Below are positions 1 through 64,000 of a DNA stretch of 64,000 nt, one piece after another (position 1 is the first letter of the stretch; the number at the start of each line of letters is the position of its first letter). A program made the translations under genes and the position numbers. The DNA comes from Fibrobacter sp. UWB4 (lineage in GTDB: Bacteria; Fibrobacterota; Fibrobacteria; Fibrobacterales; Fibrobacteraceae), in the NCBI RefSeq assembly GCF_002210345.1, contig NZ_MWQI01000001.1:62001-126000 (forward strand). Direction: 5' to 3'. The notes beneath the pieces are model-generated. The model ran no database searches. It was not told the origin of the DNA and worked only from the letters and a program-made list of their open reading frames with translations.

Positions 1-357
1 GGCGTGTTCTTTGCTCTCTTTGCCGCGACACAGCAGGGGAGCCTTCTCAAGAACGCCCTCTTCTTTACAGGACTTTTCACAGGGCCGCTTCTTGGCATGT
101 TCCTCCTCGCGTTCTTTGCAGACAAGATTTTTGGAACGGCAGAAAAAGCGTTACGCGCCTGGGTTGTGATTGTCGCCGTCCTTTGCGGTATGGCTAGCCT
201 CGTCTTGATCCAGGGAATCCCTGCGTTTGGCGTGAAAGCAGTCTTCGATGGCATCTTTAGCTGGCCGTGGATGCCTTTCATCAGCATGACCACGACGATT
301 GTCGTAGCGATTGTCGTGAACTTCGTGGCTAATCTTGTTTGCGCAAACCGCCTTTAA
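1..357 (+). CDS. Sodium/solute symporter family protein, C-terminal fragment
   Basis: The reading frame is open from the first base, so this is the 3' end of a gene that begins before the window. The 118 residues are almost entirely hydrophobic and form about three membrane segments. A GPLLGMFLLAFF stretch resembles the GPxLGLFLLG helix of the sodium:solute symporter (SSS/SLC5-like) family. The protein would sit in the inner membrane and use the sodium gradient for solute uptake. The substrate cannot be told from this part, and another multi-spanning carrier is possible. Confidence 0.55.
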   Translation, partial: GVFFALFAATQQGSLLKNALFFTGLFTGPLLGMFLLAFFADKIFGTAEKALRAWVVIVAVLCGMASLVLIQGIPAFGVKAVFDGIFSWPWMPFISMTTTIVVAIVVNFVANLVCANRL

Positions 358-469
358 TTTTGCGTTTTCTTGCTAAGGGGTGCTGGCGTTCGCTATCACA
401 ACAGTTTTTCGTTATTATAACAGGAAAATGATTGGGAATTATGGCTCCTCTTATGAATGGTAGGGCAGA

Positions 470-1039
470 ATGTTTATAAAAAAATTGTTTTTACTTCTTG
501 TTGTTTTGTTATTTTGGGGCTGCTATCATCAATGTAAAAGCCGCAGATTTGTTGCTGATGATCCGTGGATTAAAATTGCTGAAAATTGGGAGGTCGGTTT
601 TTCGGTATTCAATTGGGATCCTTGCGAGAACGGTGATTATTTTGAATGTGCTACAGTATTTCATCTGGAACAAAATTTTTTAGATAAAGATTCTTTGAAA
701 AATATGTCTATACATATAGATTCATTATATCTTGAAGTTGGTGATAGAGTGTATAAACGTATAAATGAAAATAAAAACTTTGATCGAGCCATTCGTGCGA
801 ATGAAAACAACCCGCCATATTTACAGCTATACATTAATTCATTAAGTATTGTTAGTCGGGATTCTGTGAAAACAGGAAAAGAATGGCCGTTAATCCCCCG
901 AAAAATAAAAAAGGTGATTGCAACTGCTTATGTTTCGTTCAAGTATCCTGATGACGATCGTGTTGAATCAATGATGATAAAGAAAGAGCTTCACGAAAAA
1001 AATGAGTCTGTTTATGTTGATGGGTGCATGATGCATTGA
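470..1039 (+). CDS. Small lipoprotein, paralogue of the next gene
   Basis: A 189-aa protein with an N-terminal KK pair, a hydrophobic stretch and a lipobox ending LFWGC, so it is probably lipidated and held in an envelope membrane. I do not recognise a domain. It shares long blocks with the next gene, among them KDSLKNMSIHIDSLYLEV, VKTGKEWPLIPR and VSFKYPDDDRVE, so the two come from a recent duplication. A TATTATAA box lies about 50 bp upstream and AGGG just before ATG could be the ribosome site. The function is unknown. Confidence 0.75.
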   Translation: MFIKKLFLLLVVLLFWGCYHQCKSRRFVADDPWIKIAENWEVGFSVFNWDPCENGDYFECATVFHLEQNFLDKDSLKNMSIHIDSLYLEVGDRVYKRINENKNFDRAIRANENNPPYLQLYINSLSIVSRDSVKTGKEWPLIPRKIKKVIATAYVSFKYPDDDRVESMMIKKELHEKNESVYVDGCMMH

Positions 1040-1067
1040 TTAAGATTTTGTGGTGAAAAGTTTTAAA

Positions 1068-1643
1068 ATGTTTATAATGAATACGAAAAAATTTATTTTT
1101 ATTGTTTTTATCCTGCTGTTATCAGGGTGCTATTGTAAAACTCGTTTTTTCGAGGCTGATACTACATGGACTACCATTGCTGAAAAATGGAAGGTCGGTT
1201 TTCTTGTCAAAGATACGGAAAAATGTGGTAACTCAGATCGTTGTTTTTGTTCTGTTGTGTTTCGCATTGATGAAAAATATTTAGAGAAAGATTCTCTAAA
1301 AAATATGTCTATTCACATAGATTCTCTGTATTTAGCTGTTGATAATGAAATATACAAGCGTTTAAATACTCAAGTTGAGTTCAAACGGGCGTTGAGGCAA
1401 AATGAAATGAATCCTCCTGAGTTACGTGATTACATGGTTTCTTTGGATATCGTTAATTGGGATACTGTAAAAACTGGAGATGAATGGCCTTTAATTCCAA
1501 GGAATATTAAAAATATAACGGTGACCGCTTATGTTTCGTTTAGGTATCCTGATGATGACCGTGTGGAAACATTTGAGGTAAAAAAGGTACTTCATGAAGA
1601 AAATGAGGTTAATTGGATTCGTTGGTGGCTGTTTGTTCATTGA
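1068..1643 (+). CDS. Small lipoprotein, tandem paralogue
   Basis: The second copy of the duplicated lipoprotein, with a lipobox LLLSGC after a hydrophobic segment. The frame opens earlier at a GTG (1050), but the ATG at 1068 or the one at 1077 gives a normal signal peptide matching the first copy, so I chose 1068. It keeps the NMSIHIDSLYL, EWPLIPR and YPDDDRVE blocks and differs most in the middle. It follows its paralogue by about 30 bp and is probably co-transcribed. The function is unknown. Confidence 0.75.
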   Translation: MFIMNTKKFIFIVFILLLSGCYCKTRFFEADTTWTTIAEKWKVGFLVKDTEKCGNSDRCFCSVVFRIDEKYLEKDSLKNMSIHIDSLYLAVDNEIYKRLNTQVEFKRALRQNEMNPPELRDYMVSLDIVNWDTVKTGDEWPLIPRNIKNITVTAYVSFRYPDDDRVETFEVKKVLHEENEVNWIRWWLFVH

Positions 1644-1736
1644 TAGTTTTTTGAGTATATTAAATTTTAATAATGGATAAAACTATCAGAGAATAAAAAT
1701 TTTCCAATTGCATAGGTGTTCGTTATCGAGGTTTGC

Positions 1737-2231
1737 ATGGTAAGGTTTTTCTTGTTTGCAACATTTTGTCTAGTACTTTGCTGCTGTTATAGGAATATTG
1801 ATGGCTATCGTGTAAATGCGTTTCATAATTACGAGAATCTTTGGGAACATCCTGTTGATTTAGATTCTGATGAAGAACAAATTATAGATGTTCCTTTTGT
1901 CAAGTTTGGCTATTATTTTTCATTATGTTTTGATCGTGAACGGGAAAATCCTGTAACTTTGCCTGATAGCGAATTATATCTTGAACATGATTCACTTGAA
2001 GTTTCGTTTCATATTGCTGATACTGTTTTTTGGGGTGGGGCAATTTCTTCGTCTTTACCTGATTATAACTGCCCGATAAATGGGCGTGATCTACTCTTTT
2101 TTTCAGTACCAAAAAATTTTAATCGTGAACAAGGGGGGCAATTACGAATTAGGGTTCGTAAACGCCATTACCTAAAAAATATTCCGAATGCTAGAGTTGT
2201 TCTTGGTTGGGGACGAGGCTCTGGGAAATGA
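1737..2231 (+). CDS. Small putative lipoprotein
   Basis: A 164-aa protein with a hydrophobic N-terminus and a cysteine cluster (VLCCCY) that can serve as a lipidation site. The ATG at 1737 has GAGG six bases upstream; the frame could start at a GTG 21 bases earlier but that lacks a ribosome site. No domain is recognised. The region around PVTLPDSELYLEHDSLEVSF recalls the DSLYLEV block of the two preceding lipoproteins, so it may be a distant relative in the same cluster. Confidence 0.65.
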   Translation: MVRFFLFATFCLVLCCCYRNIDGYRVNAFHNYENLWEHPVDLDSDEEQIIDVPFVKFGYYFSLCFDRERENPVTLPDSELYLEHDSLEVSFHIADTVFWGGAISSSLPDYNCPINGRDLLFFSVPKNFNREQGGQLRIRVRKRHYLKNIPNARVVLGWGRGSGK

Positions 2232-2274
2232 TTTCCCTGACGAAAAATATTTTGTTAAAAATCTCGTATTTTTG

Positions 2275-2293
2275 TTTTTTAACGTTAAAAAAA
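2275..2293. terminator. AT-rich palindrome after the lipoprotein cluster
   Basis: TTTTTTAACGTTAAAAAA is a perfect palindrome between the third lipoprotein gene and the SIMPL gene. It could act as a weak terminator or a protein-binding site. Its stem is almost all A-T pairs, so a terminator role is uncertain. Confidence 0.3.
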
Positions 2294-2333
2294 GTATTTT
2301 AAATCCATAACATTAAAAAAGGGGTAAAAAACG

Positions 2334-3119
2334 ATGATGCAAAAATTGCTCAATATCATCTATCTCATCGTACTTGTTGTGTGCGTGTGCGTTCTCATCC
2401 GCGTCGTGAAGGCGGAACCGGCTGCTGTTCCTGTGGCTACGTCCAATGGCTCGGTTGCGCTCGAGGTCCCGCGCATCGAAGTTTCGGCATCTGAAACCAA
2501 GAAGTTTGCCGCCGACAAGTTCGAAATGGGCTTTAGCCTCGAAATCCGCGGCAAGGACAAGGAATCGGTTTCCAAGCGCTTGGCTGAACGCCGTTCCGTG
2601 ATTTTTGAAAATGTGAAATCGCTTGAAATTCCGCAGTCCAACGTGGAACAGAACAGTGTAGAAATCCACAAGGAATGGTCTTATCGCAATAGCAAGCGTG
2701 AACTCGTCGGTTACGTGGCCACGCAGAGCTTTGTGATTACGGTGAACCGTAAGATTGATGCTGCCGCTCTCGTTCAGGCGCTTTCTTCGGAGCCGGATGT
2801 CGAAATCCAGCGTACGTCTGCCCAGCTCAAGGATGTGGACGCCGTGCAGTCTACGGTCATCAAGGCGGCTGGCAAAAAGGCAACTGCAAAGGCTAATGAT
2901 TATGCCGCAGGCGTTGGCGCCAAGCTCGGTCGCGTTCTCCAGATCAATGGCGAAGGTGGCGGAGTTGTCTACAGCCAGTACAACCGCGTCTACCGTGCCA
3001 AGGCTGTCATGCTTGCGGCAAATAGCATGATTGATGCCGCGCCTGCTCCCGACGAAACGGCGATTGCCGACTCCGTCGAGGTGAGCGCTTCGGTCCACGT
3101 CGTTTATGAACTAAAATAG
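2334..3119 (+). CDS. SIMPL-domain (DUF541) exported protein
   Basis: A 261-aa protein with one N-terminal membrane segment or uncleaved signal (about residues 7-26), followed by a periplasmic region. The order 'ASETKKFAADKFEMGFSLEI', repeated SVSKRLAERR-type helices and a VSASVHVVYEL ending fit the SIMPL/DUF541 family (BP26-like), whose molecular role is poorly known. AAGGGG precedes the double ATG start by about ten bases. The last nine bases overlap the end of the convergent oxidoreductase gene. Confidence 0.75.
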   Translation: MMQKLLNIIYLIVLVVCVCVLIRVVKAEPAAVPVATSNGSVALEVPRIEVSASETKKFAADKFEMGFSLEIRGKDKESVSKRLAERRSVIFENVKSLEIPQSNVEQNSVEIHKEWSYRNSKRELVGYVATQSFVITVNRKIDAAALVQALSSEPDVEIQRTSAQLKDVDAVQSTVIKAAGKKATAKANDYAAGVGAKLGRVLQINGEGGGVVYSQYNRVYRAKAVMLAANSMIDAAPAPDETAIADSVEVSASVHVVYELK

Positions 3120-3638
3120 TTCTAACAAACTTTCTTCATATTCCTTGGCCGCCTTTTCGAGGGCGGCTTTTGTCATATCCGGACTGCAACCGTAGAATCC
3201 GAGCGGCTTAAACCACTTCATGCCTGCTGCGTTTGCGGTCATCTCGAACGGGATGAGCATTTCGTCGGCGGTGTAGCGGTTGAGTCCTTCGTGGGTGTAG
3301 TGCTCTGCGGCGGCGCCCGCCGTAAATACGACACGTACGGGCATTCCCTTCAGGAAGTTGTCGGCGCTGTACACGATCGGGCTCATGACCTGGTCTTGCC
3401 AGTCGCGCAGGCTAGCCGGGCTGTTGTACCAATATATAGGGAACTGCCACACAATGGCCCTGGACTGCCTCAACAATTTTTTTTCGGCTTCCAGGTCGAA
3501 ATAGCCATTAACCCGGTTTTTGTCAAGGTGGTGGAGCACAAAATTGGGATTTTTTCTGTTGATATCCACTAAGTGCTTGTTGAACATTGAGTTAGAAATG
3601 TTCGGATGCGATAGAAGAATTGTGATTTGATTGTTCAT
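3111..3638 (-). CDS. NAD(P)H-dependent oxidoreductase, flavodoxin-2 fold
   Basis: A 175-aa cytoplasmic flavoprotein of the KefF/MdaB/NQO-like family, expected to reduce quinones or similar acceptors with NAD(P)H. The N-terminal ILLSHPNISNSMFN is the phosphate-binding strand-loop, and QFPIYWYNSPASLRDWQDQV is the characteristic flavin/dimer segment. The length is normal for the family. It is transcribed towards the SIMPL gene and overlaps its 3' end by nine bases. Confidence 0.82.
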   Translation of the reverse strand: MNNQITILLSHPNISNSMFNKHLVDINRKNPNFVLHHLDKNRVNGYFDLEAEKKLLRQSRAIVWQFPIYWYNSPASLRDWQDQVMSPIVYSADNFLKGMPVRVVFTAGAAAEHYTHEGLNRYTADEMLIPFEMTANAAGMKWFKPLGFYGCSPDMTKAALEKAAKEYEESLLELF

Positions 3639-3745
3639 TATTTTTTCTTGTTGATAAGTTGAGGATATATTACAAAAAAATTACATCTTACGTGCAAAAA
3701 GTCTTCCAAAATGGACTAGGATTTATTATACTTGTAGTGAGGCTG

Positions 3746-3792
3746 ACCTACATCTTGTGGGTGTGGTTCGACTTCGGACACAAGATATAGTA
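3746..3792. promoter_or_regulatory. NrdR-like box pair upstream of nrdD
   Basis: Two 16-bp blocks, 3746-3761 (core CTACATCTTGTGG) and 3777-3792 (core ACACAAGATATAG), are inverted copies of each other. They resemble the NrdR box consensus acaCwAtATaTwGtgt. Their starts are 31 bp apart, about three helical turns, which is the usual spacing of NrdR box pairs. A TATTATACT promoter-like box lies just upstream (about 3723-3731). NrdR is the nucleotide-sensing repressor of ribonucleotide reductase genes; its own gene is not in this window. Confidence 0.65.
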
Positions 3793-3847
3793 AAAACGAT
3801 GAGTTTTGACTATATTTGAGGAAACGGGAATTGAAGGTTTTTTTTAG

Positions 3848-6178
3848 ATGATTTTTACTGTCAAAAAGCGCGACGGCCGCGAGATGCCGTTCAACATCGA
3901 GAAGATTGCAGACGCCGTAATCAAGGCTTTTAGAGCCTCCGGCGAATTGGATGAACAGATCAAGGCTGCCCAAGCTCAGATGAATTTGCTTGGAAACGAT
4001 GACCTTCTGACAAATGTCGCTCTCAAGGTTGCTGCCGAAGCTGTTGGACACTTGGAAGCCGAAAATAAGACCAAGCCGGACATCGAAGAAATTCAGGATG
4101 CTGTTGAAAAGGCTTTGACCGAAGGTGGTTACGCCGATACCGCCAAGAGCTATATCTTGTACCGTGCCGAACGTACCCGCGTCCGTGAAGTCAACACTCG
4201 CCTCATGCAGACGCTTCATGACATTACGTTCAGCTCAGCCAAGGAATCCGACCTCAAGCGCGAAAATGCCAATATCGATGGCGATACTGCCATGGGTACC
4301 ATGCTCAAGTACGGGAGCGAATCCGCTAAGCACTTCTACACGATGATGATGCTCAAGCCGGAACACAGCCGCGCCCACATGGATGGTGACATTCACATTC
4401 ATGACCTTGACTTCTATTCTCTTACGATGACCTGCTGCCAGATTGACCTCATTAAGTTGTTCAAGAACGGCTTCAACACGGGTCACGGTCATTTGCGCGA
4501 ACCGAAGGATATCCGCAGCTACGCCGCCTTGGCCGCTATCGCTATTCAGAGTAACCAGAACGACCAGCACGGTGGACAGTCCGTGCCGAACTTCGATTAC
4601 GCCATGGCAAACGGTGTTCGCATCACGTACCGCAAGGCTTACCTTTCGAACATGGTCAAGGCTCTCATGCTCTTGACGGGCAAGACCGAAGAAGAAATCC
4701 AGCCGGTGGTGAAGAAGCTCCACGGCGAAATGGCTGAAATGGGCATGGTCGCAACGCTCGTGCCGAATGAAAAGTTCCAGACAACTGAAGTTCACGAACT
4801 TTCCAAGACTTTTGACGCCGAAACGGTGAAGAATGCCCAGAAGTTTGCCGAAAAGATGGCTTACGAAGAAACCGACAAGGCAACGTTCCAGGCCATGGAA
4901 GCTTTTGTCCACAACTTGAACTCCATGCACAGCCGCGCTGGTGCCCAGACTCCGTTTAGCAGCATCAACTATGGTATGTGCACGGAACCGGAAGCCCGCA
5001 TGGTCATGAAGAACTTGCTCCTCACGACCGAAGATGGCCTCGGCGGTGGCGAAACGGCTATCTTCCCGATCCAGATTTTCCGCGTCAAGGACGGCATCAA
5101 CCTCAATCCGGGCGAACCGAACTACGACTTGTTCAAGCTCGCCTGCCGCGTGAGTGCAAAGCGCCTGTTCCCGAACTTTAGCTTCCAGGACGCTCCGTAC
5201 AACCTGCAGTACTACAAGCCGGGTCATCCGGAAACCGAAATTTCGTACATGGGCTGCCGTACCCGCGTGATTGGCAACCATTACGACCCGAGCCGTGAAA
5301 TCTCTTACGGCCGTGGCAACTTGAGCTTTACCTCGATTAACCTCCCGCGTATTGCTATCAAGATGAAGTCTGTGGACCTGTTCTTCAAGGAACTCGACCG
5401 CATGCTTCAGCTCGTGAGCGACCAGCTCATGGAACGCTTTGCCGTGCAGAGCCGCCGCAAGGTTAAGAACTTCCCGTTCCTCATGGGACAGGGTGTGTGG
5501 ATTGATTCCGACAAACTCGGCTGGGAAGATACCGTGGGCGAAGTCATCAAGCACGGTACGCTCTCCATTGGCTTTATCGGCCTTGCTGAAACATTGGTGA
5601 TGCTCACGGGCAAGCACCATGGCGAATCCGAAGCTTCCCAGGAACTCGGCCTCAAGATTATCGGCCACATGCGCGAATTCTGCGACAAGGAATCCGAACG
5701 CCTTGGCCTCAACTTCAGCTTGCTTGCAACGCCGGCTGAAGGCCTCTCGGGCCGCTTTGTGCGCATGGACAAGAAGAAGTTTGGCATTATCCCGGGCGTT
5801 ACCGACCGCGATTACTACACGAACTCTTTCCACGTGCCGGTCTACTACAAGATTTCTGCTTTCAAGAAGCTCTCGCTCGAAGCCCCGTACCACGCGCTTA
5901 CGAACGCTGGTCACATCAGCTACATCGAACTTGATGGCGACCCGACGCAGAACCTGGACGCTTTTGAAAAGATTGTGAAGCACATGGCAAAGGTCGGTAT
6001 CGGTTATGGTTCCATCAACCATCCGGTGGACCGCGACCCGGTTTGCGGATTTGTGGGTGTGATTGGCGATGTGTGCCCGCGCTGCGGACGTAGTGAAGGC
6101 CATGCGATTTCGTGCGAAAAGCTCGAAGAACTTAGAAAGAAATTCCCAGGAATGCCCGCATTCAGAGGGATTAGGTAA
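3848..6178 (+). CDS. nrdD: Anaerobic ribonucleoside-triphosphate reductase, large part lacking the glycyl-radical segment
   Basis: Class III ribonucleotide reductase catalytic chain, which makes deoxyribonucleotides without oxygen. An ATP-cone occupies roughly residues 2-95, followed by HMDGDIHIHDLDFY and the TMTCCQIDL strand with the active-site cysteine; a second cysteine lies in INYGMCTEPEARM. The tail NHPVDRDPVCGFVG then CPRCGRSEG is the zinc-binding region, although the first ligand position of a CPxC pair is Asp-Pro here. The protein ends at FRGIR without the RxxGY glycyl-radical motif that normally follows. That motif is encoded separately at 6338-6484. Codon use in the tail looks normal, so the stop is probably real. 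Confidence 0.95.
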   Translation: MIFTVKKRDGREMPFNIEKIADAVIKAFRASGELDEQIKAAQAQMNLLGNDDLLTNVALKVAAEAVGHLEAENKTKPDIEEIQDAVEKALTEGGYADTAKSYILYRAERTRVREVNTRLMQTLHDITFSSAKESDLKRENANIDGDTAMGTMLKYGSESAKHFYTMMMLKPEHSRAHMDGDIHIHDLDFYSLTMTCCQIDLIKLFKNGFNTGHGHLREPKDIRSYAALAAIAIQSNQNDQHGGQSVPNFDYAMANGVRITYRKAYLSNMVKALMLLTGKTEEEIQPVVKKLHGEMAEMGMVATLVPNEKFQTTEVHELSKTFDAETVKNAQKFAEKMAYEETDKATFQAMEAFVHNLNSMHSRAGAQTPFSSINYGMCTEPEARMVMKNLLLTTEDGLGGGETAIFPIQIFRVKDGINLNPGEPNYDLFKLACRVSAKRLFPNFSFQDAPYNLQYYKPGHPETEISYMGCRTRVIGNHYDPSREISYGRGNLSFTSINLPRIAIKMKSVDLFFKELDRMLQLVSDQLMERFAVQSRRKVKNFPFLMGQGVWIDSDKLGWEDTVGEVIKHGTLSIGFIGLAETLVMLTGKHHGESEASQELGLKIIGHMREFCDKESERLGLNFSLLATPAEGLSGRFVRMDKKKFGIIPGVTDRDYYTNSFHVPVYYKISAFKKLSLEAPYHALTNAGHISYIELDGDPTQNLDAFEKIVKHMAKVGIGYGSINHPVDRDPVCGFVGVIGDVCPRCGRSEGHAISCEKLEELRKKFPGMPAFRGIR

Positions 6179-6181
6179 ATG

Positions 6182-6301
6182 AGCTAGTGGGGTTGTGAGG
6201 TCGGCTCTTCGAGCCTTTGGGGTATGAGGAATATGCTCAAAGGGACCGTAAGGGACCGAGCCCATACCTCAGAGCAACGAAGTTGCGACCCCATAGCTAG
6301 C
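6182..6301. other. 120-bp foldable element between the two parts of nrdD
   Basis: The ends pair as inverted arms: AGCTAG-TGGGGT at the left and ACCCCATAGCTAGC at the right. Inside are a TGAGGT/ACCTCA stem, a perfect hairpin GGCTC-TTC-GAGCC (6203-6215), a hairpin GCAAC-GAA-GTTGC (6274-6286) and a direct repeat GGGACCG. Together these can form a multibranched RNA or represent a small inverted-repeat (MITE-like) insertion. GTAAA occurs close outside both ends, a possible target duplication. I do not recognise it as a known intron or riboswitch. Confidence 0.55.
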
Positions 6302-6337
6302 GTAAACAAATAAAGTTTTTATTAAGGAGTGCAAAAA

Positions 6338-6484
6338 ATGTCTGAAAAAGAAATGTCTCAATATGGCGAAGGGATCGGATTCGAACGTATCCGCCGCATC
6401 ACGGGTTACCTCGTTGGTACAATTGACCGTTTCAACAACGCCAAGCGCGCTGAAGTCAACGATCGCGTAAAGCACGGCGTATAA
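6338..6484 (+). CDS. Stand-alone glycyl-radical domain of anaerobic ribonucleotide reductase
   Basis: A 48-aa ORF whose centre, IRRITGYLVGTIDRFNNAK, followed by RAEVNDRVKH, is the C-terminal glycyl-radical motif normally fused to NrdD; the radical glycine would be Gly23 in ITGY. It has its own ribosome site, AAGGAG eight bases before ATG, and ends one base before the nrdG start, so it belongs to the operon. It should supply the radical glycine in trans to the truncated NrdD, as GrcA/YfiD does for pyruvate formate-lyase. The first 13 residues (MSEKEMSQYGEGI) are an added leader. Confidence 0.85.
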   Translation: MSEKEMSQYGEGIGFERIRRITGYLVGTIDRFNNAKRAEVNDRVKHGV

Positions 6485-6485
6485 G

Positions 6486-7046
6486 ATGGATGAATATCCT
6501 CCACTGCGGATTGCAGGGATTGAACCCGAATCATTCGTGGACGGTCCCGGAATCCGCCTGACTGTGTTTACCCAGGGCTGTCACCACAACTGCCCGGGTT
6601 GCCAGAATCCGCAGACTCATGATTTTGAGGGCGGGCACTTTATCGAGCGCGAAGCGATCATCACGATGATCAAGGAGAATCCGCTGCTCGATGGAGTGAC
6701 GTTTAGCGGAGGCGATCCGATGGATCAGGCGGCGGCGCTTATTCCGCTTGCCCGCGAAATCAAGGAACGCGGTCTCAATCTCGTGATTTTCACGGGATAT
6801 ACGTACGAACAGCTGATGAAGCTTACGTCCGAAAAGCCGGAGCTTTTTGAACTGCTCACGTTTGCGGACATCCTGATTGACGGTCCGTTTGTCATGGCGA
6901 AAAAATCCCTGGATATCAAGTTCAGAGGATCCTGGAACCAGCGCATTATCGATGTGCAAAAGAGCCTTGTCGAAGGCCATGTGGTCATCCACCAGATTCA
7001 ACTGGACGAGATGGCGGAACACCCCGACAGGGAATACAATACGTAA
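6486..7046 (+). CDS. nrdG: Anaerobic ribonucleotide reductase activating enzyme
   Basis: A radical SAM protein that uses a [4Fe-4S] cluster and S-adenosylmethionine to create the glycyl radical on NrdD. The cluster ligands are Cys32, Cys36 and Cys39 in CHHNCPGC, a Cx3Cx2C pattern. VDGPGIRLTVFTQGC and TFSGGDPMDQ are typical NrdG blocks. At 186 aa it is slightly longer than the usual 155-175. It starts one base after the separate glycyl-radical gene, so its substrate here is expected to be that small protein when bound to NrdD. Confidence 0.93.
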   Translation: MDEYPPLRIAGIEPESFVDGPGIRLTVFTQGCHHNCPGCQNPQTHDFEGGHFIEREAIITMIKENPLLDGVTFSGGDPMDQAAALIPLAREIKERGLNLVIFTGYTYEQLMKLTSEKPELFELLTFADILIDGPFVMAKKSLDIKFRGSWNQRIIDVQKSLVEGHVVIHQIQLDEMAEHPDREYNT

Positions 7047-7078
7047 GTGCGGTAAATGCCTGCGAAAATTGCGAAAGC

Positions 7079-7107
7079 AAAAAGGACGAGTTTGAACTCG
7101 TCCTTTT
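7079..7107 (+). terminator. Terminator of the nrd operon
   Basis: AAAAGGACGAG-TTTGAA-CTCGTCCTTTT is a strong hairpin with a T-rich right arm, just after nrdG. Confidence 0.8.
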
Positions 7108-7227
7108 GTGTTAGTGTGTAAATATTTTTTATAACAAAATAAAAGAGTAATGCTTTGCCATCCTGTAATTAATAAATAGAAAGGCCTTAAAGCCTTGATT
7201 GCTATTAAATTACAAGGAGAAAATGAA

Positions 7228-8163
7228 ATGGCAGATAATGCAGCTCAAAAAATCGTTCCTGGTGGATGGATTGTCCATGTCATCACTGAAAATTTCCCAG
7301 AAGCATTTAAACTAGCTTTTTTAAAACTAAACAGAGATAACCATTATGAATACACGCCAATAGCCCTGTTGGCAACTCAGCTTGTCAATGGTGAAAATTA
7401 CGTTGCTCTCGCCGAGCAAAAAATTTATGGCAATCCAATCATCAAAAACTATGTTCGTATAATATTTTACGCAAAGTTTGATGCAAAAGAACTTTCTGAT
7501 GTTGAAATAAGTTCCATTACTCCGCTTCCTCATGATTGCGTATGGGTAATGATTCCAGATGGACAAAGGGTATATGTCGCCGACATCATCAGGGAATACG
7601 AAAAATCACAGCAAAATAGCAACCAGGCAATTGCAGACGAATGGGAAAAGGATGCTATTGTCGCAGATTGGCCAAAGGACATTGATGACGCCATAGCTGT
7701 ATTGAACGAGCGCCTGGGATTATCTTATAAAATGATAGCCTGTGTTGGCAAACGTGTTTTAAATGGTGTCGATTATGCCATTGTCGCAGAACAGTCGGTA
7801 ATGAGATGTCCGGATGAAAAGAATGTCGTTTTTGTACAGTTCCATGCTTTCGAAGGAAAAATTACAATTTATTCCGTAGAACTCATTCTTGAAGGTCATG
7901 CAAAGCCAATACCTGGCGGAATAGTAATAGAACCCTGCGCAGGACTTCCCAAGGATGTACAAGAAGAATTCGATTCCGTCATGAAACACTGTGGAGGCAT
8001 GGACGTCAAGCCGTTCGCTTACCTCGGGTATCAGGTTGTAAATGGAACGAACCGATTTATCGTAGCCGAAGTAACGCCAAAGTACATGTGGGCGAAGAAG
8101 CGAATCTCGCTTGTTACCATTAACGCCCAGGATAATTCAATCAAATTCGTTGACATCCATTAA
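7228..8163 (+). CDS. Three tandem cystatin-like units, cytoplasmic
   Basis: A 311-aa protein with no signal peptide. It holds three repeats of about 75-100 residues, each with a short helix, then a Tyr-rich strand and a QxVxG-type loop: QLVNGENY (51-58), RVLNGVDY (176-183) and QVVNGTNR (269-276). The loops match the QVVAGTNY loop of cystatins and stefins, and GG pairs precede units one and three (PGGW at 11-14, PGG at 229-231). Cystatins block papain-like cysteine proteases with these two sites. The ATG at 7228 has AAGGAG eight bases upstream and is preferred over an earlier in-frame start. Inhibitor function is inferred, not shown. Confidence 0.65.
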   Translation: MADNAAQKIVPGGWIVHVITENFPEAFKLAFLKLNRDNHYEYTPIALLATQLVNGENYVALAEQKIYGNPIIKNYVRIIFYAKFDAKELSDVEISSITPLPHDCVWVMIPDGQRVYVADIIREYEKSQQNSNQAIADEWEKDAIVADWPKDIDDAIAVLNERLGLSYKMIACVGKRVLNGVDYAIVAEQSVMRCPDEKNVVFVQFHAFEGKITIYSVELILEGHAKPIPGGIVIEPCAGLPKDVQEEFDSVMKHCGGMDVKPFAYLGYQVVNGTNRFIVAEVTPKYMWAKKRISLVTINAQDNSIKFVDIH

Positions 8164-8187
8164 AATCATCAAAAAGGAGCTAACAAA

Positions 8188-8739
8188 ATGCCAGAAACAA
8201 GAAAATGTGGTGGATGGATATTCCAAATAAGTCTGGATTCCATGCCTGAAAAAGTCGCTACAGCTTTCGGTGAATTAAACAAACTGAAAGGCGTAAGATA
8301 CAAACCTGTAGCTTATCTCGGTTCCCAAGTCGTTAACGGAACAAATTATGCCGTTCTCGCCGAACAGGTTATCTTCGATGCTGAAAACACCAAGAACCTC
8401 GTTCTCATCGTTTTTAACGTCGCCCCAAATGCGCCAGAAGCAACTGTCGTCTATATCAAGCCCGTTCTTGACGGCTTTTCGCAAGAATTTGGCGGAATCG
8501 TCTTCCTTGACGATTTCAAGATTACCGAAGACGCTCAGAAGGATTTCGATTCTGTCCAAAAAGAATTTGTCGGATCGAATGTTGAACCGTTCGCACTCGT
8601 TGCAAAACAAATTGCAAAGGGCGTCAATTACTACTTCGTGGCCATTGTCACCCCGCTTTATCCTGGTGCAGAACCAAGTGTTGACTTAGTCATTATCAAT
8701 GCCATGTGCTATACTATTGAATTTAAGAAGATTCTTTAG
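8188..8739 (+). CDS. Two tandem cystatin-like units
   Basis: A 183-aa cytoplasmic protein, paralogous to the preceding gene and 24 bp behind it in the same operon. The first unit has CGGW (7-10), a helix, and SQVVNGTNYAVLAEQ with the cystatin-type loop at 47-51. The second has FGGIV (101-105) and the more divergent QIAKGVNY (141-148). Strands after each loop fit the cystatin sheet. AAAGGAG precedes ATG. If the units inhibit proteases, the first should be the active one, since the second loop departs from the motif. Confidence 0.65.
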   Translation: MPETRKCGGWIFQISLDSMPEKVATAFGELNKLKGVRYKPVAYLGSQVVNGTNYAVLAEQVIFDAENTKNLVLIVFNVAPNAPEATVVYIKPVLDGFSQEFGGIVFLDDFKITEDAQKDFDSVQKEFVGSNVEPFALVAKQIAKGVNYYFVAIVTPLYPGAEPSVDLVIINAMCYTIEFKKIL

Positions 8740-8761
8740 AATAGAACATAAATAAAGCGAT

Positions 8762-8794
8762 AAGCCGTTTGATGCAAGTCAAGCGGCTTTTTTT
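8762..8794 (+). terminator. Terminator after the cystatin-like genes
   Basis: AAGCCGTTTGA-TGCAAG-TCAAGCGGCTT forms an 11-bp stem with one G-T pair, followed by a run of T. Confidence 0.85.
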
Positions 8795-8838
8795 ACGGTT
8801 CCGGTTGTGATTTATCACGTCAACTCTCTTTCTTGAAT

Positions 8839-8844
8839 TATATT
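8839..8844 (+). promoter_or_regulatory. -10 box TATATT, six bases before ATG
   Basis: The TATATT hexamer ends six bases before the ATG at 8851, and no ribosome binding site lies between them. Transcription starting at the usual distance would begin at the ATG itself, giving a leaderless mRNA. Confidence 0.45.
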
Positions 8845-8850
8845 TACTTC

Positions 8851-9885
8851 ATGGTTATGAATATGTTTGGGAAGATTGTTTTGACGGCTACGGTTGTAGC
8901 AGCTTCGGCGTTTGCGGCGGGCAAGGTCGCTTGCGTTGGCAATAGCATCACATACGGTTACGGGATTGAATCCTGGCCTGACCAGACGAGCTATCCGCAT
9001 CATTTGCAGGGGATGCTTCGCGAGAATGCGCCGAGCGATACGGTCGAGAATTTTGGCGTGAGCGGGCTTACGGTCCGCAAGGACGATCAGGCATCGTACT
9101 GGAAGGGTTACCGCTTTGCGCCGGCGATTGAATTTGCGGCGGATACGGTTATCATCGAGCTGGGTACGAACGATTCGAAGGCATACACGACTTGGAATAC
9201 TCTGGCGCAGGATGCGGCGGTAGATTCTGCAATCACGGCGGATTTTGAAGCGCTAATCGATACGTTCCAGGTGAAGTCGAAGCCGCATGTTTTCATTTGC
9301 TTGGCGCCTTACGTGAACAACGTCGAATGGAATATCCTTGATACGGCGGTCGTGAATCGCGTGAACCCGGCGATTTTGCGGGCGGGGCTTGAAAAGGGCG
9401 TGAACGTGATCGACTTGCATTCACGTTTTAGTGCTCTTGAAAATCCGAGCTGGTATTTAGAAGACATGGTGCATCCGAGCGTCGAGGGCGCAAAGCACTT
9501 GGCAGAAATTGTGTACGCCCATTTGCAGATGGATACGTTGCATGTAACGCAGGACGGTACGACGCTCAAGGCTCCGAAGGGCTTTGGTTATCAGTGGTAC
9601 AAGGACGGGAACCTCCTCGAAGGCGAAACGCTTGAAACGCTTGCGGTTACGGGCGAGGGCGAGTACAAGGTCTCTGTGAAGGTGGATGAGAATACGCTTT
9701 CGCGGATTGTGACTTCTCCGTTGAAAGTCGAAAAGACGACTGCCTTGAAGCCGGGGGTTCGTGTCGTTCGCGAAAGATCGGCTGGTGATGCGAACATGGC
9801 TAAATCGGCGCGACGCTTTGACGCTCAAGGCCGTGCTTTGAATGCCCGCGGACCGTCGCACCAGAAAATCTATATCAAACGCTAA
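8851..9885 (+). CDS. Secreted SGNH/GDSL-type esterase
   Basis: A 344-aa exported hydrolase. A signal peptide (about residues 1-23, ending AAG) leads into block I, GNSITYG, with the nucleophile Ser32. ELGTND is block III and DMVHPS holds the catalytic Asp and His. Such enzymes deacetylate or de-esterify polysaccharides and lipids. After the catalytic domain, a segment with QWYKDGNLL and GEYKVSV looks like an Ig-like module, and the end RRFDAQGRAL...KIYIKR resembles Fibrobacter secretion or sorting tails. The start at 8851 was chosen from the signal peptide and the TATATT box. Confidence 0.85.
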   Translation: MVMNMFGKIVLTATVVAASAFAAGKVACVGNSITYGYGIESWPDQTSYPHHLQGMLRENAPSDTVENFGVSGLTVRKDDQASYWKGYRFAPAIEFAADTVIIELGTNDSKAYTTWNTLAQDAAVDSAITADFEALIDTFQVKSKPHVFICLAPYVNNVEWNILDTAVVNRVNPAILRAGLEKGVNVIDLHSRFSALENPSWYLEDMVHPSVEGAKHLAEIVYAHLQMDTLHVTQDGTTLKAPKGFGYQWYKDGNLLEGETLETLAVTGEGEYKVSVKVDENTLSRIVTSPLKVEKTTALKPGVRVVRERSAGDANMAKSARRFDAQGRALNARGPSHQKIYIKR

Positions 9886-9893
9886 AACTGAAA

Positions 9894-9917
9894 AGGGAAC
9901 GACCGGAGTCGTTCCCT
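9894..9917 (+). terminator. Hairpin after the SGNH hydrolase
   Basis: AGGGAACGAC-CGGA-GTCGTTCCCT is a perfect stem right after the gene. It lacks a T tract, so it may work as an RNA-end stabiliser as much as a terminator. The remaining 240 bp up to the next gene hold no coding region that I can support. Confidence 0.6.
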
Positions 9918-10121
9918 ATGGGTTTGAGAGATGGACCTGTTCTTGTTGCACCGCTAGAGCTTGTTTTGGTGTGGGGCTTTTATAGCTCAGTCCGATGCTA
10001 GAGCAAACTTCCTTTTTTTATAAAGATAGATGCGTGAACCCTAAATGTCGAGGGAAATCTGGCACTGCGGAAACAATGTGTCTTCGGTAGACAACGATTT
10101 TGAGGCTGTTTCTTGGGCTTT

Positions 10122-10150
10122 TTTACCAAAATTTGGCTTTACAATATATT
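10122..10150 (+). promoter_or_regulatory. Promoter TTTACC-17-TATATT of the regulator gene
   Basis: TTTACC (10122-10127) and TATATT (10145-10150) are 17 bp apart. The -10 box ends eight bases before the ATG at 10159 and no ribosome site lies between, so this gene also appears leaderless or nearly so. Confidence 0.45.
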
Positions 10151-10158
10151 TTTAAAGT

Positions 10159-11046
10159 ATGAAACCCTGTGCGGAAAAATTGCAGTCTGAAGAGCGTCTC
10201 GGTTCTATCCCTCCGAAGCGCATGTCGGTTTTTGAATTTAATGATTACCGCGCTTATTTGCGGCACTATTTTGAAAGTGCGCAAGCTCTGAACCGCCGTT
10301 ATTCGCTGCGGAGTTTTTCGGACAGGCTGGGATTTTCGTCCAAGGATTTTATTTCGCGCGTGATGAAGGGCGAAAAGAGCCTCACTCCGGCGAGCATTGC
10401 AAAAATTGTCGGAGGCTTGCAATTTGATGAAAGCGAAGCCGCCTATTTCGAGGCGATGGTGCTGTTCTGCCAGGCGTCTAACGACGATGAGCGTGAAAAC
10501 TACAAGAAGCGCATGGAAGAAATCACGGCTGCTTACCGTTTCACGCAGCAGATGCTTTTGACTCGTGCGTACCAGTATGAGGTTTATTCGCACTGGTACT
10601 ATTCTGCGATCCGCTCGATTATCGGGATGATTGGCTTTGACGGCGACTACGATACTCTCGGAGCGCGGCTCACGCCGCCGATTTCGGGAGAGCAGGCGAG
10701 GCAGGCGGTGGATTTGCTGGAACGTGTCGGACTCATCAAGAAGGATGCCAAGGGCAACTGGATTTTGAACAATCCGGCGATTAGCACTGGCGACAAGGTC
10801 ATCCAGCAGGCGTTTGTCAATTACCACAAGGAATTTATTGATTTGGCGAAGGAGTCCATTACCAATGTTCCTTCGAACGAAAGGAACGTGAGCAGTGTGA
10901 CTCTCGGCATTTCGGAAGCATCTTACAAGAAGATTGTCAAGTGCATCAATGAGTTCCGCAAAAAAATTTCTATGATTGCTAATGAGGACGAAGACGGTGG
11001 CCGCGTTTTCCAGATGAATATCCAGATTTTCCCGTTGTCCAAGTGA
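10159..11046 (+). CDS. TIGR02147-family putative DNA-binding regulator
   Basis: A 295-aa soluble protein. The N-terminal half, FEFNDYRAYLRHYFE then YSLRSFSDRLGFSSKDFISRVMKGEKSLT, is the helix-turn-helix-like signature that I associate with TIGR02147, a family expanded in Fibrobacter succinogenes. Residues around 80-120 are a charged helical stretch. The gene ends seven bases before a lipoprotein gene, so the two form an operon and the regulator may act on or sense its partner. The regulatory target is unknown. Confidence 0.8.
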   Translation: MKPCAEKLQSEERLGSIPPKRMSVFEFNDYRAYLRHYFESAQALNRRYSLRSFSDRLGFSSKDFISRVMKGEKSLTPASIAKIVGGLQFDESEAAYFEAMVLFCQASNDDERENYKKRMEEITAAYRFTQQMLLTRAYQYEVYSHWYYSAIRSIIGMIGFDGDYDTLGARLTPPISGEQARQAVDLLERVGLIKKDAKGNWILNNPAISTGDKVIQQAFVNYHKEFIDLAKESITNVPSNERNVSSVTLGISEASYKKIVKCINEFRKKISMIANEDEDGGRVFQMNIQIFPLSK

Positions 11047-11053
11047 GGATGCA

Positions 11054-12835
11054 ATGAAACGAAATACTCGATTTGCTAAATCGGCGGTTTCTGCATTGTT
11101 TGCGTTGCAGGCGTTACTTGCAATGGTTTTCCTCGTATCTTGCTCTGACAACAAGGTGGCGGGCGGGAACAGCTCCGAAGTCGGTTCCCCGGAATTGATG
11201 GGAACGCTCGCTTATGCTGACGGAACGTCAAATCCGGACTTTTTAAGGCGCGCTTCTTATGCCCGTGTTTACTGTGTCCCGACGGATTACGACCCTGCAA
11301 AAGAAGATAGCACATCGTACTACACGACGACTGCGGATTCGATGGGATATTACGCTTTTGAAAACTTGCCGAGTGGCGTTTACAATTTGGAAGCGTTTTA
11401 TGAAGATTCGGATGGCGAAACATTTGCTGTTCGCGAATCTGGCCTGAAAATTGCGAAGGATTCTGCGCAATCTGTCGATTTGGGATTGAATCAAAGTAAC
11501 GACATCAAGATTTATTTGCAAGATACCAAGGACTCGGTTGCTAGCCTTTCTATCGTGGGTTCAACGTACAAGTCAACCGCCAAGATTATAACAGATGGAA
11601 TTGTTCGTTATGCGATTTTTACCGGTGTACTGGCATCGTACTATGATTCGGTGCAAGTGAGTACTTCGGAGGGCACTAATAGCATCAAGGCCGTTCTTGT
11701 TGAAAATACGGATGCAGAGCAGGCCTTTTACTATGATAGTTCTGCCCGCACTTTGGAAATCCCGCTCAATACATCGGCGACAGGCATAGACCTGCGCGAT
11801 ACTATTGAAGGGTTTCCGCTGTATGTCCGCTTGAACGATTTGAATGCGGATGATCGCAAGTCGCTTGTCAAGAATCTTTATTCGCTAAAAGTTTATTTAG
11901 AGCCAGCTTCGTTCTGGACAACATTTAAGGTCGTTTGTGGCAAGGACTCTATTCCGACGGGGCTGTGGGTTCGCTTGTCTACGCTTTACCCGCAACGGGA
12001 AACGCAAAAGCTCGTTTTCGCCTGGAATGAAACGGATTTTATTGAGGAACCTAGTGTGACGGAGGCTTGTGTCGTGAGAGACGATGCTTTCGGAAGTGCG
12101 CTTGCCTTGATTCGCGCTGCAGATCCGTTCACAATTTCGGATGGCTTTATGGCGGCGTGGAACTTTGACGAACGTGAATTCCCGGATTCGATAGTCAAGA
12201 CTTCTGGCGATAATCCGTTCAAGGGGCGCGTCACTGACGTCACTGCAGGCAATGGGATTATTGGCGGAGCATTTGTATTTAACGGGAGAACTTCCATTAT
12301 TGAAATTCTGGAATCCGCAGACTATTGGGGCTTTGCGCTAAAGGATACGTCTAGCTTTACATCGTCGTTCTGGGTGAATGCCGAAGATACTTCGACGTCT
12401 CGATTCATCTGGGGCAAGTCCGAATCGGAATACCACTTCAAGTATCAGGCTGGCGATAGCGACCGCTCGAGTTGGATGTTCAAGGAACTCGATGAATCGG
12501 ATTTGGATCATTGGTATGAGGCGAGCATCGCGACTGCGCCGAAAGTGGATTACAAGCAGTGGGTGCATTTTACGGTTGTAAAGTCTGGTGATTCCACGGC
12601 GATATACAGGAACGGTGAACTTGAAGAAACTATGGTTAGCCGCAACCATACGGATGATAAGCGTACATCGGATGGCCCGTTTATCATTGGCGCCCGCAAG
12701 CAGTCCAGCGGAAAGGTAGACCGTGTTTTCAAGGGTTCGCTTGATGAACTTTACTTTATGGATGAAGCGAAAACTTCTGAATGGGCTAAACTCATTTACC
12801 TGAACCAAAAGCCGACCGGTTACTGGCCGAAATAA
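11054..12835 (+). CDS. LamG-like lipoprotein paired with the TIGR02147 regulator
   Basis: A 593-aa lipoprotein with lipobox FLVSC near residue 30. After a Ser/Gly linker comes a carboxypeptidase-regulatory-like segment (ARVYCVP... YYAFENLPSGVYNLEAFYED). The C-terminal third is a LamG/concanavalin-like domain: FTSSFWVNAED, QWVHFTVVKSGDSTAIYRNG, FIIGARKQ and SLDELYFMDEA. It probably sits on the outer membrane and binds carbohydrate or other surface ligands. GAGG lies five bases before ATG. The pairing with a regulator suggests environmental sensing, which is inference. Confidence 0.78.
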   Translation: MKRNTRFAKSAVSALFALQALLAMVFLVSCSDNKVAGGNSSEVGSPELMGTLAYADGTSNPDFLRRASYARVYCVPTDYDPAKEDSTSYYTTTADSMGYYAFENLPSGVYNLEAFYEDSDGETFAVRESGLKIAKDSAQSVDLGLNQSNDIKIYLQDTKDSVASLSIVGSTYKSTAKIITDGIVRYAIFTGVLASYYDSVQVSTSEGTNSIKAVLVENTDAEQAFYYDSSARTLEIPLNTSATGIDLRDTIEGFPLYVRLNDLNADDRKSLVKNLYSLKVYLEPASFWTTFKVVCGKDSIPTGLWVRLSTLYPQRETQKLVFAWNETDFIEEPSVTEACVVRDDAFGSALALIRAADPFTISDGFMAAWNFDEREFPDSIVKTSGDNPFKGRVTDVTAGNGIIGGAFVFNGRTSIIEILESADYWGFALKDTSSFTSSFWVNAEDTSTSRFIWGKSESEYHFKYQAGDSDRSSWMFKELDESDLDHWYEASIATAPKVDYKQWVHFTVVKSGDSTAIYRNGELEETMVSRNHTDDKRTSDGPFIIGARKQSSGKVDRVFKGSLDELYFMDEAKTSEWAKLIYLNQKPTGYWPK

Positions 12836-12840
12836 ATTTG

Positions 12841-12874
12841 GTCGTTAGTCATTAGTTATTAGTCAATAGTGATG
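12841..12874. repeat. Degenerate heptamer array (TTAGTCA type)
   Basis: Four imperfect units of a TTAGTCAT/TTAGTTAT type lie in tandem between convergent genes. Similar arrays occur at 57313-57405, and related GTAGGAA arrays elsewhere in the window. Confidence 0.6.
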
Positions 12875-12918
12875 AGAATCGTCGAATGCTCGTGCTGAAA
12901 TGCTCGCGTATCTCGAAA

Positions 12919-15069
12919 CTACCCTAATTTCTCGGTGAGTCTCGTATATCGTCTTGTGCTGCGGTTGTTGCGCACGGCTTGGTAGAACGCACCCGGTGCA
13001 GACAAAATCCACACATGGCCTTTTGCACGTGTGATGGCGGTGTAGATGAGGTTCCTTTGCAGCATAATGCTGTGGCTCGAATCTAGCACGACGATGACGG
13101 CGGGGTATTCGCTACCCTGGCTCTTGTGGATGGTGCAGGCGTACGCAAGGATAAGTTCATCGGCTTCATCGGGTTCGTAATCCACGGTCTTGTCGTCGTA
13201 AAAGACCGTGATTTTTTTCGTGTCTTTCCCGATTTTGTAGATGATGCCGACGTCTCCGTTGAACACGTTCTTGTCGTAGTTGTTACGGATTTGCATCACG
13301 CGGTCGCCTGTGCTCCAGTTGCCGCTGGCAATTTTAATGCGTTCCTTGCCGGGGTTCAGGAGGTCTTGCAAGAAGTTGTTCAGCTCGTAAATGCCGAGCG
13401 GTCCTTTGCGCATCGGCGTGAGAAGTTGCATCTCTTGCGTGTCGATGTCGATTTTTTCCTTGATGCCGCGTGTGACGAGGCGGGCGATGATGTCTTTAGC
13501 TTCATCGGCCGACTCGTAGGGCAAAAAGTGGAAGTTCGTGCCTTCGATGGGCGAGGGGCTAATGCCCTGATTGATTTTCGATGCTTTGTCGGCGATGTCG
13601 TTTCCGCCGGCCTGGCGGAAAATGTGCTGAAGCCGAGTGCTTGGAATCTTGGGGCAACGCAGCAAGTCGTTCAGCACATTGCCAGCTCCCACGCTGGGGA
13701 GCTGGTCGGCATCGCCCACGAGAACGATTCTTGCATTGAGTGGCGTCGCTTCGAGGAGCGAGGCGGCAAGCCACGTATCGACCATACTGAATTCATCGAC
13801 GATGAGCAAATTGCATTGAAGCTTGTTGTCACCATCGCGGTGGAACTTGCCCGAAATCGGATCCACTTCGAGCAATCGGTGAATCGTGCGGGCTTTCTCG
13901 CCACAGCATTCGCCCATGCGCTTGGCGGCGCGCCCCGTCGGGGCCGTGAGGCTTACGCATTCTTCCATTTGGCGGGCGAGGTACAAAATCCCCTTGAGGA
14001 TTGTCGTCTTGCCTGTACCGGGTCCACCCGTGATGATGGAAATCTTTCGCGATAGCGCCATCTGGATGGCGCGTTTCTGGATGGGGTCAAAGCTGAACTT
14101 GTGTTCGCGTTCCCACTGCGCCAGGGCATCTTCAAAGCCTTCCGTTGAAAGCTCGTTGTATCGCAAGCGGAGCTTGATGTTGTCTGCGATGCGCTGCTCG
14201 GCATTGTAGAGCGGCGGAAAATAGCAATCGTCGCCTTCGCGCTTGATGCGTCCGCTTTCGCTTGCTTTTTCGAATTCATCGAGGAGCGTGTTGATGGCGC
14301 CTTCGTCGTCCTGCATTAAACGCAAGTTGCGAAACGTGCGTTCTAAGAGCACATTCTTCGGCAAAAACACATGGCCATCGCTGACCGAGGCTTCTTGCAA
14401 CGTGTAAAGCAATGCCGCTTGGTATCGCTCGGGGCTGTCTTTCGGGAAACCGACTTTCTGCGCAATTTCATCGGCCTTCAAGAATCCGATGCCCCAGACT
14501 TCTTCGCAGAGCATGTACGGGTTCTGTGTGATGCGTTCAATCGTCGCTTGCCCGAACTTGTTCCAAAGGCGCTTTGCCACACTGCCGACAATTTCGTGCT
14601 GGTACAAGAACAGCATTGTTTCGCGGCTGTGACGTGCTTCTTGCCAACGTGCCAAAAAAGCTTCCACCTTGCGGGCGGGGAAGCCTTTGATTTTTACTTC
14701 GCGGAACTTGTCCGGATCGTTGTCGAGAATGTCGGCGGTTGCATCGCCAAACGCTTCCACGATGCGTTCGGCAATCTTTTGCCCCACGCCCGGGAATTGT
14801 CCGCTCGCCAAGTATTCAAGGATATCGTTATCGTCTGTGGCTAGGTATTCAAAAGAAGTCGCCTGGAACTGCTTACCGTATTTCGGATGCGAATCCCAGT
14901 CGCCTTCCACGGCAATCGTTTCACCGGGTTGCAATGCGGGGAATGTTCCCGTGACAACAACGACTTTCTTGCTTTCGATATCGTTCAGGCGCATCACGGT
15001 AAAGCCATTTTGCTGGCTATGGAACGTGATGGATTTTATGCTGCCTTTGACGACCACAACAATTGTCAT
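12919..15069 (-). CDS. recD2: RecD2-type SF1B DNA helicase
   Basis: A 716-aa 5'-3' helicase of the RecD2 kind found in bacteria without RecBC. An N-terminal OB-like region (KGSIKSITFHSQQNGFTVMRL) is followed by helix-hairpin-helix repeats around GQFPGVGQKIAERIV. Walker A GGPGTGKTT is at about residues 348-356, Walker B is IVDEFSMVD, and HKSQGSEYPAV and YTAITRAK are the late helicase motifs. It acts in repair and replication-fork processing. The ATG lies inside the right arm of a dispersed palindromic repeat, so initiation at a GTG four codons later is possible. Confidence 0.93.
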   Translation of the reverse strand: MTIVVVVKGSIKSITFHSQQNGFTVMRLNDIESKKVVVVTGTFPALQPGETIAVEGDWDSHPKYGKQFQATSFEYLATDDNDILEYLASGQFPGVGQKIAERIVEAFGDATADILDNDPDKFREVKIKGFPARKVEAFLARWQEARHSRETMLFLYQHEIVGSVAKRLWNKFGQATIERITQNPYMLCEEVWGIGFLKADEIAQKVGFPKDSPERYQAALLYTLQEASVSDGHVFLPKNVLLERTFRNLRLMQDDEGAINTLLDEFEKASESGRIKREGDDCYFPPLYNAEQRIADNIKLRLRYNELSTEGFEDALAQWEREHKFSFDPIQKRAIQMALSRKISIITGGPGTGKTTILKGILYLARQMEECVSLTAPTGRAAKRMGECCGEKARTIHRLLEVDPISGKFHRDGDNKLQCNLLIVDEFSMVDTWLAASLLEATPLNARIVLVGDADQLPSVGAGNVLNDLLRCPKIPSTRLQHIFRQAGGNDIADKASKINQGISPSPIEGTNFHFLPYESADEAKDIIARLVTRGIKEKIDIDTQEMQLLTPMRKGPLGIYELNNFLQDLLNPGKERIKIASGNWSTGDRVMQIRNNYDKNVFNGDVGIIYKIGKDTKKITVFYDDKTVDYEPDEADELILAYACTIHKSQGSEYPAVIVVLDSSHSIMLQRNLIYTAITRAKGHVWILSAPGAFYQAVRNNRSTRRYTRLTEKLG

Positions 15070-15097
15070 GCCCGATTTAATCGGGCATCTCCTTTAT
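15064..15097. repeat. Dispersed palindrome TGTCATGCCCG...CGGGCATCtCC
   Basis: GATGCCCGAT-TA-ATCGGGCAT-type inverted repeat overlapping the recD2 start codon. The same layout recurs at 56865-56903 and 60200-60234, with a variant at 20277-20304. Confidence 0.65.
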
Positions 15098-15142
15098 TTG
15101 TTGAGGCTTGTTTATGCATTGATTGTGTCTTGCAGCGCTTGC

Positions 15143-16678
15143 TTACTGAGCTTTCGGGATCTTGTTTTCGTCAAGAGCTGCGTTCCAGCGGTCGGCGTCA
15201 TAGCCTTCCATCTGGGAGAGCGACTTGCCACGAACACAGAGGAAGAATCCGAGAATGGCGGCGTCGTGGAGTGCAATCACGAGAGCTGTCTTATAGTCGA
15301 GGCCAAAACCGAGCGGAGCGCCCTTGAGGTTTTCCGGGCTTACCCAGAGAATGTAATCTGCCGTAATGAACGTCATGAACATGCACGGGATAAGCGCAAT
15401 CCAGAAGTTCTTCTTTTTGCTGCGGAGGTAAACGGTAGCGACGCAGAGGCTGCAAACGGCCATGAGCTGGTTGCTCCAGCTGAAGTAGTTCCATAAGATG
15501 TTGAAACCTTCAGGGTTCATATTGCTCCAGAAGATAATCACAGCGCAAAGGGCGAACATCGGGACCGTAAGGAGGAGGCGGTTCTTGACAGAAGTCTGTT
15601 CAAGGCCCGTGAGTTCTGCAACGGTGAGGCGGAGGCTGCGGAGGCTGGTGTCGCCACTCGTAATAGCAAGGATGATCACGCCCACGACCACGAGAATCGA
15701 AATCGGAGCCCAGGGAATCACGGTCGAAACGAGAACGCTCAAGACCTTCACGCCCGAAGCGCCTGTCAAAAGTTCCGGCATCTGGTGGTAAATGAACATG
15801 CCTCCTGCGGCCCAGATCATACCTATCAAACCTTCGATAATCATCATGCCGTAGAATGTCTGGCGGCCGGTCTTTTCGGTGACTTCAGTACGGGCGACAA
15901 GCGGGCTTTGCGTACTGTGGAAACCGCTGATGATGCCGCAAGCAATCGTCACAAAGAGCATCGGGATGATCGGCTGGCCTGCCGGATGCTTGTGGAAGTT
16001 GCTCATGATGTCCGCAAAGCAGAATTCATCGAGGACGTTCAAGTTCGGGATGATGCCCACGAAAATAGCGAGGGAGGCGAGAATCAGGAGAGCACCGAAA
16101 ATCGGGTAGATGCGGCCGATAATCTTGTCAATCGGGAAGAAGGTGCTAATGAAGTAGTAGGCAAAAATGCAGGCGACCGCGATCCAGAACAGTGTCGGCG
16201 AAACATGGCTACCGACGAGAATCGGTGTATTTACGAGAGCTGCAGGAGTCGTGGTGAACACGGCGCCAACGAGAATGAGCGCTACAGAGATAAGCGTCAT
16301 CACGAGCTTTGCCGGACCCTTGCCCAAGAACTTACGGGAAAGAGCCGGAACGTTGTAGCCGTTATTGCGCATGCTGATCATGCCGCTGAAGTAGTCGTGC
16401 ACGGCACCGCCGAGGACGTTTCCGAGCGGAAGCAAGATGAACACGATGGCGCCAAACTTGATGCCAAGAATCACGCCAATCACAGGGCCGATGCCTGCAA
16501 TGTTCAAAAGCTGAATGAGAACGTTTTTCCAGTGCGGCATCGGGACGCGGTCAACGCCATCCGGGTTTGCGAGTGCCGGAGTCTTGCGGTCATCCGGTCC
16601 GAACACGCGTTCAACGAACTTGCCGTAGGTGAAATATCCAAGGATGAGGATTGCAACACCGATTAGGAATGTTATCAT
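15143..16678 (-). CDS. cstA: CstA-family carbon starvation / pyruvate or peptide transporter
   Basis: A 511-aa inner-membrane protein with about 13-15 hydrophobic segments. FGPDDRKTPA, PMPHWKNVLIQLLNIAGIGPVIG and LGNVLGGAVHDYFSGMISMR are typical CstA blocks. Family members (CstA, BtsT/YjiY) import peptides or pyruvate. At 511 aa it matches the shorter form of the family, and E. coli CstA is about 700. It lies alone between recD2 and an outer-membrane protein gene on the same strand. Confidence 0.92.
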   Translation of the reverse strand: MITFLIGVAILILGYFTYGKFVERVFGPDDRKTPALANPDGVDRVPMPHWKNVLIQLLNIAGIGPVIGVILGIKFGAIVFILLPLGNVLGGAVHDYFSGMISMRNNGYNVPALSRKFLGKGPAKLVMTLISVALILVGAVFTTTPAALVNTPILVGSHVSPTLFWIAVACIFAYYFISTFFPIDKIIGRIYPIFGALLILASLAIFVGIIPNLNVLDEFCFADIMSNFHKHPAGQPIIPMLFVTIACGIISGFHSTQSPLVARTEVTEKTGRQTFYGMMIIEGLIGMIWAAGGMFIYHQMPELLTGASGVKVLSVLVSTVIPWAPISILVVVGVIILAITSGDTSLRSLRLTVAELTGLEQTSVKNRLLLTVPMFALCAVIIFWSNMNPEGFNILWNYFSWSNQLMAVCSLCVATVYLRSKKKNFWIALIPCMFMTFITADYILWVSPENLKGAPLGFGLDYKTALVIALHDAAILGFFLCVRGKSLSQMEGYDADRWNAALDENKIPKAQ

Positions 16679-16703
16679 TTTTTGTGCCTTCTTTAGTTTT
16701 TAA

Positions 16704-17393
16704 TTAAAACTGAACCATGGCTCCGATGGATATGGCGATGTAGGTCTGCCAATAGTAACTGATATCGACATCGTGGAAATCGACGGTTCCACTGTTTTCT
16801 GTATGAACCGACTTATACCAGTTCTCGTAAATGCGCATAGAAGAAGTGAGCCCAAAGTTGTCTGTGATGAAATAGCGTATTTGCGTAACAAGGGCTACGG
16901 CAGAACCGTTCAGCTCGGAATCGAAATCCCCCTTGGCGTTAGAAACATTTTTTTCTGTGGACAATTTGGAAAATGAATATCCAAGACCGACGCCTACCTG
17001 GAAAAATTCAGGATAGAAAAAGTTGTAAGTCGCTTCAAGTCCGAATCTCCAGTAACGCATATCCCGAACGTTGAGGTCGTCGGGGAGATTGGCAATTGTA
17101 CCCGTGTAGGACCAGTATTGAAACGAAAGTGCAAATGTGAATTCGCGAACATTTACGCCGAGATTGTAGTCCGGGGCGATAAAAACTTTTGTAATGGGGA
17201 GATTAACCGTTTCTTCGTCGCCTTCCTTGTCTGTGATTTTCATGGAACGTTTAAACAAATCACCACGGTTTGCGATGACGTTAAAACCTATGCTTGCAAA
17301 ATAAGAACGTGGCCAATAGCTGAAATCGCTATCTTCGGGCTGCGCAAAAATTGCGGAACACAACAAAGTTATTGCCAATAAAATTTTCTTCAT
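16704..17393 (-). CDS. Outer-membrane beta-barrel protein, unknown role
   Basis: A 229-aa protein with signal peptide MKKILLAITLLCSAIFAQ. The mature part has alternating aromatic and polar strands (RYWRFGLEATYNFFY, FFQVGVGLGYSF, YWQTYIAISIGAMVQF) and ends in Phe, as is typical of barrels inserted by the Bam machinery. It is about the size of an eight-stranded porin-like or OmpW/OmpA-like barrel, but I cannot assign a family. It follows cstA by 25 bp in the opposite reading direction of most plus-strand genes and may be transcribed separately. Confidence 0.7.
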   Translation of the reverse strand: MKKILLAITLLCSAIFAQPEDSDFSYWPRSYFASIGFNVIANRGDLFKRSMKITDKEGDEETVNLPITKVFIAPDYNLGVNVREFTFALSFQYWSYTGTIANLPDDLNVRDMRYWRFGLEATYNFFYPEFFQVGVGLGYSFSKLSTEKNVSNAKGDFDSELNGSAVALVTQIRYFITDNFGLTSSMRIYENWYKSVHTENSGTVDFHDVDISYYWQTYIAISIGAMVQF

Positions 17394-17494
17394 CTTTTTA
17401 TCCCCAAGAGGTTTCTAACATCCCAAAAAACGATGTAGCCGCAAAGATAGAATTTTTATGGCCGCTTGTCGTGAACCGCAGTTCGTATTGTGAA

Positions 17495-18508
17495 CTATTC
17501 GGCGTATTTGAACATGGCGTCGATGCACTTCTTGGCCTTCACGCGCACACCTTCGTCGAGTGTGATGTGTTCTGCCTTTTCGGGGTGGCGGAGCGCTTCC
17601 AGGATGTTTTCGAGCGAGTTCGACTTCATGTACTTGCACATGCAGCAGCTACCGATAAAGTTCATGTCCGGATGTTCGTAGTGCATACGGGCATTGAGGC
17701 CGCATTCCGTGAGGAGCAAAATGCAGCTGTCCTTGGGCTGCTGGTTGATGTAGCTCACCATCTGGCCCGTGCTTCCGACGTAGTCGCTGAGCATGGCGAC
17801 AGACGGGTTGCATTCCGGGTGGCTGATCACCTTGAGATTCGGGTTTTGGCTACGGAAGAACTGGATCAAATCCGGGTCGTAGTTTTCGTGGACGTAGCAG
17901 CAGCCGTTATAGAGCTTGATGTCCTTCTTGACACCGCGACGCTTCATCTCGTCGATGATGTTCTGGCCCATGAGGGCGTCCGGCACAAAGAAAATCTTGT
18001 CGGACGGAATCGTTTCGACGATGTGCATCACGTTACCGCTTGTGACGCAGACGTCGCAGGCTGCCTTCACGTCGGCGGTGGTGTTGATGTAGCAGACAAA
18101 CGTGTAGTCCGGATTCTGCTTGCGGAGTTCTTCGACGTCCTTGCCGGTAATGGAATCGGCGAGACTGCAACCCGTGAGCGGGCCTGGAATGATCACGTCC
18201 TTCTGCGGGTTCAAAATCTTGGCGGTTTCGCCCATGAAACGCACGGCAGAGAAGAGGATCGTCTTTTGCTGGACGGTTGTGGCGTCCTTGCTGAGCTTAA
18301 AGCTATCGCCAGTGAAGTCGGCAACGCCCAAAAGAATTTCAGGAGCGCAGTAGCTGTGGGCGAGGATAACGGTATCCTGTTCCTTTTTGAGCTCGTTGAT
18401 TTCGTTGATGAGCGGGAGCATCTTTTCCACCTTTTCCATGGTGTAGGTGCAAAGGGCTGCGCCCGGCTTGACGGACTTGAGACGATTGTAAAGTTCTTCT
18501 GCTGTCAT
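17495..18508 (-). CDS. nadA: Quinolinate synthase
   Basis: A 337-aa [4Fe-4S] enzyme that condenses iminoaspartate with dihydroxyacetone phosphate to quinolinate, for NAD synthesis. Family blocks are ILAHSYCAPEI, ADFTGDSF, FMGETAKILNP, GPLTGCSLAD and SHPECNPSV. Candidate cluster cysteines are in GCSLAD, HPEC and the SCCMCKYM segment. The length fits the family. No nadB or nadC is nearby. GGA lies just upstream of the ATG. Confidence 0.95.
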   Translation of the reverse strand: MTAEELYNRLKSVKPGAALCTYTMEKVEKMLPLINEINELKKEQDTVILAHSYCAPEILLGVADFTGDSFKLSKDATTVQQKTILFSAVRFMGETAKILNPQKDVIIPGPLTGCSLADSITGKDVEELRKQNPDYTFVCYINTTADVKAACDVCVTSGNVMHIVETIPSDKIFFVPDALMGQNIIDEMKRRGVKKDIKLYNGCCYVHENYDPDLIQFFRSQNPNLKVISHPECNPSVAMLSDYVGSTGQMVSYINQQPKDSCILLLTECGLNARMHYEHPDMNFIGSCCMCKYMKSNSLENILEALRHPEKAEHITLDEGVRVKAKKCIDAMFKYAE

Positions 18509-18554
18509 GTTGATTCCGTGAAATGTAATTTCCTAGATGAAAGATAGTAATTTT

Positions 18555-18586
18555 AGTAGGAAGTAGGATGTAGGAAGTAGGAAGGG
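18555..18586. repeat. GTAGGAA heptamer array
   Basis: Four and a half imperfect units of GTAGGAA/GTAGGAT stand in tandem between nadA and the phosphoesterase gene. A related degenerate stretch (CTGTTTACTGTCTACTG) lies at about 18619-18636. Confidence 0.65.
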
Positions 18587-18646
18587 TTTATAATCGCGGC
18601 TTTGCCGCCTAACTATTCCTGTTTACTGTCTACTGCGCCACAGGCA

Positions 18647-19474
18647 CTAATACCCAGCCCATTCGGCGCTGATGGAGGGGCTTGCCTTGCGGATGTTCGA
18701 TTCTTCGGGAGTTTCTTCCTTACGGGCGATGTCGCCGCTTGCGATGCGTTCCTTGATTTCGTCGAATGTCTTGGGCGGCACGGAATCGGGGGAATTGTCG
18801 CCGAGCACTTTGCAGGGGGCCGCTTCGGATTCTTTTGCCTTGTCCTTGACGGGCGTGTATTCGCGCAGTGCCGGGACGCTATAGAACTTGTCTTCTTCGG
18901 GGCACCAGGCGGTAAGCGCCTTGCCGTAGACGCAACCGGAATCAAGACCTATAAATCCAGGGATGTTCACGAAACCGTTTTTGGCCCAGTGTCCAAAGAC
19001 GACCGTCTTATTCCATGTCACTTGTTCATACCAGGGCTTGTCATTCCAGTAACGCACGGAAAGGAGCACTTCTGGACTCATGTCCTCAAGGCGTGTCTTG
19101 CCCGGTTCAAGGCCTGCGTGCACGAGCAAGGCGTACGGCGTGTCGCGCCAGAGCGGCCAGTTCTTTACGGTATCACGGATGTAAACCCATTCGTCGAGCG
19201 AAAGCGCCTTGAAACGCTTCTTCTGCTTTTCGGTCCAGTTGCTTTTGGGCGTTTCCATCATGCGGATGAGATGTTCTTCGTGGTTTCCGCGGACGGTTAG
19301 AATGCCGAGTTCCTCGACGATTCGCATGGCGCGCATCATGTCGGGACCTTTGTTGATGATATCGCCGGTCTGGTAAATGGTGTCGCTACCGCGCACAAAG
19401 CCGAATTGGTCGATAATCGCAGCGAGTTCGTCTGCGCAACCATGAACATCACCGATATATAAAGTACGTTTCAT
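18647..19474 (-). CDS. Metallophosphoesterase, Ser/Thr phosphatase or ApaH-like
   Basis: A 275-aa protein with the three calcineurin-like motifs: GDVHGCADEL (8-17), GDIINKGPDM (37-46) and RGNHEEH (59-65). SLLVHAGLEPG-type and VFGHW blocks follow. Such enzymes are bacterial PP1-like phosphatases or diadenosine tetraphosphatases; I cannot decide between them. The last 55 residues are polar and acidic with no domain. The start has no clear ribosome site and lies just after a heptamer array. Confidence 0.85.
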   Translation of the reverse strand: MKRTLYIGDVHGCADELAAIIDQFGFVRGSDTIYQTGDIINKGPDMMRAMRIVEELGILTVRGNHEEHLIRMMETPKSNWTEKQKKRFKALSLDEWVYIRDTVKNWPLWRDTPYALLVHAGLEPGKTRLEDMSPEVLLSVRYWNDKPWYEQVTWNKTVVFGHWAKNGFVNIPGFIGLDSGCVYGKALTAWCPEEDKFYSVPALREYTPVKDKAKESEAAPCKVLGDNSPDSVPPKTFDEIKERIASGDIARKEETPEESNIRKASPSISAEWAGY

Positions 19475-19477
19475 TTT

Positions 19478-19510
19478 TAGTAGACAGTAGGAAGTAGGCG
19501 GTAGGAAGTG
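19478..19510. repeat. GTAGGAA-type heptamer array
   Basis: The sequence TAGTAGACAGTAGGAAGTAGG and its continuation GCGGTAGGAAGTG form imperfect seven-base units between the phosphoesterase and pseudouridine synthase genes. Confidence 0.6.
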
Positions 19511-19521
19511 CGGCGAAGCCG

Positions 19522-20262
19522 CTACAGATGCACGGCCTGACGCAATTTGTTCATTTCGTTGGGCGTGAGTTCGCGGAATTCGCCTGCGGGCAAGTCGCCG
19601 AGCTGAATCTGGCAGTAGCTTACGCGCTTGAGGTCGCGGATTTCGTAACCGATGGCTCGCATCATGCGGCGGATTTCACGGTTCTTGCCTTCGATAAGCA
19701 CAAGTTCTGCAAATCCGTTTTCGAGATAGACGTCTGTTGCAAATGCAATTTCTTCCTGGGCGTCCGGGTCTTCCGGGTCGCGGATGTCCACGCCATCGAC
19801 CAAGCGCTGGGCGGCCGATTCGCTGAGCGGGCGCGTTGTCCATACATAGTAACTGCGCGGCACTTCGAAGCTCGGGTGCGTGAGGCGGTAAAGCAATTCG
19901 CCGTCATCGGTGAAAAGCAAGAGACCACGGCTCTGCAAGTCGAGTCGTCCAACGTATTTGAAGTTGTGGTATCCCGGCGGCAAGTAGTCATAAACCGTGC
20001 GGCGGCCTTGCGGGTCGTCCTTGGTGCAGACGCATCCAGCCGGCTTGTGGAGCATGATGACTTTTGTTTTCTTGTTTGTCGGGAGCTTCAGCAACTTTCC
20101 GTCAACCGTCACCTGGTCCTTGGTCTCGTCCACTTGATGGCCGAGGTCGGAAATCGTTTCTCCGTTCACCTGTACGCGCCCGTCGGCGACGAGTTCGTCT
20201 GCGGCACGGCGGCTAGCAAAACCACTGAGAGAAATGTACTTGTTTATACGCATTTTTTTCAT
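19522..20262 (-). CDS. RluB/RsuA-family pseudouridine synthase
   Basis: A 246-aa RNA-modifying enzyme that isomerises a uridine of ribosomal RNA. The S4 RNA-binding domain spans about residues 4-50 (INKYISLSGFASRRAADELV). The catalytic motif is YVGRLDLQSRGLLLFTDDG, with Asp in GRLD. GKNREIRRMMRAIG near the C-terminus is also typical. The target, 23S (RluB/RluE) or 16S (RsuA), cannot be settled from sequence alone. Confidence 0.92.
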   Translation of the reverse strand: MKKMRINKYISLSGFASRRAADELVADGRVQVNGETISDLGHQVDETKDQVTVDGKLLKLPTNKKTKVIMLHKPAGCVCTKDDPQGRRTVYDYLPPGYHNFKYVGRLDLQSRGLLLFTDDGELLYRLTHPSFEVPRSYYVWTTRPLSESAAQRLVDGVDIRDPEDPDAQEEIAFATDVYLENGFAELVLIEGKNREIRRMMRAIGYEIRDLKRVSYCQIQLGDLPAGEFRELTPNEMNKLRQAVHL

Positions 20263-20271
20263 CCCCGTCTT

Positions 20272-21327
20272 TTATTTGTCATCCCCAACCTGTTCGGGGA
20301 TCGCCGTCTCGGATGTGGCATCCGTCTTTTTTAGGAATGCCGGGCGCTTCTTTGGCTTGGGTTCCGGTTCTTTTTCAGGCGGGTAGAGGAGTCCGAAGCG
20401 GAGTCCTGCCGTACTGATCTTGAACGTTTCTACACGGAGCTTTTCAAGGAGCGAACGCAACCAGAACAAACCGCAAATGATCACTTCGTGACGGCCGTTT
20501 CCAAGTCCTGGGAGCATCGCGCGGAGTTCTTTCGAAAGGTTCGTGATGCGCGTGGTGACTGCTTCAAGGTCGGCAAGGCTCATTTCGAGACCTTCAATCG
20601 CCTTGTAGTCAAACGTTTGGCTGTTCAAGAAGACCATCGCTAGTGCGGTGCCTGTACCACCGATAAGGTAGACAGGCTTTTTCGTCATGCCCTTGAACGA
20701 CAAGTCCTTGAACGTTTCCTTGATAAACTTCTTGTATTCCGGACCGGGAATCGGGCCCATCGCCTTGAACATCTTGAGCGCACCAACGGGAATCGAAAAT
20801 GTCGTATCGCCGTTGCTGAGTTCTGTGGAACCGCCGCCGATATCAATCGTGATGTTTCCTTCGCCGTGCCATTCCTTGACGGAACGGTAGGTGAGCTTGC
20901 CTTCTTCTTCGCCGGTGATGACGCGCGGCTTGACCCACACAGCTTTTTCGACAGCTTCAATCACTTCGTCCGGATTTGTGGCCTTGCGCATGGCTTCGGT
21001 CATCGCGACTGCCTTGAGGTCTGCGCCGAGGGCGTGCAAGTCCATGCGGAACTTGGTCATGATGTTGACTAGTTCCTGGATGCGTTCGGGCGTGATTTTT
21101 CCGTGTTCGTAAATGTCTTCGCCGAGGCGGCAGACTTCGACCTTCTGGAGTTTTGGCACGAGAATCTTGCGCGGTGCTACTGGCGCTTCACTTGATGCGG
21201 CGGGCGTCTCGACTTCGGGATTCGCGGTTTCAGCGGGAGCTGTGGCAGGTGCGTCTTCGAACGCTGCGATTAGTAAAATGCAGCTGTGACTCCCGATGTC
21301 GATTGTTGCCTGGAGTTTATTTTCCAC
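20272..21327 (-). CDS. Ppx/GppA-family phosphatase
   Basis: A 351-aa exopolyphosphatase or guanosine pentaphosphate phosphohydrolase-like protein. The phosphate loops are IDIGSHSCIL (about 9-18) and ITIDIGGGSTELS. GEEEGKLTYRSV fits the family. An Ala/Pro/Glu-rich insert at about residues 25-55 is unusual. The extreme C-terminus, IPEQVGDDK, is encoded by a dispersed palindromic repeat. The gene overlaps the upstream 118-aa gene by 11 bp, so the two are co-transcribed. Confidence 0.88.
   Translation of the reverse strand: MENKLQATIDIGSHSCILLIAAFEDAPATAPAETANPEVETPAASSEAPVAPRKILVPKLQKVEVCRLGEDIYEHGKITPERIQELVNIMTKFRMDLHALGADLKAVAMTEAMRKATNPDEVIEAVEKAVWVKPRVITGEEEGKLTYRSVKEWHGEGNITIDIGGGSTELSNGDTTFSIPVGALKMFKAMGPIPGPEYKKFIKETFKDLSFKGMTKKPVYLIGGTGTALAMVFLNSQTFDYKAIEGLEMSLADLEAVTTRITNLSKELRAMLPGLGNGRHEVIICGLFWLRSLLEKLRVETFKISTAGLRFGLLYPPEKEPEPKPKKRPAFLKKTDATSETAIPEQVGDDK
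20277..20304. repeat. Variant dispersed palindrome inside the 3' end of the Ppx/GppA gene
   Basis: TGTCATCCCC-AACCTGTTC-GGGGATCGCC has the same TGTCAT...GATCnCC layout as the other dispersed palindromes, with a shorter stem. It supplies the last codons of the phosphatase gene. Confidence 0.5.
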
Positions 21328-21673
21328 TTTCGGCCTCGTCCTTTTTTTCTTCTTGCTGATTCATCTTCTTCAGCATGATGTTCTTCATCTTTTCGGCGAG
21401 GGCGCCTGGATTTGTGAGGAACTGCTTGGCGTGAGCGATTGCTTCTTCGACGACGGATTCCGGGTACTTGGAACTCCATGCGGCGACGATGTCGCCAGTC
21501 GTGCTGCCGAGCGGTTTCTTTTCGCGGATTTCCTGACCCATCTTGAGAGCGAGCAAAAGTCCGAGTTCGAATGCTTTCGGTTCTGTTTCGGCTTCGATCA
21601 TCCTTTCGATGCGGGCGATGCGTTCTTCAAAGGGGATGTTCTGCGAATTAGTCAAATCATTTTCTGAAATCAT
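21317..21673 (-). CDS. Conserved-looking 118-aa protein of unknown function
   Basis: A soluble, highly charged helical protein, MISENDLTNSQNIPFEERIARIE at its start and KKMNQQEEKKDEAESGK at its end. The frame runs further upstream, but that part is the shadow of an Ala/Pro/Lys repeat gene, so I start at the ATG at 21673. It overlaps the phosphatase gene by 11 bp. I do not recognise a domain; its role may be linked to the phosphatase. Confidence 0.65.
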   Translation of the reverse strand: MISENDLTNSQNIPFEERIARIERMIEAETEPKAFELGLLLALKMGQEIREKKPLGSTTGDIVAAWSSKYPESVVEEAIAHAKQFLTNPGALAEKMKNIMLKKMNQQEEKKDEAESGK

Positions 21674-21710
21674 GCCACAAAAATAGTAAACGTGGGGCGT
21701 GGCGCCAATA

Positions 21711-21740
21711 TAAAAAAGACCCGCAGAAGGTCTGCGGGTC
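21711..21740 (-). terminator. Terminator of the KPAAA-repeat gene
   Basis: Read on the minus strand, GACCCGCAGA-CCT-TCTGCGGGTC is followed by TTTTTTATA. This is a strong intrinsic terminator. Confidence 0.88.
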
Positions 21741-21764
21741 GAAATCGTTGGGTCAAAAAGAAGA

Positions 21765-22079
21765 TTACTTCTTGGCGGCCGGCTTCTTAGCAGCGGCCGG
21801 CTTCTTGGCAGCGGCCGGCTTCTTGGCAGCGGCCGGCTTCTTAGCAGCAGCCGGCTTCTTAGCAGCGGCCGGCTTCTTGGCGGCAGCTGGCTTCTTAGCA
21901 GCAGCCGGCTTCTTAGCGGCAGCTGGCTTCTTGGCGGCAGCTGGCTTCTTGGCGGCAGCTGGCTTCTTAGCAGCAGCCGGCTTCTTAGCGGCGGCCGGCT
22001 TCTTAGCGGCAGCCGGCTTCTTAGCGGCAGCGGGTTTCTTAGCAGCAGCGGGTTTCTTTGCAACAGTTTTTGTAGCCAT
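21765..22079 (-). CDS. Lys/Ala/Pro-repeat basic protein, histone H1-like
   Basis: A 104-aa protein: MATKTVA followed by about 16 near-perfect copies of KKPAAA. The codons vary between units, so protein-level selection is likely. Such tails occur in bacterial histone H1-like and AlgP-like proteins and bind DNA or RNA. There is no globular domain at all, which is extreme even for these families. It has its own AAGGAAG ribosome site and a strong terminator, so it is a single-gene unit. It probably binds the nucleoid; copy number may vary between strains. Confidence 0.85.
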   Translation of the reverse strand: MATKTVAKKPAAAKKPAAAKKPAAAKKPAAAKKPAAAKKPAAAKKPAAAKKPAAAKKPAAAKKPAAAKKPAAAKKPAAAKKPAAAKKPAAAKKPAAAKKPAAKK

Positions 22080-22230
22080 TTTTTTCTTCCTTTTATGTTA
22101 TTTATTTGTTGATATCAGAAAAATAACTTCTTTTTCACAAATAATCAACATGTATTTATAAAAAAATGATTTTTTTTTTCAAAAATTTTTTGTATTAAGT
22201 GGCTGCTGGTAAAATACTGTTTTGGATAAA

Positions 22231-22266
22231 ATAAAATCGACTTCTCTTGAAGCCGACTTTTTTATT
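22231..22266 (-). terminator. Terminator of panB
   Basis: On the minus strand TCGGCTTC-AAGA-GAAGTCGA pairs fully as RNA, with one G-U, and is followed by TTTTAT. The plus strand also ends in T, so it may work both ways. Confidence 0.7.
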
Positions 22267-22314
22267 AGTAATTGTTATTAATTTATCTTAAATTTGATGT
22301 TCGGTAAATGTTTT

Positions 22315-23058
22315 CTAGACTCTAGCCTTCACACTTTCGATGTATTTCTTAACTCCTTGAACACCAACGGAATACATGTCTACATACTTTGTGGCGAACG
22401 GCGGAATTTTGTTCGGATGCATGCCGAGAGCGTCGTGCATCACGAGAACATGACCGTCAGTGAACTTGCCTCCACCGATGCCAATGGTGGGAATGCTGAT
22501 TTCGTCGGTGATTTTTTTGCCGAGTTCTTCGGGAATGTGCTCGAGAACGGTTTCGAAGCAAAGCCCTTCCACGAACTTTGCGGCCTCTTCAATAGCGCGA
22601 GCTTCTTCTTCGGTGCGGCCTTTCTGCTTGAAGTTTTCTGCGGTCTGCGGTAAAAGTCCGAGATGCCCGCAAACGGGAATTCCTTTTTCGTGCAGGAACT
22701 CGAGAACGCCAGCGGGTGTGCCTTCAATTTTTACGCTAGAGGCTCCCACATCCATGAGACGGCGGGCGTTGTCGTAAGCGGTTTGCGGATCTTTGTCGCT
22801 CAAGTAGGGCATGTCGGCAACAACGTGAGTGTTTGGGGCGCCACGGCAGACGGCTGCTGTGAAGATGAGCATTTCGGTCATGCCGATTTCACGCGTGCTC
22901 TTGTAACCGAGCATGGTGTTTGCGAGGCTATCGCCTACGAGAATCTGGTCAATTCCGGCGGCTTCTGCAATGTTTGCGAAAGCGAAGTCGTAGGCGGTGA
23001 TCATGGAAATCATTTCGTGCTTGGATTTTTTTGCTTTGATATCTTCTGGAGTTAACAT
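22315..23058 (-). CDS. panB: 3-methyl-2-oxobutanoate hydroxymethyltransferase
   Basis: A 247-aa enzyme that makes ketopantoate from 2-oxoisovalerate with methylene-tetrahydrofolate, the first committed step of pantothenate and CoA synthesis. Family blocks are MITAYDFAFANIAEAAGIDQILVGDS, split here as AYDFAFANI and ILVGDSLANTMLGY; also VVADMPYLS, SSVKIEG and CGHLGLLPQ. The metal ligands are the Asp residues in GDS and ADMP. The length is slightly short for the family. panC is not nearby. Confidence 0.95.
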   Translation of the reverse strand: MLTPEDIKAKKSKHEMISMITAYDFAFANIAEAAGIDQILVGDSLANTMLGYKSTREIGMTEMLIFTAAVCRGAPNTHVVADMPYLSDKDPQTAYDNARRLMDVGASSVKIEGTPAGVLEFLHEKGIPVCGHLGLLPQTAENFKQKGRTEEEARAIEEAAKFVEGLCFETVLEHIPEELGKKITDEISIPTIGIGGGKFTDGHVLVMHDALGMHPNKIPPFATKYVDMYSVGVQGVKKYIESVKARV

Positions 23059-23295
23059 GATGACCTCTTCACATTTTTACATTTTCCGAAAATATAAAAA
23101 ATGTGTTTGATTATGGCTTGCTTGCATAAATGCTCTTTTTGAATTGTAAAAGTACTTCATGCGGGCGGGGCCCCAGCTCGGAGTTGACGCCTCCGGCGTC
23201 AGCGGCTTCACTCGGTTATGCCGGTCTGCAAGCAGCCCGTCGCAACACTCGTTTTGCACGCTACTGCGAAGCATTGACGGAATTCAGTGCTTGAA
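23059..23295. other. Intergenic region between panB and recO
   Basis: This 237-bp stretch holds the panB promoter region and a GC-rich segment with a hairpin GACGCC-TCC-GGCGTC (about 23187-23201). I see no supported gene; the only open frame in it is unconvincing. Confidence 0.5.
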
Positions 23296-24087
23296 TCAAT
23301 GATAATCAAACAGCTTTCGTGTCTCGTTCAGGAATTTTATAGAGTGGATTTCCTTGAGGAATCCGATGTGATGGCGCAGGTAGGTGAGTAGCGCGTTCTC
23401 GGTGAATTCGGGATGCTCGATTTTATCGCCGGTTTGTAGTGCCCAAAGCCCATTGAGCGTTTCTAATCGGGCGCGCGGGTGCTCGACGCCGAGGCATGCT
23501 TGGCATACGAATCCGCCAGTTTCGGGGAAAAAGTCTGCGGCAGGCTTTTCGAGCGTGCGACCGCAGCGGCTGCAAGTAGTGAGGTCAAGGTTGTAGCCCC
23601 ACATATCGCAAGTGTCCAAGAGCCACTCTGCAAAAATACGCGACTTGTCAGGAATACTCGATGTTGACGAGTGCGCGGAACCTTCTGGAGTCGGCGAATC
23701 TTGCGGTGAATCGGAATCGAATTCGCTGATGGCTTGCTCTAGGCGTTCAAATTCTTCTTGCAGGGGGACGCCTTGCGGGGCGTAGCGCAAAATCATCTCG
23801 GTGATGACCTGCGCTTTTGCGAGACTCAGCAAGTCGTTTCGCAAGTCCTTGTGCCAATCGAGAAGCGTTGCTTCCTTGATGAACTGCAATTCGCTATTTG
23901 GATTCTGGCGAAAAACGACTTCGCTTAACGCAAGCGGATCCAAAGCCCCCCGGAACGGAGATTCCTTTTTCTTTCCGCCCTTCACGATAAACGAGACAAT
24001 CCCGCTTTCTTCCGTAAGCGCCTTGACGATAAAGCTAGAATCGCTGTACGGAAAGCGGTGAAGAACTATAGCGCGAGTTTTTATCAC
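23296..24087 (-). CDS. recO: DNA repair protein RecO
   Basis: A 263-aa recombination mediator that, with RecR, loads RecA on SSB-coated DNA. The N-terminal OB fold is KTRAIVLHRFPYSDSSFIVKALTEESGIVSFIVKG, seen as LHRFPYSDSS and FIVKGGKKK. A four-cysteine zinc site (CSRCGR and CQAC) is in the C-terminal half. A Ser/Pro-rich insert lies around residues 122-145. The start codon overlaps the stop of the HIT gene by one base, so the two form an operon. Confidence 0.92.
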   Translation of the reverse strand: MIKTRAIVLHRFPYSDSSFIVKALTEESGIVSFIVKGGKKKESPFRGALDPLALSEVVFRQNPNSELQFIKEATLLDWHKDLRNDLLSLAKAQVITEMILRYAPQGVPLQEEFERLEQAISEFDSDSPQDSPTPEGSAHSSTSSIPDKSRIFAEWLLDTCDMWGYNLDLTTCSRCGRTLEKPAADFFPETGGFVCQACLGVEHPRARLETLNGLWALQTGDKIEHPEFTENALLTYLRHHIGFLKEIHSIKFLNETRKLFDYH

Positions 24088-24443
24088 TACTTCGCCGGGA
24101 ACGGAGGCCAGCCCATTTCCTGTCCGCCAACGACGTGCAGGTGGATGTGGAATACGGTCTGACCGGCATCAGCCTTGCAGTTGAATACAAAGCGTGCGCC
24201 TCCTTCTTCGAGGCCGAGGTCTTTCGCGATGAGCTGTGCGCGGTAAAGCATCTTGCCCACGAGTTCGCAATCTTCCGGCTTCATGTCCATGATGGTTGCG
24301 ATGTGGCGCTTCGGCACGACCAAAAAGTGTACCGGGGCCTGCGGGGCGATGTCGTAGAAGGCGAATACGTCGTCGTCTTCGTAGATTTTCTTGGAAGGGA
24401 TTTCACCCTTGATGATTTTACAGAAAAGGCAATTTTCACTCAT
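24087..24443 (-). CDS. HIT-family (HINT-like) nucleotide hydrolase
   Basis: A 118-aa protein of the histidine triad family, which hydrolyses purine nucleoside phosphoramidates. The triad is HIHLHV near residues 98-103. The N-terminal CLFCKIIKGEIPSKK and HFLVVPKRHI are typical of HINT. On the minus strand TATTAT ends six bases before the ATG with no ribosome site, another possible leaderless start. It overlaps recO by one base. Confidence 0.93.
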   Translation of the reverse strand: MSENCLFCKIIKGEIPSKKIYEDDDVFAFYDIAPQAPVHFLVVPKRHIATIMDMKPEDCELVGKMLYRAQLIAKDLGLEEGGARFVFNCKADAGQTVFHIHLHVVGGQEMGWPPFPAK

Positions 24444-24468
24444 AGTATTATAATAGTAGTAAAAGGGG

Positions 24469-25125
24469 TTAGGAGTTTTCTTGTTCTTGAATGGTAGAAA
24501 GCGTTTTTTCGTTCTCGATCATGACATTCATCGATTTAATGTAGAGTCCGCAAATTGGGAACAACAGTAATAAATTGATGAGCCTGCATACGAAGAACTC
24601 GCTGAATATAGATGGAGCCAATAAGATAATCGACAATATGAGAATCCACTTGAGAATCCTGGGCTTTGGTGCTACAAACGTGGCATTGTGGGATTTGAGA
24701 ACGTTTTCTTGGCGGGCGAGGATGTCTTTAAAAATGAAGTAATCGAAGATTCCGCATACCCACGGGATCAATGTGCAAATGACGGCCGCGATGGGTGAAA
24801 ATTCCGTTGTTGTGAATTTGCGCAATGTCTTGATGCTGATAAACATCCATTTGCAGAATTTGAATATCGAAATAAACATTACTATTCCGAATATTAAGAG
24901 CAGGAACGTATAGGATAGGAATGCGATTGCTGATGAGAATTCCATTGGAGGTGCAGCATCTGCACTTGTTAAATTCATGTAGGGCTTAAAAATGACGATT
25001 ATATATTCAGAGAAAAGCCCTATGATAAAGGCGAAAATGATGAAAATTTTTAACCAGACGATGGCGCTTTTGCCGCGCTGGACGTTTTCGGGTTCTTCTT
25101 GTGTAGATATTTCTTTTTCAATCAT
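24469..25125 (-). CDS. Integral membrane protein of unknown function
   Basis: A 218-aa protein with about five hydrophobic segments and polar ends. The part TEFSPIAAVICTLIPWVCGIFDYF faintly recalls the DUF4328 family, where FSP precedes a hydrophobic run. It lies convergent to nothing and ends 25 bp before the HIT gene start on the same strand. It shares a 70-bp divergent promoter region with the acyltransferase gene. No function can be given. Confidence 0.65.
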   Translation of the reverse strand: MIEKEISTQEEPENVQRGKSAIVWLKIFIIFAFIIGLFSEYIIVIFKPYMNLTSADAAPPMEFSSAIAFLSYTFLLLIFGIVMFISIFKFCKWMFISIKTLRKFTTTEFSPIAAVICTLIPWVCGIFDYFIFKDILARQENVLKSHNATFVAPKPRILKWILILSIILLAPSIFSEFFVCRLINLLLLFPICGLYIKSMNVMIENEKTLSTIQEQENS

Positions 25126-25197
25126 AACAAACCTCAGGGAACTAATATAGAAATACTTTTTTTAAAGCTTGTATAATTTTCGTATCTTTATACCGTG

Positions 25198-26112
25198 ATG
25201 TCTTTTATGCGTAAAATAATGGCGGCGGTTTTTGCACGGGTGGCTTACTCAGTGCTTAAACTTGCAGGCTGGAAGCGGAAAACCGTTCTTGCCAATGCAA
25301 AACATGTGGCCGACGCAGTTCCGTTAGACGCAGTCTCGTACGACACGCTCTTAAAAAACTTGACGCGCCATGTGAGCGAACTCTTGTTTTGCTTTGGAAC
25401 TTTCAAGAAGCTGCCGCACGATTTTACCGCTTACCCGTGTTGCGTGGACGGTTGGGATTTTGATATTGCAGAAGGGGCCGCGCCGGTACTCGAAAAAATG
25501 CGCAAAGGCGGAATCTTCTTGACGGCGCACTACGGCAATTACGAGGCGATGGGGCCGTGGCTTTGCCGCCTTGGAATCCCGCTGGTGGCGAGCTATATTC
25601 CCGTGAAGCCCAAGTGGCTCAACAACATTCTTGAACGCAAAATCCGTGCTGTCGATGGTCGGAGTTATTCTGTGGATGCACGGACGCCGCGTGACTTTTT
25701 ACGCATCTTGAACGAAGGCCATCTATTCTGCCTGCTCTCCGATCAGGATTCCCGCATCCCGAGTGCACTTTCGGGAACATTCCTGGGGCGGCCCGTGAAC
25801 GTGAATCCGTTGCCGGACTTTTTGCTCAAGCATCGTCCGCAGACACCCGTTTTTATCTGCTGGATGGAGGAACGCGACGCATCTTCGAAAGGTGCATCTC
25901 CGAAAGGCGCTATTCCGAAAAAAGTTCGCGTACTTCACGCTATCGAGGTGGCTGGCGTGCAGTCAAAAATCGCATCCTTGGCGGATTCGGGCGTGGTGGA
26001 CTCGCAATTCAACAAGTGGCTCGAACAGCGCGTTCTTGAAAATCCGAATCTCTGGTACAGCTTCACGCACCGCCGGTTCTATAGCCAAACGCCGGAAATT
26101 TACGGCGAATAG
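25198..26112 (+). CDS. LpxL/HtrB-like lysophospholipid acyltransferase
   Basis: A 304-aa inner-membrane-associated acyltransferase likely to add a secondary acyl chain to lipid A or a related lipid. The HX4E catalytic motif is AHYGNYE at about residues 110-116. Later blocks are LSDQDSRI and SGTFLGRPV. A short insert with two copies of SKGASPKGAIPKK-like sequence (around 230-240) is unusual. ATG at 25198 is preferred over the GTG directly before it. Confidence 0.85.
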   Translation: MSFMRKIMAAVFARVAYSVLKLAGWKRKTVLANAKHVADAVPLDAVSYDTLLKNLTRHVSELLFCFGTFKKLPHDFTAYPCCVDGWDFDIAEGAAPVLEKMRKGGIFLTAHYGNYEAMGPWLCRLGIPLVASYIPVKPKWLNNILERKIRAVDGRSYSVDARTPRDFLRILNEGHLFCLLSDQDSRIPSALSGTFLGRPVNVNPLPDFLLKHRPQTPVFICWMEERDASSKGASPKGAIPKKVRVLHAIEVAGVQSKIASLADSGVVDSQFNKWLEQRVLENPNLWYSFTHRRFYSQTPEIYGE

Positions 26113-26178
26113 CGACCTGCGGCGCATCTCGTTATAATCGCGGCGCATCTTGTCGCAAAGATTACTATCGTTATTTTT

Positions 26179-26838
26179 ATGACCTTTGTCCCTCACAAAA
26201 AGAAGCCGCTGCTCGCTCGAATCTTGGAATGGTTGAACGATTCCGAAGAATGGCCCGTCTGGGTGCAGTTCTTTTTGCTGCCACGACCGCTTGGCCGCGA
26301 AAACTTCTTTGCTGCGCGAGTCGTGCTGCTCGTGGCGATGGCTTTCTTTACATTGCAGGCAATCGCAGGTGGTTATGAGTCTTGGATTGCTCAGTTCTTG
26401 CACAACTTAAATTTACCCGTACATGAAACCGGCCACATCGTTTTTGGCATTTTCGGGAAACCCGTGCTCACATCGCTTGGTGGTTCGCTGTTTCAGACAA
26501 TTATGCCGCTCGTATTTTGCTTTGCGCTGTGGATTAAGCCCCGCGACTTGTTCGGTGCCTCGATTGCGCTCTGGTGGGCGTTCGAAAACTTGATAGACGT
26601 GGCGCCTTACATCGAAGACGCTCTCCCCATGAAGCTTATGCTTATCAGCGGCGGCACGGGCGCCGAAGCTCCTTATGGATTCCATGACTGGAACTTTATC
26701 CTCTCGGAAACGGGGCTGCTCTTAAAATGCGATTCGATAGCCTCGGCGGTTTACGCCGTAGGCTATCTCGGCATGGCGCTTTGCGTTTTGTGGGGTACCT
26801 GGAGTTTGCTTTATTATCTGGTTTATCAGCGTAAATAA
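26179..26838 (+). CDS. Membrane protein with an HETGH motif
   Basis: A 219-aa protein with about five membrane segments. NLPVHETGHIVFGIFG carries an HExxH zinc-binding motif at the edge of a hydrophobic helix, as in M50-type intramembrane proteases. I see no NPxxxxDG motif that would complete an M50 site; Glu and Asp in AFENLIDVAPYIED could be a third ligand. So it may be a membrane metalloprotease or a protein that only shares the metal motif. It ends three bases before the convergent lipoprotein gene. Confidence 0.65.
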   Translation: MTFVPHKKKPLLARILEWLNDSEEWPVWVQFFLLPRPLGRENFFAARVVLLVAMAFFTLQAIAGGYESWIAQFLHNLNLPVHETGHIVFGIFGKPVLTSLGGSLFQTIMPLVFCFALWIKPRDLFGASIALWWAFENLIDVAPYIEDALPMKLMLISGGTGAEAPYGFHDWNFILSETGLLLKCDSIASAVYAVGYLGMALCVLWGTWSLLYYLVYQRK

Positions 26839-26841
26839 AGG

Positions 26842-28209
26842 CTAAAAGTCGTTTGGTAAAATTCCAAATTTACGAACGGCTTCGATTTCAATAAGCTCCG
26901 ATGCGCCTGAGGTGAATGTTCCGGCCTTGACTTCTTCACTGTATTTTTTTATTCCGCTATTGAAGGCGTCGGCTGCGGTTGCCTTTGAGTTGCCGATCAA
27001 TGTGGTTTCAATAAAGTCAAGGGTGTCGGATTTCTTGTTGACTCTCCAGCCTACGAACGAATGGCTTGGTATGAGAACGAGGAATGGCTGGAATCCTGCC
27101 GCTTCCAAGATGGATGCAAATAAGGTAGATGTCTCAATGCAGATGCCTTCTTTCTCGCGAAGAGTCTCGATAGGATACTGTATTTTTTGACCTACGCTTC
27201 CGATGCTTTCGTTTTGGACGTACTTGATTCCTCTTTTCTGCAATAAATTGAATATTGCAGAAACTACACGTCTAGAACTTTGTTCGATGCTTGTGTCCGC
27301 GCTGTATTTTTGGTATACCTTCAAGGTTGAATCAGGAAGCATGTGGGCCAGTTCTGTTAGAATCTTGGGGATTGAATCCATGTTGGGTGTAATCCATACT
27401 CCATACCACCAGGAGAAATTTTTTACCCCCTTGTATTCACTGCCGAAAAGTTGCATGGGGTGAATTGTTACGGGTGTAGAGGAACTGTAAAATAAAATCT
27501 GGTGGTCGTTTTCGAGAGCGTATGCGCGAACTTCGTATTGAGCTTTTTCTGAATTCGTTAATTTTGAAAGAGCTTCTTTATCGAATGTGAACTTGGGATT
27601 TGTCTTTATGGTTGCGTTGGGGTTTACAGCGCTTGTGACGCTTGCGGTATCTGTAAATCCAGGAATCCAGGCCTGCACCATGATCTTTTTGTAGTTACAG
27701 GGAGTCTTGACGGAAGTCTGACATAAATTCCTGATGGCAACGGAAAGAGGAACATATTCGGTCCCCTCTTCATCTGTAAATCCCTTGTACATCAAAGGGT
27801 ATTGGTTTGCAAATGCTCCATTGATATTCTCTTTGGCATGGTAAATGAATCCGTCAAGAGAACGGATGATGTTTTGTGAATAAATGTCGTTGTAAACACT
27901 GTCGTAGAGCTTTGTGTAAAGGCTGTCGTAATCGGATTCCTTTAAACTGTCTAACAGCGCGTTACGAACGGAGTCCATCCATTTGGATGCAAATGTGTTG
28001 TCAAAAAGTGTGTTGTATACAGAGTCAATGTAAGGCTTTGCATAAAGAGAATCCCAAAGCGATCCCGTAATTTCTTCGCGGAGAACATTTGCTAGGGAAT
28101 CGATGTTGATTTCGGCATCTTTCCCGTCTCTGCCATCTGCGCCATTTTCCCCGGAACAGGCGCAAAAAAATAATGATGCGGTCATTAATCCGATTAAAAA
28201 TTTTTTCAT
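26842..28209 (-). CDS. Lipoprotein with transglutaminase-like domain
   Basis: A 455-aa lipoprotein with lipobox FFCAC. Directly after it is a short collagen-like run, GENGADGRDGKDA. Residues about 30-130 repeat a SLYxxxYDSVY pattern that should form helices. The C-terminal part has a transglutaminase-like triad: Cys in EGICIET, His in IPSHSFVGW and Asp in LDFIETT. Such domains act as proteases, amidases or cross-linkers. AAGGA stands seven bases before ATG. It is transcribed away from the phosphatase gene across a 250-bp gap. Confidence 0.78.
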   Translation of the reverse strand: MKKFLIGLMTASLFFCACSGENGADGRDGKDAEINIDSLANVLREEITGSLWDSLYAKPYIDSVYNTLFDNTFASKWMDSVRNALLDSLKESDYDSLYTKLYDSVYNDIYSQNIIRSLDGFIYHAKENINGAFANQYPLMYKGFTDEEGTEYVPLSVAIRNLCQTSVKTPCNYKKIMVQAWIPGFTDTASVTSAVNPNATIKTNPKFTFDKEALSKLTNSEKAQYEVRAYALENDHQILFYSSSTPVTIHPMQLFGSEYKGVKNFSWWYGVWITPNMDSIPKILTELAHMLPDSTLKVYQKYSADTSIEQSSRRVVSAIFNLLQKRGIKYVQNESIGSVGQKIQYPIETLREKEGICIETSTLFASILEAAGFQPFLVLIPSHSFVGWRVNKKSDTLDFIETTLIGNSKATAADAFNSGIKKYSEEVKAGTFTSGASELIEIEAVRKFGILPNDF

Positions 28210-28460
28210 GAATCATTCCTTCTCAAATTCATTAATTGAATTATTAATTTGCAAATATAGAAATAGTTTAACTTGAATGCTATGCTTTTTAGATAAAATT
28301 GTTGAGTCTCTTTTCCCATTTGTAGGTGTGACAAATGTTAAAAATGGGTTGAAAAATGACTTTTTGGAGTGGACTTTAGCAGAAAAAATAATTAATGGTC
28401 AAAATTAAAATATATTATAGGAATATACAGGATTTATAATTTTGAGGGGCGCGAGGTCTT
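28210..28460. promoter_or_regulatory. Divergent promoter region
   Basis: A 251-bp AT-rich gap between the divergent lipoprotein and phosphatase genes. TATATTATAGGAATATAC (about 28411-28428) is a candidate -10 area for the phosphatase, and GAGGGGCGCGAGG supplies its ribosome site. No gene is visible. Confidence 0.4.
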
Positions 28461-29957
28461 ATGAATACATCTCGTCAGACAAAAATACGTAGTATTGTTG
28501 TACTCGTTGTGGCCGCTATATTTTTGGAATTGACCACGGCTGTGCAGTACATTTCTACACGCCGAGCCATTACCGCCCAAATTAAGGAAATGGCTAAGCA
28601 AGACCTTACTTCTGCGAACCGGACCTTTGAAGTCAAGGAAATTGCTGAGGCTGCTATTGCGGCTGTTCTGCCCGAAGTTGAACGCTTTATCGATACACAA
28701 CAGCAAGATTCATTGCATATGGCGTTGCAACGAGTGGTTGCGAACCATCCTGAAATTGTCGGCGTCGATTTTGCCTATCGCGTGGGGAGTGATGGCCTTC
28801 GCGATGGATACTTTACTTTTAAAGATGATGCAACCAACGAAATTAAGGACACCGTTATTGGGTTTGATTATACGGAACGCACTTGGTACCGCGAGGGCTT
28901 GCATGGCAACGGTTCCTGGAGCGAACCGTACATGAGCCGCTATTACGTGGCGCTGATGTCTACATTCTCGCGACCAGTCCACGATCCTCAAGGACGTGTC
29001 GTTGCCGTTATTGGCGCCGATGTCCCGATGCGCGAACTCTCTTCGATGGCAGTGCAGTTGTACGATAACCAGCAACGCTCGCTTATTCCGGTCATAATCT
29101 TCCAGCTGATTGGACTTGTGGTGCTTGGCTTTATCATGTATCGTAGCATTCTCAGCGTTCGTAAGCTGAGCAAAGTCAGTGCCGAAAAAGATCTGATTAA
29201 TAGGGAACTTGGGATTGCAAACGCAATCCAGACCGCAATGTTGCCGCCCCCGATGCCCGAAAGTCAATCCCTGGATATCATCGGAAGTCAAGTCCCGGCA
29301 AAACAAGTGGGTGGCGATTTTTATGATTATTTTGTGCGTGATGGAAAGCTATTCTTCAATGTCGGTGACGTCTGCGGCAAGGGAATCCCGGCGGCACTTG
29401 TCATGTCGATGACGCAGGCCGTGTTCCGCACGATTGCAACTAAAGTCGATGATCCATCTCACATTGTGATGGGAATGAACACGATGGCCAGTCGTGGAAA
29501 TACGACAGGAATGTTTGCAACGCTTTTTGTTGGTGTGCTAGACCTTGCAACGGGGCGCCTGAGCTACTGCAATGCCGGCCATGAAAAGCCCATTATCATT
29601 ACTGGACGTAATATGCGATATCTCGATGTTACCGCAAATATCCCTATTGGGGTCATGGAAGAAAAAAAATACAATATCCAGGAATCGGTCATCGCTGCGG
29701 GCGATATGATTTTGCTTTATACGGATGGCCTTACCGAAGCGATGAATGCAGGCGCAGAACTGTTTGGCTTAAAGCGAGTCGAAAGCGCAATTTGTGGCGA
29801 CGGTGGAATGAATGCTGATGACAAAAATCGCGAGTTACCTGCGTTTGCGGGACCGCAGCAATTGCTGGATACCATGTCGCATGTAGTGTCCGAGTTTGTG
29901 AATGGCGCAGAGCAGAGCGACGACCTTACCATGCTTGTGATAAAGTACAAAGGGTAA
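28461..29957 (+). CDS. Membrane sensor with SpoIIE/RsbU-type PP2C phosphatase
   Basis: A 498-aa protein. A membrane segment (about 11-28) is followed by an extracytoplasmic dCACHE-like sensor domain with WYREGLHGNGSWSEPYMS and AVIGADVPMREL, then a second membrane segment (about 212-230). The C-terminal half is a PP2C-type phosphatase: QVGGDFYDYF, GDVCGKGIPAALVMS, FVGVLDL, YCNAGHEKP, LYTDGLTEAMN and SDDLTMLVI carry the metal-binding Asp residues. It should dephosphorylate an anti-sigma-factor antagonist in response to an external signal. No partner genes are adjacent. Confidence 0.92.
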   Translation: MNTSRQTKIRSIVVLVVAAIFLELTTAVQYISTRRAITAQIKEMAKQDLTSANRTFEVKEIAEAAIAAVLPEVERFIDTQQQDSLHMALQRVVANHPEIVGVDFAYRVGSDGLRDGYFTFKDDATNEIKDTVIGFDYTERTWYREGLHGNGSWSEPYMSRYYVALMSTFSRPVHDPQGRVVAVIGADVPMRELSSMAVQLYDNQQRSLIPVIIFQLIGLVVLGFIMYRSILSVRKLSKVSAEKDLINRELGIANAIQTAMLPPPMPESQSLDIIGSQVPAKQVGGDFYDYFVRDGKLFFNVGDVCGKGIPAALVMSMTQAVFRTIATKVDDPSHIVMGMNTMASRGNTTGMFATLFVGVLDLATGRLSYCNAGHEKPIIITGRNMRYLDVTANIPIGVMEEKKYNIQESVIAAGDMILLYTDGLTEAMNAGAELFGLKRVESAICGDGGMNADDKNRELPAFAGPQQLLDTMSHVVSEFVNGAEQSDDLTMLVIKYKG

Positions 29958-29984
29958 GGTAGGGCGTATTTTAATCTTTAAGAT

Positions 29985-30191
29985 CTAGTGTAATTTGTTA
30001 TTGGTCTTGGTTTTGTTTGAGATTATTTCTTTTGCGAAATATTCTGGTTTTTTCTTATCTTCAGAGTAATTGTCTAAACCTTGAAGTAGTTTGTCAAGTT
30101 CTTTTTCACAGACTTTGCCGTGAAATCCTTTTGCATCGGCGATTATATTGCCGTTTTCATCTATTTCTATTTCAACATTAAATTCTTTCAT
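29985..30191 (-). CDS. Small DUF2997-like protein
   Basis: A 68-aa acidic protein, last gene of the seven-gene operon. NVEIEIDENGNIIADAKGFHG and the following KVCEKELDKLL resemble the DUF2997 family, known to me from cyanobacterial and other bacterial clusters with Ycf35/DUF1257 and Ycf46 relatives. It overlaps the radical SAM gene by 14 bp. The radical SAM protein ends in a segment of similar sequence (VEIDIDNDGDI). It may be a substrate or adaptor for that enzyme; this is inference. Confidence 0.65.
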   Translation of the reverse strand: MKEFNVEIEIDENGNIIADAKGFHGKVCEKELDKLLQGLDNYSEDKKKPEYFAKEIISNKTKTNNKLH

Positions 30192-30738
30192 TTTGGATAT
30201 CCTTGATATCGTTGATTAGTTCTTCTGTAGGGAATCCATTTATGTTGATATCCCCGTCGTTGTCTATATCTATTTCAACATCGGTGTTGTTGAATTTCCA
30301 GGAATCGTTTCCTTGTGGATTATGCCATACTTTTTGATTGTTGTTTGGCTTGGTTTTGTCAAAACGACCATAAACAAGTGTGTCAACTAAATTTAAAAGC
30401 TTGATTTGCTTTGGCTGTTTTATCTCCTCTAGCTCAAACCCTGTGAATATGTGAATTGTTAATTTTGTATGTTCTTTTATAGCTGCTGCTAGTTTAGAAA
30501 GCTCTTCTGCTTGTAAAAATGGTTCGCCCCCGCTAAAGGTTACTCCATCTAAAGAAGAATCCTTGATGATCATAGACAATAATTCTTGAACACTATAATA
30601 TTTATTTTCATCAAAAGACCATGTGTCGGGATTTCCGCATCCTTTACAATGAAAGCCGCATCCTTGAACCCATAAAACGAAACGCTTGCCAGTCCCATTG
30701 ACGTAGCTTCCTGCTTCTATATGGTTTACATTAATCAT
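30178..30738 (-). CDS. NrdG-like radical SAM protein with DUF2997-like tail
   Basis: A 186-aa protein of the glycyl-radical-activase type. The [4Fe-4S] ligands are Cys27, Cys31 and Cys34 in CGFHCKGC; VTFSGGEPFLQ binds SAM. Unlike the nrdG of this window it has no reductase or other glycyl-radical enzyme beside it. Residues about 152-182 (DVEIDIDNDGDI then TEELINDI) resemble the small protein encoded next, so the enzyme seems to carry a fused copy of it. It overlaps the upstream gene by one base. The substrate is unknown. Confidence 0.85.
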   Translation of the reverse strand: MINVNHIEAGSYVNGTGKRFVLWVQGCGFHCKGCGNPDTWSFDENKYYSVQELLSMIIKDSSLDGVTFSGGEPFLQAEELSKLAAAIKEHTKLTIHIFTGFELEEIKQPKQIKLLNLVDTLVYGRFDKTKPNNNQKVWHNPQGNDSWKFNNTDVEIDIDNDGDININGFPTEELINDIKDIQNERI

Positions 30739-31295
30739 TATAATTCTCTTAGCTGAAGGATGAGCTTTATCTTGTTGTTTTCAACAATTTTCTTTTTTAC
30801 GATATATCCTTTTTTTATTGCGTTTTCTGTAATTCGATCAAGTCTATTTTGACAATACTTTTGTTTTTGCTCTTTGATTTTATCTTCTTCTTCTTTTTGT
30901 TTTGCAATTTTTTGTTGTATGTTTGAACTTTCCTGATGATTTTGCTGTTGTTTATTTTCTATTTCGGCAAGTTGGCGTAGTATTTCTTGCTGATTCCTTG
31001 TAATTCTTTTTTCTTCTTCTAGCTTACGACGTTCTTCTTCTAGTTTCTTTTTTTCTTCTTCTATACGTTTACGTTCTTCTTCTAGTCTACGCTGCTTTTC
31101 GCTTAGTTTTTGACGGTATTCATTTTCAATTTCTTTAAGTTGTGCGTTATTTGAATTGTTAATAAAGTCGTCATATGCTTGAATAGAAAAATGGTTGTTT
31201 TCTATTTTTATGGATGGATATTTTTTAAGTATTTCGTTGGCGACTTGAAAGTCGGTGATGAATACTTGTCCGAATATGGTTCTTTTAAGACTCAT
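30738..31295 (-). CDS. Coiled-coil protein with Ycf35/DUF1257-like C-terminus
   Basis: A 185-aa protein. The N-terminal 45 residues are globular (FGQVFITDFQVANEILKKYP). Residues about 55-145 are one long Glu/Lys/Arg/Gln coiled coil. The end, NRLDRITENAIKKGYIVKKK then NKIKLILQL, resembles the C-terminus of Ycf35/DUF1257 proteins, in which an A-x-x-x-G-[YF]-x-V helix is followed by a KLVV-type strand. It starts one base after the upstream stop. Its place beside Ycf46-like and DUF2997-like genes supports this weak similarity. Confidence 0.6.
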   Translation of the reverse strand: MSLKRTIFGQVFITDFQVANEILKKYPSIKIENNHFSIQAYDDFINNSNNAQLKEIENEYRQKLSEKQRRLEEERKRIEEEKKKLEEERRKLEEEKRITRNQQEILRQLAEIENKQQQNHQESSNIQQKIAKQKEEEDKIKEQKQKYCQNRLDRITENAIKKGYIVKKKIVENNKIKLILQLREL

Positions 31296-31296
31296 T

Positions 31297-33276
31297 TTAA
31301 GCTCCTGCTACAACCTTGTAATCTTTTCCTATATATCTATTTTTTAATTCATTTGCTTTTTCTAGATCATTATAATCCGTTATTTCTAAGTAGAAAGAAT
31401 CCTTTGTTTCGTAAAGGGTTCCGACTTCCGGTAAAATAAATGAAGGCTTTTTTAATCCTGCAAAGGCGTTCTTTAAACTGCGTTCTCGATTTTGTGCTTC
31501 ATCAAAATCAAACCTTTGCTGTTCTTTTTTTTGAATTTCTTCATTTAGATTCCTTATGTCAGCCTCTAATCGTTGTTTATTCTTGTTTTCAGTCAATAAA
31601 TCGGACTCTATTTTTCTCTTTTCAGACTTGTTGGAATTTTTTGGATAGTAATCCTTTAATTCTTCTTTTAGACGATTCAGTTCTTTTTGGCTTTCCTCTA
31701 AATCAAAAGAATCGTTATCTTCTTCTTTATCTTCGGATGATTCTTTATGACTGTTTTTTTCTATCTCGTTTTCTATTTCCTGTATCTTGCTTTGAATTTG
31801 CTTTTTTTCATTATCATCTTGTTTCTTGGGTTTATAATCTACAAGTTTATCTTCCAATTCTTTAATTTTTTCATCTGTTTTTGGAATTTGATTAGTTTTA
31901 TCTTTAATTGTTTCTTTGTTTTCATTGATTTCATCTTTGTTTTTTTCGTTGAAAATAAGTTCGCTTACACCGACTTTAAGATCTATTAAAATTTGGACCC
32001 AATTGTTCTCTTTACTCTGATCCCATTTGCTGAGATAGTCTTCTAATTCACTCATTGATAATTGATTGAAAATTATGTTTTTTTCTTTTTCAATTTCGCT
32101 TTTTGTCTCATTTATCTTTTTCTTCAATCCCGGGGCATTTTTTAAAACATCCTTTTCTAAGAGATCTTCAAGTTCTTTAAGCATTCGCTTAATATTTTGG
32201 TTTTTATGGTCTTGGTCTAGTCGCTCAAAATCTTTATATATTTTTGCCTTTTCTGCATTCTTTGGTTTTTGTGGAGGGTTGACGGTATATTTGAATACCG
32301 TTTCTAGTGCATAAGGTTCGGGAATGAGCTCGTTGCTTGGTGGCTCCGTATTTTCCATATCTTCAATTCTATCCACAGTGAGTGGCAATTTTACATCTTT
32401 AGAAATGGAATCTAATTTTGTTATCTGCTCCCAGCGATTGTTGTCAAAATCAATAAATGTTTTTGGGGTATCTTTCAATGTTCCCTGTTTTTCTTCCCAA
32501 ACGTTTGTCGGTGCCTTGAATACGCCTTTTTCAAAGATGAAATTTCCAATTTTCCAGAATTGATTGTCTTCATAAACAGGAGCTTTTACCCGATCTGAAA
32601 GGAATACCTCAAAAGTGCTATTTTCTTTCTGGTCCTCTATTATTGTGCTTTTGAATTGGTTGTTTATGGGGTAAAATCCCCGTAAAGGTAGGAATGCTTG
32701 CGGAATAGAATCCGTTGTATTAAGTTTATCTTTGGCGATAACCGGAATAGAAAATGGAGCCTCTTTGCACGGAGCTATTTTCCCAAGAAGATGTTCTTTC
32801 GCATCAGCATCATTATTCCAAAAAAAGTATGTAAACCAATAGAATAAATCTTGCATATGTTCGTTTTTCATTATGAAACATTTATTGCTTTCAATATCTG
32901 TCAAGGAATTAATGAAAAAGAATGCAAGTTTGTTGTCTATAATTATAAAATTATTCTCTAATTTGGCATTACTTCGAATAAGTGCAGGATTCTTTGCGTC
33001 AAACCAAGCTATGGATTCGGAACATTTTTTCATATCTTGGAATAATCCGTAAATTCGGACTCTTTTGCTTGCGGCTTTAAGCAAATTTTCACAAATAGAC
33101 TTGTTGATGTTGGATGTCGATGCGATGCAGATTTTTTCGGATGCGTTGTCAATTTCTTCTTTTAACTGGTCTAGAACATTTTCGACCGCAGAATTCTTTT
33201 TACAAGAGAAATAGTGAAGTTGTTTTCCGGAATTATCAATGTGTTTTTCTTTATGTAAAGGCGAAATTTTTGACAT
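31297..33276 (-). CDS. Long coiled-coil protein with degenerate PLD-like N-terminus
   Basis: A 659-aa protein. The first 140 residues look like a phospholipase-D-fold half: helix SAVENVLDQLKEEI, strand KICIAST, RVRIYGLF, and ENNFIIIDNKLAFFFINS where an HxKx4D motif would be. Here the positions read E-N-N-x4-D, so the catalytic His and Lys are lost. The region from about 320 to 610 is coiled coil rich in Lys, Glu and Asn. I start at the ATG at 33276, which has GGAG nine bases upstream and lies two bases after the preceding stop. It may be a structural partner of the active PLD-like protein. Confidence 0.6.
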   Translation of the reverse strand: MSKISPLHKEKHIDNSGKQLHYFSCKKNSAVENVLDQLKEEIDNASEKICIASTSNINKSICENLLKAASKRVRIYGLFQDMKKCSESIAWFDAKNPALIRSNAKLENNFIIIDNKLAFFFINSLTDIESNKCFIMKNEHMQDLFYWFTYFFWNNDADAKEHLLGKIAPCKEAPFSIPVIAKDKLNTTDSIPQAFLPLRGFYPINNQFKSTIIEDQKENSTFEVFLSDRVKAPVYEDNQFWKIGNFIFEKGVFKAPTNVWEEKQGTLKDTPKTFIDFDNNRWEQITKLDSISKDVKLPLTVDRIEDMENTEPPSNELIPEPYALETVFKYTVNPPQKPKNAEKAKIYKDFERLDQDHKNQNIKRMLKELEDLLEKDVLKNAPGLKKKINETKSEIEKEKNIIFNQLSMSELEDYLSKWDQSKENNWVQILIDLKVGVSELIFNEKNKDEINENKETIKDKTNQIPKTDEKIKELEDKLVDYKPKKQDDNEKKQIQSKIQEIENEIEKNSHKESSEDKEEDNDSFDLEESQKELNRLKEELKDYYPKNSNKSEKRKIESDLLTENKNKQRLEADIRNLNEEIQKKEQQRFDFDEAQNRERSLKNAFAGLKKPSFILPEVGTLYETKDSFYLEITDYNDLEKANELKNRYIGKDYKVVAGA

Positions 33277-33278
33277 AG

Positions 33279-34808
33279 TTAATGGCTCCATTTGACGATT
33301 TCTGCGGGAAGGTTTTCAGGTTCAATCCTATTGATGTTGATTTGCTGTTTGATTTCAATATGGTCTTTGCGAATCCAAATTTCATTGGGGCTAACGCCTA
33401 CGGTAAATATCTTTTCGTCAATAAACCAATAACGGTCATGAGGAATTTCCTTTTTACCGTGCAAGTCAAATTTGACATTATATTTTTCCTTGAAATAGTC
33501 AATATACTTCCTTTGTTTTTCCTCGTAATATTTCTCATCTCTCTGTGAAACGATTACAATCTCTTCGGGGGTGGAGTCCATTTGACTGAATAATTCTCCT
33601 AATGCTCGTAGGGAATAGTAATTATTTGCATAAGGGTCGATGATTGTAATTCTTTTTGCTGAATATAACTCTATCCATTTATCCAAAATATCGTCCTTTA
33701 TTTGACCGTTATCCGTTTTAGGAATGCTTATGGAGCCTGAGTCTATATTCCGCTTGGTTTTTGTTAATGGTTGCGAATAGGGATTTAAATCTGTTGCTGC
33801 TTGCAAAAGCCAATATTCTTCCTGCTTCGGCAGGTATCGCTCTATCAATTTTTCGTAATCAAATGGCTTGATTTTTTTCTTGTACTCATCTCTTTGGAGG
33901 TATTCTTTATCTCTTAAGATTTCATCCCACTTAAATTTCAAGTCTTCTTGAGAAAGGTATCCTTCAACTTTCAAAGTGGTGTTAAATATTTCGTTATACC
34001 AAAGGTTTACCTCATTTTCTTGTGGCAGTACATTGACATTTTTATATTCTGCGTCAAATTTTCCCCAATCTGTGTCAATTTGTTCCCTAAAAGACGTGTT
34101 GAAATCTAAGAGGGCATTTTTGTATTTCGATTTATCCTTGGCTTTTTCTAGAGGCAGTTTTAAATAGTAATTTGAGTTTTCCTCTATGAGTTCTTCATTG
34201 AATAGCTGATGATACGCTAATTGCTTTTCTCTAGGGATGCGAAATGAATTGTCCGATATTTGTAAATTCCATTCGTCGTTGTTTACGTCAATATTAATTG
34301 CCATGTTTTCTTCATCATGGGCTTCGCGTATTAGGGTAGGTGAATCTATTTTAAATATGGAACAAACAGGCTTTTCTGCAACTAAATCTTTCGATCTGTT
34401 CAAACTACTGAGAAATTCTTTTGGCGAAATATGAAAAGAGGTGTTTGTTGTATGTTCTTCTTGTATGCTCCTATCCATTCGAATCGGTAAAAAGTTATAG
34501 GGTAAATCTCTTATATTTCCGTCAAATATAAAAGTTAGGAAATACTCGCCATATTCTCCTATTAGCGGTTCCTTGGAAATAGCTCCTTCATTATCAATGA
34601 TTTTTTGCTTTCTTAGTGTTTTGCAAAATTCATTGATTGCAGTCTCCTTGATTCCTTCTTTTAAGAGAAGTTCTTTCAGTTCGTATTCGCTATTGGTGTT
34701 TTTGAAGATGTTTTTATATACTTCAAATTTGTTCTCGTCTCGATAAGCGACTTCTCCAAGAAATCGGATTTTCTCTGTATTTATATTTTGTTTCAATACA
34801 ATTTGCAT
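33279..34808 (-). CDS. PLD-like phosphodiesterase-fold protein with HxRx4D motif
   Basis: A 509-aa protein. The N-terminal 350 residues match no family I know. The C-terminal 130 residues have a PLD-like pattern: WIELYSAKRITIIDPYANNYY, EEIVIVSQRD, and HDRYWFID at about 454-461, which fits HxKx4D with Arg for Lys, followed by FTVGVS where a GSxN strand is expected. One such half-site per chain implies a dimer, as in bacterial PLD nucleases such as Nuc. Nuclease activity is likely but not certain. It starts four bases after the helicase stop. Confidence 0.65.
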   Translation of the reverse strand: MQIVLKQNINTEKIRFLGEVAYRDENKFEVYKNIFKNTNSEYELKELLLKEGIKETAINEFCKTLRKQKIIDNEGAISKEPLIGEYGEYFLTFIFDGNIRDLPYNFLPIRMDRSIQEEHTTNTSFHISPKEFLSSLNRSKDLVAEKPVCSIFKIDSPTLIREAHDEENMAINIDVNNDEWNLQISDNSFRIPREKQLAYHQLFNEELIEENSNYYLKLPLEKAKDKSKYKNALLDFNTSFREQIDTDWGKFDAEYKNVNVLPQENEVNLWYNEIFNTTLKVEGYLSQEDLKFKWDEILRDKEYLQRDEYKKKIKPFDYEKLIERYLPKQEEYWLLQAATDLNPYSQPLTKTKRNIDSGSISIPKTDNGQIKDDILDKWIELYSAKRITIIDPYANNYYSLRALGELFSQMDSTPEEIVIVSQRDEKYYEEKQRKYIDYFKEKYNVKFDLHGKKEIPHDRYWFIDEKIFTVGVSPNEIWIRKDHIEIKQQININRIEPENLPAEIVKWSH

Positions 34809-34812
34809 AATA

Positions 34813-37800
34813 TTACCTGTTTATATTGAAAGGGGTGCTTGACTTTGCCAAATCTTGAAGTTCTTCAGAAAAATGCTGTCTTGCGAAGAGATTTTTATCT
34901 CCGACAATTACGCGTTGATATTTTGCTCTTGTCAAAGCTACATTCATTCGGTTTGTGTTGTCCATAAAACCAATACCCTTGTTTCGACACATGCTGATAA
35001 ATACAACATCAGCTTCTCGTCCTTGAAATTTATCTACGGTGTATAGCTGGATTTCTACATTATCTTTTTTGAAATGTGAAAAATTGTTTGGTTGGTTTGT
35101 ATATTGTTGTAACATTTCTCGAAGTAATCCTTCTTGAGGACGATAATAGGATAATATAGCGACTGTCCACCCGTCTTTTTTATTATCTGGTTTATTGCCT
35201 GGAATTTTTGCCCATTGAATGAAATGGTCCAATTCATCTTTGATAACATTTTTTTCTGTGTAGTTTTTATTCACTTTTTCATTTTTTCGTTCAATTATTG
35301 CGTTGCGTTTGACGTCAAGCCACACGGCTCGTGATGGGTATCGGGCGTAGCTCCATTCTCGGTTGATTTCTTCACCGTCTTTTAACTCTGCAATGCCTCT
35401 TGTTGCACCATAAAAGTGTTCTCGCGAAAATTTTGAAATATCGGGATGCATTCGATGTTGGTAATCAAGTCTTTCGAATCTTTGTGCAAAAGTACTTTCT
35501 TGAAAACCGTTTTTAAAGCCGGAGGTTAAAGTTGTCTTATATTTTTGACTTTCTTGATTTCCTTTTTGCAGTAATTCAAGAATAGAAGGGAAAAAGATAT
35601 GTTCAACAATATCAATTGTATCTCTTGTTTTATCATCATTTTCTGGGATGAGCTTATCTAGATCTTTTTCGTAATTAGATTCTTTGAGGTTCCTTCGTTC
35701 AAATTTACGAACTAGCCTCCAAGAAACTTTTTCAACCCATGACTGAGAAATGAATTTGTTTAAATCTTTGAGATCCTGAGTACGATTGTCACGTTCTTTT
35801 CCGTCAAGGAGACTTTTCCTTCGAGAAAATGCTTCATTGGAATAATTAACTGTTTGTAGAGATGCGATGTTGAAAGATTCAGGAATATAGTTGATGACGC
35901 TTTTGAGTAAACCTGGTTCTATAATAACCAAATCTTTTAAGTACAAATCTAACCATGATATTTCTTTGTCAGAATCATAGTTAAAAGGAGTGTTGTTTTT
36001 TATGTAAGCGATTTTTGAGGGAATTGCTTTAAATTTTTCTGTATTGTAGTTTTTAAAATCCTTTACTGAACAGTTTGGAGGAAGTTCTATGGCTAAAGGA
36101 TATAGTTTACATTCAGGATTGGCGAAACCCTTCTTTTTTGAATTGTTTAAAGAATCCAGTGCTTCTATCAAGGCACATAATGATTGCGTTTTCTCATCAA
36201 TGCTTCTCGTTAGATGGGATTTTAAATATTCATTTTCCGTATAAGGGGATAGCTGCTGAATATCTCCAATAATTATCCATTTTTTAGCGAATAATGCAGG
36301 AACTAGAAACTCTTGAAAAGTTGTTTTACTAGCTTCATCAATAATCATTACATCGTATATTGGCTGCGTAATTTTGTCATCGTCTTGTTTGCGCCTAAAA
36401 TCAGGATGATTTTGGATGCCCATTGTTGTTCCGCATACGAGATTTGAAGAATCAAGAAGAAACCTTTCTGCGCAATCCTTTTCAAATCCTTTTTCTTTGA
36501 GTTCTTCAACTTTGTTGTCAAGGAGAAATTCCTTGACTGATTCTCCAATTGAACTCTCTCGGCCAATTCGTAGTGGGGTCACTTCAGAATATTCTCTGAT
36601 TTTTTCAAGGATATTGTCTATGGCAACGTGGGTGGATGCTGTTAATAGGATCCTTTTGCCTTCTTTAACAAGTTGAAGAATTAGTTCAAGAATGGCTGTT
36701 GTTTTTCCACTACCAGGAGGCCCCTCTAATAGCATGAAATCTTTTGCGCCCAAGGCCTTTTCTACAAAGCTGCGTTGTGCTTCGGTGCCTTGATATGAGG
36801 GATTATTCAGGACAAACCATTCTTCTATTTTATGGATGTCGTTTGTAGGCCAAGAACAACGTTCTTTATCTTCAAATAGCTTTATGAGATTGCGCTGCTC
36901 TTTTACTGGGGCTTCTGAAAGCGTGTTGATTGCATCTCTTTGGCGATAAAGATTGTTTAAGTCAACAACCATTTTTATTGGAAAATTGGGATTCAGTCTT
37001 TCACCGGTTTTGGATTCTTTTTCCACGTATAGTTGATGATCGTCTGCTTTTATTCTTAAGACCTTAAAAGCGTTTGCTTTATTCTCTTGATAAACTTCTT
37101 TCAGCATTTCATTTTCTACAAAATAATCACAGGGCGATTTTTCTCCTTCTTCTATATTGGCGTCATCAAGTAATTGTATTATTACTCTATTGCGTCCCTT
37201 TTTGCTGTTGTTGTATGGCTTTAATTTATAGACTGTACCATTTTCATCTTTAACATCTGTTGATATAGGATTTTCGTCGGAAAAATATTCATCATCTTCT
37301 TTTTGAAAATCCCAAGCCTTGTTGTTACTTATGTAGTATAATTTTTCGGGCTTTGGCTTGATTGGGGTTATAGAAAAAGATTTATGTCCGATAGCAATGC
37401 TTTCTTTTGTAGAAATAAAGGGCTGTTGCGGCTCTAGTTCAAAGTCGATACAGATTTCATCTTCTTTTATAATATTACGAATGGTATAGGTTATCCCGTT
37501 TTGAAGGATTTTTGTTCCTTTGATAATATTGGTATTGGAATATATGTATTCAATGGAGTTGTTGTTTAGTGTTATTGTTTCATTGGGGTTGAAATTTTTT
37601 ATGGCTTCGTTCCATTTAGGTGCATTTTTGATAGCGATAATTTTTTTAGCATCCTTGGACAATTCGACATCATCTTTTGTAAAAGTAACCATGATATCGC
37701 TAGTTTCAAAAATGATTCGATTCTTTCCCTCTTTCAGTTCTATCCCTTCTATGTTTAGATAAAGTTCTGGAGTTATTTGTGCTTTTAGGATAGAATAACG

Positions 37801-38112
37801 GGGATAGACCCAATTAACTGTATATGTGTCATGACTTTTTAGTATTTTAAAATTGCATTCATAATCAGTTTTTTTTCTTTCTGCTTCAATAGAGTTTTTT
37901 ATAAAATCTCTATAGGGTTTTAAAGAAGATCTTGTTGCGTTGAATATGGCGTCACGCTTTCCTGCAAGCTTTTCAATGTTTGAAATTTCACTCCTAACAA
38001 GAGCACTGAAATAGAACTCGGCTTTAAGTTTTTGGAATAGACTAAGAACGGTATCATTCTTAGTCTTGTTGGATTGTGAATTATTACGTGGATGAAAAAA
38101 ACTGGACGACAT
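34813..38112 (-). CDS. SF1 helicase of the Upf1/Dna2 type
   Basis: A 1099-aa helicase. The first 440 residues are an accessory region with beta-rich segments. Walker A is EGPPGSGKTTAIL (about 459-471), followed by LLTASTHVAIDNIL (motif Ia), MIIDEASKTT (Walker B), GDIQQLSPY (motif III), LDYQHRMHPDIS (IV), TVDKFQGREADVV (V) and NVALTRAK (VI), the order typical of Upf1-like SF1B enzymes (COG1112 type). It should unwind or translocate on RNA or DNA. It follows the AAA ATPase gene by 15 bp. Confidence 0.92.
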   Translation of the reverse strand: MSSSFFHPRNNSQSNKTKNDTVLSLFQKLKAEFYFSALVRSEISNIEKLAGKRDAIFNATRSSLKPYRDFIKNSIEAERKKTDYECNFKILKSHDTYTVNWVYPRYSILKAQITPELYLNIEGIELKEGKNRIIFETSDIMVTFTKDDVELSKDAKKIIAIKNAPKWNEAIKNFNPNETITLNNNSIEYIYSNTNIIKGTKILQNGITYTIRNIIKEDEICIDFELEPQQPFISTKESIAIGHKSFSITPIKPKPEKLYYISNNKAWDFQKEDDEYFSDENPISTDVKDENGTVYKLKPYNNSKKGRNRVIIQLLDDANIEEGEKSPCDYFVENEMLKEVYQENKANAFKVLRIKADDHQLYVEKESKTGERLNPNFPIKMVVDLNNLYRQRDAINTLSEAPVKEQRNLIKLFEDKERCSWPTNDIHKIEEWFVLNNPSYQGTEAQRSFVEKALGAKDFMLLEGPPGSGKTTAILELILQLVKEGKRILLTASTHVAIDNILEKIREYSEVTPLRIGRESSIGESVKEFLLDNKVEELKEKGFEKDCAERFLLDSSNLVCGTTMGIQNHPDFRRKQDDDKITQPIYDVMIIDEASKTTFQEFLVPALFAKKWIIIGDIQQLSPYTENEYLKSHLTRSIDEKTQSLCALIEALDSLNNSKKKGFANPECKLYPLAIELPPNCSVKDFKNYNTEKFKAIPSKIAYIKNNTPFNYDSDKEISWLDLYLKDLVIIEPGLLKSVINYIPESFNIASLQTVNYSNEAFSRRKSLLDGKERDNRTQDLKDLNKFISQSWVEKVSWRLVRKFERRNLKESNYEKDLDKLIPENDDKTRDTIDIVEHIFFPSILELLQKGNQESQKYKTTLTSGFKNGFQESTFAQRFERLDYQHRMHPDISKFSREHFYGATRGIAELKDGEEINREWSYARYPSRAVWLDVKRNAIIERKNEKVNKNYTEKNVIKDELDHFIQWAKIPGNKPDNKKDGWTVAILSYYRPQEGLLREMLQQYTNQPNNFSHFKKDNVEIQLYTVDKFQGREADVVFISMCRNKGIGFMDNTNRMNVALTRAKYQRVIVGDKNLFARQHFSEELQDLAKSSTPFNINR

Positions 38113-38127
38113 AGGCTTATGAATGTT

Positions 38128-39690
38128 TTATGCGAAAATATTGTGTCTTTCTTGAATGAGCTTGGGTGTCTTTTCGTCAGCGTCTATCTCTTCGGTATTC
38201 GCTTCTGAAGCGAGCTTTGCGCGTGCCTTTGCCCATTGACGTAGTTTGATGATTGATTCTTGCATGGTTTTAGATAGAGGCCATGTTTCTTGGATTGCTT
38301 TTAAGATGTCGTTTTGTTCAGGTTCTCTTCCGTCATTATATGCCGTAAATAGAGCCTCATTAACGGCTTCTTCAATTTCTGCGCCTGAAAAACCTTTCGC
38401 TTTTTGGGCTAGTTCTGCTAAGTCAAAATTGTTTGGATCGCGGCGTTTATTTCTGATATGTATTTCAAAAATCGTTTTTCTCTCTTTTTCTGTTGGAAGA
38501 TCAACAAAGAAGATTTCGTCAAAGCGTCCTTTTCGAAGCAGTTCAGCGGGAATTTTTTCAATGTTATTGGCGGTTGCTATAACGAAAACTTCATTCTTCT
38601 TTTCTTGCATCCAAGTGAGCAAAGTTCCAAAAACTCGGGAGCTAGTACCACTATCGCCATTGCTTCCAATGCCACTTAAACCTTTTTCTATTTCATCTAT
38701 CCAAAGGATTGACGGTGCAATCGTTTCCGCGAGAGAAAGAGCCTTGCGGATGTTAGATTCGCTTTCGCCGACAACACCGGCAAAGACCTTCCCGAGATCA
38801 AACTTGAGTAATGGAAAATTCCATTCGTTGGCAATTGTTTTTGCTGTTAGGCTTTTACCGCAACCGGGAATACCTAGCAGAAGAACGCCTTTAGGCGTTG
38901 GCAATCCGTAATCTTTGGCGTCTTTGCTAAATGCGTTTCCACGATTTTGAAGCCATGTTTTTAACTTTTCAAGACCTCCAATGCTGTCTAGGCTAGAGTC
39001 TGGATGGAAGTATTCAAGAATGCCGCTTTTCTTTATGATGGCTTCTTTAGCAGCGACAATTTGATTAATTTCTGTTTTAAGGATTCTGCCTTTACTTGCA
39101 ATGATTTTTCTATATGTCCATTCTGCTTCTGAACTACTGAGGCCGAGACTTGCATTTATTATTTCGTCATAGTCGGATGACATGCTGCGAGGCTTGTTGT
39201 CATAGGGGAGATCTTCTGTTATGGAGTCAAAGATCTTTCTTAGAACATCTTTATTGGGGAGTGGTAACTCTAGAATGGGAACCTCTTTTTCGAGGTCCTT
39301 TGTTGTTGAATAAGAAAGGGTCTGGATAATGAGGGTTTTGTGTGTATCTGGATTGACTCTGATACATTCGCGAATGCGGCGCAAGATTAGTGCATCTTCA
39401 AGATTGGGGTGGAAATCTTCAAGCAAAAGAATCAAATTTGTTTGCTCTGAATTTTTAAACCAATCAAGTATTTCTGCTGGATCCACTTCATTGTCTGGCT
39501 CACTAAACCTACCTGAAGCTGAATCCCATTCTTTTTTTCCTTGGGTGGAACTCCAAACAGCAAATGTCTTATTTTCGTCTTTTGCAGTTTTTATGCAAAT
39601 AGCCTGTAAACGCTCCCATTCGAATGTGCAAACTTGGATGACCGGCGTGTTTGCCTTTATGTTTATTTTGAATTCCTCATTAAAATCCAT
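38128..39690 (-). CDS. Ycf46-like AAA ATPase
   Basis: A 520-aa AAA protein, first gene of the operon. The N-terminal 230 residues form the inactive P-loop-like part seen in Ycf46: INIKANTPVIQVCTFEWERL, LILLLEDFHPNLED and LPLPNKDVLRKIF. The active AAA module has Walker A GIPGCGKSLTAK (about 273-284), Walker B ILWIDEIEKG, a second-region-of-homology GRFDEIFFVDLP with arginine fingers, and FSGAEIEEAV sensor 2. The ATG at 39690 has AGAAGGA in front; an ATG six codons earlier lacks that. A TATATATAT stretch at about 39738-39747 may be its promoter. Confidence 0.88.
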   Translation of the reverse strand: MDFNEEFKINIKANTPVIQVCTFEWERLQAICIKTAKDENKTFAVWSSTQGKKEWDSASGRFSEPDNEVDPAEILDWFKNSEQTNLILLLEDFHPNLEDALILRRIRECIRVNPDTHKTLIIQTLSYSTTKDLEKEVPILELPLPNKDVLRKIFDSITEDLPYDNKPRSMSSDYDEIINASLGLSSSEAEWTYRKIIASKGRILKTEINQIVAAKEAIIKKSGILEYFHPDSSLDSIGGLEKLKTWLQNRGNAFSKDAKDYGLPTPKGVLLLGIPGCGKSLTAKTIANEWNFPLLKFDLGKVFAGVVGESESNIRKALSLAETIAPSILWIDEIEKGLSGIGSNGDSGTSSRVFGTLLTWMQEKKNEVFVIATANNIEKIPAELLRKGRFDEIFFVDLPTEKERKTIFEIHIRNKRRDPNNFDLAELAQKAKGFSGAEIEEAVNEALFTAYNDGREPEQNDILKAIQETWPLSKTMQESIIKLRQWAKARAKLASEANTEEIDADEKTPKLIQERHNIFA

Positions 39691-39830
39691 AAAATTTTCC
39701 TTCTTCATAACCTGTGGGAAACGTGAATCTTTTTTTACATATATATAATTTTTTTTAACGAAATGATGCTTTTGATCAATCTTTCTACGATATGTAGATG
39801 CGTTTAGTGTTTGTTAAGAATAATGTTAAA

Positions 39831-39879
39831 AGAAAAAAGGCAAGCATAGCCTAAAAGATGTTTTATAAGGCTATGCTTG
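39831..39879 (-). terminator. Terminator of the 80-aa gene
   Basis: On the minus strand CAAGCATAGCC and GGCTATGCTTG form a perfect 11-bp stem with a 17-nt loop, followed by CCTTTTTTC. Confidence 0.85.
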
Positions 39880-39885
39880 GGGCTT

Positions 39886-40128
39886 TTAAACGTAAATCAC
39901 TCCTGTTTGAATGAGAAACGCGCGAATGTAGCGGTTGTATTCTCTCCGCATCATCGCGTATGCGTAATTGTCACTTGGTGTACTTGATATGACTAAAGTC
40001 TTGAAACCTCCTTTGGCAATGTGCTTGAGTGATGGATGATTTTTTCCCTGTTCGTAGACCCAGCGCTTCGTGCTGATGAGTCTGTTACAGAAATCGTTGA
40101 TACGTTTGTCTTTGGAAATGTGTTCCAT
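39886..40128 (-). CDS. Small basic protein of unknown function
   Basis: An 80-aa protein with start MEHISKDKR, supported by AGAGG five bases before the ATG; the frame extends 23 codons upstream without a good start. It is basic and aromatic-rich (KRWVYEQG, YAYAMMRREYNRYIRAF). It has its own terminator and lies just upstream of the seven-gene operon on the same strand, but is a separate unit. No family is recognised. It could be a small regulator or toxin-like protein, which cannot be settled here. Confidence 0.6.
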   Translation of the reverse strand: MEHISKDKRINDFCNRLISTKRWVYEQGKNHPSLKHIAKGGFKTLVISSTPSDNYAYAMMRREYNRYIRAFLIQTGVIYV

Positions 40129-40487
40129 AAAAACCTCTTTTTTAATGTCGCGATTGCGATGATTTAACTTTGCCGTGTGGGAGTTTCCCGCTGACATTTA
40201 CAGATGTAGAAACCCCATACGGGACAAAAGGGGACAAAAGTGGATTGCCCGTTTTGGGTAAAAACGGAATTTTAGGCTTTTGAAGCAGCGGCTTATGGTT
40301 GCTGGCAAAACCCCCGAAAACCTCCTATTAGTTCAATAGGAGTCTGCTAAAATTATCAATGGATAGCTGTCATAGAAACCTCCCTCTCAACGTCCAGCAA
40401 ATCGTTAAGAGCGCAATTGATTTCTACTGGATTTGGGTATCAGTACTATGACGATTACAATATATGATAATTTCAATAGCAAGAGAG
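40129..40487. other. Intergenic region with repeats and hairpins
   Basis: No gene is visible in this roughly 360-bp stretch. It holds the promoter area of the 80-aa gene, the tandem GGGACAAAAG decamers (40221-40240), and a perfect hairpin CTCCTATT-AGTTC-AATAGGAG (40322-40342) with no T tract. Confidence 0.6.
40221..40240. repeat. Tandem decamer GGGACAAAAG x2
   Basis: Two exact copies of GGGACAAAAG. A close relative, GGGACAATAGGGGAC, stands at 51931-51945 in the same orientation. Confidence 0.7.
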
Positions 40488-40519
40488 AACTCTAGCAAGT
40501 TCAGGTGCTTGCTAGAGTT
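40488..40519 (-). terminator. Hairpin ending the 826-aa gene
   Basis: AACTCTAGCAAG-TTCAGGTG-CTTGCTAGAGTT is a perfect 12-bp stem, 16 bp beyond the stop codon of the minus-strand gene. The T tract on that side is short (TTCTCTC). Confidence 0.75.
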
Positions 40520-40535
40520 GACTATGTGAATAGTG

Positions 40536-43016
40536 TTATTTATACAATGCGGTCAATTCAACTGCGATTTTTATCAAATATACGGCCATTTCATATTTGT
40601 ATGCGTTCCAAAAATCAGTGGAGTATTCTGCATGGCATTCTTCGACTATTTTGCTGTTTTCTGTAGTGTATTCCGGATGCCACTTCATGAGATCGGAGTT
40701 ACAATATAGAATGTTCAAGCAATCCTTTAATTTATCCTTTTGTATAGAACTAGATGCCCAAAATTTTTTTCCGAGTTCCTTAAGTTCTTTTCTATTGAGC
40801 GTTAGCTCCCCTTCATCATCAAATACGGGGTGTTGGTTGTAACTATTATTTAATACAAACGTTTCCATTTCTTCCAGGCTTTCAGCGAGTAAAATTTTGT
40901 AGTATGGATATGGTGCTATTTTCTCAAAACGTTTTCCTCTCAATGCAAACCATTGCAGGTTTAATTCGTTATGTGTGAGATCGTATAGGGCTGCGAGTAA
41001 ATCAGGGAAATTACGTGGGTCAAATAGATCTTCAACTTTTGAAAAAGCTGCATAATGTGTAGTCATATTTCTGTCAAAGTAGGCGTATTTTGCTTGAATG
41101 AGACTGCGATATTGGTTACGAAAAAATATGTTATCGCTACACAGTGTATTAACATCGGAGTCTATGAATATTTTTACAGTGAGTTCTCTGCTAAGGACGA
41201 GATTCTGAAAGGCTGGAATTTTTTGCATAAAGGATGAAACCTTGAAGCCGGAATCAATCTCGTGCAGTTTCTTTTGACGTTTTGAAATTTTGCTTTCTCC
41301 GGATAGTTCCTCTGTTTTTTCATCTTCTTTTAATTTTGTGTGTTCGGGAATACGGAGATGCTCGCTCTGTAATTCCTTTATATAGCTAATTTCGTTTACT
41401 AGCCATCGAGAATCCTGTCTTAGAAATTTTGAAAGGTTATAAACGAGCAATACCATTGATTTTGTTGTTTTATCGTTTTGCACAAAATCTTTTAGCATCT
41501 TTGTTAATTCAGTGTTTAGATTTATATTCTGTCCTAGGTGATTGTACATATTGAGAAGGGCTTTGCTATTATGCCATGTTCCTTCTTTGATCGTTTTCAT
41601 GAATGGGACTAGTGCGTGCTTCTTTTCATCATATTCTGTTTCAAATTTAGACGAAAGGTCAAACAGAATGAAAAAGAGAATCATTTGAAGTACTTCAAGA
41701 GAATTTTGTTCATAATGACGTTCTTTTACGGGTATAATACCATTCTCCATGCAATATGCATCGTTGGAATCGATAGTTTTTTCTTCTTCTAAAAATACTT
41801 CGTTGAAATCATATTCGTTCATGAAGTGAATCATCCAATATAAACAGAAAACGAGACCTGGTTTGCTTTTTAGATTGCTTAGATTTTGGCGGATGACGTT
41901 CTTGAAAAATTTTACAAAGTATGTTGAATCTGTACTGGTGGGTGGTGCAAATAAGTATCCGAAGCACCTTTGTACGATAAAGGCTTCGTCAAGGGAAATG
42001 AGATTGAAAAATCCCATTAGTTGAATCCATGAGTTAAGTTCATCATTTTTTCTGATGTTGGTATAAAAATCTCCTTCATAATTCATGTGGCAACTGCTGT
42101 GAAAAAAATGACCACTTACACCGCCCCAAGTATCAAGATCGGTTCTCCCTGGCTGTTCTTTACGGAGAAACCAGTAAAAATAATCAGTCAGATAGTTGTT
42201 GACATTGGAGAATAGTTCTTCTTTGTTGTCTATGAATGCAGCGAATGAGGCCAGGGTGACGATTGCGTCGTATTCTTCTTTGATGGACTCATGCACTGTT
42301 GGTCGCAGTAATCCCAAATCACGTTGTTTTAACAATAAATACAATGCATAGGCAAAGTGCTTATCTTCGCATTCACCTGTCCCAATAAAATCCTTGAGAG
42401 CCTTTAGATGACCATCGAGCCAAGCTGTTTTTTCAAATGGCGTTTCTTTGGCGAATTCTGGATCGCATTTTTTTTGGTCATAATCTACATCTGGATCAAA
42501 TTTTTTAACGGCGGCTTTGGCTTGCGCAATCCATTCGTTATGACGCTGTTCGCGTTTCTTACATTCTTCTTTGTCAAAAAGTTGTTTGTAGTATTCCTGA
42601 TATGCCTCTTCTTCGGTCAGCTTTTTCTTCGGGTCTTTTTTCTGCTCCTCCAAAGGCGCTTGGGCATATTGCCAATAAATCCAGTCGTCGCTAAATGGAA
42701 CGTTGTTTTTTTTCAATATTTTAAAGAGTTTGCATAGCGTTGTCTTGAGCCAGTTTCTTTCTTCCGACAAGTTGTTTAACTGAAGTTCTGTATATATGTG
42801 GCACAGAAAGAAATAGGCTGAATAATCCCAGAATACATTTACTGCGTCGCCGACTGTTTTTATGTTGATTTTCGTAGCTTTCAGAATTTGAACAGTTTCT
42901 TTTACGTATTCGTCAAGTTTATCAATGTTTCCGCAAGGTCCCCAAATGACCTTGTCTTCCATTGCTGTTGAATATGAATTTGTCATTTTCCAAATGATTT
43001 CGGAGATGTCGTACAT
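40536..43016 (-). CDS. Large cytoplasmic protein of unknown function
   Basis: An 826-aa protein with no signal peptide or clear membrane segment. I recognise no domain. It is rich in Phe, Tyr, Trp, Leu and Lys, mostly helical by eye, with charged stretches at about 150-200 (KKDPKKKLTEEEAYQEYY) and 570-600. The start at 43016 (MYDISEIIWKM) has AAAGGG six bases upstream; a GTG 28 codons earlier is less likely. Base composition is AT-rich like the neighbouring operon. A small ORF and a palindrome stand in front of it. Confidence 0.7.
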   Translation of the reverse strand: MYDISEIIWKMTNSYSTAMEDKVIWGPCGNIDKLDEYVKETVQILKATKINIKTVGDAVNVFWDYSAYFFLCHIYTELQLNNLSEERNWLKTTLCKLFKILKKNNVPFSDDWIYWQYAQAPLEEQKKDPKKKLTEEEAYQEYYKQLFDKEECKKREQRHNEWIAQAKAAVKKFDPDVDYDQKKCDPEFAKETPFEKTAWLDGHLKALKDFIGTGECEDKHFAYALYLLLKQRDLGLLRPTVHESIKEEYDAIVTLASFAAFIDNKEELFSNVNNYLTDYFYWFLRKEQPGRTDLDTWGGVSGHFFHSSCHMNYEGDFYTNIRKNDELNSWIQLMGFFNLISLDEAFIVQRCFGYLFAPPTSTDSTYFVKFFKNVIRQNLSNLKSKPGLVFCLYWMIHFMNEYDFNEVFLEEEKTIDSNDAYCMENGIIPVKERHYEQNSLEVLQMILFFILFDLSSKFETEYDEKKHALVPFMKTIKEGTWHNSKALLNMYNHLGQNINLNTELTKMLKDFVQNDKTTKSMVLLVYNLSKFLRQDSRWLVNEISYIKELQSEHLRIPEHTKLKEDEKTEELSGESKISKRQKKLHEIDSGFKVSSFMQKIPAFQNLVLSRELTVKIFIDSDVNTLCSDNIFFRNQYRSLIQAKYAYFDRNMTTHYAAFSKVEDLFDPRNFPDLLAALYDLTHNELNLQWFALRGKRFEKIAPYPYYKILLAESLEEMETFVLNNSYNQHPVFDDEGELTLNRKELKELGKKFWASSSIQKDKLKDCLNILYCNSDLMKWHPEYTTENSKIVEECHAEYSTDFWNAYKYEMAVYLIKIAVELTALYK

Positions 43017-43065
43017 GATTTTCCCTTTATATTCATCGTTTAACCATAGACTTACACTCGTAAAT

Positions 43066-43161
43066 CTATCCTTTTTGTGTGGGGAGCGTTGAATAAACAC
43101 AAATAACTACATCACAAATGTGATATAGCTCCGTTAAGGTTTTGCTTGAAATTTTGTCCAT
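43066..43161 (-). CDS. Possible 31-aa small protein upstream of the 826-aa gene
   Basis: ATG at 43161 has AAGGAG six bases upstream, the best ribosome site in this region. It opens a 31-codon frame reading MDKISSKTLTELYHICDV and on to STLPTQKG. It ends 49 bp before the start of the large gene, in a different frame. It could be a small protein or a leader peptide that controls translation of the next gene. Its shortness makes it uncertain. Confidence 0.4.
   Translation of the reverse strand: MDKISSKTLTELYHICDVVICVYSTLPTQKG
43111..43124. promoter_or_regulatory. Palindrome ATCACA-AA-TGTGAT
   Basis: A perfect 6-2-6 inverted repeat inside the small ORF and upstream of the 826-aa gene. It could bind a dimeric regulator or form a small hairpin. 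The order TCACA..TGTGA is the reverse of a CRP site, so I do not call it CRP. Confidence 0.35.
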
Positions 43162-43397
43162 TCTGAACTCCTTGTCAAAAAAAATTACGCATACACGACT
43201 TAGAGTTTCAAAGAATGTACCATGAATATACAAACAAAAAGCTAAAGTGTCAAGTAATCTTTCTAAATAAGCCTTTTTTCTGTTTCCTGATCAAAAATAC
43301 GGCATAAAGCGTGACGGATTTGATTCCGTTCTTAAAAAATGCCAAAAATGAGGCTTGTATTTTTTTATATTGCACCTCCGTCTAACGAAAGGAATAC

Positions 43398-43886
43398 ATG
43401 ACCGACAAAGTTCTGCAATGGCGAAATCTGCGAAACGAACTTGACGATTTGCTTAAAGCTCGTAACATGAAGTACGCCGAAGCGGTCAAGGAATACTATA
43501 GAGAAAATCCTAAAGACGCTAGCGAAAAGAAGTCCTCTAGCAAAAAGTTCAGCGTAAAAAGCGATTACGATGAATTTTCTTATGACAATTGCGTCGAGAA
43601 AAAATATTGGAAGAAGCGACCGAAAAATGAAACGGCGTCCGAGCTTTTGAAAGACCGACCGGCCCCTAATAGGCTTGAGCCCGCAATAGCTTTCCTTGAA
43701 AAATTGAAGCTGTTTTTAGCGGCGAAAGATTGCCAAAAACCGGAACAGTGGATTTCTGAAAAGTTTGGTCAGGATTTTTTGAACAGCTTCAGAAAAGAAG
43801 TAATTGAACCCATTAAACAAGAAAAGGAGAATCAGCTCTTTTCCGGGATAAAAGATAAAAACGGAAAGGATGAATTTGATTTTTAG
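43398..43886 (+). CDS. Charged cytoplasmic protein of unknown function
   Basis: A 162-aa hydrophilic protein with a Ser/Lys-rich region around residues 43-55 and no recognised domain. AAAGGA stands six bases before ATG, and TATATT at 43376-43381 is a fair -10 box, leaving a leader of only about ten bases. The gene ends three bases before the following lipoprotein gene, so the two form an operon. It contains a Cys in AAKDCQKPEQW. Confidence 0.65.
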   Translation: MTDKVLQWRNLRNELDDLLKARNMKYAEAVKEYYRENPKDASEKKSSSKKFSVKSDYDEFSYDNCVEKKYWKKRPKNETASELLKDRPAPNRLEPAIAFLEKLKLFLAAKDCQKPEQWISEKFGQDFLNSFRKEVIEPIKQEKENQLFSGIKDKNGKDEFDF

Positions 43887-43889
43887 ATT

Positions 43890-44561
43890 ATGAAAAAATT
43901 ATTGTTAATTTGTTTTATCTTGGTTGTAGCCTTGCTCACCTCTTGCGACTATCAAAAGAGAGAATGCGTTGTTAGTGCCTCTCGATGCCTGACGGAAGAA
44001 GCGTATCGAGATTCGCTTTACAAGGGCTGGAAAGCTCCGGTTAACAAGGATTCCTTGGTGGATTCTCTTTTTGCGATATTGCGCGAACAGCGTCAAATGT
44101 TGCTTGACATGAATGTTGTGCCGAAAACTGAATTGTCGGACCCTGCGAAAAAGCCGGTTGTCGAAATTCAGCCTGTCGTTGAAAAGCCTAATGTCGCTCC
44201 GATTATTGAAAATATAGAGGAACCCGTGGGTGAGGAAAACGCCAATAGCGTTTCAAATGTGTCTGCCGAAAATGCTGGAAGTCAGCCTGAAGAGCGTAAG
44301 TGGGGTAAGCTTGTGACTGGAGCCGGAGCTGCTATAGTCGGAGCCGCTGTTGGTGCTGCTGTTGTGGATAAATTGCACTGCAATGAACGCTTGGACATAA
44401 CGGTTGAGTACAAGTTGATGGTGGCTTGCCTTAATAGCTGTGGTTATGATGAAGAAACTCTTGAAAAATGCGGTGCTGGCATAATGCAGTGGCTTTGCAA
44501 GGAAAAAGAAAAAGCCGAAACGATTATGAATCGTGTTCGGACTTCTTGCTCAATTAGATAA
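43890..44561 (+). CDS. Lipoprotein with glycine-zipper segment
   Basis: A 223-aa lipoprotein with lipobox LLTSC (about residues 15-19). Middle residues are Pro/Glu/Val-rich. A glycine-zipper-like hydrophobic stretch, TGAGAAIVGAAVGAAVVDKL, is at about 152-171 and could insert in a membrane. Six or so cysteines lie in the C-terminal part (CNERL, CLNSCGYDEETLEKCGAG, LCKEKEK), which could form disulphides. It follows the 162-aa gene by three bases. The function is unknown. Confidence 0.68.
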   Translation: MKKLLLICFILVVALLTSCDYQKRECVVSASRCLTEEAYRDSLYKGWKAPVNKDSLVDSLFAILREQRQMLLDMNVVPKTELSDPAKKPVVEIQPVVEKPNVAPIIENIEEPVGEENANSVSNVSAENAGSQPEERKWGKLVTGAGAAIVGAAVGAAVVDKLHCNERLDITVEYKLMVACLNSCGYDEETLEKCGAGIMQWLCKEKEKAETIMNRVRTSCSIR

Positions 44562-44567
44562 AGTTAT

Positions 44568-46226
44568 TTATTCCACGTATTTCTTGATGAGTCTAATCAT
44601 CAGTTCGGCTAGGCTTTCCACTTGGTAATTGCCAACGGTTGCCTTGATGTGTGAATTGCCGATGCCGCTGTCGTCGGTGAGGAATACGTATGTACCGCCT
44701 GTCGCCAAGTCGAAGAATCTCAACATAAATTCAGTTTCTTTGTCTACACCGCTTGCCGCTACAGGGATAAGCTTGATGCCTTTTTTGGCGAAGAGGCGGA
44801 TCGAATTCTGGAGACTTTTGATGATGTCTTCTTCGTAGTGGGCGGGGGCATCAAGGATAAGGAATGCGATGCGTGCGCGGGCGGCTTCGTCCCAAGAGAG
44901 ATTTTCCAGCGAAGCTTCAAGCGCTGTGTGGACGGCTTCGGGGTAGTCTCCGCCTCCGCTTGCTCTTTGGTTTGAAACGAATTCCTGAGTCTTTGCAACG
45001 TCATTGGTGAAGTCGTCGTGGCGCGTGAGGTAGGAATCGCCTACGTCGCGGTAGAAGAGAGCCGCTGTGCGCAAATCAACATTGCTTTCCGAACTTGCGT
45101 GGTCGATAATGTAATTGAGGTCGGATTTGAGGAATCGGATTTCGTCGCTCATTGAACCTGTGGCGTCTACGATGAAAGCGATGTCAGCCGTCATCTTGGC
45201 GTGTTTGGTATCTTTGTCTACAACGGTATTGATGTTGAGTTTGCGATCTCCTCTGGAAGATGTCTTGAGTTGTCCATTGACTACAACTCCGTCAACAATT
45301 AACCAGAAGTCTCTTTTTTGATATTGGTGCTTGTTGAATAAATTAATCCAGCAATAAGCGTAACCTGCATTATCTGTTTTGGTCGTGAATTCTACTTGCC
45401 TGCCGTTGAGGAGTGTCACAGGAATGTTCGCGATGCCAACGTCATTTCCGTCCACGACTTTTACCGCCACAAGTTGCTGGGGGTAGAATTTCCAGTAGCT
45501 CATCTTTTCATTGTAATCATTGTCGTTGATGATGTTGGTCCAGAATTTCCAATGCTCCAGATCGTTCCATTCGCCTGCAGTGAGGAGTCCTGATACTTGT
45601 TCATCCGAACGCCTTGCTCTTCTTTTTCGCCTTGAAACGGGTTCGTCATCGTCCCAAGAACTGCTTTCGTCGCTATCGGAAGCGAGGTATACAGTTTTTG
45701 ATGAAGCTGGGCGCTCAGAACTTCTTCTAGGAGACGCTTTGGCTACGACTGTTGATTTCTTGGCGTACGTTTTTGAAGCGCCGGTGGCGAGCATGGAAGA
45801 AGAACCTCCGAGCAGTCCTGCCAAACCGTCGCTAACTCCTGCTGAACCTGCGGCACCTTCGGAAAATCCCGCAGAAGATTTTCCGCGCCTTCCTCCGAGA
45901 ACTGTTTTCCCAGTTGTATGTAGGCCACTTACGCTCTTCATGACTTTGTCAATGTCCTTTGTGAATTTGACATCCGCCGTTGAAAAAGAAGGTGACGGCC
46001 TTGACGATGCTGCCAAATATTTTACCGCTCCTCTATTGTCTGGTGCTTTGGGCGATCCTTTGTGTTTGTATTCGGGTGTTGTAGATGGAGAAACGGTCAT
46101 TACCGTTTCGATTCGTGCTTCGTCGTCTCCTGTTGTTTTGGTGGTTTCTTTGTTTGTATTATCGCTGCAATTGATAAACATAAAAGCGCATGCGATTACG
46201 GTTGATAAAAAGAATTTATTTTTCAT
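44568..46226 (-). CDS. VWA-domain lipoprotein
   Basis: A 552-aa lipoprotein with lipobox FINC. After Ser/Gly-rich linkers comes a carboxypeptidase-regulatory-like domain (VAVKVVDGNDVGIANIPVT). The C-terminal 240 residues are a von Willebrand factor A domain: FIVDATGSMSDEI is the MIDAS motif (DxTxS form), with later metal-site positions around RDVGD and SGGGDYPEA. VWA domains bind proteins through a metal. ATG at 46226 has AGGAG seven bases upstream. It is convergent with the glycine-zipper lipoprotein gene. Confidence 0.85.
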   Translation of the reverse strand: MKNKFFLSTVIACAFMFINCSDNTNKETTKTTGDDEARIETVMTVSPSTTPEYKHKGSPKAPDNRGAVKYLAASSRPSPSFSTADVKFTKDIDKVMKSVSGLHTTGKTVLGGRRGKSSAGFSEGAAGSAGVSDGLAGLLGGSSSMLATGASKTYAKKSTVVAKASPRRSSERPASSKTVYLASDSDESSSWDDDEPVSRRKRRARRSDEQVSGLLTAGEWNDLEHWKFWTNIINDNDYNEKMSYWKFYPQQLVAVKVVDGNDVGIANIPVTLLNGRQVEFTTKTDNAGYAYCWINLFNKHQYQKRDFWLIVDGVVVNGQLKTSSRGDRKLNINTVVDKDTKHAKMTADIAFIVDATGSMSDEIRFLKSDLNYIIDHASSESNVDLRTAALFYRDVGDSYLTRHDDFTNDVAKTQEFVSNQRASGGGDYPEAVHTALEASLENLSWDEAARARIAFLILDAPAHYEEDIIKSLQNSIRLFAKKGIKLIPVAASGVDKETEFMLRFFDLATGGTYVFLTDDSGIGNSHIKATVGNYQVESLAELMIRLIKKYVE

Positions 46227-46333
46227 GATGTACTCCTTTTTTTTTATTAAACTAGCACATTCCATGTGGCTAAAACCAACGAACAAAAGCCTAATATGGA
46301 TAAATGTTTTTTACGAATAAAAGGAAACGATGT

Positions 46334-46339
46334 TATATT
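46334..46339 (+). promoter_or_regulatory. -10 box TATATT, six bases before ATG
   Basis: TATATT ends six bases before the ATG at 46346, with no ribosome site between, as at the SGNH hydrolase gene. Confidence 0.45.
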
Positions 46340-46345
46340 TCAAGT

Positions 46346-47437
46346 ATGTCTAGGTTGTGTCATATTTTGCACTATACTTCTGTCACATTTTTGTGCTGTA
46401 TTTCTTTGTTTACAAATAAAGGCGTTTGTGCGGCGGAACTTAATGGTGTATTTGATGCGGGGTGGACAACGGCGTACCAGTCGCAGGATTCCTTGACTCG
46501 CATGCATCAGCGTTTGCAATCACTCGGAATGGAATATATCGTGTTGCAATACGCTGCTGTTGAAGCGACGCATTTGTATTACCCATCGCAACTTGATTTT
46601 TTGCAGAATACGCAGTACAAGAACAATCAGCTTTTCCCGAAGAGTATTGAGGCTGCGAAAATTGCGGGAACAAAAATTTGGCTCGGTCTTTATTACGATG
46701 GTGATGGTTGGTTTACTCCACCGACGATTACACAACTTGATACTTTGTCTGCGAGAAATGTTCGCGTTTTAAATGAACTTTATGATTTCTATGGCCGCGA
46801 AAAAGTGATTGAGGGCGTGTATATCCCGCAAGAAATTGCGCGTTATTATTGGGATGGACTCCGCGAAGATGCGACTACAGAATCGCTGGTGCTGCATTTT
46901 CTGAAGCCGCTTGTAGATGCGGCGAAGGCGGTTGGCTGGAAGGTCTTGGCAGCTCCGTTCTACAACCAGAATTTGGAATCTCCCGAAAAATTGCAATCGT
47001 TTTTCGAAAGTCTTTTTGCTGTGGGATTCAAGCCCGATGTGATTGCCGTTCAGGATGGCATCGGTGCTAACGATACGGGAAAGATCCATGCCGATATAGC
47101 AACGGTCGAAAATTACGAACGTGCGGTGGCCCAAGCTTGCGCAAAATACGGAATTGAATTCTGGGTCGATGCGGAATTGTTCCGCACGGATGATTCTAAA
47201 GCACTTGCGGATAGTGCGCGAATTTCGGCGCAACTGGATACAGCACGTGCTTCGGGTGCTGTGAATGTCATCGGTTATGATTTGGCTGTTCTTGGGAACG
47301 CTGGGCTAGATTCGTTAGAAAAGTGGAAATCGCAGACTGTCGGGCTTAAAAAGTCGCGCAATCCCAACAAGAATCCGCAAAAACTATTGAAGTTTTACAA
47401 GCTGAACGGAGCGCGAGTCTATCTTGATCGTCGTTAA
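46346..47437 (+). CDS. DUF4434-type TIM-barrel protein, exported
   Basis: A 363-aa protein with a hydrophobic N-terminus (LHYTSVTFLCCISLF). The body matches the DUF4434 layout of a glycosidase-like barrel: LNGVFDAGWTTAYQSQDSL, EYIVLQYAA, TKIWLGLYYDGDGW, GVYIPQEIARYYW, PDVIAVQDGIG and EFWVDAELF. Candidate catalytic acids are Glu in QEIA, Asp in VQDG and Glu in DAELF. Related proteins are thought to be glycoside hydrolases. The start was chosen from the TATATT box. Confidence 0.75.
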   Translation: MSRLCHILHYTSVTFLCCISLFTNKGVCAAELNGVFDAGWTTAYQSQDSLTRMHQRLQSLGMEYIVLQYAAVEATHLYYPSQLDFLQNTQYKNNQLFPKSIEAAKIAGTKIWLGLYYDGDGWFTPPTITQLDTLSARNVRVLNELYDFYGREKVIEGVYIPQEIARYYWDGLREDATTESLVLHFLKPLVDAAKAVGWKVLAAPFYNQNLESPEKLQSFFESLFAVGFKPDVIAVQDGIGANDTGKIHADIATVENYERAVAQACAKYGIEFWVDAELFRTDDSKALADSARISAQLDTARASGAVNVIGYDLAVLGNAGLDSLEKWKSQTVGLKKSRNPNKNPQKLLKFYKLNGARVYLDRR

Positions 47438-47469
47438 AATTTTATAATTCAAGAAAAAAAGGAGCGTCT

Positions 47470-48027
47470 ATGCGCAAAAATCTCGGAGTAAAAACTTATC
47501 TGTATCCGCAGCCGACTTTGGTCATCGCCACCTATAACGAGGATGGCTCGGCAAACGCAATGGTGGCTGCTTGGGGCTCTATCAGCGACAACAACCAGGT
47601 TGCAATTTACGTGGCGAAAACCCACAAGACCATCCCGAACATTCTTGCTCGCAAATCTTTTACCGTGAGCATGGCGACTGCTGATCACATCAAGGCTATC
47701 GACTATTTGGGCATTACCAGTGGTAATCGCGTGGCGGATAAGTTTGCAAAGGCTGGTTTTACATCTGTCAAGAGTGAAAATGTCGATGCCCCGCTCGTTG
47801 CTGAATTGCCGCTTGCGCTTGAATGCAAGCTCGTGAGCTACGACGAAGAATCGGAACTCCTGCTCGGTGAAATCGTGAATGTCACTGCCGACGAATCCGT
47901 GCTCGATCAAGACGGAAAACTCTCTGTCGAAAAGCTTGCCCCGGTTTGCTACGATTCCGCAGGTCACGGCTACTATGTGATGGAACGCCGTGTCGGCAAC
48001 GCCTTCAGCGACGGTAAAAGCATTTAG
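47470..48027 (+). CDS. Flavin-reductase-like FMN-binding split-barrel protein
   Basis: A 185-aa cytoplasmic protein. PQPTLVIATYNEDGSANAMVAAWGSIS is the entry strand pair of the flavin reductase-like family, and KSFTVSMAT, HIKAIDYLGITSG and ECKLVSYDEESELLLGEIV follow in family order. Members bind FMN and serve as oxidoreductases or flavin donors. GGAG stands five bases before ATG. It is transcribed alone and ends with a four-base overlap with a convergent gene. Confidence 0.88.
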   Translation: MRKNLGVKTYLYPQPTLVIATYNEDGSANAMVAAWGSISDNNQVAIYVAKTHKTIPNILARKSFTVSMATADHIKAIDYLGITSGNRVADKFAKAGFTSVKSENVDAPLVAELPLALECKLVSYDEESELLLGEIVNVTADESVLDQDGKLSVEKLAPVCYDSAGHGYYVMERRVGNAFSDGKSI

Positions 48028-48473
48028 GAGTTGCTTGCGTTAAAGCCTGCTTCTATCAAGTTTACCATCTTGGTGATGTCTGCTTCATGCATCAGATGGT
48101 AATTAGATAGAATCCGTTCAAGTGGATATTGGGCAAGAATCGCGGAAAACGACTTGCCCGTTTTCCATTGGCAATAGGCGAGGACTGTTCCGCTCCAGTA
48201 TTCTGCTTCGGGGTAGAACGGTTCGCTAATGGCTTGCTTAATTATATCGTCTGTTAAAATTTTCGGGAACGCTATAAGTGCTAGCTCATATCCTGATTTG
48301 CCGCACAAAAAATCAGGATTTCCCATTTCGATTTGTTTGGATACTTCAGATGCAAGAAATGTATTTTGAACATCCTGCGGCAATAAATTTAGATTGCGGA
48401 GCGATATCTGAAAAAAGAATCCCAAATTTTTTTGGACTGATTCCAGATATATTTCATCATAGGGATAAGCCAT
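48024..48473 (-). CDS. Putative partner of the DUF3990 protein, antitoxin-like
   Basis: A 149-aa acidic, mainly helical protein. It is encoded downstream of the DUF3990 gene and overlaps it by 17 bp, the usual tight linkage of a toxin-antitoxin pair. The C-terminal stretch, AILAQYPLERILSNYHLMHEAD followed by ITKMVNLIEAGF, is reminiscent of small partners of DUF3990 proteins, where a YxxLHxxG-type helix occurs; this likeness is weak. Its role as antitoxin is inferred from position. Confidence 0.55.
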   Translation of the reverse strand: MAYPYDEIYLESVQKNLGFFFQISLRNLNLLPQDVQNTFLASEVSKQIEMGNPDFLCGKSGYELALIAFPKILTDDIIKQAISEPFYPEAEYWSGTVLAYCQWKTGKSFSAILAQYPLERILSNYHLMHEADITKMVNLIEAGFNASNS

Positions 48474-49125
48474 TCAAAAGCTCCGGGTTTCGTACTAGGT
48501 CGATCAAATAAATAGATTCGCTCGGTTTTAGATTGCGCAAGCTTTCGCGATAAGCTTTACGTGCGGTTGTATCGCGCTCTTTATATTGCATGTAGTATTT
48601 TTCTTTCTCTGCTTTTTCTGCTTTGATGAATTTCAATCGTGAAAAAGCTTTTGGTGATTTCAAGACAATCTGTAATCCGAGACTCCCTAATTTCATTGAA
48701 CTAGCGAGGCTTTGTATCGGGATAATGTTCTCTAGAAAATCGCTGGCAAAAGAGAAATAAGAATCATTGGCTCTATAGCCGTAAATGACATCGTATGATT
48801 GGTAATCTAATTTGAAATGTTCTGTCAAAAATTGCAGATTTTGATGCCCGATAGGTGACTTTGGTGCAAAGATTCGGTTCGGCATCAGAATGGTTAGCCA
48901 ATGCAATAAGCTGAAATTATCTTGTGATAGATCTAAAATATTAAGGTCTTGACTGTCGAGTTCGTATTGGTTGGCAAATCCGTCTGTATTTTTTTGACAA
49001 GCCCATTCTTTTGCCAAATCAATAGATTCCGTGCAATAAAATCCCAGCCCGTAATCATTACGGGGGTTCCCCGCACCGAAAGTGGGGGCTGAAATTTGCT
49101 TATCGGAACCATGGAATAGAATCAT
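48457..49125 (-). CDS. DUF3990 protein, possible ADP-ribosyltransferase-like toxin
   Basis: A 222-aa protein. It begins ILFHGSDKQISAPTFGAG, then NDYGLGFYCTESIDLAKEWA, the conserved front of DUF3990, a family related to ADP-ribosyltransferase folds: the HGS, YGxGFYxT and AKEWA blocks parallel the NAD-binding parts. Such proteins are typically toxins of toxin-antitoxin or interbacterial systems. The start at 49125 fits the family; the 23 codons upstream are the shadow of a terminator. On the minus strand TATCTT precedes the ATG by seven bases with no ribosome site. Confidence 0.75.
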   Translation of the reverse strand: MILFHGSDKQISAPTFGAGNPRNDYGLGFYCTESIDLAKEWACQKNTDGFANQYELDSQDLNILDLSQDNFSLLHWLTILMPNRIFAPKSPIGHQNLQFLTEHFKLDYQSYDVIYGYRANDSYFSFASDFLENIIPIQSLASSMKLGSLGLQIVLKSPKAFSRLKFIKAEKAEKEKYYMQYKERDTTARKAYRESLRNLKPSESIYLIDLVRNPELLNGLSL

Positions 49126-49169
49126 GAAATAGAAGATACATTTTTTGTGTGAACAGAAGGATGGATGGT

Positions 49170-49198
49170 GCAAAAAAGGTGGCTTGCTGGCCACCTTA
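49170..49198 (-). terminator. Terminator of the Ser-rich lipoprotein gene
   Basis: On the minus strand AAGGTGGC-CAGCAA-GCCACCTT is followed by TTTTG. It insulates the gene from the DUF3990 pair. Confidence 0.85.
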
Positions 49199-49221
49199 TT
49201 CCTTGATAATGATTGAACTCA

Positions 49222-49989
49222 TTAGTACAAGTACCATTCCCATTTGAGGGTGCATTGCTTGTTTTCTTCATCAGTTTGATACCAAACTTCGTAATCTTTA
49301 ATATATCCGATGCTATGTACTCCGTAGCCATAGCCTGAAGAATAATCATCGTTTATTAAGAGGTCGGCGTCAGTAATTTTGGGGTAGATGTAGATTGAGT
49401 CGGTGTATATGGGAACTGTTGTTGTGAAATCAATGCGTCCTTCCCATTCTCCTGTGTCCTGCTTTTCTAGCAGATTCTTTGTCATTACAGAATCTCTAGT
49501 ACCGTCATTTTTTCGAAATTGAATCTTGAAAGAAATGCGAGGGTCTGCGTCTGCATAGTTTTTCATGCTTAGTGTATTGTCCCAATCTGGCGTTTCTTGC
49601 TTGAAATAAGTCAGCGTGAGCTTGATATTTTTGCTTTTGGTAAGGTATGTTTTTTGTGTATTAGAGGATGTCTTTGATGAGCTAGAGTAATAGTAGTTTA
49701 TGGTGCTGGATGAAGAATATTTCTTCGAAGAACTTGAATATTTGTAGCTAGATGAACTCTTTGCGGAAGAAGAACTTTTTGCTGTGTTGCACTGATAGCC
49801 GTAATTGGAGCAGCACCAAGATGCGGAATTGTAGCTTGTACCGTAATAGCAATCGTCTTTCTCTCGTTGCTCATTTTCTTGCTGTTCTTTTTCGCTGATG
49901 TTTTCCATCACAGAAGATGTGGGGCTTTCTTCGGCACATGCAATGAAAATTAAAGATGCAAAAAGAATTGAATTAAGTTTTATGAACAT
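49222..49989 (-). CDS. Ser-rich lipoprotein
   Basis: A 255-aa lipoprotein with lipobox FIAC. Residues about 70-110 are tracts of KSSSSxKYSSSSKK type, a linker style common in Fibrobacter surface proteins. The C-terminal 140 residues are beta-rich (KNIKLTLTYFKQETPDWDN, RISFKIQFRKNDG, YTDSIYIYPKI), likely a small sandwich domain that binds a surface ligand or carbohydrate. A CYYG...WCCSNYGYQC segment between could form disulphides. It is ten bases downstream of the outer-membrane protein gene and co-transcribed with it. Confidence 0.72.
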   Translation of the reverse strand: MFIKLNSILFASLIFIACAEESPTSSVMENISEKEQQENEQREKDDCYYGTSYNSASWCCSNYGYQCNTAKSSSSAKSSSSYKYSSSSKKYSSSSTINYYYSSSSKTSSNTQKTYLTKSKNIKLTLTYFKQETPDWDNTLSMKNYADADPRISFKIQFRKNDGTRDSVMTKNLLEKQDTGEWEGRIDFTTTVPIYTDSIYIYPKITDADLLINDDYSSGYGYGVHSIGYIKDYEVWYQTDEENKQCTLKWEWYLY

Positions 49990-49999
49990 ATAGAATCCT

Positions 50000-51505
50000 T
50001 TAGAACATTGCTTCGAATTTTAGACGCCAACTGCTGCCGTAATCGTATGTTTTGTGGAAGCCTCCATCGTAAATACTGAAACTTCCTATATACCATTGGA
50101 ATTCGAATGCAAAGTGACGGCTTAATTCTAGGCCGACGCCCAATAGGGGGACAAATTCCCATTCGTCGATAGCGGCGGCCCCATCTCCAGATTCTTCTAT
50201 CCAGCTATAATAACGTCCGACTTCAAGATCAATCCAGTGATAAATAGGTTTACGAATGTGGAAACTTGTGCTGATAAATGGTGAAATTGGTAATGGGCCT
50301 AAAGGAATGCCGAAACGGAATCCCAGAGGAATTTCGGCCATTATTGTGCTGTATTGTATATAAAAAGATTCTTGCTCATACTCTGCTATGTGATATATTG
50401 CGTTTAGGCCGATGTTGAATGAAACAACTTCATTGAAATAGCTTCTAAAAAGGAATCCTGCGTTTATTCCGAAATCATAGTTTTGTGGTGCACTATAAAA
50501 ATAAATGTCATTGAAACTTCGACTTTCCGGGAATTCAAAAGCGAGTGCTAATCCAAAGAAAGAGCTTCTGCTTTTGTTTGGTTCTGTATTCTGGCTTGAA
50601 CTACTTTGATTGGCTTCGTAATAATTAATCCAAATGTTATTCTTTTGTACAGAGGGCGTTGTAGCATCTTCCTGTGGCTTGACTGGTTTTTCTTCGATTG
50701 TTTTTTCTTCAACAGGCTTTTCTTTGACGATAGCTGCTTCGATAGGTTCAGGCTTTTTTTCGACAATTTCTTTTGCTCTTTGAATATCTAGCGCTGTCAT
50801 TTCGCTATTGGCGAAAACGACGGTGAGTGTGCATGCGGAATCGTTACTGCAATGTTCTTGAATTTGCTTGGCAAGTACGCTTGAGTTTTCAATGCGTTGC
50901 AGTTTGCGATCAAATTCGGCGACGCTATCGGCTTTGGCTTGTTCTTCGAGCTGCTTTTTGTTGATGGCGTAATCGATACATTTGCAGGATTGCTCAATTT
51001 TTTTACAGAATTTGTCTTTAAATTTAGGTTGCTTTGCTTTCAGCATTTTGTCAGTGACAGGGCAATCTCCGCAAAAACCGGAGCATTCTTCTGTCATTGG
51101 CGGCAAAGGCTCGATGCGGGACATTTCAGGCTGGGTGCTGCTGAACTTGGTCTCGTAAAGTGATTGCATGGTCTTGTTAGAAACGGGCGATGAGCCCAGC
51201 TTGATTTCTTTGAATTGTCCGTTTTCAAAAGCGATGTTGCGAGCGCAGACTTTTTCATCGCATGTTTGTAGCAATTCGTTAGAAAGTCTGTTTATGCTTT
51301 CTGCAAATGCGGCTTCTTTGCTTGCTTGTGCTGCGCTGATGCTGTCGAGGAGTGCTGTGCAGTGGCAACGTTTATCGACTTTTTTGCAGGTCTGGTCTTT
51401 TTTGTTTTGGCAGGGGGTACAAAGTTCGATGCACATATTCTGTGCGAAAAGCGAAACCGTTAATAAAAGAACTAACGCGAAAATCGCTTGAATGTTGTTT
51501 CTCAT
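50000..51505 (-). CDS. Outer-membrane beta-barrel protein with Cys-rich N-terminal part
   Basis: A 501-aa exported protein. The signal peptide is MRNNIQAIFALVLLLTVSLFAQ. The N-terminal part has two similar Cys-rich units, CIELCTPCQNKKDQTCKKV and CSGFCGDCPVTDKMLK, each followed by a helix with a further Cys. A Lys/Glu/Pro-rich hinge spans about 255-290. The last 190 residues are a barrel with an aromatic end (WRLKFEAMF). ATG at 51505 has AAGGAG six bases upstream, and that ribosome site lies in the stem of a hairpin. Confidence 0.75.
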   Translation of the reverse strand: MRNNIQAIFALVLLLTVSLFAQNMCIELCTPCQNKKDQTCKKVDKRCHCTALLDSISAAQASKEAAFAESINRLSNELLQTCDEKVCARNIAFENGQFKEIKLGSSPVSNKTMQSLYETKFSSTQPEMSRIEPLPPMTEECSGFCGDCPVTDKMLKAKQPKFKDKFCKKIEQSCKCIDYAINKKQLEEQAKADSVAEFDRKLQRIENSSVLAKQIQEHCSNDSACTLTVVFANSEMTALDIQRAKEIVEKKPEPIEAAIVKEKPVEEKTIEEKPVKPQEDATTPSVQKNNIWINYYEANQSSSSQNTEPNKSRSSFFGLALAFEFPESRSFNDIYFYSAPQNYDFGINAGFLFRSYFNEVVSFNIGLNAIYHIAEYEQESFYIQYSTIMAEIPLGFRFGIPLGPLPISPFISTSFHIRKPIYHWIDLEVGRYYSWIEESGDGAAAIDEWEFVPLLGVGLELSRHFAFEFQWYIGSFSIYDGGFHKTYDYGSSWRLKFEAMF

Positions 51506-51510
51506 TTTAA

Positions 51511-51548
51511 CTCCTTGATGGCGAGGCGACATCGCTGAATTCAAGGAG
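51511..51548 (-). promoter_or_regulatory. Hairpin sequestering the ribosome site of the barrel gene
   Basis: CTCCTTGA (51511-51518) and TCAAGGAG (51541-51548) pair perfectly over 8 bp. On the minus-strand RNA this hides the AAGGAG of the gene starting at 51505. A nested GCGA-TG-TCGC stem lies in the loop. Translation should need opening of this stem. Confidence 0.6.
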
Positions 51549-51554
51549 CTTTTT

Positions 51555-51745
51555 AAAAGAAAAAAGGCGTGGAGTTGCCCATTGTTTGCTTACAGACTGA
51601 GGCTCGGCAAAGCCATTACGCATAAACAAACAACAACAACCCACGCCCCAAATGGGACGTGAGCAGCTTACTTCTATTCTCTGCGTTGTGAATTTTGCCG
51701 ATTTACAGTCTAGAGAATAGTCGCAAAAGCTCGAAAATCCGGTCG
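51555..51745 (-). ncRNA. Structured leader or small RNA ending in a terminator-like hairpin
   Basis: Read on the minus strand, TTGAAT-17-TATTTT (about 51798-51770) can serve as promoter. The roughly 190-nt transcript begins near AGCGGGGCAACC. It contains a 9-bp stem CTATTCTCT/AGAGAATAG (51674-51682 with 51712-51720). It ends in a long hairpin, GGCGTGG-GTTG paired with CAAC-T-CCACGCC (51637-51647 with 51566-51577), with a second TTGTTTG/CAAACAA stem and an inner GGCT/AGCC hairpin, then TTTTTTC. It is either a separate small RNA or an attenuating leader of the barrel gene. I cannot match it to a known family. Confidence 0.5.
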
Positions 51746-51785
51746 CAGGTTGCCCCGCTATGTAATGTAAAAATAAAAAAATATT

Positions 51786-51951
51786 ATGATATATTCAAGG
51801 TGTTTGCCCAAAAAGCCCCCAGTTGACAAGCTCGCTGTGCTTGATAATTTTTGCCGATTTCAGTCTGGCGACGCTTGCACTGGAGGCAGGGGCGTGGGGA
51901 CTGTCGGTAACAGATTTAGATTATGCGAAAGGGACAATAGGGGACTTTTTA
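51786..51951. other. Intergenic remainder with partial copy of the leader sequence
   Basis: No gene is visible. TTTTTGCCGATTTCAGTCT (about 51849-51867) nearly repeats TTTTGCCGATTTACAGTCT of the structured region (about 51693-51711), differing by one inserted base. GGGACAATAGGGGAC (51931-51945) resembles the tandem decamers at 40221-40240. Confidence 0.55.
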
Positions 51952-52593
51952 TTATGGCTGAATTCCTAGCTTTTCCACCCAGTCTACGTCTGCCGTTACG
52001 GTAAGCGTCTGTAATCCGCAGGCGGCTGCGGCGGCAGTGTTGACGGGACTATCGTCAAGGAATATTGTTTCGGCGGGGGAGGCTCCGAGCTCGCGAATCG
52101 CGGTCTTGAATATTTCGCGATCGGGTTTTTGCAAATGGAGCTCCTGGCTCAAGAAAATCTTGTCGAAAAAGTCTTCGAGCTTGTTGCCGTTTGCGTTGAA
52201 CCAATTTTGGCAACAGTATTCCCAATGTAATTCGTTTGTATTGCTCAAAAGCGAAACGCTTGCAACACCTTCCATTTTGCGCAAGCGACGGAGTGCTTGC
52301 AGTTTGCGGTCTGCGACTCCCAGGCAAATGGAATTCCATGCTTCTTCGATATCGCGTGGCGTTGTCGGGGTCGCGGCGCACTTGTCTACATTGCGGCATT
52401 TTTCAGCGACTTGCTGGCAGAACTCTGCGGTCGTCACGTATCCGAGCTGGTAATCATCCATCAGCTTGTAAACAGAACCGCCCGGCTCAAGTTCGGCGGG
52501 CGGCAAACCGAGTGCGACAAATCGTTCGTAAGCGTTTTTCATGCGGATGTCCAAAAGGACTCCGCCTAAATCAAAAATGTAGTTCTTGAGCAT
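51952..52593 (-). CDS. HAD-superfamily hydrolase, subfamily IA
   Basis: A 213-aa cytoplasmic phosphatase-like protein. IFDLGGVLLD holds the nucleophile Asp8. Here the second Asp of DxD is Gly, as in the DLGGV group of YihX-like and epoxide-hydrolase-like HAD proteins. LLSNTNE is motif II, LQKPDREIF motif III and FLDDSPVN motif IV. The helical cap lies at about residues 18-90. The substrate is probably a sugar phosphate. It is a single gene in a minus-strand row. Confidence 0.88.
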   Translation of the reverse strand: MLKNYIFDLGGVLLDIRMKNAYERFVALGLPPAELEPGGSVYKLMDDYQLGYVTTAEFCQQVAEKCRNVDKCAATPTTPRDIEEAWNSICLGVADRKLQALRRLRKMEGVASVSLLSNTNELHWEYCCQNWFNANGNKLEDFFDKIFLSQELHLQKPDREIFKTAIRELGASPAETIFLDDSPVNTAAAAACGLQTLTVTADVDWVEKLGIQP

Positions 52594-52626
52594 GTCGCAA
52601 AAATAGAAAACAATACTTGTTTTCTG

Positions 52627-53283
52627 TTATGCGATTGTTGCGACTTCCGGAACGTCTTCTTTCTTTGCCTTCAGCTGTAAATAGAATTCGCTGAACGCTG
52701 CTGTTACGTATGGGCCAACCCATAAGAATGCGATTCCGCAAGTGATGATTCCCAGGAGAACCCAGGGGATGAATCTCAGGTAGAGTACGAACAGTTCCAT
52801 ACGGTGGCCGTACATCATTTCGCTACTCTTGCGCAAGAGCTGGCGGCTTGAATATTCAGGATGGTCTAAAAGGATGAAGTAAACCATGGAGTAAGAAAAA
52901 GCCTTCATGATGCCAGGGATGATCAAAAGCAAGGACCATAGGAAAACGAATAAGCACATCAAAAGCTGGGTGCAAACGAGGTTGAAATAAAAACCCCATC
53001 CGTTTGTAAAACCGACAACCAATCGCTTTAATGAAAGTTCCTTGTTACGTGTAAGGTCCAGGAAGTAGGCATAAATGCCAATGTCTAGACCGAGAGCGAA
53101 CGGGGCCTCTAAAATTTTCCAGATGCATTCGCCCATGGAATCTTCTTCGAAGAAAGCCGAGGGAATGTCGATCACTATAGAAATGAGTATGAACACGAGG
53201 AGAGCGGCGATAGCCTTGCTCCATTTGCCGCCGAGTTTTTCCCATGCGGTCTGTTTGATTTTTGCGGTATCTAATGCGTCCAT
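52627..53283 (-). CDS. DUF975-family membrane protein
   Basis: A 218-aa inner-membrane protein with about six hydrophobic segments. LLIIPGIMKAFSYSMVYFIL, then SSEMMYGHRMELFVLYLRFIPW and FLWVGPYVTAAFSEFYLQL, is the DUF975 pattern. The role of the family is unknown. It lies 28 bp downstream of the EI24-like gene on the same strand, so the two membrane proteins may be made together. Confidence 0.82.
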   Translation of the reverse strand: MDALDTAKIKQTAWEKLGGKWSKAIAALLVFILISIVIDIPSAFFEEDSMGECIWKILEAPFALGLDIGIYAYFLDLTRNKELSLKRLVVGFTNGWGFYFNLVCTQLLMCLFVFLWSLLLIIPGIMKAFSYSMVYFILLDHPEYSSRQLLRKSSEMMYGHRMELFVLYLRFIPWVLLGIITCGIAFLWVGPYVTAAFSEFYLQLKAKKEDVPEVATIA

Positions 53284-53311
53284 GTTTTCTCCTTTTTTGC
53301 ATTAATATAGT

Positions 53312-54070
53312 TTATTTTTCCTTAAATTCCAGCTGCGATAGCGTGGCGGCGACGGTTGAAACGCCCCCAATGAAGGCGGCGATGAACGATCCGCAGATGA
53401 GGTAAAGCGGTAGCGAATAAACGGCCCCGTTTGCAAATGCCACAAACTTTAGTTTATGTGTTTCCTTGCGGCTGTTCTTTGGCGATAAACGCCAGCGCTC
53501 GTAAGTGTAGTCCATGAATCCATAGCCAAAGTAATACGCGTTGATGATGAAAATCAGGACAAGCGATGCGATGCTTCCTGCGACGGGGATAAAGTTCAGC
53601 AAAAGGCAAAGAGCGGTCAAGACGAGCTGCTTTGCCGTGTTGCGGATGGCGATGATAACTGCGCGCCAGATGTCCTTGAGTGTTTGCTTCATGTCAAACG
53701 GAAATTCTTTCCCGGTGAGGATAGTTTCGGTTTTTTCGGAAAGGAACGTGTAAATGGGCGACATGAGAATGTTGACAATCGTGCCGCCGATGAAAATGAA
53801 TAGCGCAAAGAAAACGATGGGGAGGATGATCTTGATGGCGACCATGCCGGCGTGAATCCAGCCGTTCATGTTTTCGGTGCTGCGCTCGATGATGCCGTTG
53901 ATCCAGTCGCCTACGCCAACGCCCGAGAAGATGAATGCGACCACGACGATGATGTTCAAGATGGCGGGGATAAACAAATACTTTGTGAGTTTGTTGGCTC
54001 GGATGAGACGGATTGCCTTGACGTAGGCGGTGAAGCCAGTTTTGAGTTGTTTTGCGCGAGGTATTGCCAT
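53312..54070 (-). CDS. EI24/CysZ-like membrane protein
   Basis: A 252-aa inner-membrane protein with about five hydrophobic segments. FTAYVKAIRLIRANKLTKYLFIPAILNII at the start, LMSPIYTFLSEKTE, LLLNFIPVAGSIAS and YYFGYGFMDYTYERWRLS match the EI24 family, which includes the sulfate permease CysZ. Without cys genes nearby, sulfate transport is not supported. It is the first of two co-oriented membrane protein genes. Confidence 0.8.
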   Translation of the reverse strand: MAIPRAKQLKTGFTAYVKAIRLIRANKLTKYLFIPAILNIIVVVAFIFSGVGVGDWINGIIERSTENMNGWIHAGMVAIKIILPIVFFALFIFIGGTIVNILMSPIYTFLSEKTETILTGKEFPFDMKQTLKDIWRAVIIAIRNTAKQLVLTALCLLLNFIPVAGSIASLVLIFIINAYYFGYGFMDYTYERWRLSPKNSRKETHKLKFVAFANGAVYSLPLYLICGSFIAAFIGGVSTVAATLSQLEFKEK

Positions 54071-54270
54071 TTGTAGTTTCGAGGTTTGATGAAATTTTTT
54101 TCGAGTCGGAGAGGGGCATCCTGCGAAGGAGGTTCCATACGGTTCCTTTTTAGGATTTACATGCTAAAAAACATTGCTTGGATCTAAAGTATGTAAAATT
54201 TCAAGGATAGAGTAGTCTGTTATAAGTTTTTTACGTGTTAAAAGGGGGTGTGTTTCAAGCCAAACCCCAA

Positions 54271-54305
54271 AGTGTCAAAAATATGACACTTTCTTTTGCT
54301 ATATT
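54271..54305 (+). promoter_or_regulatory. Inverted repeat and -10 box of tex
   Basis: AGTGTCA-N6-TGACACT (54271-54290) is a perfect 7-bp inverted repeat, and TATATT (54300-54305) is the likely -10 box. The repeat covers the place of the -35 box, so it may be an operator for a dimeric repressor or activator. The 200 bp between here and the EI24-like gene show no coding region. Confidence 0.5.
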
Positions 54306-54311
54306 CAACAG

Positions 54312-54429
54312 ACCCCCAAGAGGGGTGCCTGGCTGCGGTTGCGGCCGGGCTTGTGTCACCGAGGGCCGTGCGAGCTGTGCTATCCAATCAAGGGTGTATG
54401 GCTCGGTGGACCCCAAATCCGGAAACGGA
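54312..54429 (+). promoter_or_regulatory. Structured 5' leader of tex, riboswitch-like
   Basis: The leader can fold as a three-way junction. P1 is GGGGT (54322-54326) with ACCCC (54410-54414). P2 is a perfect 10-bp hairpin GCCTGGCTGC-GGTT-GCGGCCGGGC (54327-54350). P3 is CACCGA-GG-GCCGT with ATGGC-TCGGTG (54357-54369 with 54398-54408). A second ACCCC (54312-54316) can compete for the same GGGGT. A small hairpin TCCG-GAAA-CGGA with a GNRA loop follows. I do not recognise a known riboswitch class; no terminator is evident, so control would be at translation or RNA stability. Confidence 0.55.
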
Positions 54430-54450
54430 ATCTACAAGTAGGAATCTCAA

Positions 54451-56844
54451 ATGGATTTTTCTGCGATCATTGCTGAAGAACTGAATCTTGAAGTGTGGCG
54501 CGTATCCAAAGCGCTCGAACTTATGGACCAGGGGGGTACGATCCCCTTTATCGCCCGTTACCGCAAGGACCAGACGGGAACTTTGAACGAAATTGAACTC
54601 CGCGACATCAGCCACCGTCGCGATTACCTCCAGGAACTTGTGGACCGCAAGGAAACGATCCTCAAGAGCATCGAGGAACAGGGCAAGCTCACGCCGGAAC
54701 TCAAGGCTCAGATCGAAGCTTGCAAGGACAAGACTCTTCTCGAAGATATTTACGCTCCGTTCAAGCCGAAGAAGCGTACTCGCGCAACGATTGCAAAGGA
54801 ACTTGGTCTGGAACCGCTCGCCCGCCTGATGTGGGCTCAGGAAAATACCGGAAACACGGCAGAAGAAATTGCACGCATTTATTTGTCCGAAGAAAAGGGC
54901 CTTGCCGACCCGCGTGCAGCACTCAAGGGTGCAGCAGACATCCTCGCCGAAGAAGTTGCAGACAACGCAGAATTCCGCCAGTACCTCCGCAACAAGGTCG
55001 AAAAGACTGGCGTCATGGTTTCCAAGGTCAAGAAGGATTTCGAAAAGCAAGAAACCAAGTTCAAGGACTACTATGACTTTAGCGAACCGGTCTCTAAGAT
55101 TCCGAGCCACCGCATGCTCGCTCTCCGCCGTGGCGAAAAGGAAAAGGTGCTTCGCCTTTCCATCGAAGTTCCGAACGAAGAAATGATCGGTTACCTCCAG
55201 AATCAGGTCATCAAGCACGACTCTGTCTGGAAGCCGTACCTCGAAGATATGTGCAAGGACGCTTGGGAACGCTTGCTCCAGCCGAGTATGGAAAGCGAAG
55301 TGCGCCTCCTCCTCAAGGACAGCGCTGAAGAAGAAGCTTTCAAGGTGTTCTCCAAGAACCTTCAGGACGTTTTGCTCGCTGCTCCGGCAGGCCACAAGGC
55401 TGTGCTCGCCCTCGACCCGGGTTTCCGTACGGGTTGCAAGGTCGCTGTGCTCGACAAGAACGGCAAGTTCATGGATCACGGCATCATCAAGCCGCATGAA
55501 CCGTGGAACGACAAGGCCGGTGCCGCAGTTTATCTGATGAGCCTCATCGACAAGTATCAGATTGACCTCATCGCTATTGGTAACGGTACGGCAAGCCGCG
55601 AAACGGACGCTTTCTGTGGCGAAATGGCTCTCAAGTTCAAGGGCAAGGTTCCGCCGCGCGTTATCGTTTCTGAAGCGGGTGCATCTGTTTATAGCGCAAG
55701 CATGATTGCTATTGCCGAATTCCCGAAGGAAGACGTGACGACCCGTGGTGCTATTTCCATTGGCCGCCGCTTGCAGGACCCGCTGGCAGAACTTGTCAAG
55801 GTCGATCCGCAGTCCATTGGCGTGGGCCAGTACCAGCACGACGTGAACCAGCGCGAACTCAAGAAGCGTTTGGACGAAGTCGTGGAAAGCTGCGTGAACA
55901 TGGTCGGTGTTGACGTGAACAGCGCTTCTGCTCCGCTCCTCTCTCACGTGGCAGGCCTTAGCAATACGCTCTCTGAAGCGATTGTGAAGTACCGCGAAGA
56001 AAACGGCGCTTATGCAAGCCGTGAAGATTTGAAGAAGGTTAAGGGCTTTGGCCCGAAGGCTTTCGAACAGGCCGCAGGCTTTATGCGTATCCCGGGTGCT
56101 GAAAACCCGCTCGACGATTCCGCCGTGCATCCTGAAAACTACGCCCTCGTCGAAAAGATGGCTGAAAAGGTCGGCGTTCCGGTCAAGGAAATGGTCGGTA
56201 ATGCAGACGCTGTGAAGGGCATCAAGCTCGATGAATTCCTCTCCGATGAAGTCGGTCGCGCTACTTTGGAAGATATCCTCAAGGAACTCCAGAAGCCAAG
56301 CCGCGACCCGCGTAAGGAATTCCGTTATGCTAAGTTCGATGACCGCATCAAGACTATCAACGACCTTGTGACGGGCAGCTGGATGGAAGGCGTGGTCACG
56401 AACGTTGCTAACTTCGGTGCTTTCGTGGACATCGGCGTGCATCAGGACGGTCTCGTTCACATTTCTGAAATTAGCGACAAGTACGTGACGGACGCTAAGG
56501 ATGTGCTTACTGTCGGTGACGTGGTGAAGGTTCGCGTGGTTGCAGTCGATGCTAACCAGAAGCGCATCAGCCTTTCCATGAAGCAGGAACAGACGGACGG
56601 TGTTGCCGGTGCTGGCGCTAATGGTCCTCGCGGTCAGCGCGTGGGTGGCCCGCGTGGTAACTTCGGTCATCGCGACGGTGGTGCTCGCCCGCAGGGTGGC
56701 ATCCAGGGCCATGCAACGATTGCCGACCTCAAGAACAAGATTGCCGGTAAGGAACGCCCGGGCATGCAGCCGCAGAAGAAGCCGAATGCAGCCCAGCCCG
56801 CCAAGCTGAACGCCTTGCTGAAGTCCATGAAAAAAGGCTTCTAG
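54451..56844 (+). CDS. tex: Tex-family RNA-binding transcription accessory protein
   Basis: A 797-aa cytoplasmic protein. The N-terminal helical region begins IIAEELNLEVWRVSKALELMDQG, seen as EELNLEVWRV and GTIPFIARYRKDQTG. A YqgF/RuvX-like nuclease fold starts near VLALDPGFRTGCKVAVLD (about 315). Helix-hairpin-helix motifs are around SREDLKKVKGFGPKAFEQAAGF-type sequence, and the S1 domain is VVTNVANFGAFVDIGVHQDG (about 650-720). A Gly/Arg-rich tail of 90 residues follows, longer than usual. Tex acts in transcription and RNA quality control. A ribosome site TAGGA lies eight bases upstream of ATG. Confidence 0.95.
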   Translation: MDFSAIIAEELNLEVWRVSKALELMDQGGTIPFIARYRKDQTGTLNEIELRDISHRRDYLQELVDRKETILKSIEEQGKLTPELKAQIEACKDKTLLEDIYAPFKPKKRTRATIAKELGLEPLARLMWAQENTGNTAEEIARIYLSEEKGLADPRAALKGAADILAEEVADNAEFRQYLRNKVEKTGVMVSKVKKDFEKQETKFKDYYDFSEPVSKIPSHRMLALRRGEKEKVLRLSIEVPNEEMIGYLQNQVIKHDSVWKPYLEDMCKDAWERLLQPSMESEVRLLLKDSAEEEAFKVFSKNLQDVLLAAPAGHKAVLALDPGFRTGCKVAVLDKNGKFMDHGIIKPHEPWNDKAGAAVYLMSLIDKYQIDLIAIGNGTASRETDAFCGEMALKFKGKVPPRVIVSEAGASVYSASMIAIAEFPKEDVTTRGAISIGRRLQDPLAELVKVDPQSIGVGQYQHDVNQRELKKRLDEVVESCVNMVGVDVNSASAPLLSHVAGLSNTLSEAIVKYREENGAYASREDLKKVKGFGPKAFEQAAGFMRIPGAENPLDDSAVHPENYALVEKMAEKVGVPVKEMVGNADAVKGIKLDEFLSDEVGRATLEDILKELQKPSRDPRKEFRYAKFDDRIKTINDLVTGSWMEGVVTNVANFGAFVDIGVHQDGLVHISEISDKYVTDAKDVLTVGDVVKVRVVAVDANQKRISLSMKQEQTDGVAGAGANGPRGQRVGGPRGNFGHRDGGARPQGGIQGHATIADLKNKIAGKERPGMQPQKKPNAAQPAKLNALLKSMKKGF

Positions 56845-56864
56845 CCGAGAGTCGCGGCTTTCAC

Positions 56865-56903
56865 TGTCATGCCCGCCGCCGAGCGGGCATCCCCCTTTTA
56901 AAA
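56865..56903. repeat. Dispersed palindrome TGTCATGCCCGC...GCGGGCATCcCC
   Basis: ATGCCCGC and GCGGGCAT pair around CGCCGA, followed by CCCCCTTTTAAAAC. It is a second copy of the dispersed element, directly after tex. Confidence 0.65.
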
Positions 56904-56908
56904 CAAAC

Positions 56909-56945
56909 AAAAACAGCACTCGATAGAATCGAGTGCTGTTTTTGT
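56909..56945. terminator. Bidirectional terminator between tex and the ferredoxin gene
   Basis: AAAAACAGCACTCGAT-AGA-ATCGAGTGCTGTTTTT is a 16-bp stem with A and T tracts on both sides. It can end both the plus-strand tex and the minus-strand ferredoxin transcripts. Confidence 0.9.
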
Positions 56946-57018
56946 GTTCAATCTTACAAGATAAGCAAAGCTTCGTACCATCGCGGGGTTCCGCGATAAC
57001 TTTGCCTAAATGCTCGAA

Positions 57019-57216
57019 TTACGAGAACTTGATCACGCCGGCCGGGCAGCTGTCTGCAGCGTCCTTGATTTCGTTTTCGTATGCGCTGAAGTCAACGCCT
57101 TCCTTAACGACCATCTTTTCCGGAACGGAGAAGACTGCATCGCAAGTTGCTTCGCAAGCGCCGCAGGAGACGCATTCGTCGCTAGATTCATCGAGCCAAA
57201 CTTTCGTAATTGCCAT
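57019..57216 (-). CDS. Single-cluster ferredoxin
   Basis: A 65-aa [4Fe-4S] electron carrier. Cys15, Cys18 and Cys21 in CVSCGAC, with Cys57 in SCPAGVI, are the cluster ligands; Cys25 in EATC is extra, as in some archaeal-type ferredoxins with a disulphide. The start at 57216 has AGAGG six bases upstream. It should serve anaerobic redox enzymes. It is a single-gene unit and shares a strong terminator region with tex. Confidence 0.93.
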   Translation of the reverse strand: MAITKVWLDESSDECVSCGACEATCDAVFSVPEKMVVKEGVDFSAYENEIKDAADSCPAGVIKFS

Positions 57217-57312
57217 AAAATACCTCTTATATTGGTTAGGTTTTCCCAAAAGATATAAAAAAATTACGCTTGAAGAGTGAAAAAGTGAAAGAAATTTGGA
57301 AAAAATGGGGTT

Positions 57313-57405
57313 TGGCCATTAGTCAATGGTCAATAGTCATTAGCAATAACTAACAACTATTAACTAATAACTAGTAACTCCCAACTCCCAACTCCTAACC
57401 AACAA
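57313..57405. repeat. Heptamer arrays (TTAGTCAA, TAACTAA, AACTCCC types)
   Basis: About 13 imperfect seven-base units in three styles follow one another: GTCAATGGTCAATAGTCATT, then AACTAATAACTAGTAACT, then CCCAACTCCCAACTCCTAACC. The styles resemble the short tandem heptamer repeats described in filamentous cyanobacteria. No gene is visible here. Confidence 0.7.
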
Positions 57406-57415
57406 CATGTTTTTA

Positions 57416-57421
57416 TATATT
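57416..57421 (+). promoter_or_regulatory. -10 box TATATT, nine bases before ATG
   Basis: TATATT ends nine bases before the ATG at 57431. The leader would be zero to three bases long. Confidence 0.4.
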
Positions 57422-57430
57422 CTCATTCAA

Positions 57431-58054
57431 ATGCGTAAATTTGTCTGCCTTATAATCCTATTTTGCTCGTTCTCGTTTGCAAGTCCTCCAAGAGGTTTCT
57501 CTGGTCTTATGCATGATTTTGCTTATGCAGATTGGGTTGTAACTCCACTCTCTTTTTATATGAATATTCATAGTGATGTTAATTTGGGTTTTTGGAGCGG
57601 CAAGAAAATAGTAGATGGATTGTATTTGAATGGTCAGTCGTTTAATTTTCATTTGGTTGATGACGAAAAAGATTCGTGTACAAGAATTGGTGCTGCCTTT
57701 CTTTTGCATACGATTGTTATTCCGATTGCGTTTTATGATTTTTTTGATCCATCCAGTCATTCGATCTATGCATATTGTGCTATGGCATTGTTGCTGAATC
57801 CCACGTTGGAATTCTATGTCGTGCGTGAATATGTCCCCATTTCTGTAGGAATTGGTTACAATACAGATTGGTTTGCTTTTAAGCCTAAACGGAAATTTTA
57901 TTTCCGGGCACATGGCGATGTAAACATCGATTTTCCTTTTGTTAGAGTGACTGCCTCTTATTCCTATTCGTTCTTGGATACTTATGATTTGAAAAAAGGT
58001 TTTAGTTTTTATTTGGGTGTAGCCTTGCTCCGTGTTCCAGAGTCAGATAGCTAG
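57431..58054 (+). CDS. Exported protein, probable small beta-barrel
   Basis: A 207-aa protein with signal peptide MRKFVCLIILFCSFSFAS. The mature chain is rich in Tyr and Phe with alternating strands (WVVTPLSFYMNIHSDVNLGFW, EYVPISVGIGYNTDWF, RKFYFRAHGDVNIDF, SFYLGVALLRV), which suggests an outer-membrane barrel. A hydrophobic stretch in the middle could be a pair of strands or a membrane helix. The start was chosen from the signal peptide and the TATATT box, not the ATG 24 bases earlier. No family is recognised. Confidence 0.6.
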   Translation: MRKFVCLIILFCSFSFASPPRGFSGLMHDFAYADWVVTPLSFYMNIHSDVNLGFWSGKKIVDGLYLNGQSFNFHLVDDEKDSCTRIGAAFLLHTIVIPIAFYDFFDPSSHSIYAYCAMALLLNPTLEFYVVREYVPISVGIGYNTDWFAFKPKRKFYFRAHGDVNIDFPFVRVTASYSYSFLDTYDLKKGFSFYLGVALLRVPESDS

Positions 58055-58086
58055 TGGTATAATTCATAAAAAATACAGAATAATCT

Positions 58087-58113
58087 CTACCCACTACCTA
58101 CTGCTTGCTGCCA
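58087..58113. repeat. Heptamer-type repeat (CTACCCA, CTACCTA, CTGCTTG)
   Basis: Three to four degenerate seven-base units lie between the barrel gene and argB. Confidence 0.5.
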
Positions 58114-58202
58114 ACTATTTTTAAATTTGCTTCAAGTTTTTCAAGCATATTCGGGCAATGGTGCTCGCATTTTGCGTGAAAATTATGAGGACATCGTTAA
58201 CG

Positions 58203-58994
58203 ATGAAAAAAGTGGTTGTAAAAATTGGTGGCAGCTTGGCAATCGATGAAGCCAAGTTGGCCGATTTTGTGGCGGCAGTCAGCAAGCTTCCGGCTATGGG
58301 CTGCCAAGTGGCCGTGGTGCACGGCGGTGGCAAGGACATCAACGAGAACATCTCCTTGCTCCGAGAACAACCCACCTTTATCGACGGTCTCCGAGTCACG
58401 ACGCCTTCTATCATGAAGATGGTCGAAATGACGCTCTCGGGACACGTCAACAAGAAGCTCGTGCGAATGCTCCTCGAAAACAATTGCAACGCTGTCGGCC
58501 TCAGTGGCGTCGATGGCAAGTTGTTTGAAGTGGTCAAGAAGCAGGGCAAGGTGGATCTTGGCCTCGTGGGCGAAGTCAAGAAGGTCAATCCGCAGATTGT
58601 GGAAACGCTTTGGTCTGCAGGCTTTGTCCCGGTCGTAAGCCCGATTTCTATCGGTCCGGACGAAAACGGCAAGGCTGTGAGCTGGAACGTGAATGCTGAT
58701 ACTGCCGCAAGCGAACTGGCTGTGGCACTCCACGCTGACCAGTTCGTGCTGGTGAGCGATGTTCCGGGCGTGATGGACGATACCAAGACTGTCATTCCTG
58801 AACTCACGGAAGATGCAAGCGAAGCCCTCATTGCTTCTGGCGTCATCAACGGCGGCATGATCCCGAAGGTCCGCGAAAGCTTCAAGAGCATTGAACGCGG
58901 CCTCAAGAGCATTCACATTGTCGGCTGGAAGGATGCCGACCACTTTGTAAAACAAATTAATGGAGAACTGAACTATGGCACAATCCTTGGCTAA
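58203..58994 (+). CDS. argB: Acetylglutamate kinase
   Basis: A 263-aa enzyme of arginine synthesis that phosphorylates N-acetylglutamate. KKVVVKIGGS (2-11) is the Gly-rich loop, VVHGGGKDIN binds the substrate, and NVNADTAASELA and GGMIPKVRES are the conserved C-terminal blocks. ATG at 58203 is preferred; 15 codons of open frame lie upstream. It lacks the N-terminal helix of arginine-sensitive forms. Its last 20 bases overlap argD, so the pair is translationally coupled. Confidence 0.95.
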   Translation: MKKVVVKIGGSLAIDEAKLADFVAAVSKLPAMGCQVAVVHGGGKDINENISLLREQPTFIDGLRVTTPSIMKMVEMTLSGHVNKKLVRMLLENNCNAVGLSGVDGKLFEVVKKQGKVDLGLVGEVKKVNPQIVETLWSAGFVPVVSPISIGPDENGKAVSWNVNADTAASELAVALHADQFVLVSDVPGVMDDTKTVIPELTEDASEALIASGVINGGMIPKVRESFKSIERGLKSIHIVGWKDADHFVKQINGELNYGTILG

Positions 58995-60186
58995 TTCCGT
59001 TTTTGAAGAAGACAAGCAGTTTATCGCCCCGCTTTATGGCAAGGCCAATATTGAATTTGTCCGTGGCGAAGGTTCTTACTTGTTCGACAAGAACGGCAAG
59101 AAGTATCTTGACTTTGTCGCTGGCATCGCCGTGAACGCTCTCGGCCACCAGAACGCCGCAATCAAGAAGGCTGTCGAAGAACAGATGGACAGCTTCTTCC
59201 ACATTTCGAACCTTTATCCGAACTACCCGCAGGTGAACCTCGCTAAGGCTCTCCTCGCTGCAACGGGTTTCGACAAGGCTTTCTTCTGCAATTCCGGTAC
59301 CGAAGCTAACGAAGGCTGCATCAAGTTTGCTCGTAAGTATTTCGATCGCAAGGGTGAAAAGAACCGCCAGAAGATCGTAACGTTCATCAACAGCTTCCAC
59401 GGTCGTACATTTGCTGCCCTTTCTGCAACGGGTCAGCCGGCCATCCGCGAAGGCTTTGGCTCCATGCCGGGTGACTTTGTTCACGTTCCTTGGAACGATG
59501 TCGCAGCCCTCAAGGCCGAAGTCAACAACGACACTTGCGCCATCATGCTTGAATCTCTCGCTGCCGAAGGTGGCGTGATGACCGTTTCCGATGAAATGGT
59601 CGCTGCAATCAACAGCTTGAAGAAAGAATTTGGCTGCCTCGTGATTGTCGACGAAGTCCAGGCAGGTATGGGCCGTCTCGGCACATTCCTCGGCCTCCAG
59701 AAGCATGGCATTGATGCTGACCTCGTGTCGCTTGCCAAGGCTCTTGGCGGCGGTCTCCCGCTCGGTGCTGTGCTCCTCCGCCAGAAGGTTGCTGACCAGC
59801 TCAAGGCGGGCGATCATGGCACGACGTTTGGTGGTAACCCGGTTGCTTGTGCCGTCGGTCTCGCTGTCGTGAACCAGATTGCAAAGCCGGAATTCCTCGC
59901 CAATGTCGAAGCTCGCTCCGCTCAGCTCAAGGCAGGCCTCGAAGCTATCGCAGCTAAGTTCCCGGCAGTGAAGGGCGTACGTGGTGAAGGCCTTATTCTC
60001 GGTCTCGCTCTCGACGAATCGCTCCCGGTCGGTAACGTAATTGCTGCCGCCCGCGACGAAGGCATGATGGTCCTCAGCGCTAAGGGCAACGTGCTACGTT
60101 TGCTCCCGCCGCTGAACGTCTCCGCCGCCGAATGCGACGAAGCTTTGACGAAGCTTGAAAAGGCTTTTGCAACAGCTACAAAGTAA
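58975..60186 (+). CDS. argD: Acetylornithine aminotransferase
   Basis: A 403-aa PLP enzyme that converts N-acetylglutamate semialdehyde to N-acetylornithine. YLDFVAGIAVNALGH is near the start, FFCNSGTEANEGCIKFARK binds PLP phosphate, and FHGRTFAALSATG follows. VDEVQAGMGRLG has the PLP-contacting Asp, and SLAKALGGGLPLGAV has the Schiff-base Lys. GGAG stands nine bases before ATG, inside argB. With argB this gives two consecutive steps of arginine synthesis. Confidence 0.95.
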   Translation: MAQSLANSVFEEDKQFIAPLYGKANIEFVRGEGSYLFDKNGKKYLDFVAGIAVNALGHQNAAIKKAVEEQMDSFFHISNLYPNYPQVNLAKALLAATGFDKAFFCNSGTEANEGCIKFARKYFDRKGEKNRQKIVTFINSFHGRTFAALSATGQPAIREGFGSMPGDFVHVPWNDVAALKAEVNNDTCAIMLESLAAEGGVMTVSDEMVAAINSLKKEFGCLVIVDEVQAGMGRLGTFLGLQKHGIDADLVSLAKALGGGLPLGAVLLRQKVADQLKAGDHGTTFGGNPVACAVGLAVVNQIAKPEFLANVEARSAQLKAGLEAIAAKFPAVKGVRGEGLILGLALDESLPVGNVIAAARDEGMMVLSAKGNVLRLLPPLNVSAAECDEALTKLEKAFATATK

Positions 60187-60199
60187 ACCGCGGCGCACT

Positions 60200-60234
60200 T
60201 GTCATGCCCGCGAAGGCGGGCATCACCTTTTAAA
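60200..60234. repeat. Dispersed palindrome TGTCATGCCCGC...GCGGGCATCaCC
   Basis: ATGCCCGC (60204-60211) and GCGGGCAT (60216-60223) enclose GAAG, followed by CACCTTTTAAAAAC. It lies 15 bp after argD. Confidence 0.65.
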
Positions 60235-60237
60235 AAC

Positions 60238-60272
60238 AGCCTATGGATAAACTCCATAGGCTAATTTTTTTG
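60238..60272 (+). terminator. Terminator of argBD
   Basis: AGCCTATGGA-TAAAC-TCCATAGGCT is a perfect 10-bp stem followed by AATTTTTTTTG. Confidence 0.9.
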
Positions 60273-60307
60273 CATTCTGTATGTTTATTTATGTAGTTTA
60301 TACAACG

Positions 60308-61189
60308 ATGAAATCCTCGAAGTTAATAAGCGTTTTTGTTGCAATCCTTTTGACCTTGTTTTGCGTTTCTTGTTCTAAATCGAACGAGGAACCAGTTTCT
60401 AGTTTAAAGGAGTCGGGATCTGTTTATACAAAAGACTATTTTGTTCTGCGGCCATTTCATATAGCGTTGCCCAAGGGATATTCTGTGGAAAATATTCCTC
60501 ATTTTGAGTTGGGTATTTACGAGATTAAAGACTCTGTAGGGCGTAAGCTTATGACTTTCATTCAAATGACGTACTATCATGGTGCATATCCGATTTCGTT
60601 TTTGCCTCCAAAAAATCCTAATGAGTTTAGCGAGGCGGGAAGGCTTGATACGGTTGTAACTATCGATGGAGTAAAAACTAAAAAGCGACAAGTTTATATT
60701 TGGTCTGATCGAACTCCGTTAAAGCGAAAAAGTTGGCAACCTCCTGAAATAGTTGAGTTTATTTATTATCCCGATCAGGTTGATTCGTCTATTTGTGAAA
60801 ACATCATTCGTTCTGTAAAAATCCATAGTTATAATAAAGATTATATGTGCAATATTTATGTGTCTGAAAATAATTCTTTAGAAGGAACAAAAATGTCTAA
60901 AATGCGCAATTCGCAGATAAAAGATGTTCAAACATTGGTAAAAGATATTGAGTTGTTGCCTGCTGTATCTGCAAAACAGGACTTCTTTGAAAAGAGCGGA
61001 AAATACCTATTCCTCGCCGATTGCTTTATGAATGATGAATACAAGGGCTCTTTCCATATCAATGATTCCTGTGAAATTGGATGGAACGGAAAATACGCTG
61101 AAAAAGAAGACATCCTTGATTTGCTGGATGCCATGGAAGATAAACAGTTTAAAGAAAAGCTCGTGAAAAAGTGCAACTTTTCTCGATGA
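60308..61189 (+). CDS. Lipoprotein of unknown function
   Basis: A 293-aa lipoprotein with lipobox FCVSC at about residues 18-22. The first half has beta-type segments (FHIALPKGYSVENIPHFELGIY) and ends near SVKIHSYNKDYMCNIYV. The second half is helical and charged. ADCFMNDEYKGSFHINDSCEIGWNGKYAEKED resembles short surface domains but I cannot name one. TTTATAC lies seven bases before ATG, so the leader may be very short. It is a single-gene unit after the argBD terminator. Confidence 0.65.
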   Translation: MKSSKLISVFVAILLTLFCVSCSKSNEEPVSSLKESGSVYTKDYFVLRPFHIALPKGYSVENIPHFELGIYEIKDSVGRKLMTFIQMTYYHGAYPISFLPPKNPNEFSEAGRLDTVVTIDGVKTKKRQVYIWSDRTPLKRKSWQPPEIVEFIYYPDQVDSSICENIIRSVKIHSYNKDYMCNIYVSENNSLEGTKMSKMRNSQIKDVQTLVKDIELLPAVSAKQDFFEKSGKYLFLADCFMNDEYKGSFHINDSCEIGWNGKYAEKEDILDLLDAMEDKQFKEKLVKKCNFSR

Positions 61190-61329
61190 GATTTTATCTA
61201 TTGTAAAATTTAAAAAATCTTTGAGAATTTTTAGGCCAAATGGGCTTCTAAAACGTGTTAATATAAAGGACGGGGAGCAATTTTCTGTCTATGAACCCGA
61301 CATTTTCGGGGCTTTAACAACGGAAAAAT

Positions 61330-62310
61330 ATGGATAATAATATTGTGGCCGAAACGAAAAATAGCCATGGTGAAATGATTGGTGAGGCGAAAACTTTTGA
61401 AGAATACAAGGGCGCAGGCGTTTTCGCGGATCTTCTTCTCGACAGAACATTTAAGAAGGCTTTTAATCCCGACACGCAAAATAAGGTTTGCCTGATTGCT
61501 CTTTTGAACGCCGTGCTTGAAGGCGAAATAGCGTCACCGATTGTCGATGTGCAGTCCCGTAACAAGGAATACAGCGACGGATCGAACGAAAATCGAACTT
61601 CTGTCTTTGACTTGCACTGTATTGATTCTGCTCAGCGTAGGTTCATCATCGAAGTGCAGATTCTTTTTCAGAAAAACATAGTCAATCGTTCGATTTATTA
61701 CGCCTCGCAGACGATTGTTGCTCAGGGGCAACGCGGTAAAAAGTACAATTACGAATTGAATCCTGTCGTTACGGTCGTGTTCATGGAATTTAACGTGTTT
61801 GCAGGTGACCGCTACATCCGCCGTGCAAAGCTTCGAGAAATGAACGGAGCTAGTATCAGCGATACTCTCAATTTTGCGTTTGTGGAGCTTCCGAAGTTCA
61901 ACAAGCCTTTGGATGAGCTTGAAACGACGCTCGACAAGGCGCTTTACGCGCTTAAGAACATGAAAAACATGACGCAGATGCCCAAGCAGTATGTGAACAC
62001 GGTGTTCGAACTCTTGTTTTCGACAGCGAAATTGGCTAAATTATCGAAAGAGGAACAGAAGATGATTGACGAAGCACAGAAAGCCAAGTGGGACAACTAC
62101 GCAATCCATAAAGCGGCTATTGATAGTGGCTTGCAACAGGGCTTGCAACAAGGTTTGCGTCAAGGCTTGCAACAGGGGCTGAATGTTGCTAGGCAAGAAA
62201 TGGCGAAGAAAATGCTGTTGAAAAAGAAGCCGATTGATGAAATTACTGAATTCACAGAACTATCTGAAGCAGAAATCCTTGCAATCAAGGCTGATTTAGA
62301 TAAAGCTTGA
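61330..62310 (+). CDS. Rpn/PD-(D/E)XK-family nuclease (transposase-like)
   Basis: A 326-aa protein of the Rpn/PDDEXK_2 (TIGR01784) family. The fold starts FADLLLDRTFKKAFN; the active-site strands are SVFDLHCID and RRFIIEVQ, giving D-x-EVQ. NRSIYYASQTIVAQGQRG and ELNPVVTVVFMEF follow in family order. Near residue 270-285 there are four tandem GLQQ/GLRQ units, a feature common in this family. Rpn proteins promote recA-independent recombination or act in conflict systems. It has a terminator after it. Confidence 0.88.
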   Translation: MDNNIVAETKNSHGEMIGEAKTFEEYKGAGVFADLLLDRTFKKAFNPDTQNKVCLIALLNAVLEGEIASPIVDVQSRNKEYSDGSNENRTSVFDLHCIDSAQRRFIIEVQILFQKNIVNRSIYYASQTIVAQGQRGKKYNYELNPVVTVVFMEFNVFAGDRYIRRAKLREMNGASISDTLNFAFVELPKFNKPLDELETTLDKALYALKNMKNMTQMPKQYVNTVFELLFSTAKLAKLSKEEQKMIDEAQKAKWDNYAIHKAAIDSGLQQGLQQGLRQGLQQGLNVARQEMAKKMLLKKKPIDEITEFTELSEAEILAIKADLDKA

Positions 62311-62342
62311 ATTGCTCACTCGTCACCTTAAAAATGCAAAAG

Positions 62343-62367
62343 CCTGGACTTAGTTCCAGGTCTTTTT
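62343..62367. terminator. Terminator between the Rpn-like and GGDEF genes
   Basis: CCTGGA-CTTAGT-TCCAGG is followed by TCTTTTTG on the plus strand. A-rich sequence on the other side allows use in both directions. Confidence 0.7.
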
Positions 62368-62401
62368 GTATGTTTGGCGCATTGTCGCTTTCCTATAGCA
62401 A

Positions 62402-62450
62402 AACCTTCCTACTGTCTATTTCCTACTGCCTGCTACTTACTATCTCCCTT
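62402..62450. repeat. Heptamer-type repeat (TTCCTAC, CTGCCTG types)
   Basis: Six degenerate seven-base units, such as TTCCTACTGTCTATTTCCTA, run into the end of the GGDEF gene. They are the complement of the GTAGGAA style seen at 18555. Confidence 0.6.
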
Positions 62451-63570
62451 CCCGTGACGCTTTCTTTTGCTGGTACATGTGCTCGTCGGCTTCTGCAATG
62501 ATTTCTTCTTCGGAATGCAGGCCTGTTGTGCGGACTGCAAAGCCGTAGGCTGCGCTTTCTGTAATTCCCTGAACCTGAGTTTGCTTGGATTCTTCAATAA
62601 AACGCTCTAGGAAGGCTTCGCATTTTGTACGGTTGAACTTGGGAATAATCACCAAAAATTCATCGCCTCCGGTGCGGATGGCTTCGGCGTTTTCGGGTAG
62701 GATCTTCTTTAAAATATTGGCGAAGTTCTGGATATATTCATCCCCTTTGTTGTGCCCATAGTTATCGTTAATTTTCTTGAGGTGGTTTAGGTCGAACATC
62801 ACGTAGCTGCACGGGAGCTTGCGCTTCACGTCGTCAGGGTTCATTATCAGGTAGTTTCTGTTAAAAAGGCCTGTCATGGCATCGTTGAAGCTGAGCTTTT
62901 CGAGTAATTTGTGCGAAGTGTTTTCGCTGACCTGTACACCGACAAAAAGGCAAACAATTACAAAAATCACGCTGACGATATCCACGCGGATTCCTTCGAC
63001 ATATGGTGCTGCCGAGCCTGCGATAAAGGGCAGAATAAAGTAGATTATAAAGAAAATGACGGTTCGTCTTCCGAACTGCTTGCGGAAATAAATGATGATT
63101 CCCGCCATAAGGATGCCCCAGATGCCGGTCGCAAGCCAAGAAACGAGAGTTTCGTTTGTAGTCCAGTCGCGGGTGATATCGCCTGTAGAAACGTCTACGA
63201 TGACGTTTACTAAAAAGTCGAGGATGCATAGCGCGTAAATCGTGTAACGCATGATTTTGTGCGGTTCGCATTTCCTGTTTTCGAGGAATGCAAATACATA
63301 TTTCGAAAAAAAGAAAATGCACAGCGCGCTTGAAACAAAGCTGACTAAATCGACAATGGCATAAACGGGAACCGAAAGTTCACCGTCGCAAATATGGATG
63401 ATAGCGTATGTGATGATTACGCCATGGTAGGCGATAATCATGCCTGTAAAGTTATATTGAAGCCTGTCGTTACGCCAGTGACCGACCCAGAGAAGGACTA
63501 AAATGAGGAACAGGATGGAAAGGCTGAACAAGTCGATACAGATATTTATCGCCTGGATAATATCGTTCAT
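62440..63570 (-). CDS. Membrane diguanylate cyclase (GGDEF)
   Basis: A 376-aa protein with about six membrane segments in residues 10-215, then a GGDEF domain making cyclic di-GMP. DAMTGLFNRNYL opens the domain, FDLNHLKKINDNYGHNKGDE holds the metal Asp, and RTGGDEF at 299-305 is the active site. The RxxD inhibitory site five residues before GGDEF is absent, so product feedback is not expected. The last codons lie in a heptamer repeat. The membrane part resembles a ligand sensor of unknown type. Confidence 0.92.
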   Translation of the reverse strand: MNDIIQAINICIDLFSLSILFLILVLLWVGHWRNDRLQYNFTGMIIAYHGVIITYAIIHICDGELSVPVYAIVDLVSFVSSALCIFFFSKYVFAFLENRKCEPHKIMRYTIYALCILDFLVNVIVDVSTGDITRDWTTNETLVSWLATGIWGILMAGIIIYFRKQFGRRTVIFFIIYFILPFIAGSAAPYVEGIRVDIVSVIFVIVCLFVGVQVSENTSHKLLEKLSFNDAMTGLFNRNYLIMNPDDVKRKLPCSYVMFDLNHLKKINDNYGHNKGDEYIQNFANILKKILPENAEAIRTGGDEFLVIIPKFNRTKCEAFLERFIEESKQTQVQGITESAAYGFAVRTTGLHSEEEIIAEADEHMYQQKKASREGR

Positions 63571-63679
63571 GGCTCCCTCCGCTAAAAAATGTGCAATAAA
63601 TCGTAATATAAATATAATCTATGAATATGGGATGTTTTAAACAGAAGTCGAAATAATTGAAAAACGTGATTAGATTCAG

Positions 63680-63702
63680 CCTCCATTTTAAACAATTGGA
63701 GG
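63680..63702 (+). promoter_or_regulatory. Hairpin covering the ribosome site of the recombinase gene
   Basis: CCTCCA (63680-63685) and TGGAGG (63697-63702) pair, and GGAGG is the ribosome site four bases before ATG. Folding would reduce translation of the recombinase. Confidence 0.5.
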
Positions 63703-63706
63703 TTTT

Positions 63707-64000
63707 ATGCGTTTTTTGGACTGTGCGCTTGACTATTTAAAGAAAGATGCTGATGAACTCGCACCTTTGACGGTACGCACGTATTACTGGAATTTGAAGA
63801 AAATTTCGCTATTTGACCCAGGACTTGAATGCGAAAATGTGACTTCCGAGACGGTGCGGAATTACAAACGCCACTTGGAAACGCTCCACAACAAGGAGGC
63901 GACTGTGATCAAGGCGCTTTCGGTGTTTCGCATCTTTTGCAACAAGATGAGGGCTGATGGCATAATTCAAGGCGATCCGTTTGAAAACGTGAAGGTGGGG
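63707..64000 (+). CDS. Tyrosine recombinase / phage integrase, N-terminal part
   Basis: The frame is open to the window end, giving 98 residues of a longer protein. The sequence MRFLDCALDYLKKDADELAP, then TVRTYYWNLKKIS, TVRNYKRHLETL and ALSVFRIFCNKMRADGIIQGDP, fits the SAM-like DNA-binding core of XerC/D-type integrases, in which LRSFFxFL...GxIxxNP is the usual end of the domain. The catalytic part with Arg, His and Tyr lies outside. It may belong to an integrated element or an invertase. GGAGG precedes ATG by four bases. Confidence 0.75.
   Translation, partial: MRFLDCALDYLKKDADELAPLTVRTYYWNLKKISLFDPGLECENVTSETVRNYKRHLETLHNKEATVIKALSVFRIFCNKMRADGIIQGDPFENVKVG

Follow-up and report, generated by a model that had tools for sequence, protein, structure and literature searches.

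Cystatins are commonly described as having arisen in eukaryotes, with a scattering of copies in bacteria, and a plant multicystatin with eight units is known. PrsW and lysozyme-triggered ECF factors are likewise known from other bacteria. Bacterial stefins and cystatins are already described by Kordis and Turk 2009 (PMC2784779); in one of them, from Polaribacter, the cystatin domain is triplicated, and the Fibrobacteres are listed as being without cystatins.

The window analyzed here (the whole 64,000-nucleotide stretch of DNA from Fibrobacter sp. UWB4) contains an operon of two genes on the forward strand. Gene 1 (7228..8163) encodes 311 aa with three cystatin-like units, and gene 2 (8188..8739), which follows after a gap of 24 bases, encodes 183 aa with two; both start with ATG (at 7228 and 8188), and both products are predicted to be cytosolic. 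A ribosome-binding-like sequence was located ahead of each gene (AAGGAG, 7214..7219; AAAGGAG, 8173..8179). On the same strand, a promoter-like element (GAGTAA-N14-GTAATTAA, 7145..7172), a probable ECF sigma target, lies upstream, and a terminator-like hairpin with a T run (8762..8789) is found at the operon end. The neighbors are nrdG upstream and an SGNH-hydrolase-like gene downstream, both named by reading the sequence; Rfam returned zero matches in the operon region. The sequence-only reading had proposed a two-protein operon with five cystatin-like units and without signal peptides, and this was borne out: both reading frames and five profile-recovered units are present, and on inspection neither N-terminus is signal peptide-like.

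In protein 1, unit 1 (aa 12-101; 7261..7530) carries both inhibitory elements, PGG and QLVNG (then NY), and unit 3 (aa 230-310; 7915..8157) has PGG and QVVNG (then NR). In protein 2, CGG and QVVNG (then NY) were found in unit 4 (aa 8-96; 8209..8475), and FGG and QIAKG (then NY) in unit 5 (aa 102-182; 8491..8733). Unit 2 (aa 142-224; 7651..7899) is degenerate: GG is absent and the loop reads RVLNG (then DY), such that Gly and Gln are both lost, while the cystatin fold is kept in the model. All five units are encoded on the forward strand; in the alignment of units, the kept positions are a G-G close to the beginning and a Q-x-V-x-G that N-Y follows. A GG pair is present in four of the five, and exact QxVxG in three (units 1, 3, and 4), which, judged by their motifs, could be complete inhibitors. 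The three QxVxG-like loops that had been listed earlier are real, but they are three of five, the loop of unit 2 being degenerate. In searches of the organism's own genome, each protein recovered the other; with protein 2 as the query, units 2-3 of protein 1 were matched at E 8.9e-27 and unit 1 at E 9.9e-13, far above chance. The pairing of GG with QxVxG was checked in orthologues and holds; exact QxVxG occurs in 21 of 26 Fibrobacter units and in 101 of 111 units from other bacteria. The homology of the repeats, the fold, and the conservation among orthologues rule out a chance motif.

AlphaFold2 was used to model both proteins. With relatives in the alignment, the model of protein 2 had a pLDDT of 91.4 and a pTM of 0.85; for protein 1 the values were 90.4 and 0.60, the units being confident and their arrangement uncertain. 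Every unit in both models has E-H-E-E-E-E secondary structure (with a short initial strand in unit 2), and both models have the cystatin topology, i.e. beta1-alpha-beta2-beta3-beta4-beta5 with the helix wrapped by the antiparallel sheet of four to five strands. Foldseek ranked cystatins best in the PDB, with E values that were modest because the query has two domains. In a second fold comparison, the highest-ranked entries for either protein were cystatins, with rmsd values of about 3-4 over 80-92 residues and Z scores of 8-9, which are middling on the comparison tool's own scale. Protein 2 was matched to 4n6l (Z 8.9, rmsd 3.8, 92 aligned), to tarocystatin in complex with papain (3ima_D; Z 8.3, rmsd 3.0, 81 aligned), and to stefin B in complex with papain (1stf_I; Z 7.8, rmsd 3.3, 91 aligned); protein 1 was matched to 4n6n_B (Z 9.1, rmsd 2.9, 87 aligned). 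The best solved-structure matches include inhibitors in complex with papain and legumain. The best match in a BFVD fold search, a giant-virus "Cystatin domain-containing protein", reached only E 0.02. The weight of the predicted fold rests on the near-uniform cystatin top rows and the agreeing motifs, not on the Z values.

Neither protein was matched in Pfam or NCBIfam, and at its curated cut-off PF00031 (Cystatin) left both proteins and 13 units unmatched. The unit profile alone, compared with the PDB, found cystatins at E 0.19 and worse, ranked under one spurious match. A bridge to PF00031 and stefin A is provided by the secreted Fibrobacter cystatins: the unit profile matches them (hhalign probability 93.6, E 2e-7), their domains match stefin A in the PDB (E 1.5e-7), and the set matches PF00031. 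Structure prediction, fold comparison (stefin B included), and these profile links together support the cystatin fold that had been proposed. The proteins depart from the single-domain stefins (I25A) in having two or three units per chain, though they are cytosolic by sequence; single-unit relatives were found in one Fibrobacter genome (G033) and one phage (L046). They also differ from type 2 cystatins (I25B), as the signal peptide is absent, the second hairpin has no PW, and cysteines are few. The second hairpin is without the cystatin Trp, as it is in stefins. A flavodoxin-cystatin lipoprotein from the secreted set (L001:793-1689, on contig C6 of the same genome) is kept in 17 of 17 further Fibrobacter loci (L029-L045).

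The family of the window proteins is present in 12 of 80 Fibrobacter genomes, and its distribution is patchy. In close relatives of the window genome, with an nrdG that is 98-99% identical, the interval from nrdG to the SGNH gene is occupied by other cargo: G013 has a gene for an ATPase-like protein of 437 aa, DUF4143-like judging by its sequence, and G001 has a different small gene. The operon is therefore an accessory insertion. The variable spot corresponds to 7047-8830 of the window, with counterparts in L331 and L332. An initial scan of bacterial genome contigs with the G130 protein as the query gave zero matches; the bacterial genome scan yielded 60 relatives. These include three-unit cytosolic proteins in Ruminococcus albus, single units from Synergistaceae, cytosolic genes in tandem in Brachyspira, and many lipoproteins from gut Firmicutes. 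In Brachyspira hampsonii, five cytosolic two-unit cystatin genes follow one another in tandem (L227:6216-9960). The earlier statement that bacterial cystatins are rare consequently needs qualification, relatives being found in many gut bacteria and in large phages.

The promoter-like element was aligned as GAGTAA-N14-GHAWTWAA upstream of the window operon and of the cystatin genes of G018, G130, G144, G033, and G150. In the window genome and others, the same block precedes the gene of a small two-helix membrane protein, which is divergent from genes for an ECF sigma factor, a membrane protein, and a PrsW-type protease (L202, i.e. C1:1015000-1027000 of the window genome, 4656-7386). The strict pattern had four matches in this genome (one at the window operon, two at the sigma locus, and one other) and the reversed pattern none; two of the four had been used to build the pattern, and the other sigma-locus site is independent. 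The fourth match (C2:215703), near a peptidyl-tRNA-hydrolase-like reading frame, is probably due to chance. Over the 80 genomes, 44 matches were obtained, compared to 24 for the reversed pattern, and by manual count about half of the 44 precede sigma-locus or cystatin genes. Others precede genes for a patatin phospholipase, a PI-PLC, a barnase-like ribonuclease, and an adenosine deaminase-like protein. The element is shared by the operon and the sigma locus and is rare in the genome, as for members of one regulon; we infer a small regulon of effector-like genes that responds to envelope stress. Across the genus, the sigma locus apparently controls phospholipase, nuclease, and cystatin genes. 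The element is absent before the cystatin gene in five other Fibrobacter genomes (G011, G014, G117, G141, and G147), so control differs between lineages. Genes for two large proteins of 801 and 828 aa (L076:8532-13444), neither with a significant family match, stand beside a patatin gene and genes for a cystatin and a ribonuclease-like protein.

The cystatin reading of the operon is right in fold and probably right in biochemistry. The account that we prefer, to which we assign an even chance, is that the products are multi-headed, stefin-like intracellular inhibitors, driven by the ECF factor under envelope stress and directed against a foreign papain-like cysteine protease. Inhibition, target, sigma control, and protective purpose are what we infer, as follows. 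Envelope stress would lead to PrsW-dependent proteolysis that removes an anti-sigma factor, and the freed ECF sigma factor would drive the operon. In an intact unit, the N-terminal Gly segment and the QxVxG hairpin would form an edge that plugs the active-site cleft of a papain-like protease; inhibition would be reversible, and the inhibitor itself would not be cut. The target would be a foreign protease that comes into contact with cytosol or lysate when the cell is attacked, most likely a digestive cysteine protease of rumen protozoa or other rumen microbes. Rumen protozoa are bacterivores in which cysteine peptidases are important (PMC6908469). The sequence-only reading had also offered an internal papain-like protease as the enzyme guarded against; this is disfavored in the window genome (99.99% complete), where a search covering the Peptidase_C1 family of cysteine peptidases found none at E 0.01, while three positive control genomes were matched. 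A foreign target is the better guess because this genome has no detectable C1 peptidase, and the target is probably foreign. Several points stand against the preferred account: a cytosolic inhibitor contacts protozoal enzymes only after lysis; unit 2, by its sequence, has neither inhibitory element; the second hairpin has no cystatin Trp; Pfam and NCBIfam leave both proteins unmatched, and the unit profile by itself comes no closer to PDB cystatins than E 0.19; five other Fibrobacter cystatin genomes have no promoter element before the gene; and in five genomes a secreted C1-like protease occurs alongside the cystatins.

Outside Fibrobacter, the closest relatives come from large rumen phages and have two units. 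A first viral scan with protein 2 as the query returned a 92-aa single-unit protein beside an HNH-like gene; a search with the unit alignment added 22 further viral contigs with relatives at 40-56% identity, most with two units per chain. Several of the cystatin-bearing contigs are 100-313 kb long, and phage hallmarks were identified on them, namely a terminase (L057), a tape-measure protein (L064), and the beta subunit of a phage RNA polymerase (L050). Some viral contigs had a low density of reading frames; a recoded genetic code was tried for these, and no code was clearly better. The phage relatives suggest recruitment of the units against a protease of another organism. Under the preferred account, rumen phages would put this fold to a similar use, e.g. 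protecting the virion or blocking a protease of the attacked cell. A broader proposal, which we regard as tentative and somewhat improbable, is that a cytosolic cystatin shared by large phages and bacteria acts on a papain- or caspase-like protease of conflict, as yet undescribed, as its inhibitor, and that Fibrobacter has placed it in a stress regulon with a phospholipase and a nuclease; if true, the conflict would be between phage and bacterium or between predator and bacterium.

A rival explanation, which we consider rather improbable, is a phage-host conflict. The phage cystatin would inhibit a protease (clan CA or CD) that serves as an effector of bacterial immunity, and the Fibrobacter copy, once acquired, would be used in the same conflict to prevent self-damage or to counter a protease of the phage itself. 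The viral relatives and hallmarks described above are consistent with this, as is the location of the operon at a spot that holds other cargo in relatives. In a tree of the two-unit proteins, the Fibrobacter sequences form one clade (100/97) joined to, and sitting inside, the phage set, two L066 phage proteins branching outside Fibrobacter and the other phage proteins (94/89); however, the tree was rooted by midpoint and gives no direction of transfer. Also against this proposal, the PADLOC defense gene models left the proteins unmatched, and a conserved gene neighbor of the phage cystatins was sought and none was found. PHROGs left the phage copy unmatched, tblastn against the annotated phage genomes of INPHARED gave no match, and a limited literature search found no phage-encoded cystatin.

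The fold could instead serve binding rather than inhibition, as in monellin, latexin, and affimers, the proteins being adaptors or, in phages, virion-associated proteins addressed by a C-terminal peptide. Many phage cystatins end in LGxPLGEWP and/or LGYAFTW, and the first of these also terminates at least three other kinds of protein on more than 100 viral contigs; it is possibly a sorting or packaging tag. Some phage copies adjoin a tape-measure or tail-fiber gene (L064, L066), and the loss of both motifs in unit 2 also fits a binding role. Nonetheless, bacteria and phages alike conserve the Gly and QxVxG elements, for which there is no obvious role in the fold that would force their pairing; we consider this explanation doubtful. 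The unrelated rumen phage proteins that carry the nine-residue LGxPLGEWP (L048-L069, L081-L160) comprise cystatins and lipoproteins, a domain of unknown function of about 180 aa, and a short protein that is helical, and LGYAFTW often precedes it in phage cystatins. A protein of about 180 aa (MNxxRLKILPPWT...; L083:5835-6374 and relatives) was found in dozens of rumen phages, was unmatched in Pfam and PHROGs, and is fused to cystatin units in L050 and L060.

Seven of the 80 Fibrobacter genomes encode a secreted C1-like enzyme in which Cys, His, and Asn motifs are recognizable, and five of the seven (G018, G033, G117, G137, and G144) also have the cystatins, compared to 12 of 80 overall (Fisher p 0.0006, relatedness ignored); a self target is therefore possible in those five. 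This secreted papain-like protein carries additional C-terminal sequence (L268:874-2790, L270:343-2256). That the cystatins are endogenous regulators of an own cysteine protease such as this one is nevertheless very improbable, as the window genome has cystatins and neither the C1-like enzyme nor a detectable C1 peptidase, and the N-terminus of the enzyme is signal-like while those of the cystatins are not.

Cytosolic, tandem, stress-promoter-linked cystatins in rumen bacteria and large phages point to a hitherto unrecognized conflict over a protease of bacteria, phages, or protozoa, one that is open to cheap assays, and they offer a concrete handle on phage-encoded protease inhibitors. Among known systems, the type 1 stefins (stefins A and B) share with the window proteins a cytosolic location, the absence of a signal peptide, independence from disulfides, the beta-alpha-beta4 topology, the N-terminal Gly, and QxVxG; the window proteins differ in having tandem units per chain, a two-gene operon, and N at the variable position of QxVxG. 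Identity to solved cystatins is about 10-20%, beyond the reach of PF00031. Plant multicystatin (4lzi) and the kininogens similarly are multi-headed, with several units per chain, but they are eukaryotic and their gene context is unrelated. The secreted Fibrobacter cystatins (the flavodoxin-cystatin lipoprotein, G000:C6, and the tandem lipoproteins of G006) share genus and domain family; unlike the window proteins, they are exported, fused to other domains, and form a separate, more canonical set. The bacterial cystatins of Kordis and Turk (PMC2784779) are also patchy and laterally spread, and in the portions consulted neither an ECF promoter nor phage versions appear. New here are a cytosolic operon of tandem cystatins, the connection of this operon with an ECF/PrsW circuit, and the occurrence of close relatives in large phages.

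Follow-up and report, generated by a model that had tools for sequence, protein, structure and literature searches.

The window, a stretch of 64,000 nucleotides from Fibrobacter sp. UWB4, carries on its minus strand seven intact open reading frames, which encode an AAA ATPase, a helicase, two proteins called here PLD1 and PLD2, a DUF1257-like protein, a radical SAM protein and a DUF2997 protein, in that order (Table 1). As the first-pass annotation had proposed, neighbouring genes on this one strand either overlap or are separated by no more than 15 bp, the successive spacings being +15, +4, −13, +1, −1 and −14 nt, and the block is more AT-rich than its surroundings, with a GC content of 0.349 compared with 0.485 on the upstream side and 0.460 on the downstream side. 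It forms the lowest-GC 9.7-kb stretch within the 64-kb window, and the AT-rich part extends past the operon, to ~44 kb. A promoter and terminator scan scored no better than shuffled sequences. The start of the AAA gene was placed at 39690 in the earlier annotation; this internal ATG suits the orthologues better than 39708 and is likely to be the true one.

Table 1. Features of the operon and its surroundings, in window coordinates
Feature	Coordinates	Strand	Basis or detail
Operon	29985..39708	−	seven genes
Gene 1: Ycf46-type AAA+ ATPase, 526 aa	38128..39708	−	PF00004, 114.8 bits
Gene 2: Upf1-like SF1 helicase, 1099 aa	34813..38112	−	AAA_11/AAA_12
Gene 3: PLD1, 509 aa	33279..34808	−	hhalign to sister wHTH-type protein; Foldseek MITD1
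Gene 4: PLD2, 664 aa	31297..33291	−	PF11495, 25.2 bits; hhalign to sister two-HKD PLD
Gene 5: DUF1257/Ycf35-related, 185 aa	30738..31295	−	through L077 counterpart passing DUF1257
Gene 6: NrdG-like radical SAM, 186 aa	30178..30738	−	Fer4_12, 119.8 bits
Gene 7: DUF2997, 68 aa	29985..30191	−	PF11211, 25.1 against cut-off 24.1
Walker A of AAA ATPase	~38851-38874		GIPGCGKS
Walker A of helicase	~36700-36723		GPPGSGKT
HxR-type motif of PLD1, aa 457-464	~33417-33440		HDRYWFID (motif scan)
Charged helix of gene 5 protein, aa 46-169	~30789-31160		
Cysteine motif of radical SAM protein	~30637-30660		CX3CX2C
Insertion holding the operon	29960..44567	.	empty site in G044 (L060)
Flanking gene, SpoIIE/PP2C type	28461-29957		
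Flanking gene	44568-46286		
Housekeeping NrdD-NrdG pair	3848-7046		

The operon sits in a 14.6-kb insertion. In a relative (G044) the two flanking genes are ~75 bp apart, which represents the empty site, and blastn against that genome sets the breakpoints at window positions 29959 and 44568. Relatives carry other cargo at this place or close to it: in G001 an ATPase of AbiLi/AriA-like type, in G013 and G046 MkoA-like helicases together with genes read as kinase, PP2C and vWA, in G043 a restriction enzyme of type IIG, and in G037 the four-gene unit that we refer to below as the sister arrangement. A HicA-like gene recurs at this hotspot beside the differing cargos.

Within the phylum, PLD1 is present in three of 168 genomes, namely the window genome, Fibrobacter sp. 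UBA1765 (G165) and Fibrobacterales RGIG9731 (G062), and a PLD1 scan of genome contigs returned nothing beyond the latter two Fibrobacterota relatives. Both contain all seven genes in the window order, with protein identities of 36–77% to the window operon. Searching a broader set of 392 genomes for DUF2997 led to a member of another phylum (G266), the sole such genome among those searched, in which a 7.3-kb contig carries helicase, PLD1, PLD2, DUF2997, DUF1257-like and radical SAM genes and stops inside the helicase. All seven genes were also found by a viral contig scan on a high-GC IMG/VR contig (L077, with a near copy, L076), in the order AAA, helicase, PLD1, PLD2, DUF2997, DUF1257, radical SAM, and the radical SAM protein retrieved the last four operon genes at the edge of another contig (L082). 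Outside Fibrobacterota, the DUF2997 gene stands before that of DUF1257. The L077 operon adjoins a gene read as a serine recombinase, and no terminase match was found in that record. Searches of phage and plasmid collections gave no match for PLD1, and a search of the plasmid collection none for PLD2; few independent instances of the seven-gene type are known.

Compared across genomes, the gene order is evidently more than chance, since it is identical for all seven genes, at the protein identities given above, in two other genomes and since the gene set is kept outside the phylum. The first-pass annotation had suggested looking elsewhere for the same order, and it was recovered, slightly altered, for six genes in G266 and for seven in L077. 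Its view of the operon as a transferred system is well supported, because so few genomes of the phylum have it, a relative shows the empty site, the GC content deviates and the operon also occurs outside Fibrobacterota. The findings that it had named as speaking against this view did not emerge: the operon has no fixed core location, it occurs in other lineages, and its products do show relations to PLD and Ycf proteins.

Family assignments made at first pass stood for the Upf1-like helicase, the AAA and the radical SAM proteins (Pfam) and for the DUF2997 protein, which passes the cut-off. The helicase, whose motifs are intact and whose catalytic motifs are invariant among orthologues, has DNA2, SMUBP-2, UPF1 and SEN1 as relatives in the PDB. 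Of the two PLD assignments, that of PLD2 was upheld by PF11495, a PLD-like TrmB family (cut-off 22.2), and by an HKD-bearing homologue, and that of PLD1 for its C-terminus. The N-terminal part of PLD1 is homologous to the wHTH-type protein (~370 aa) of the sister arrangement, and the hhalign match covers nearly the full length of the latter (96.4%, E 1e-9; reversed control 0.3%); this match was weak (21.6%) before L077 joined the alignment. Pfam gives weak MIT_C/PLDc_2 matches, the structural model is of fair confidence chiefly for the C-terminal domain, and Foldseek relates this more confident part to the PLD-like fold of MITD1 (E 7e-5). HxRx4D occurs in this domain in four of five window-type proteins. 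PLD2 consists of a PLD-like domain followed by a long charged helical, coiled-coil-like part, and hhalign shows it to be homologous to the sister PLD with its two HKD motifs (97.2%, E 3.5e-11; reversed control 0.1%). Its model gave no significant fold match, the PLD part being modelled with low confidence. Whereas two HxKx4D motifs are present in all five sister PLDs, the motif scan found none in PLD2 of the window type (0/5). PLD catalysis in the window-type operon is doubtful because HxK is missing; the HxR-type PLD-like domain of PLD1 would be the only remaining candidate for a PLD active site.

The sister arrangement emerged from a tblastn search of plasmids with the window helicase, in which the three best matches (Vibrio rumoiensis, V. 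aerogenes and Pontibrevibacter) scored 331–400 bits and the rest, among the matches listed, at most 165. Each of these three helicases belongs to a unit that further comprises the ~370-aa protein, for which the wHTH reading derives from sequence appearance and a weak model, a two-HKD PLD and an AAA protein that bears a sigma-54-interaction annotation; PADLOC assigned this fourth protein to RtcR_PspF1 CARF_AAA_HTH in both of the two units tested. One unit has the cas2/cas1 genes of a type III-B CRISPR locus at a distance of ~2 kb, another has dnd genes at ~9 kb, and the four-gene unit is also found in Fibrobacter genomes G037 and G015. In the helicase tree, window-type and sister helicases fall into a single clade (100/100) that excludes those of MkoA, TerY-P-linked and other Upf1-like kinds; the window-type helicases alone group weakly (66/49). 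Our search returned no name for the sister arrangement as a system, and for PLuB, a name taken from the NCBIfam model of a related helicase, the literature search found no paper.

At the level of sequence comparison, the core of the operon (helicase, PLD1 and PLD2) is homologous gene by gene to the sister arrangement, which keeps the order of these genes and shares the hotspot and the defence neighbours. The two differ in what accompanies the core. The sister arrangement has the RtcR_PspF1-type CARF-AAA-HTH gene, absent from the window operon, and lacks the Ycf46-type AAA, DUF1257, radical SAM and DUF2997 genes, all four of which the window type possesses. This module and CARF may nevertheless stand together, to judge from G266, where a gene fragment of the RtcR_PspF1 CARF family (E 1.1e-10) lies in convergent orientation to the operon; contig C17 ends in the N-terminal part of such a gene, and we infer that the two pieces belong to one gene.

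Catalytic motifs are likewise invariant among orthologues of the AAA ATPase, which over its full length is 38–44% identical to members of a family that we take to include cyanobacterial Ycf46 itself. Most of these members, on plasmids and in genomes, adjoin DUF1257/DUF2997 genes. Relatives accompanied by DUF2997 and, where annotated, DUF1257 genes occur on cyanobacterial, Bacillus and Paenarthrobacter plasmids; some AAA/DUF2997 loci also carry small iron-sulfur proteins of radical SAM type, and in Treponema a contractile-injection locus contains an AAA relative along with such a protein. Further DUF1257/DUF2997 pairs have ordinary-looking chromosomal surroundings. A cluster of DUF2997, ycf35 and the ferredoxin gene fed7 is known from cyanobacteria (PMC4284462). 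The Ycf46/DUF1257/DUF2997 module is not defence-specific, given these ordinary chromosomal settings and the cyanobacterial ferredoxin cluster.

The assignment of gene 5 to Ycf35/DUF1257 failed for the window protein taken alone, which does not pass the Pfam model and has weak direct similarity, confined to the C-terminal 30–40 residues. It gains support from the L077 protein at the equivalent operon place, which does pass (29.3 against 22.2), and hhalign of the L051 and L077 proteins of this type to DUF1257 gives 94.8%. In our reading the window protein is a divergent DUF1257 relative, most of its globular part having given way to a charged helix. The radical SAM protein has, beside its cysteine motif, invariant in five orthologues, a GGEP motif; for a putative second DUF2997-like domain in its C-terminal 50 aa, hhalign gives no more than 27–38%. 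A plain NrdG was rejected for this gene, since the score with TIGR02491 (117.6) is below the cut-off of 126.1 and NrdD and NrdG are encoded separately; so was a prokaryotic viperin (NF038283, 19 bits against a cut-off of 180). The product of gene 7 matches DUF2997 at 97.9% in hhalign and has the core G-x-x-G-x-x-C, of which the second glycine and the cysteine are invariant.

We consider it probable, though by no means secure, that the operon represents a new version of Upf1-helicase/PLD system, mobile and of defence type, in which the module serves as sensor or activator. The antiphage role suggested at first pass is supported as far as context goes: the defence-type cargo of the hotspot and the position of sister units near CRISPR III-B and Dnd genes point towards it, and we infer a defence role from that context. 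These same facts, together with the patchy presence in the phylum, weigh against the strongest alternative, a mobile stress or RNA-quality-control system that would act, for example, in repair or decay of damaged RNA and would not be directed at phages. Such a function would suit a helicase of the UPF1/SEN1/DNA2 type and the ordinary chromosomal surroundings of DUF1257/DUF2997 loci, and the CARF relatives take their name from RtcR, a regulator of RNA repair (PMC9650030 and PMC7790460). We nevertheless regard it as rather unlikely.

Alternatively, a helicase/PLD defence core and an unrelated Ycf46/DUF1257/DUF2997/radical SAM set may be two independent units on one transcript. The core does occur with CARF alone in the sister arrangement, and parts of the module occur alone on plasmids and chromosomes. 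However, in Fibrobacterota and in L077 the two halves are interleaved, the AAA gene being upstream of the helicase gene and the other three downstream of PLD2, and the genes overlap. Moreover, long charged helices are limited to PLD2 and the DUF1257 protein of the window type: by a simple composition rule devised for this analysis in place of a coiled-coil predictor, the longest charged run measures 41–87 aa in PLD2 (6/6) and the charged helix 49–132 aa in the DUF1257-type proteins (6/6), whereas none of five sister PLDs has a run of more than 31 aa and only one of 14 other DUF1257 proteins has a charged helix (37 aa). Because they are paired in these two proteins, the helices provide the best hint that the module touches the core, and they likely act as a bridge between the halves. 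Two independent units thus seem improbable to us.

In the defence-type system that we favour, the helicase would load on and move along invader RNA or single-stranded DNA, and PLD1 and PLD2 would bind or cut invader nucleic acid beside it. The module would gate this core. Its place corresponds to that of CARF in the sister arrangement, and a role in sensing or activation is therefore suggested. The radical SAM protein would act on the DUF2997 protein, with its conserved G-x-x-G-x-x-C core, by modifying or loading it, and would not be the activator of the housekeeping ribonucleotide reductase; the AAA ring, with the DUF1257 protein, would remodel the complex. It is tempting to go further and imagine that the Ycf46 AAA ring, DUF1257 and a radical-SAM-modified DUF2997 have replaced second-messenger sensing by CARF in switching the helicase/PLD machine, so that the infection switch would consist in radical chemistry performed on a small protein, with the plastid and cyanobacterial ycf46–ycf35–DUF2997 set as its housekeeping relative; we offer both parts of this joint reading as speculation, with little confidence. 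To our knowledge, the relatives of ycf35 and ycf46, conserved in plastids and cyanobacteria, have no known biochemical role. Since such relatives are interleaved in a mobile helicase/PLD operon whose sister arrangement has CARF in their stead, they may form a switch or sensor, and the operon offers a small, expressible system for probing what they do. The searched literature, which is thin on subscription papers and preprints and hence no proof, contained no combination of helicase/PLD genes with Ycf46, DUF1257, DUF2997 and radical SAM genes; its titles, abstracts and passages yielded no link of DUF1257 or DUF2997 to defence, and its titles and abstracts none for Ycf35 or Ycf46.

Among known systems, Mokosh likewise pairs an Upf1-like helicase with a PLD protein, as had been pointed out at first pass, and the window helicase matches an MkoA profile with 290.7 bits. 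The comparison is an analogy at most: Pfam detects in none of the seven proteins the kinase domain that is a feature of type I MkoA, PLD1 and PLD2 align to two MkoB-type proteins at 0.9% and 0.2% (hhalign), and the helicase groups with the sister helicases (100/100), outside the two MkoA. The resemblance to CoCoNuT concerns gene order, since its relatives pair an Upf1-like helicase with a wHTH-nuclease protein (CnuH–CnuE; PMC11090510), so that the theme itself is already known, and association with RtcR-type CARF is frequent there. The helicase-then-PLD1 order recalls this, PLD1 matching the sister ~370-aa protein with its weak wHTH reading. CoCoNuT is, however, defined by a McrB-type GTPase, whereas the window operon has neither a McrB nor a McrC gene or domain and its AAA protein is of the classical type; on the features tested, membership in either family is very improbable and was rejected. 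The cyanobacterial DUF2997–ycf35–fed7 cluster and the plasmid AAA/DUF1257/DUF2997 loci have no helicase or PLD; their DUF1257 proteins lack the long charged helix, and the cyanobacterial cluster has a ferredoxin instead of the radical SAM protein. What these loci share with the window operon is the association of DUF2997 with DUF1257; a member of the same AAA family is often present as well, and an iron-sulfur protein sometimes.

Near the operon, the window encodes an 854-aa protein for which a Pfam search returned no match. At another locus carrying the operon (L007), relatives of this protein flank the operon on both sides: one of full length lies before it, while the one after it corresponds to the C-terminal part alone. 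A HicA-like gene is repeatedly present in the variable Fibrobacter site that holds the operon, beside neighbouring cargos that differ (L057, L061 twice, L067).

Within the C-terminal 50 aa of the operon's radical SAM protein, a short stretch, VEIDIDNDGDININGF, is similar to the start of DUF2997, a similarity that is statistically weak. The genome's own housekeeping NrdD is in two pieces: the glycyl-radical end is missing from the 776-aa protein and is encoded by a separate 51-aa ORF immediately ahead of nrdG. The same split is present in the related genomes G044 and G001, and an Rfam search at the split in the window gave no match.

Features discussed, with their coordinates
Feature	Source	Position	Remark
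HicA-like gene	window	39886-40197	PADLOC 5.2e-11
Split NrdD region	window	3848-7046	
Glycyl-radical end of NrdD	window	6329-6484	RITGYLVGTIDRFNNAKRAEVNDRVKHG
854-aa protein	window	40536-43100	
Relatives of the 854-aa protein	L007	1253-3751 and 14920-15510	
Radical SAM protein	window	30178-30738	
4Fe-4S/radical SAM protein and AAA	L034	11333-13488	
AAA-like, DUF2997, radical SAM	L087	7710-10555	consecutive genes
Operon with MkoA-like helicase	L078	8285-16716	

On Treponema succinifaciens plasmid pTRESU01 (L034), genes for a 4Fe-4S/radical SAM protein and an AAA protein, the latter 45% identical to that of the window, lie within a VgrG/baseplate contractile-injection locus. The L087 genes are on a 172 kb IMG/VR contig that is viral by classification. 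On another IMG/VR contig (L078), an MkoA-like helicase shares a single operon with a 454-aa protein, a PLD protein and two Card1/CARF-like proteins.
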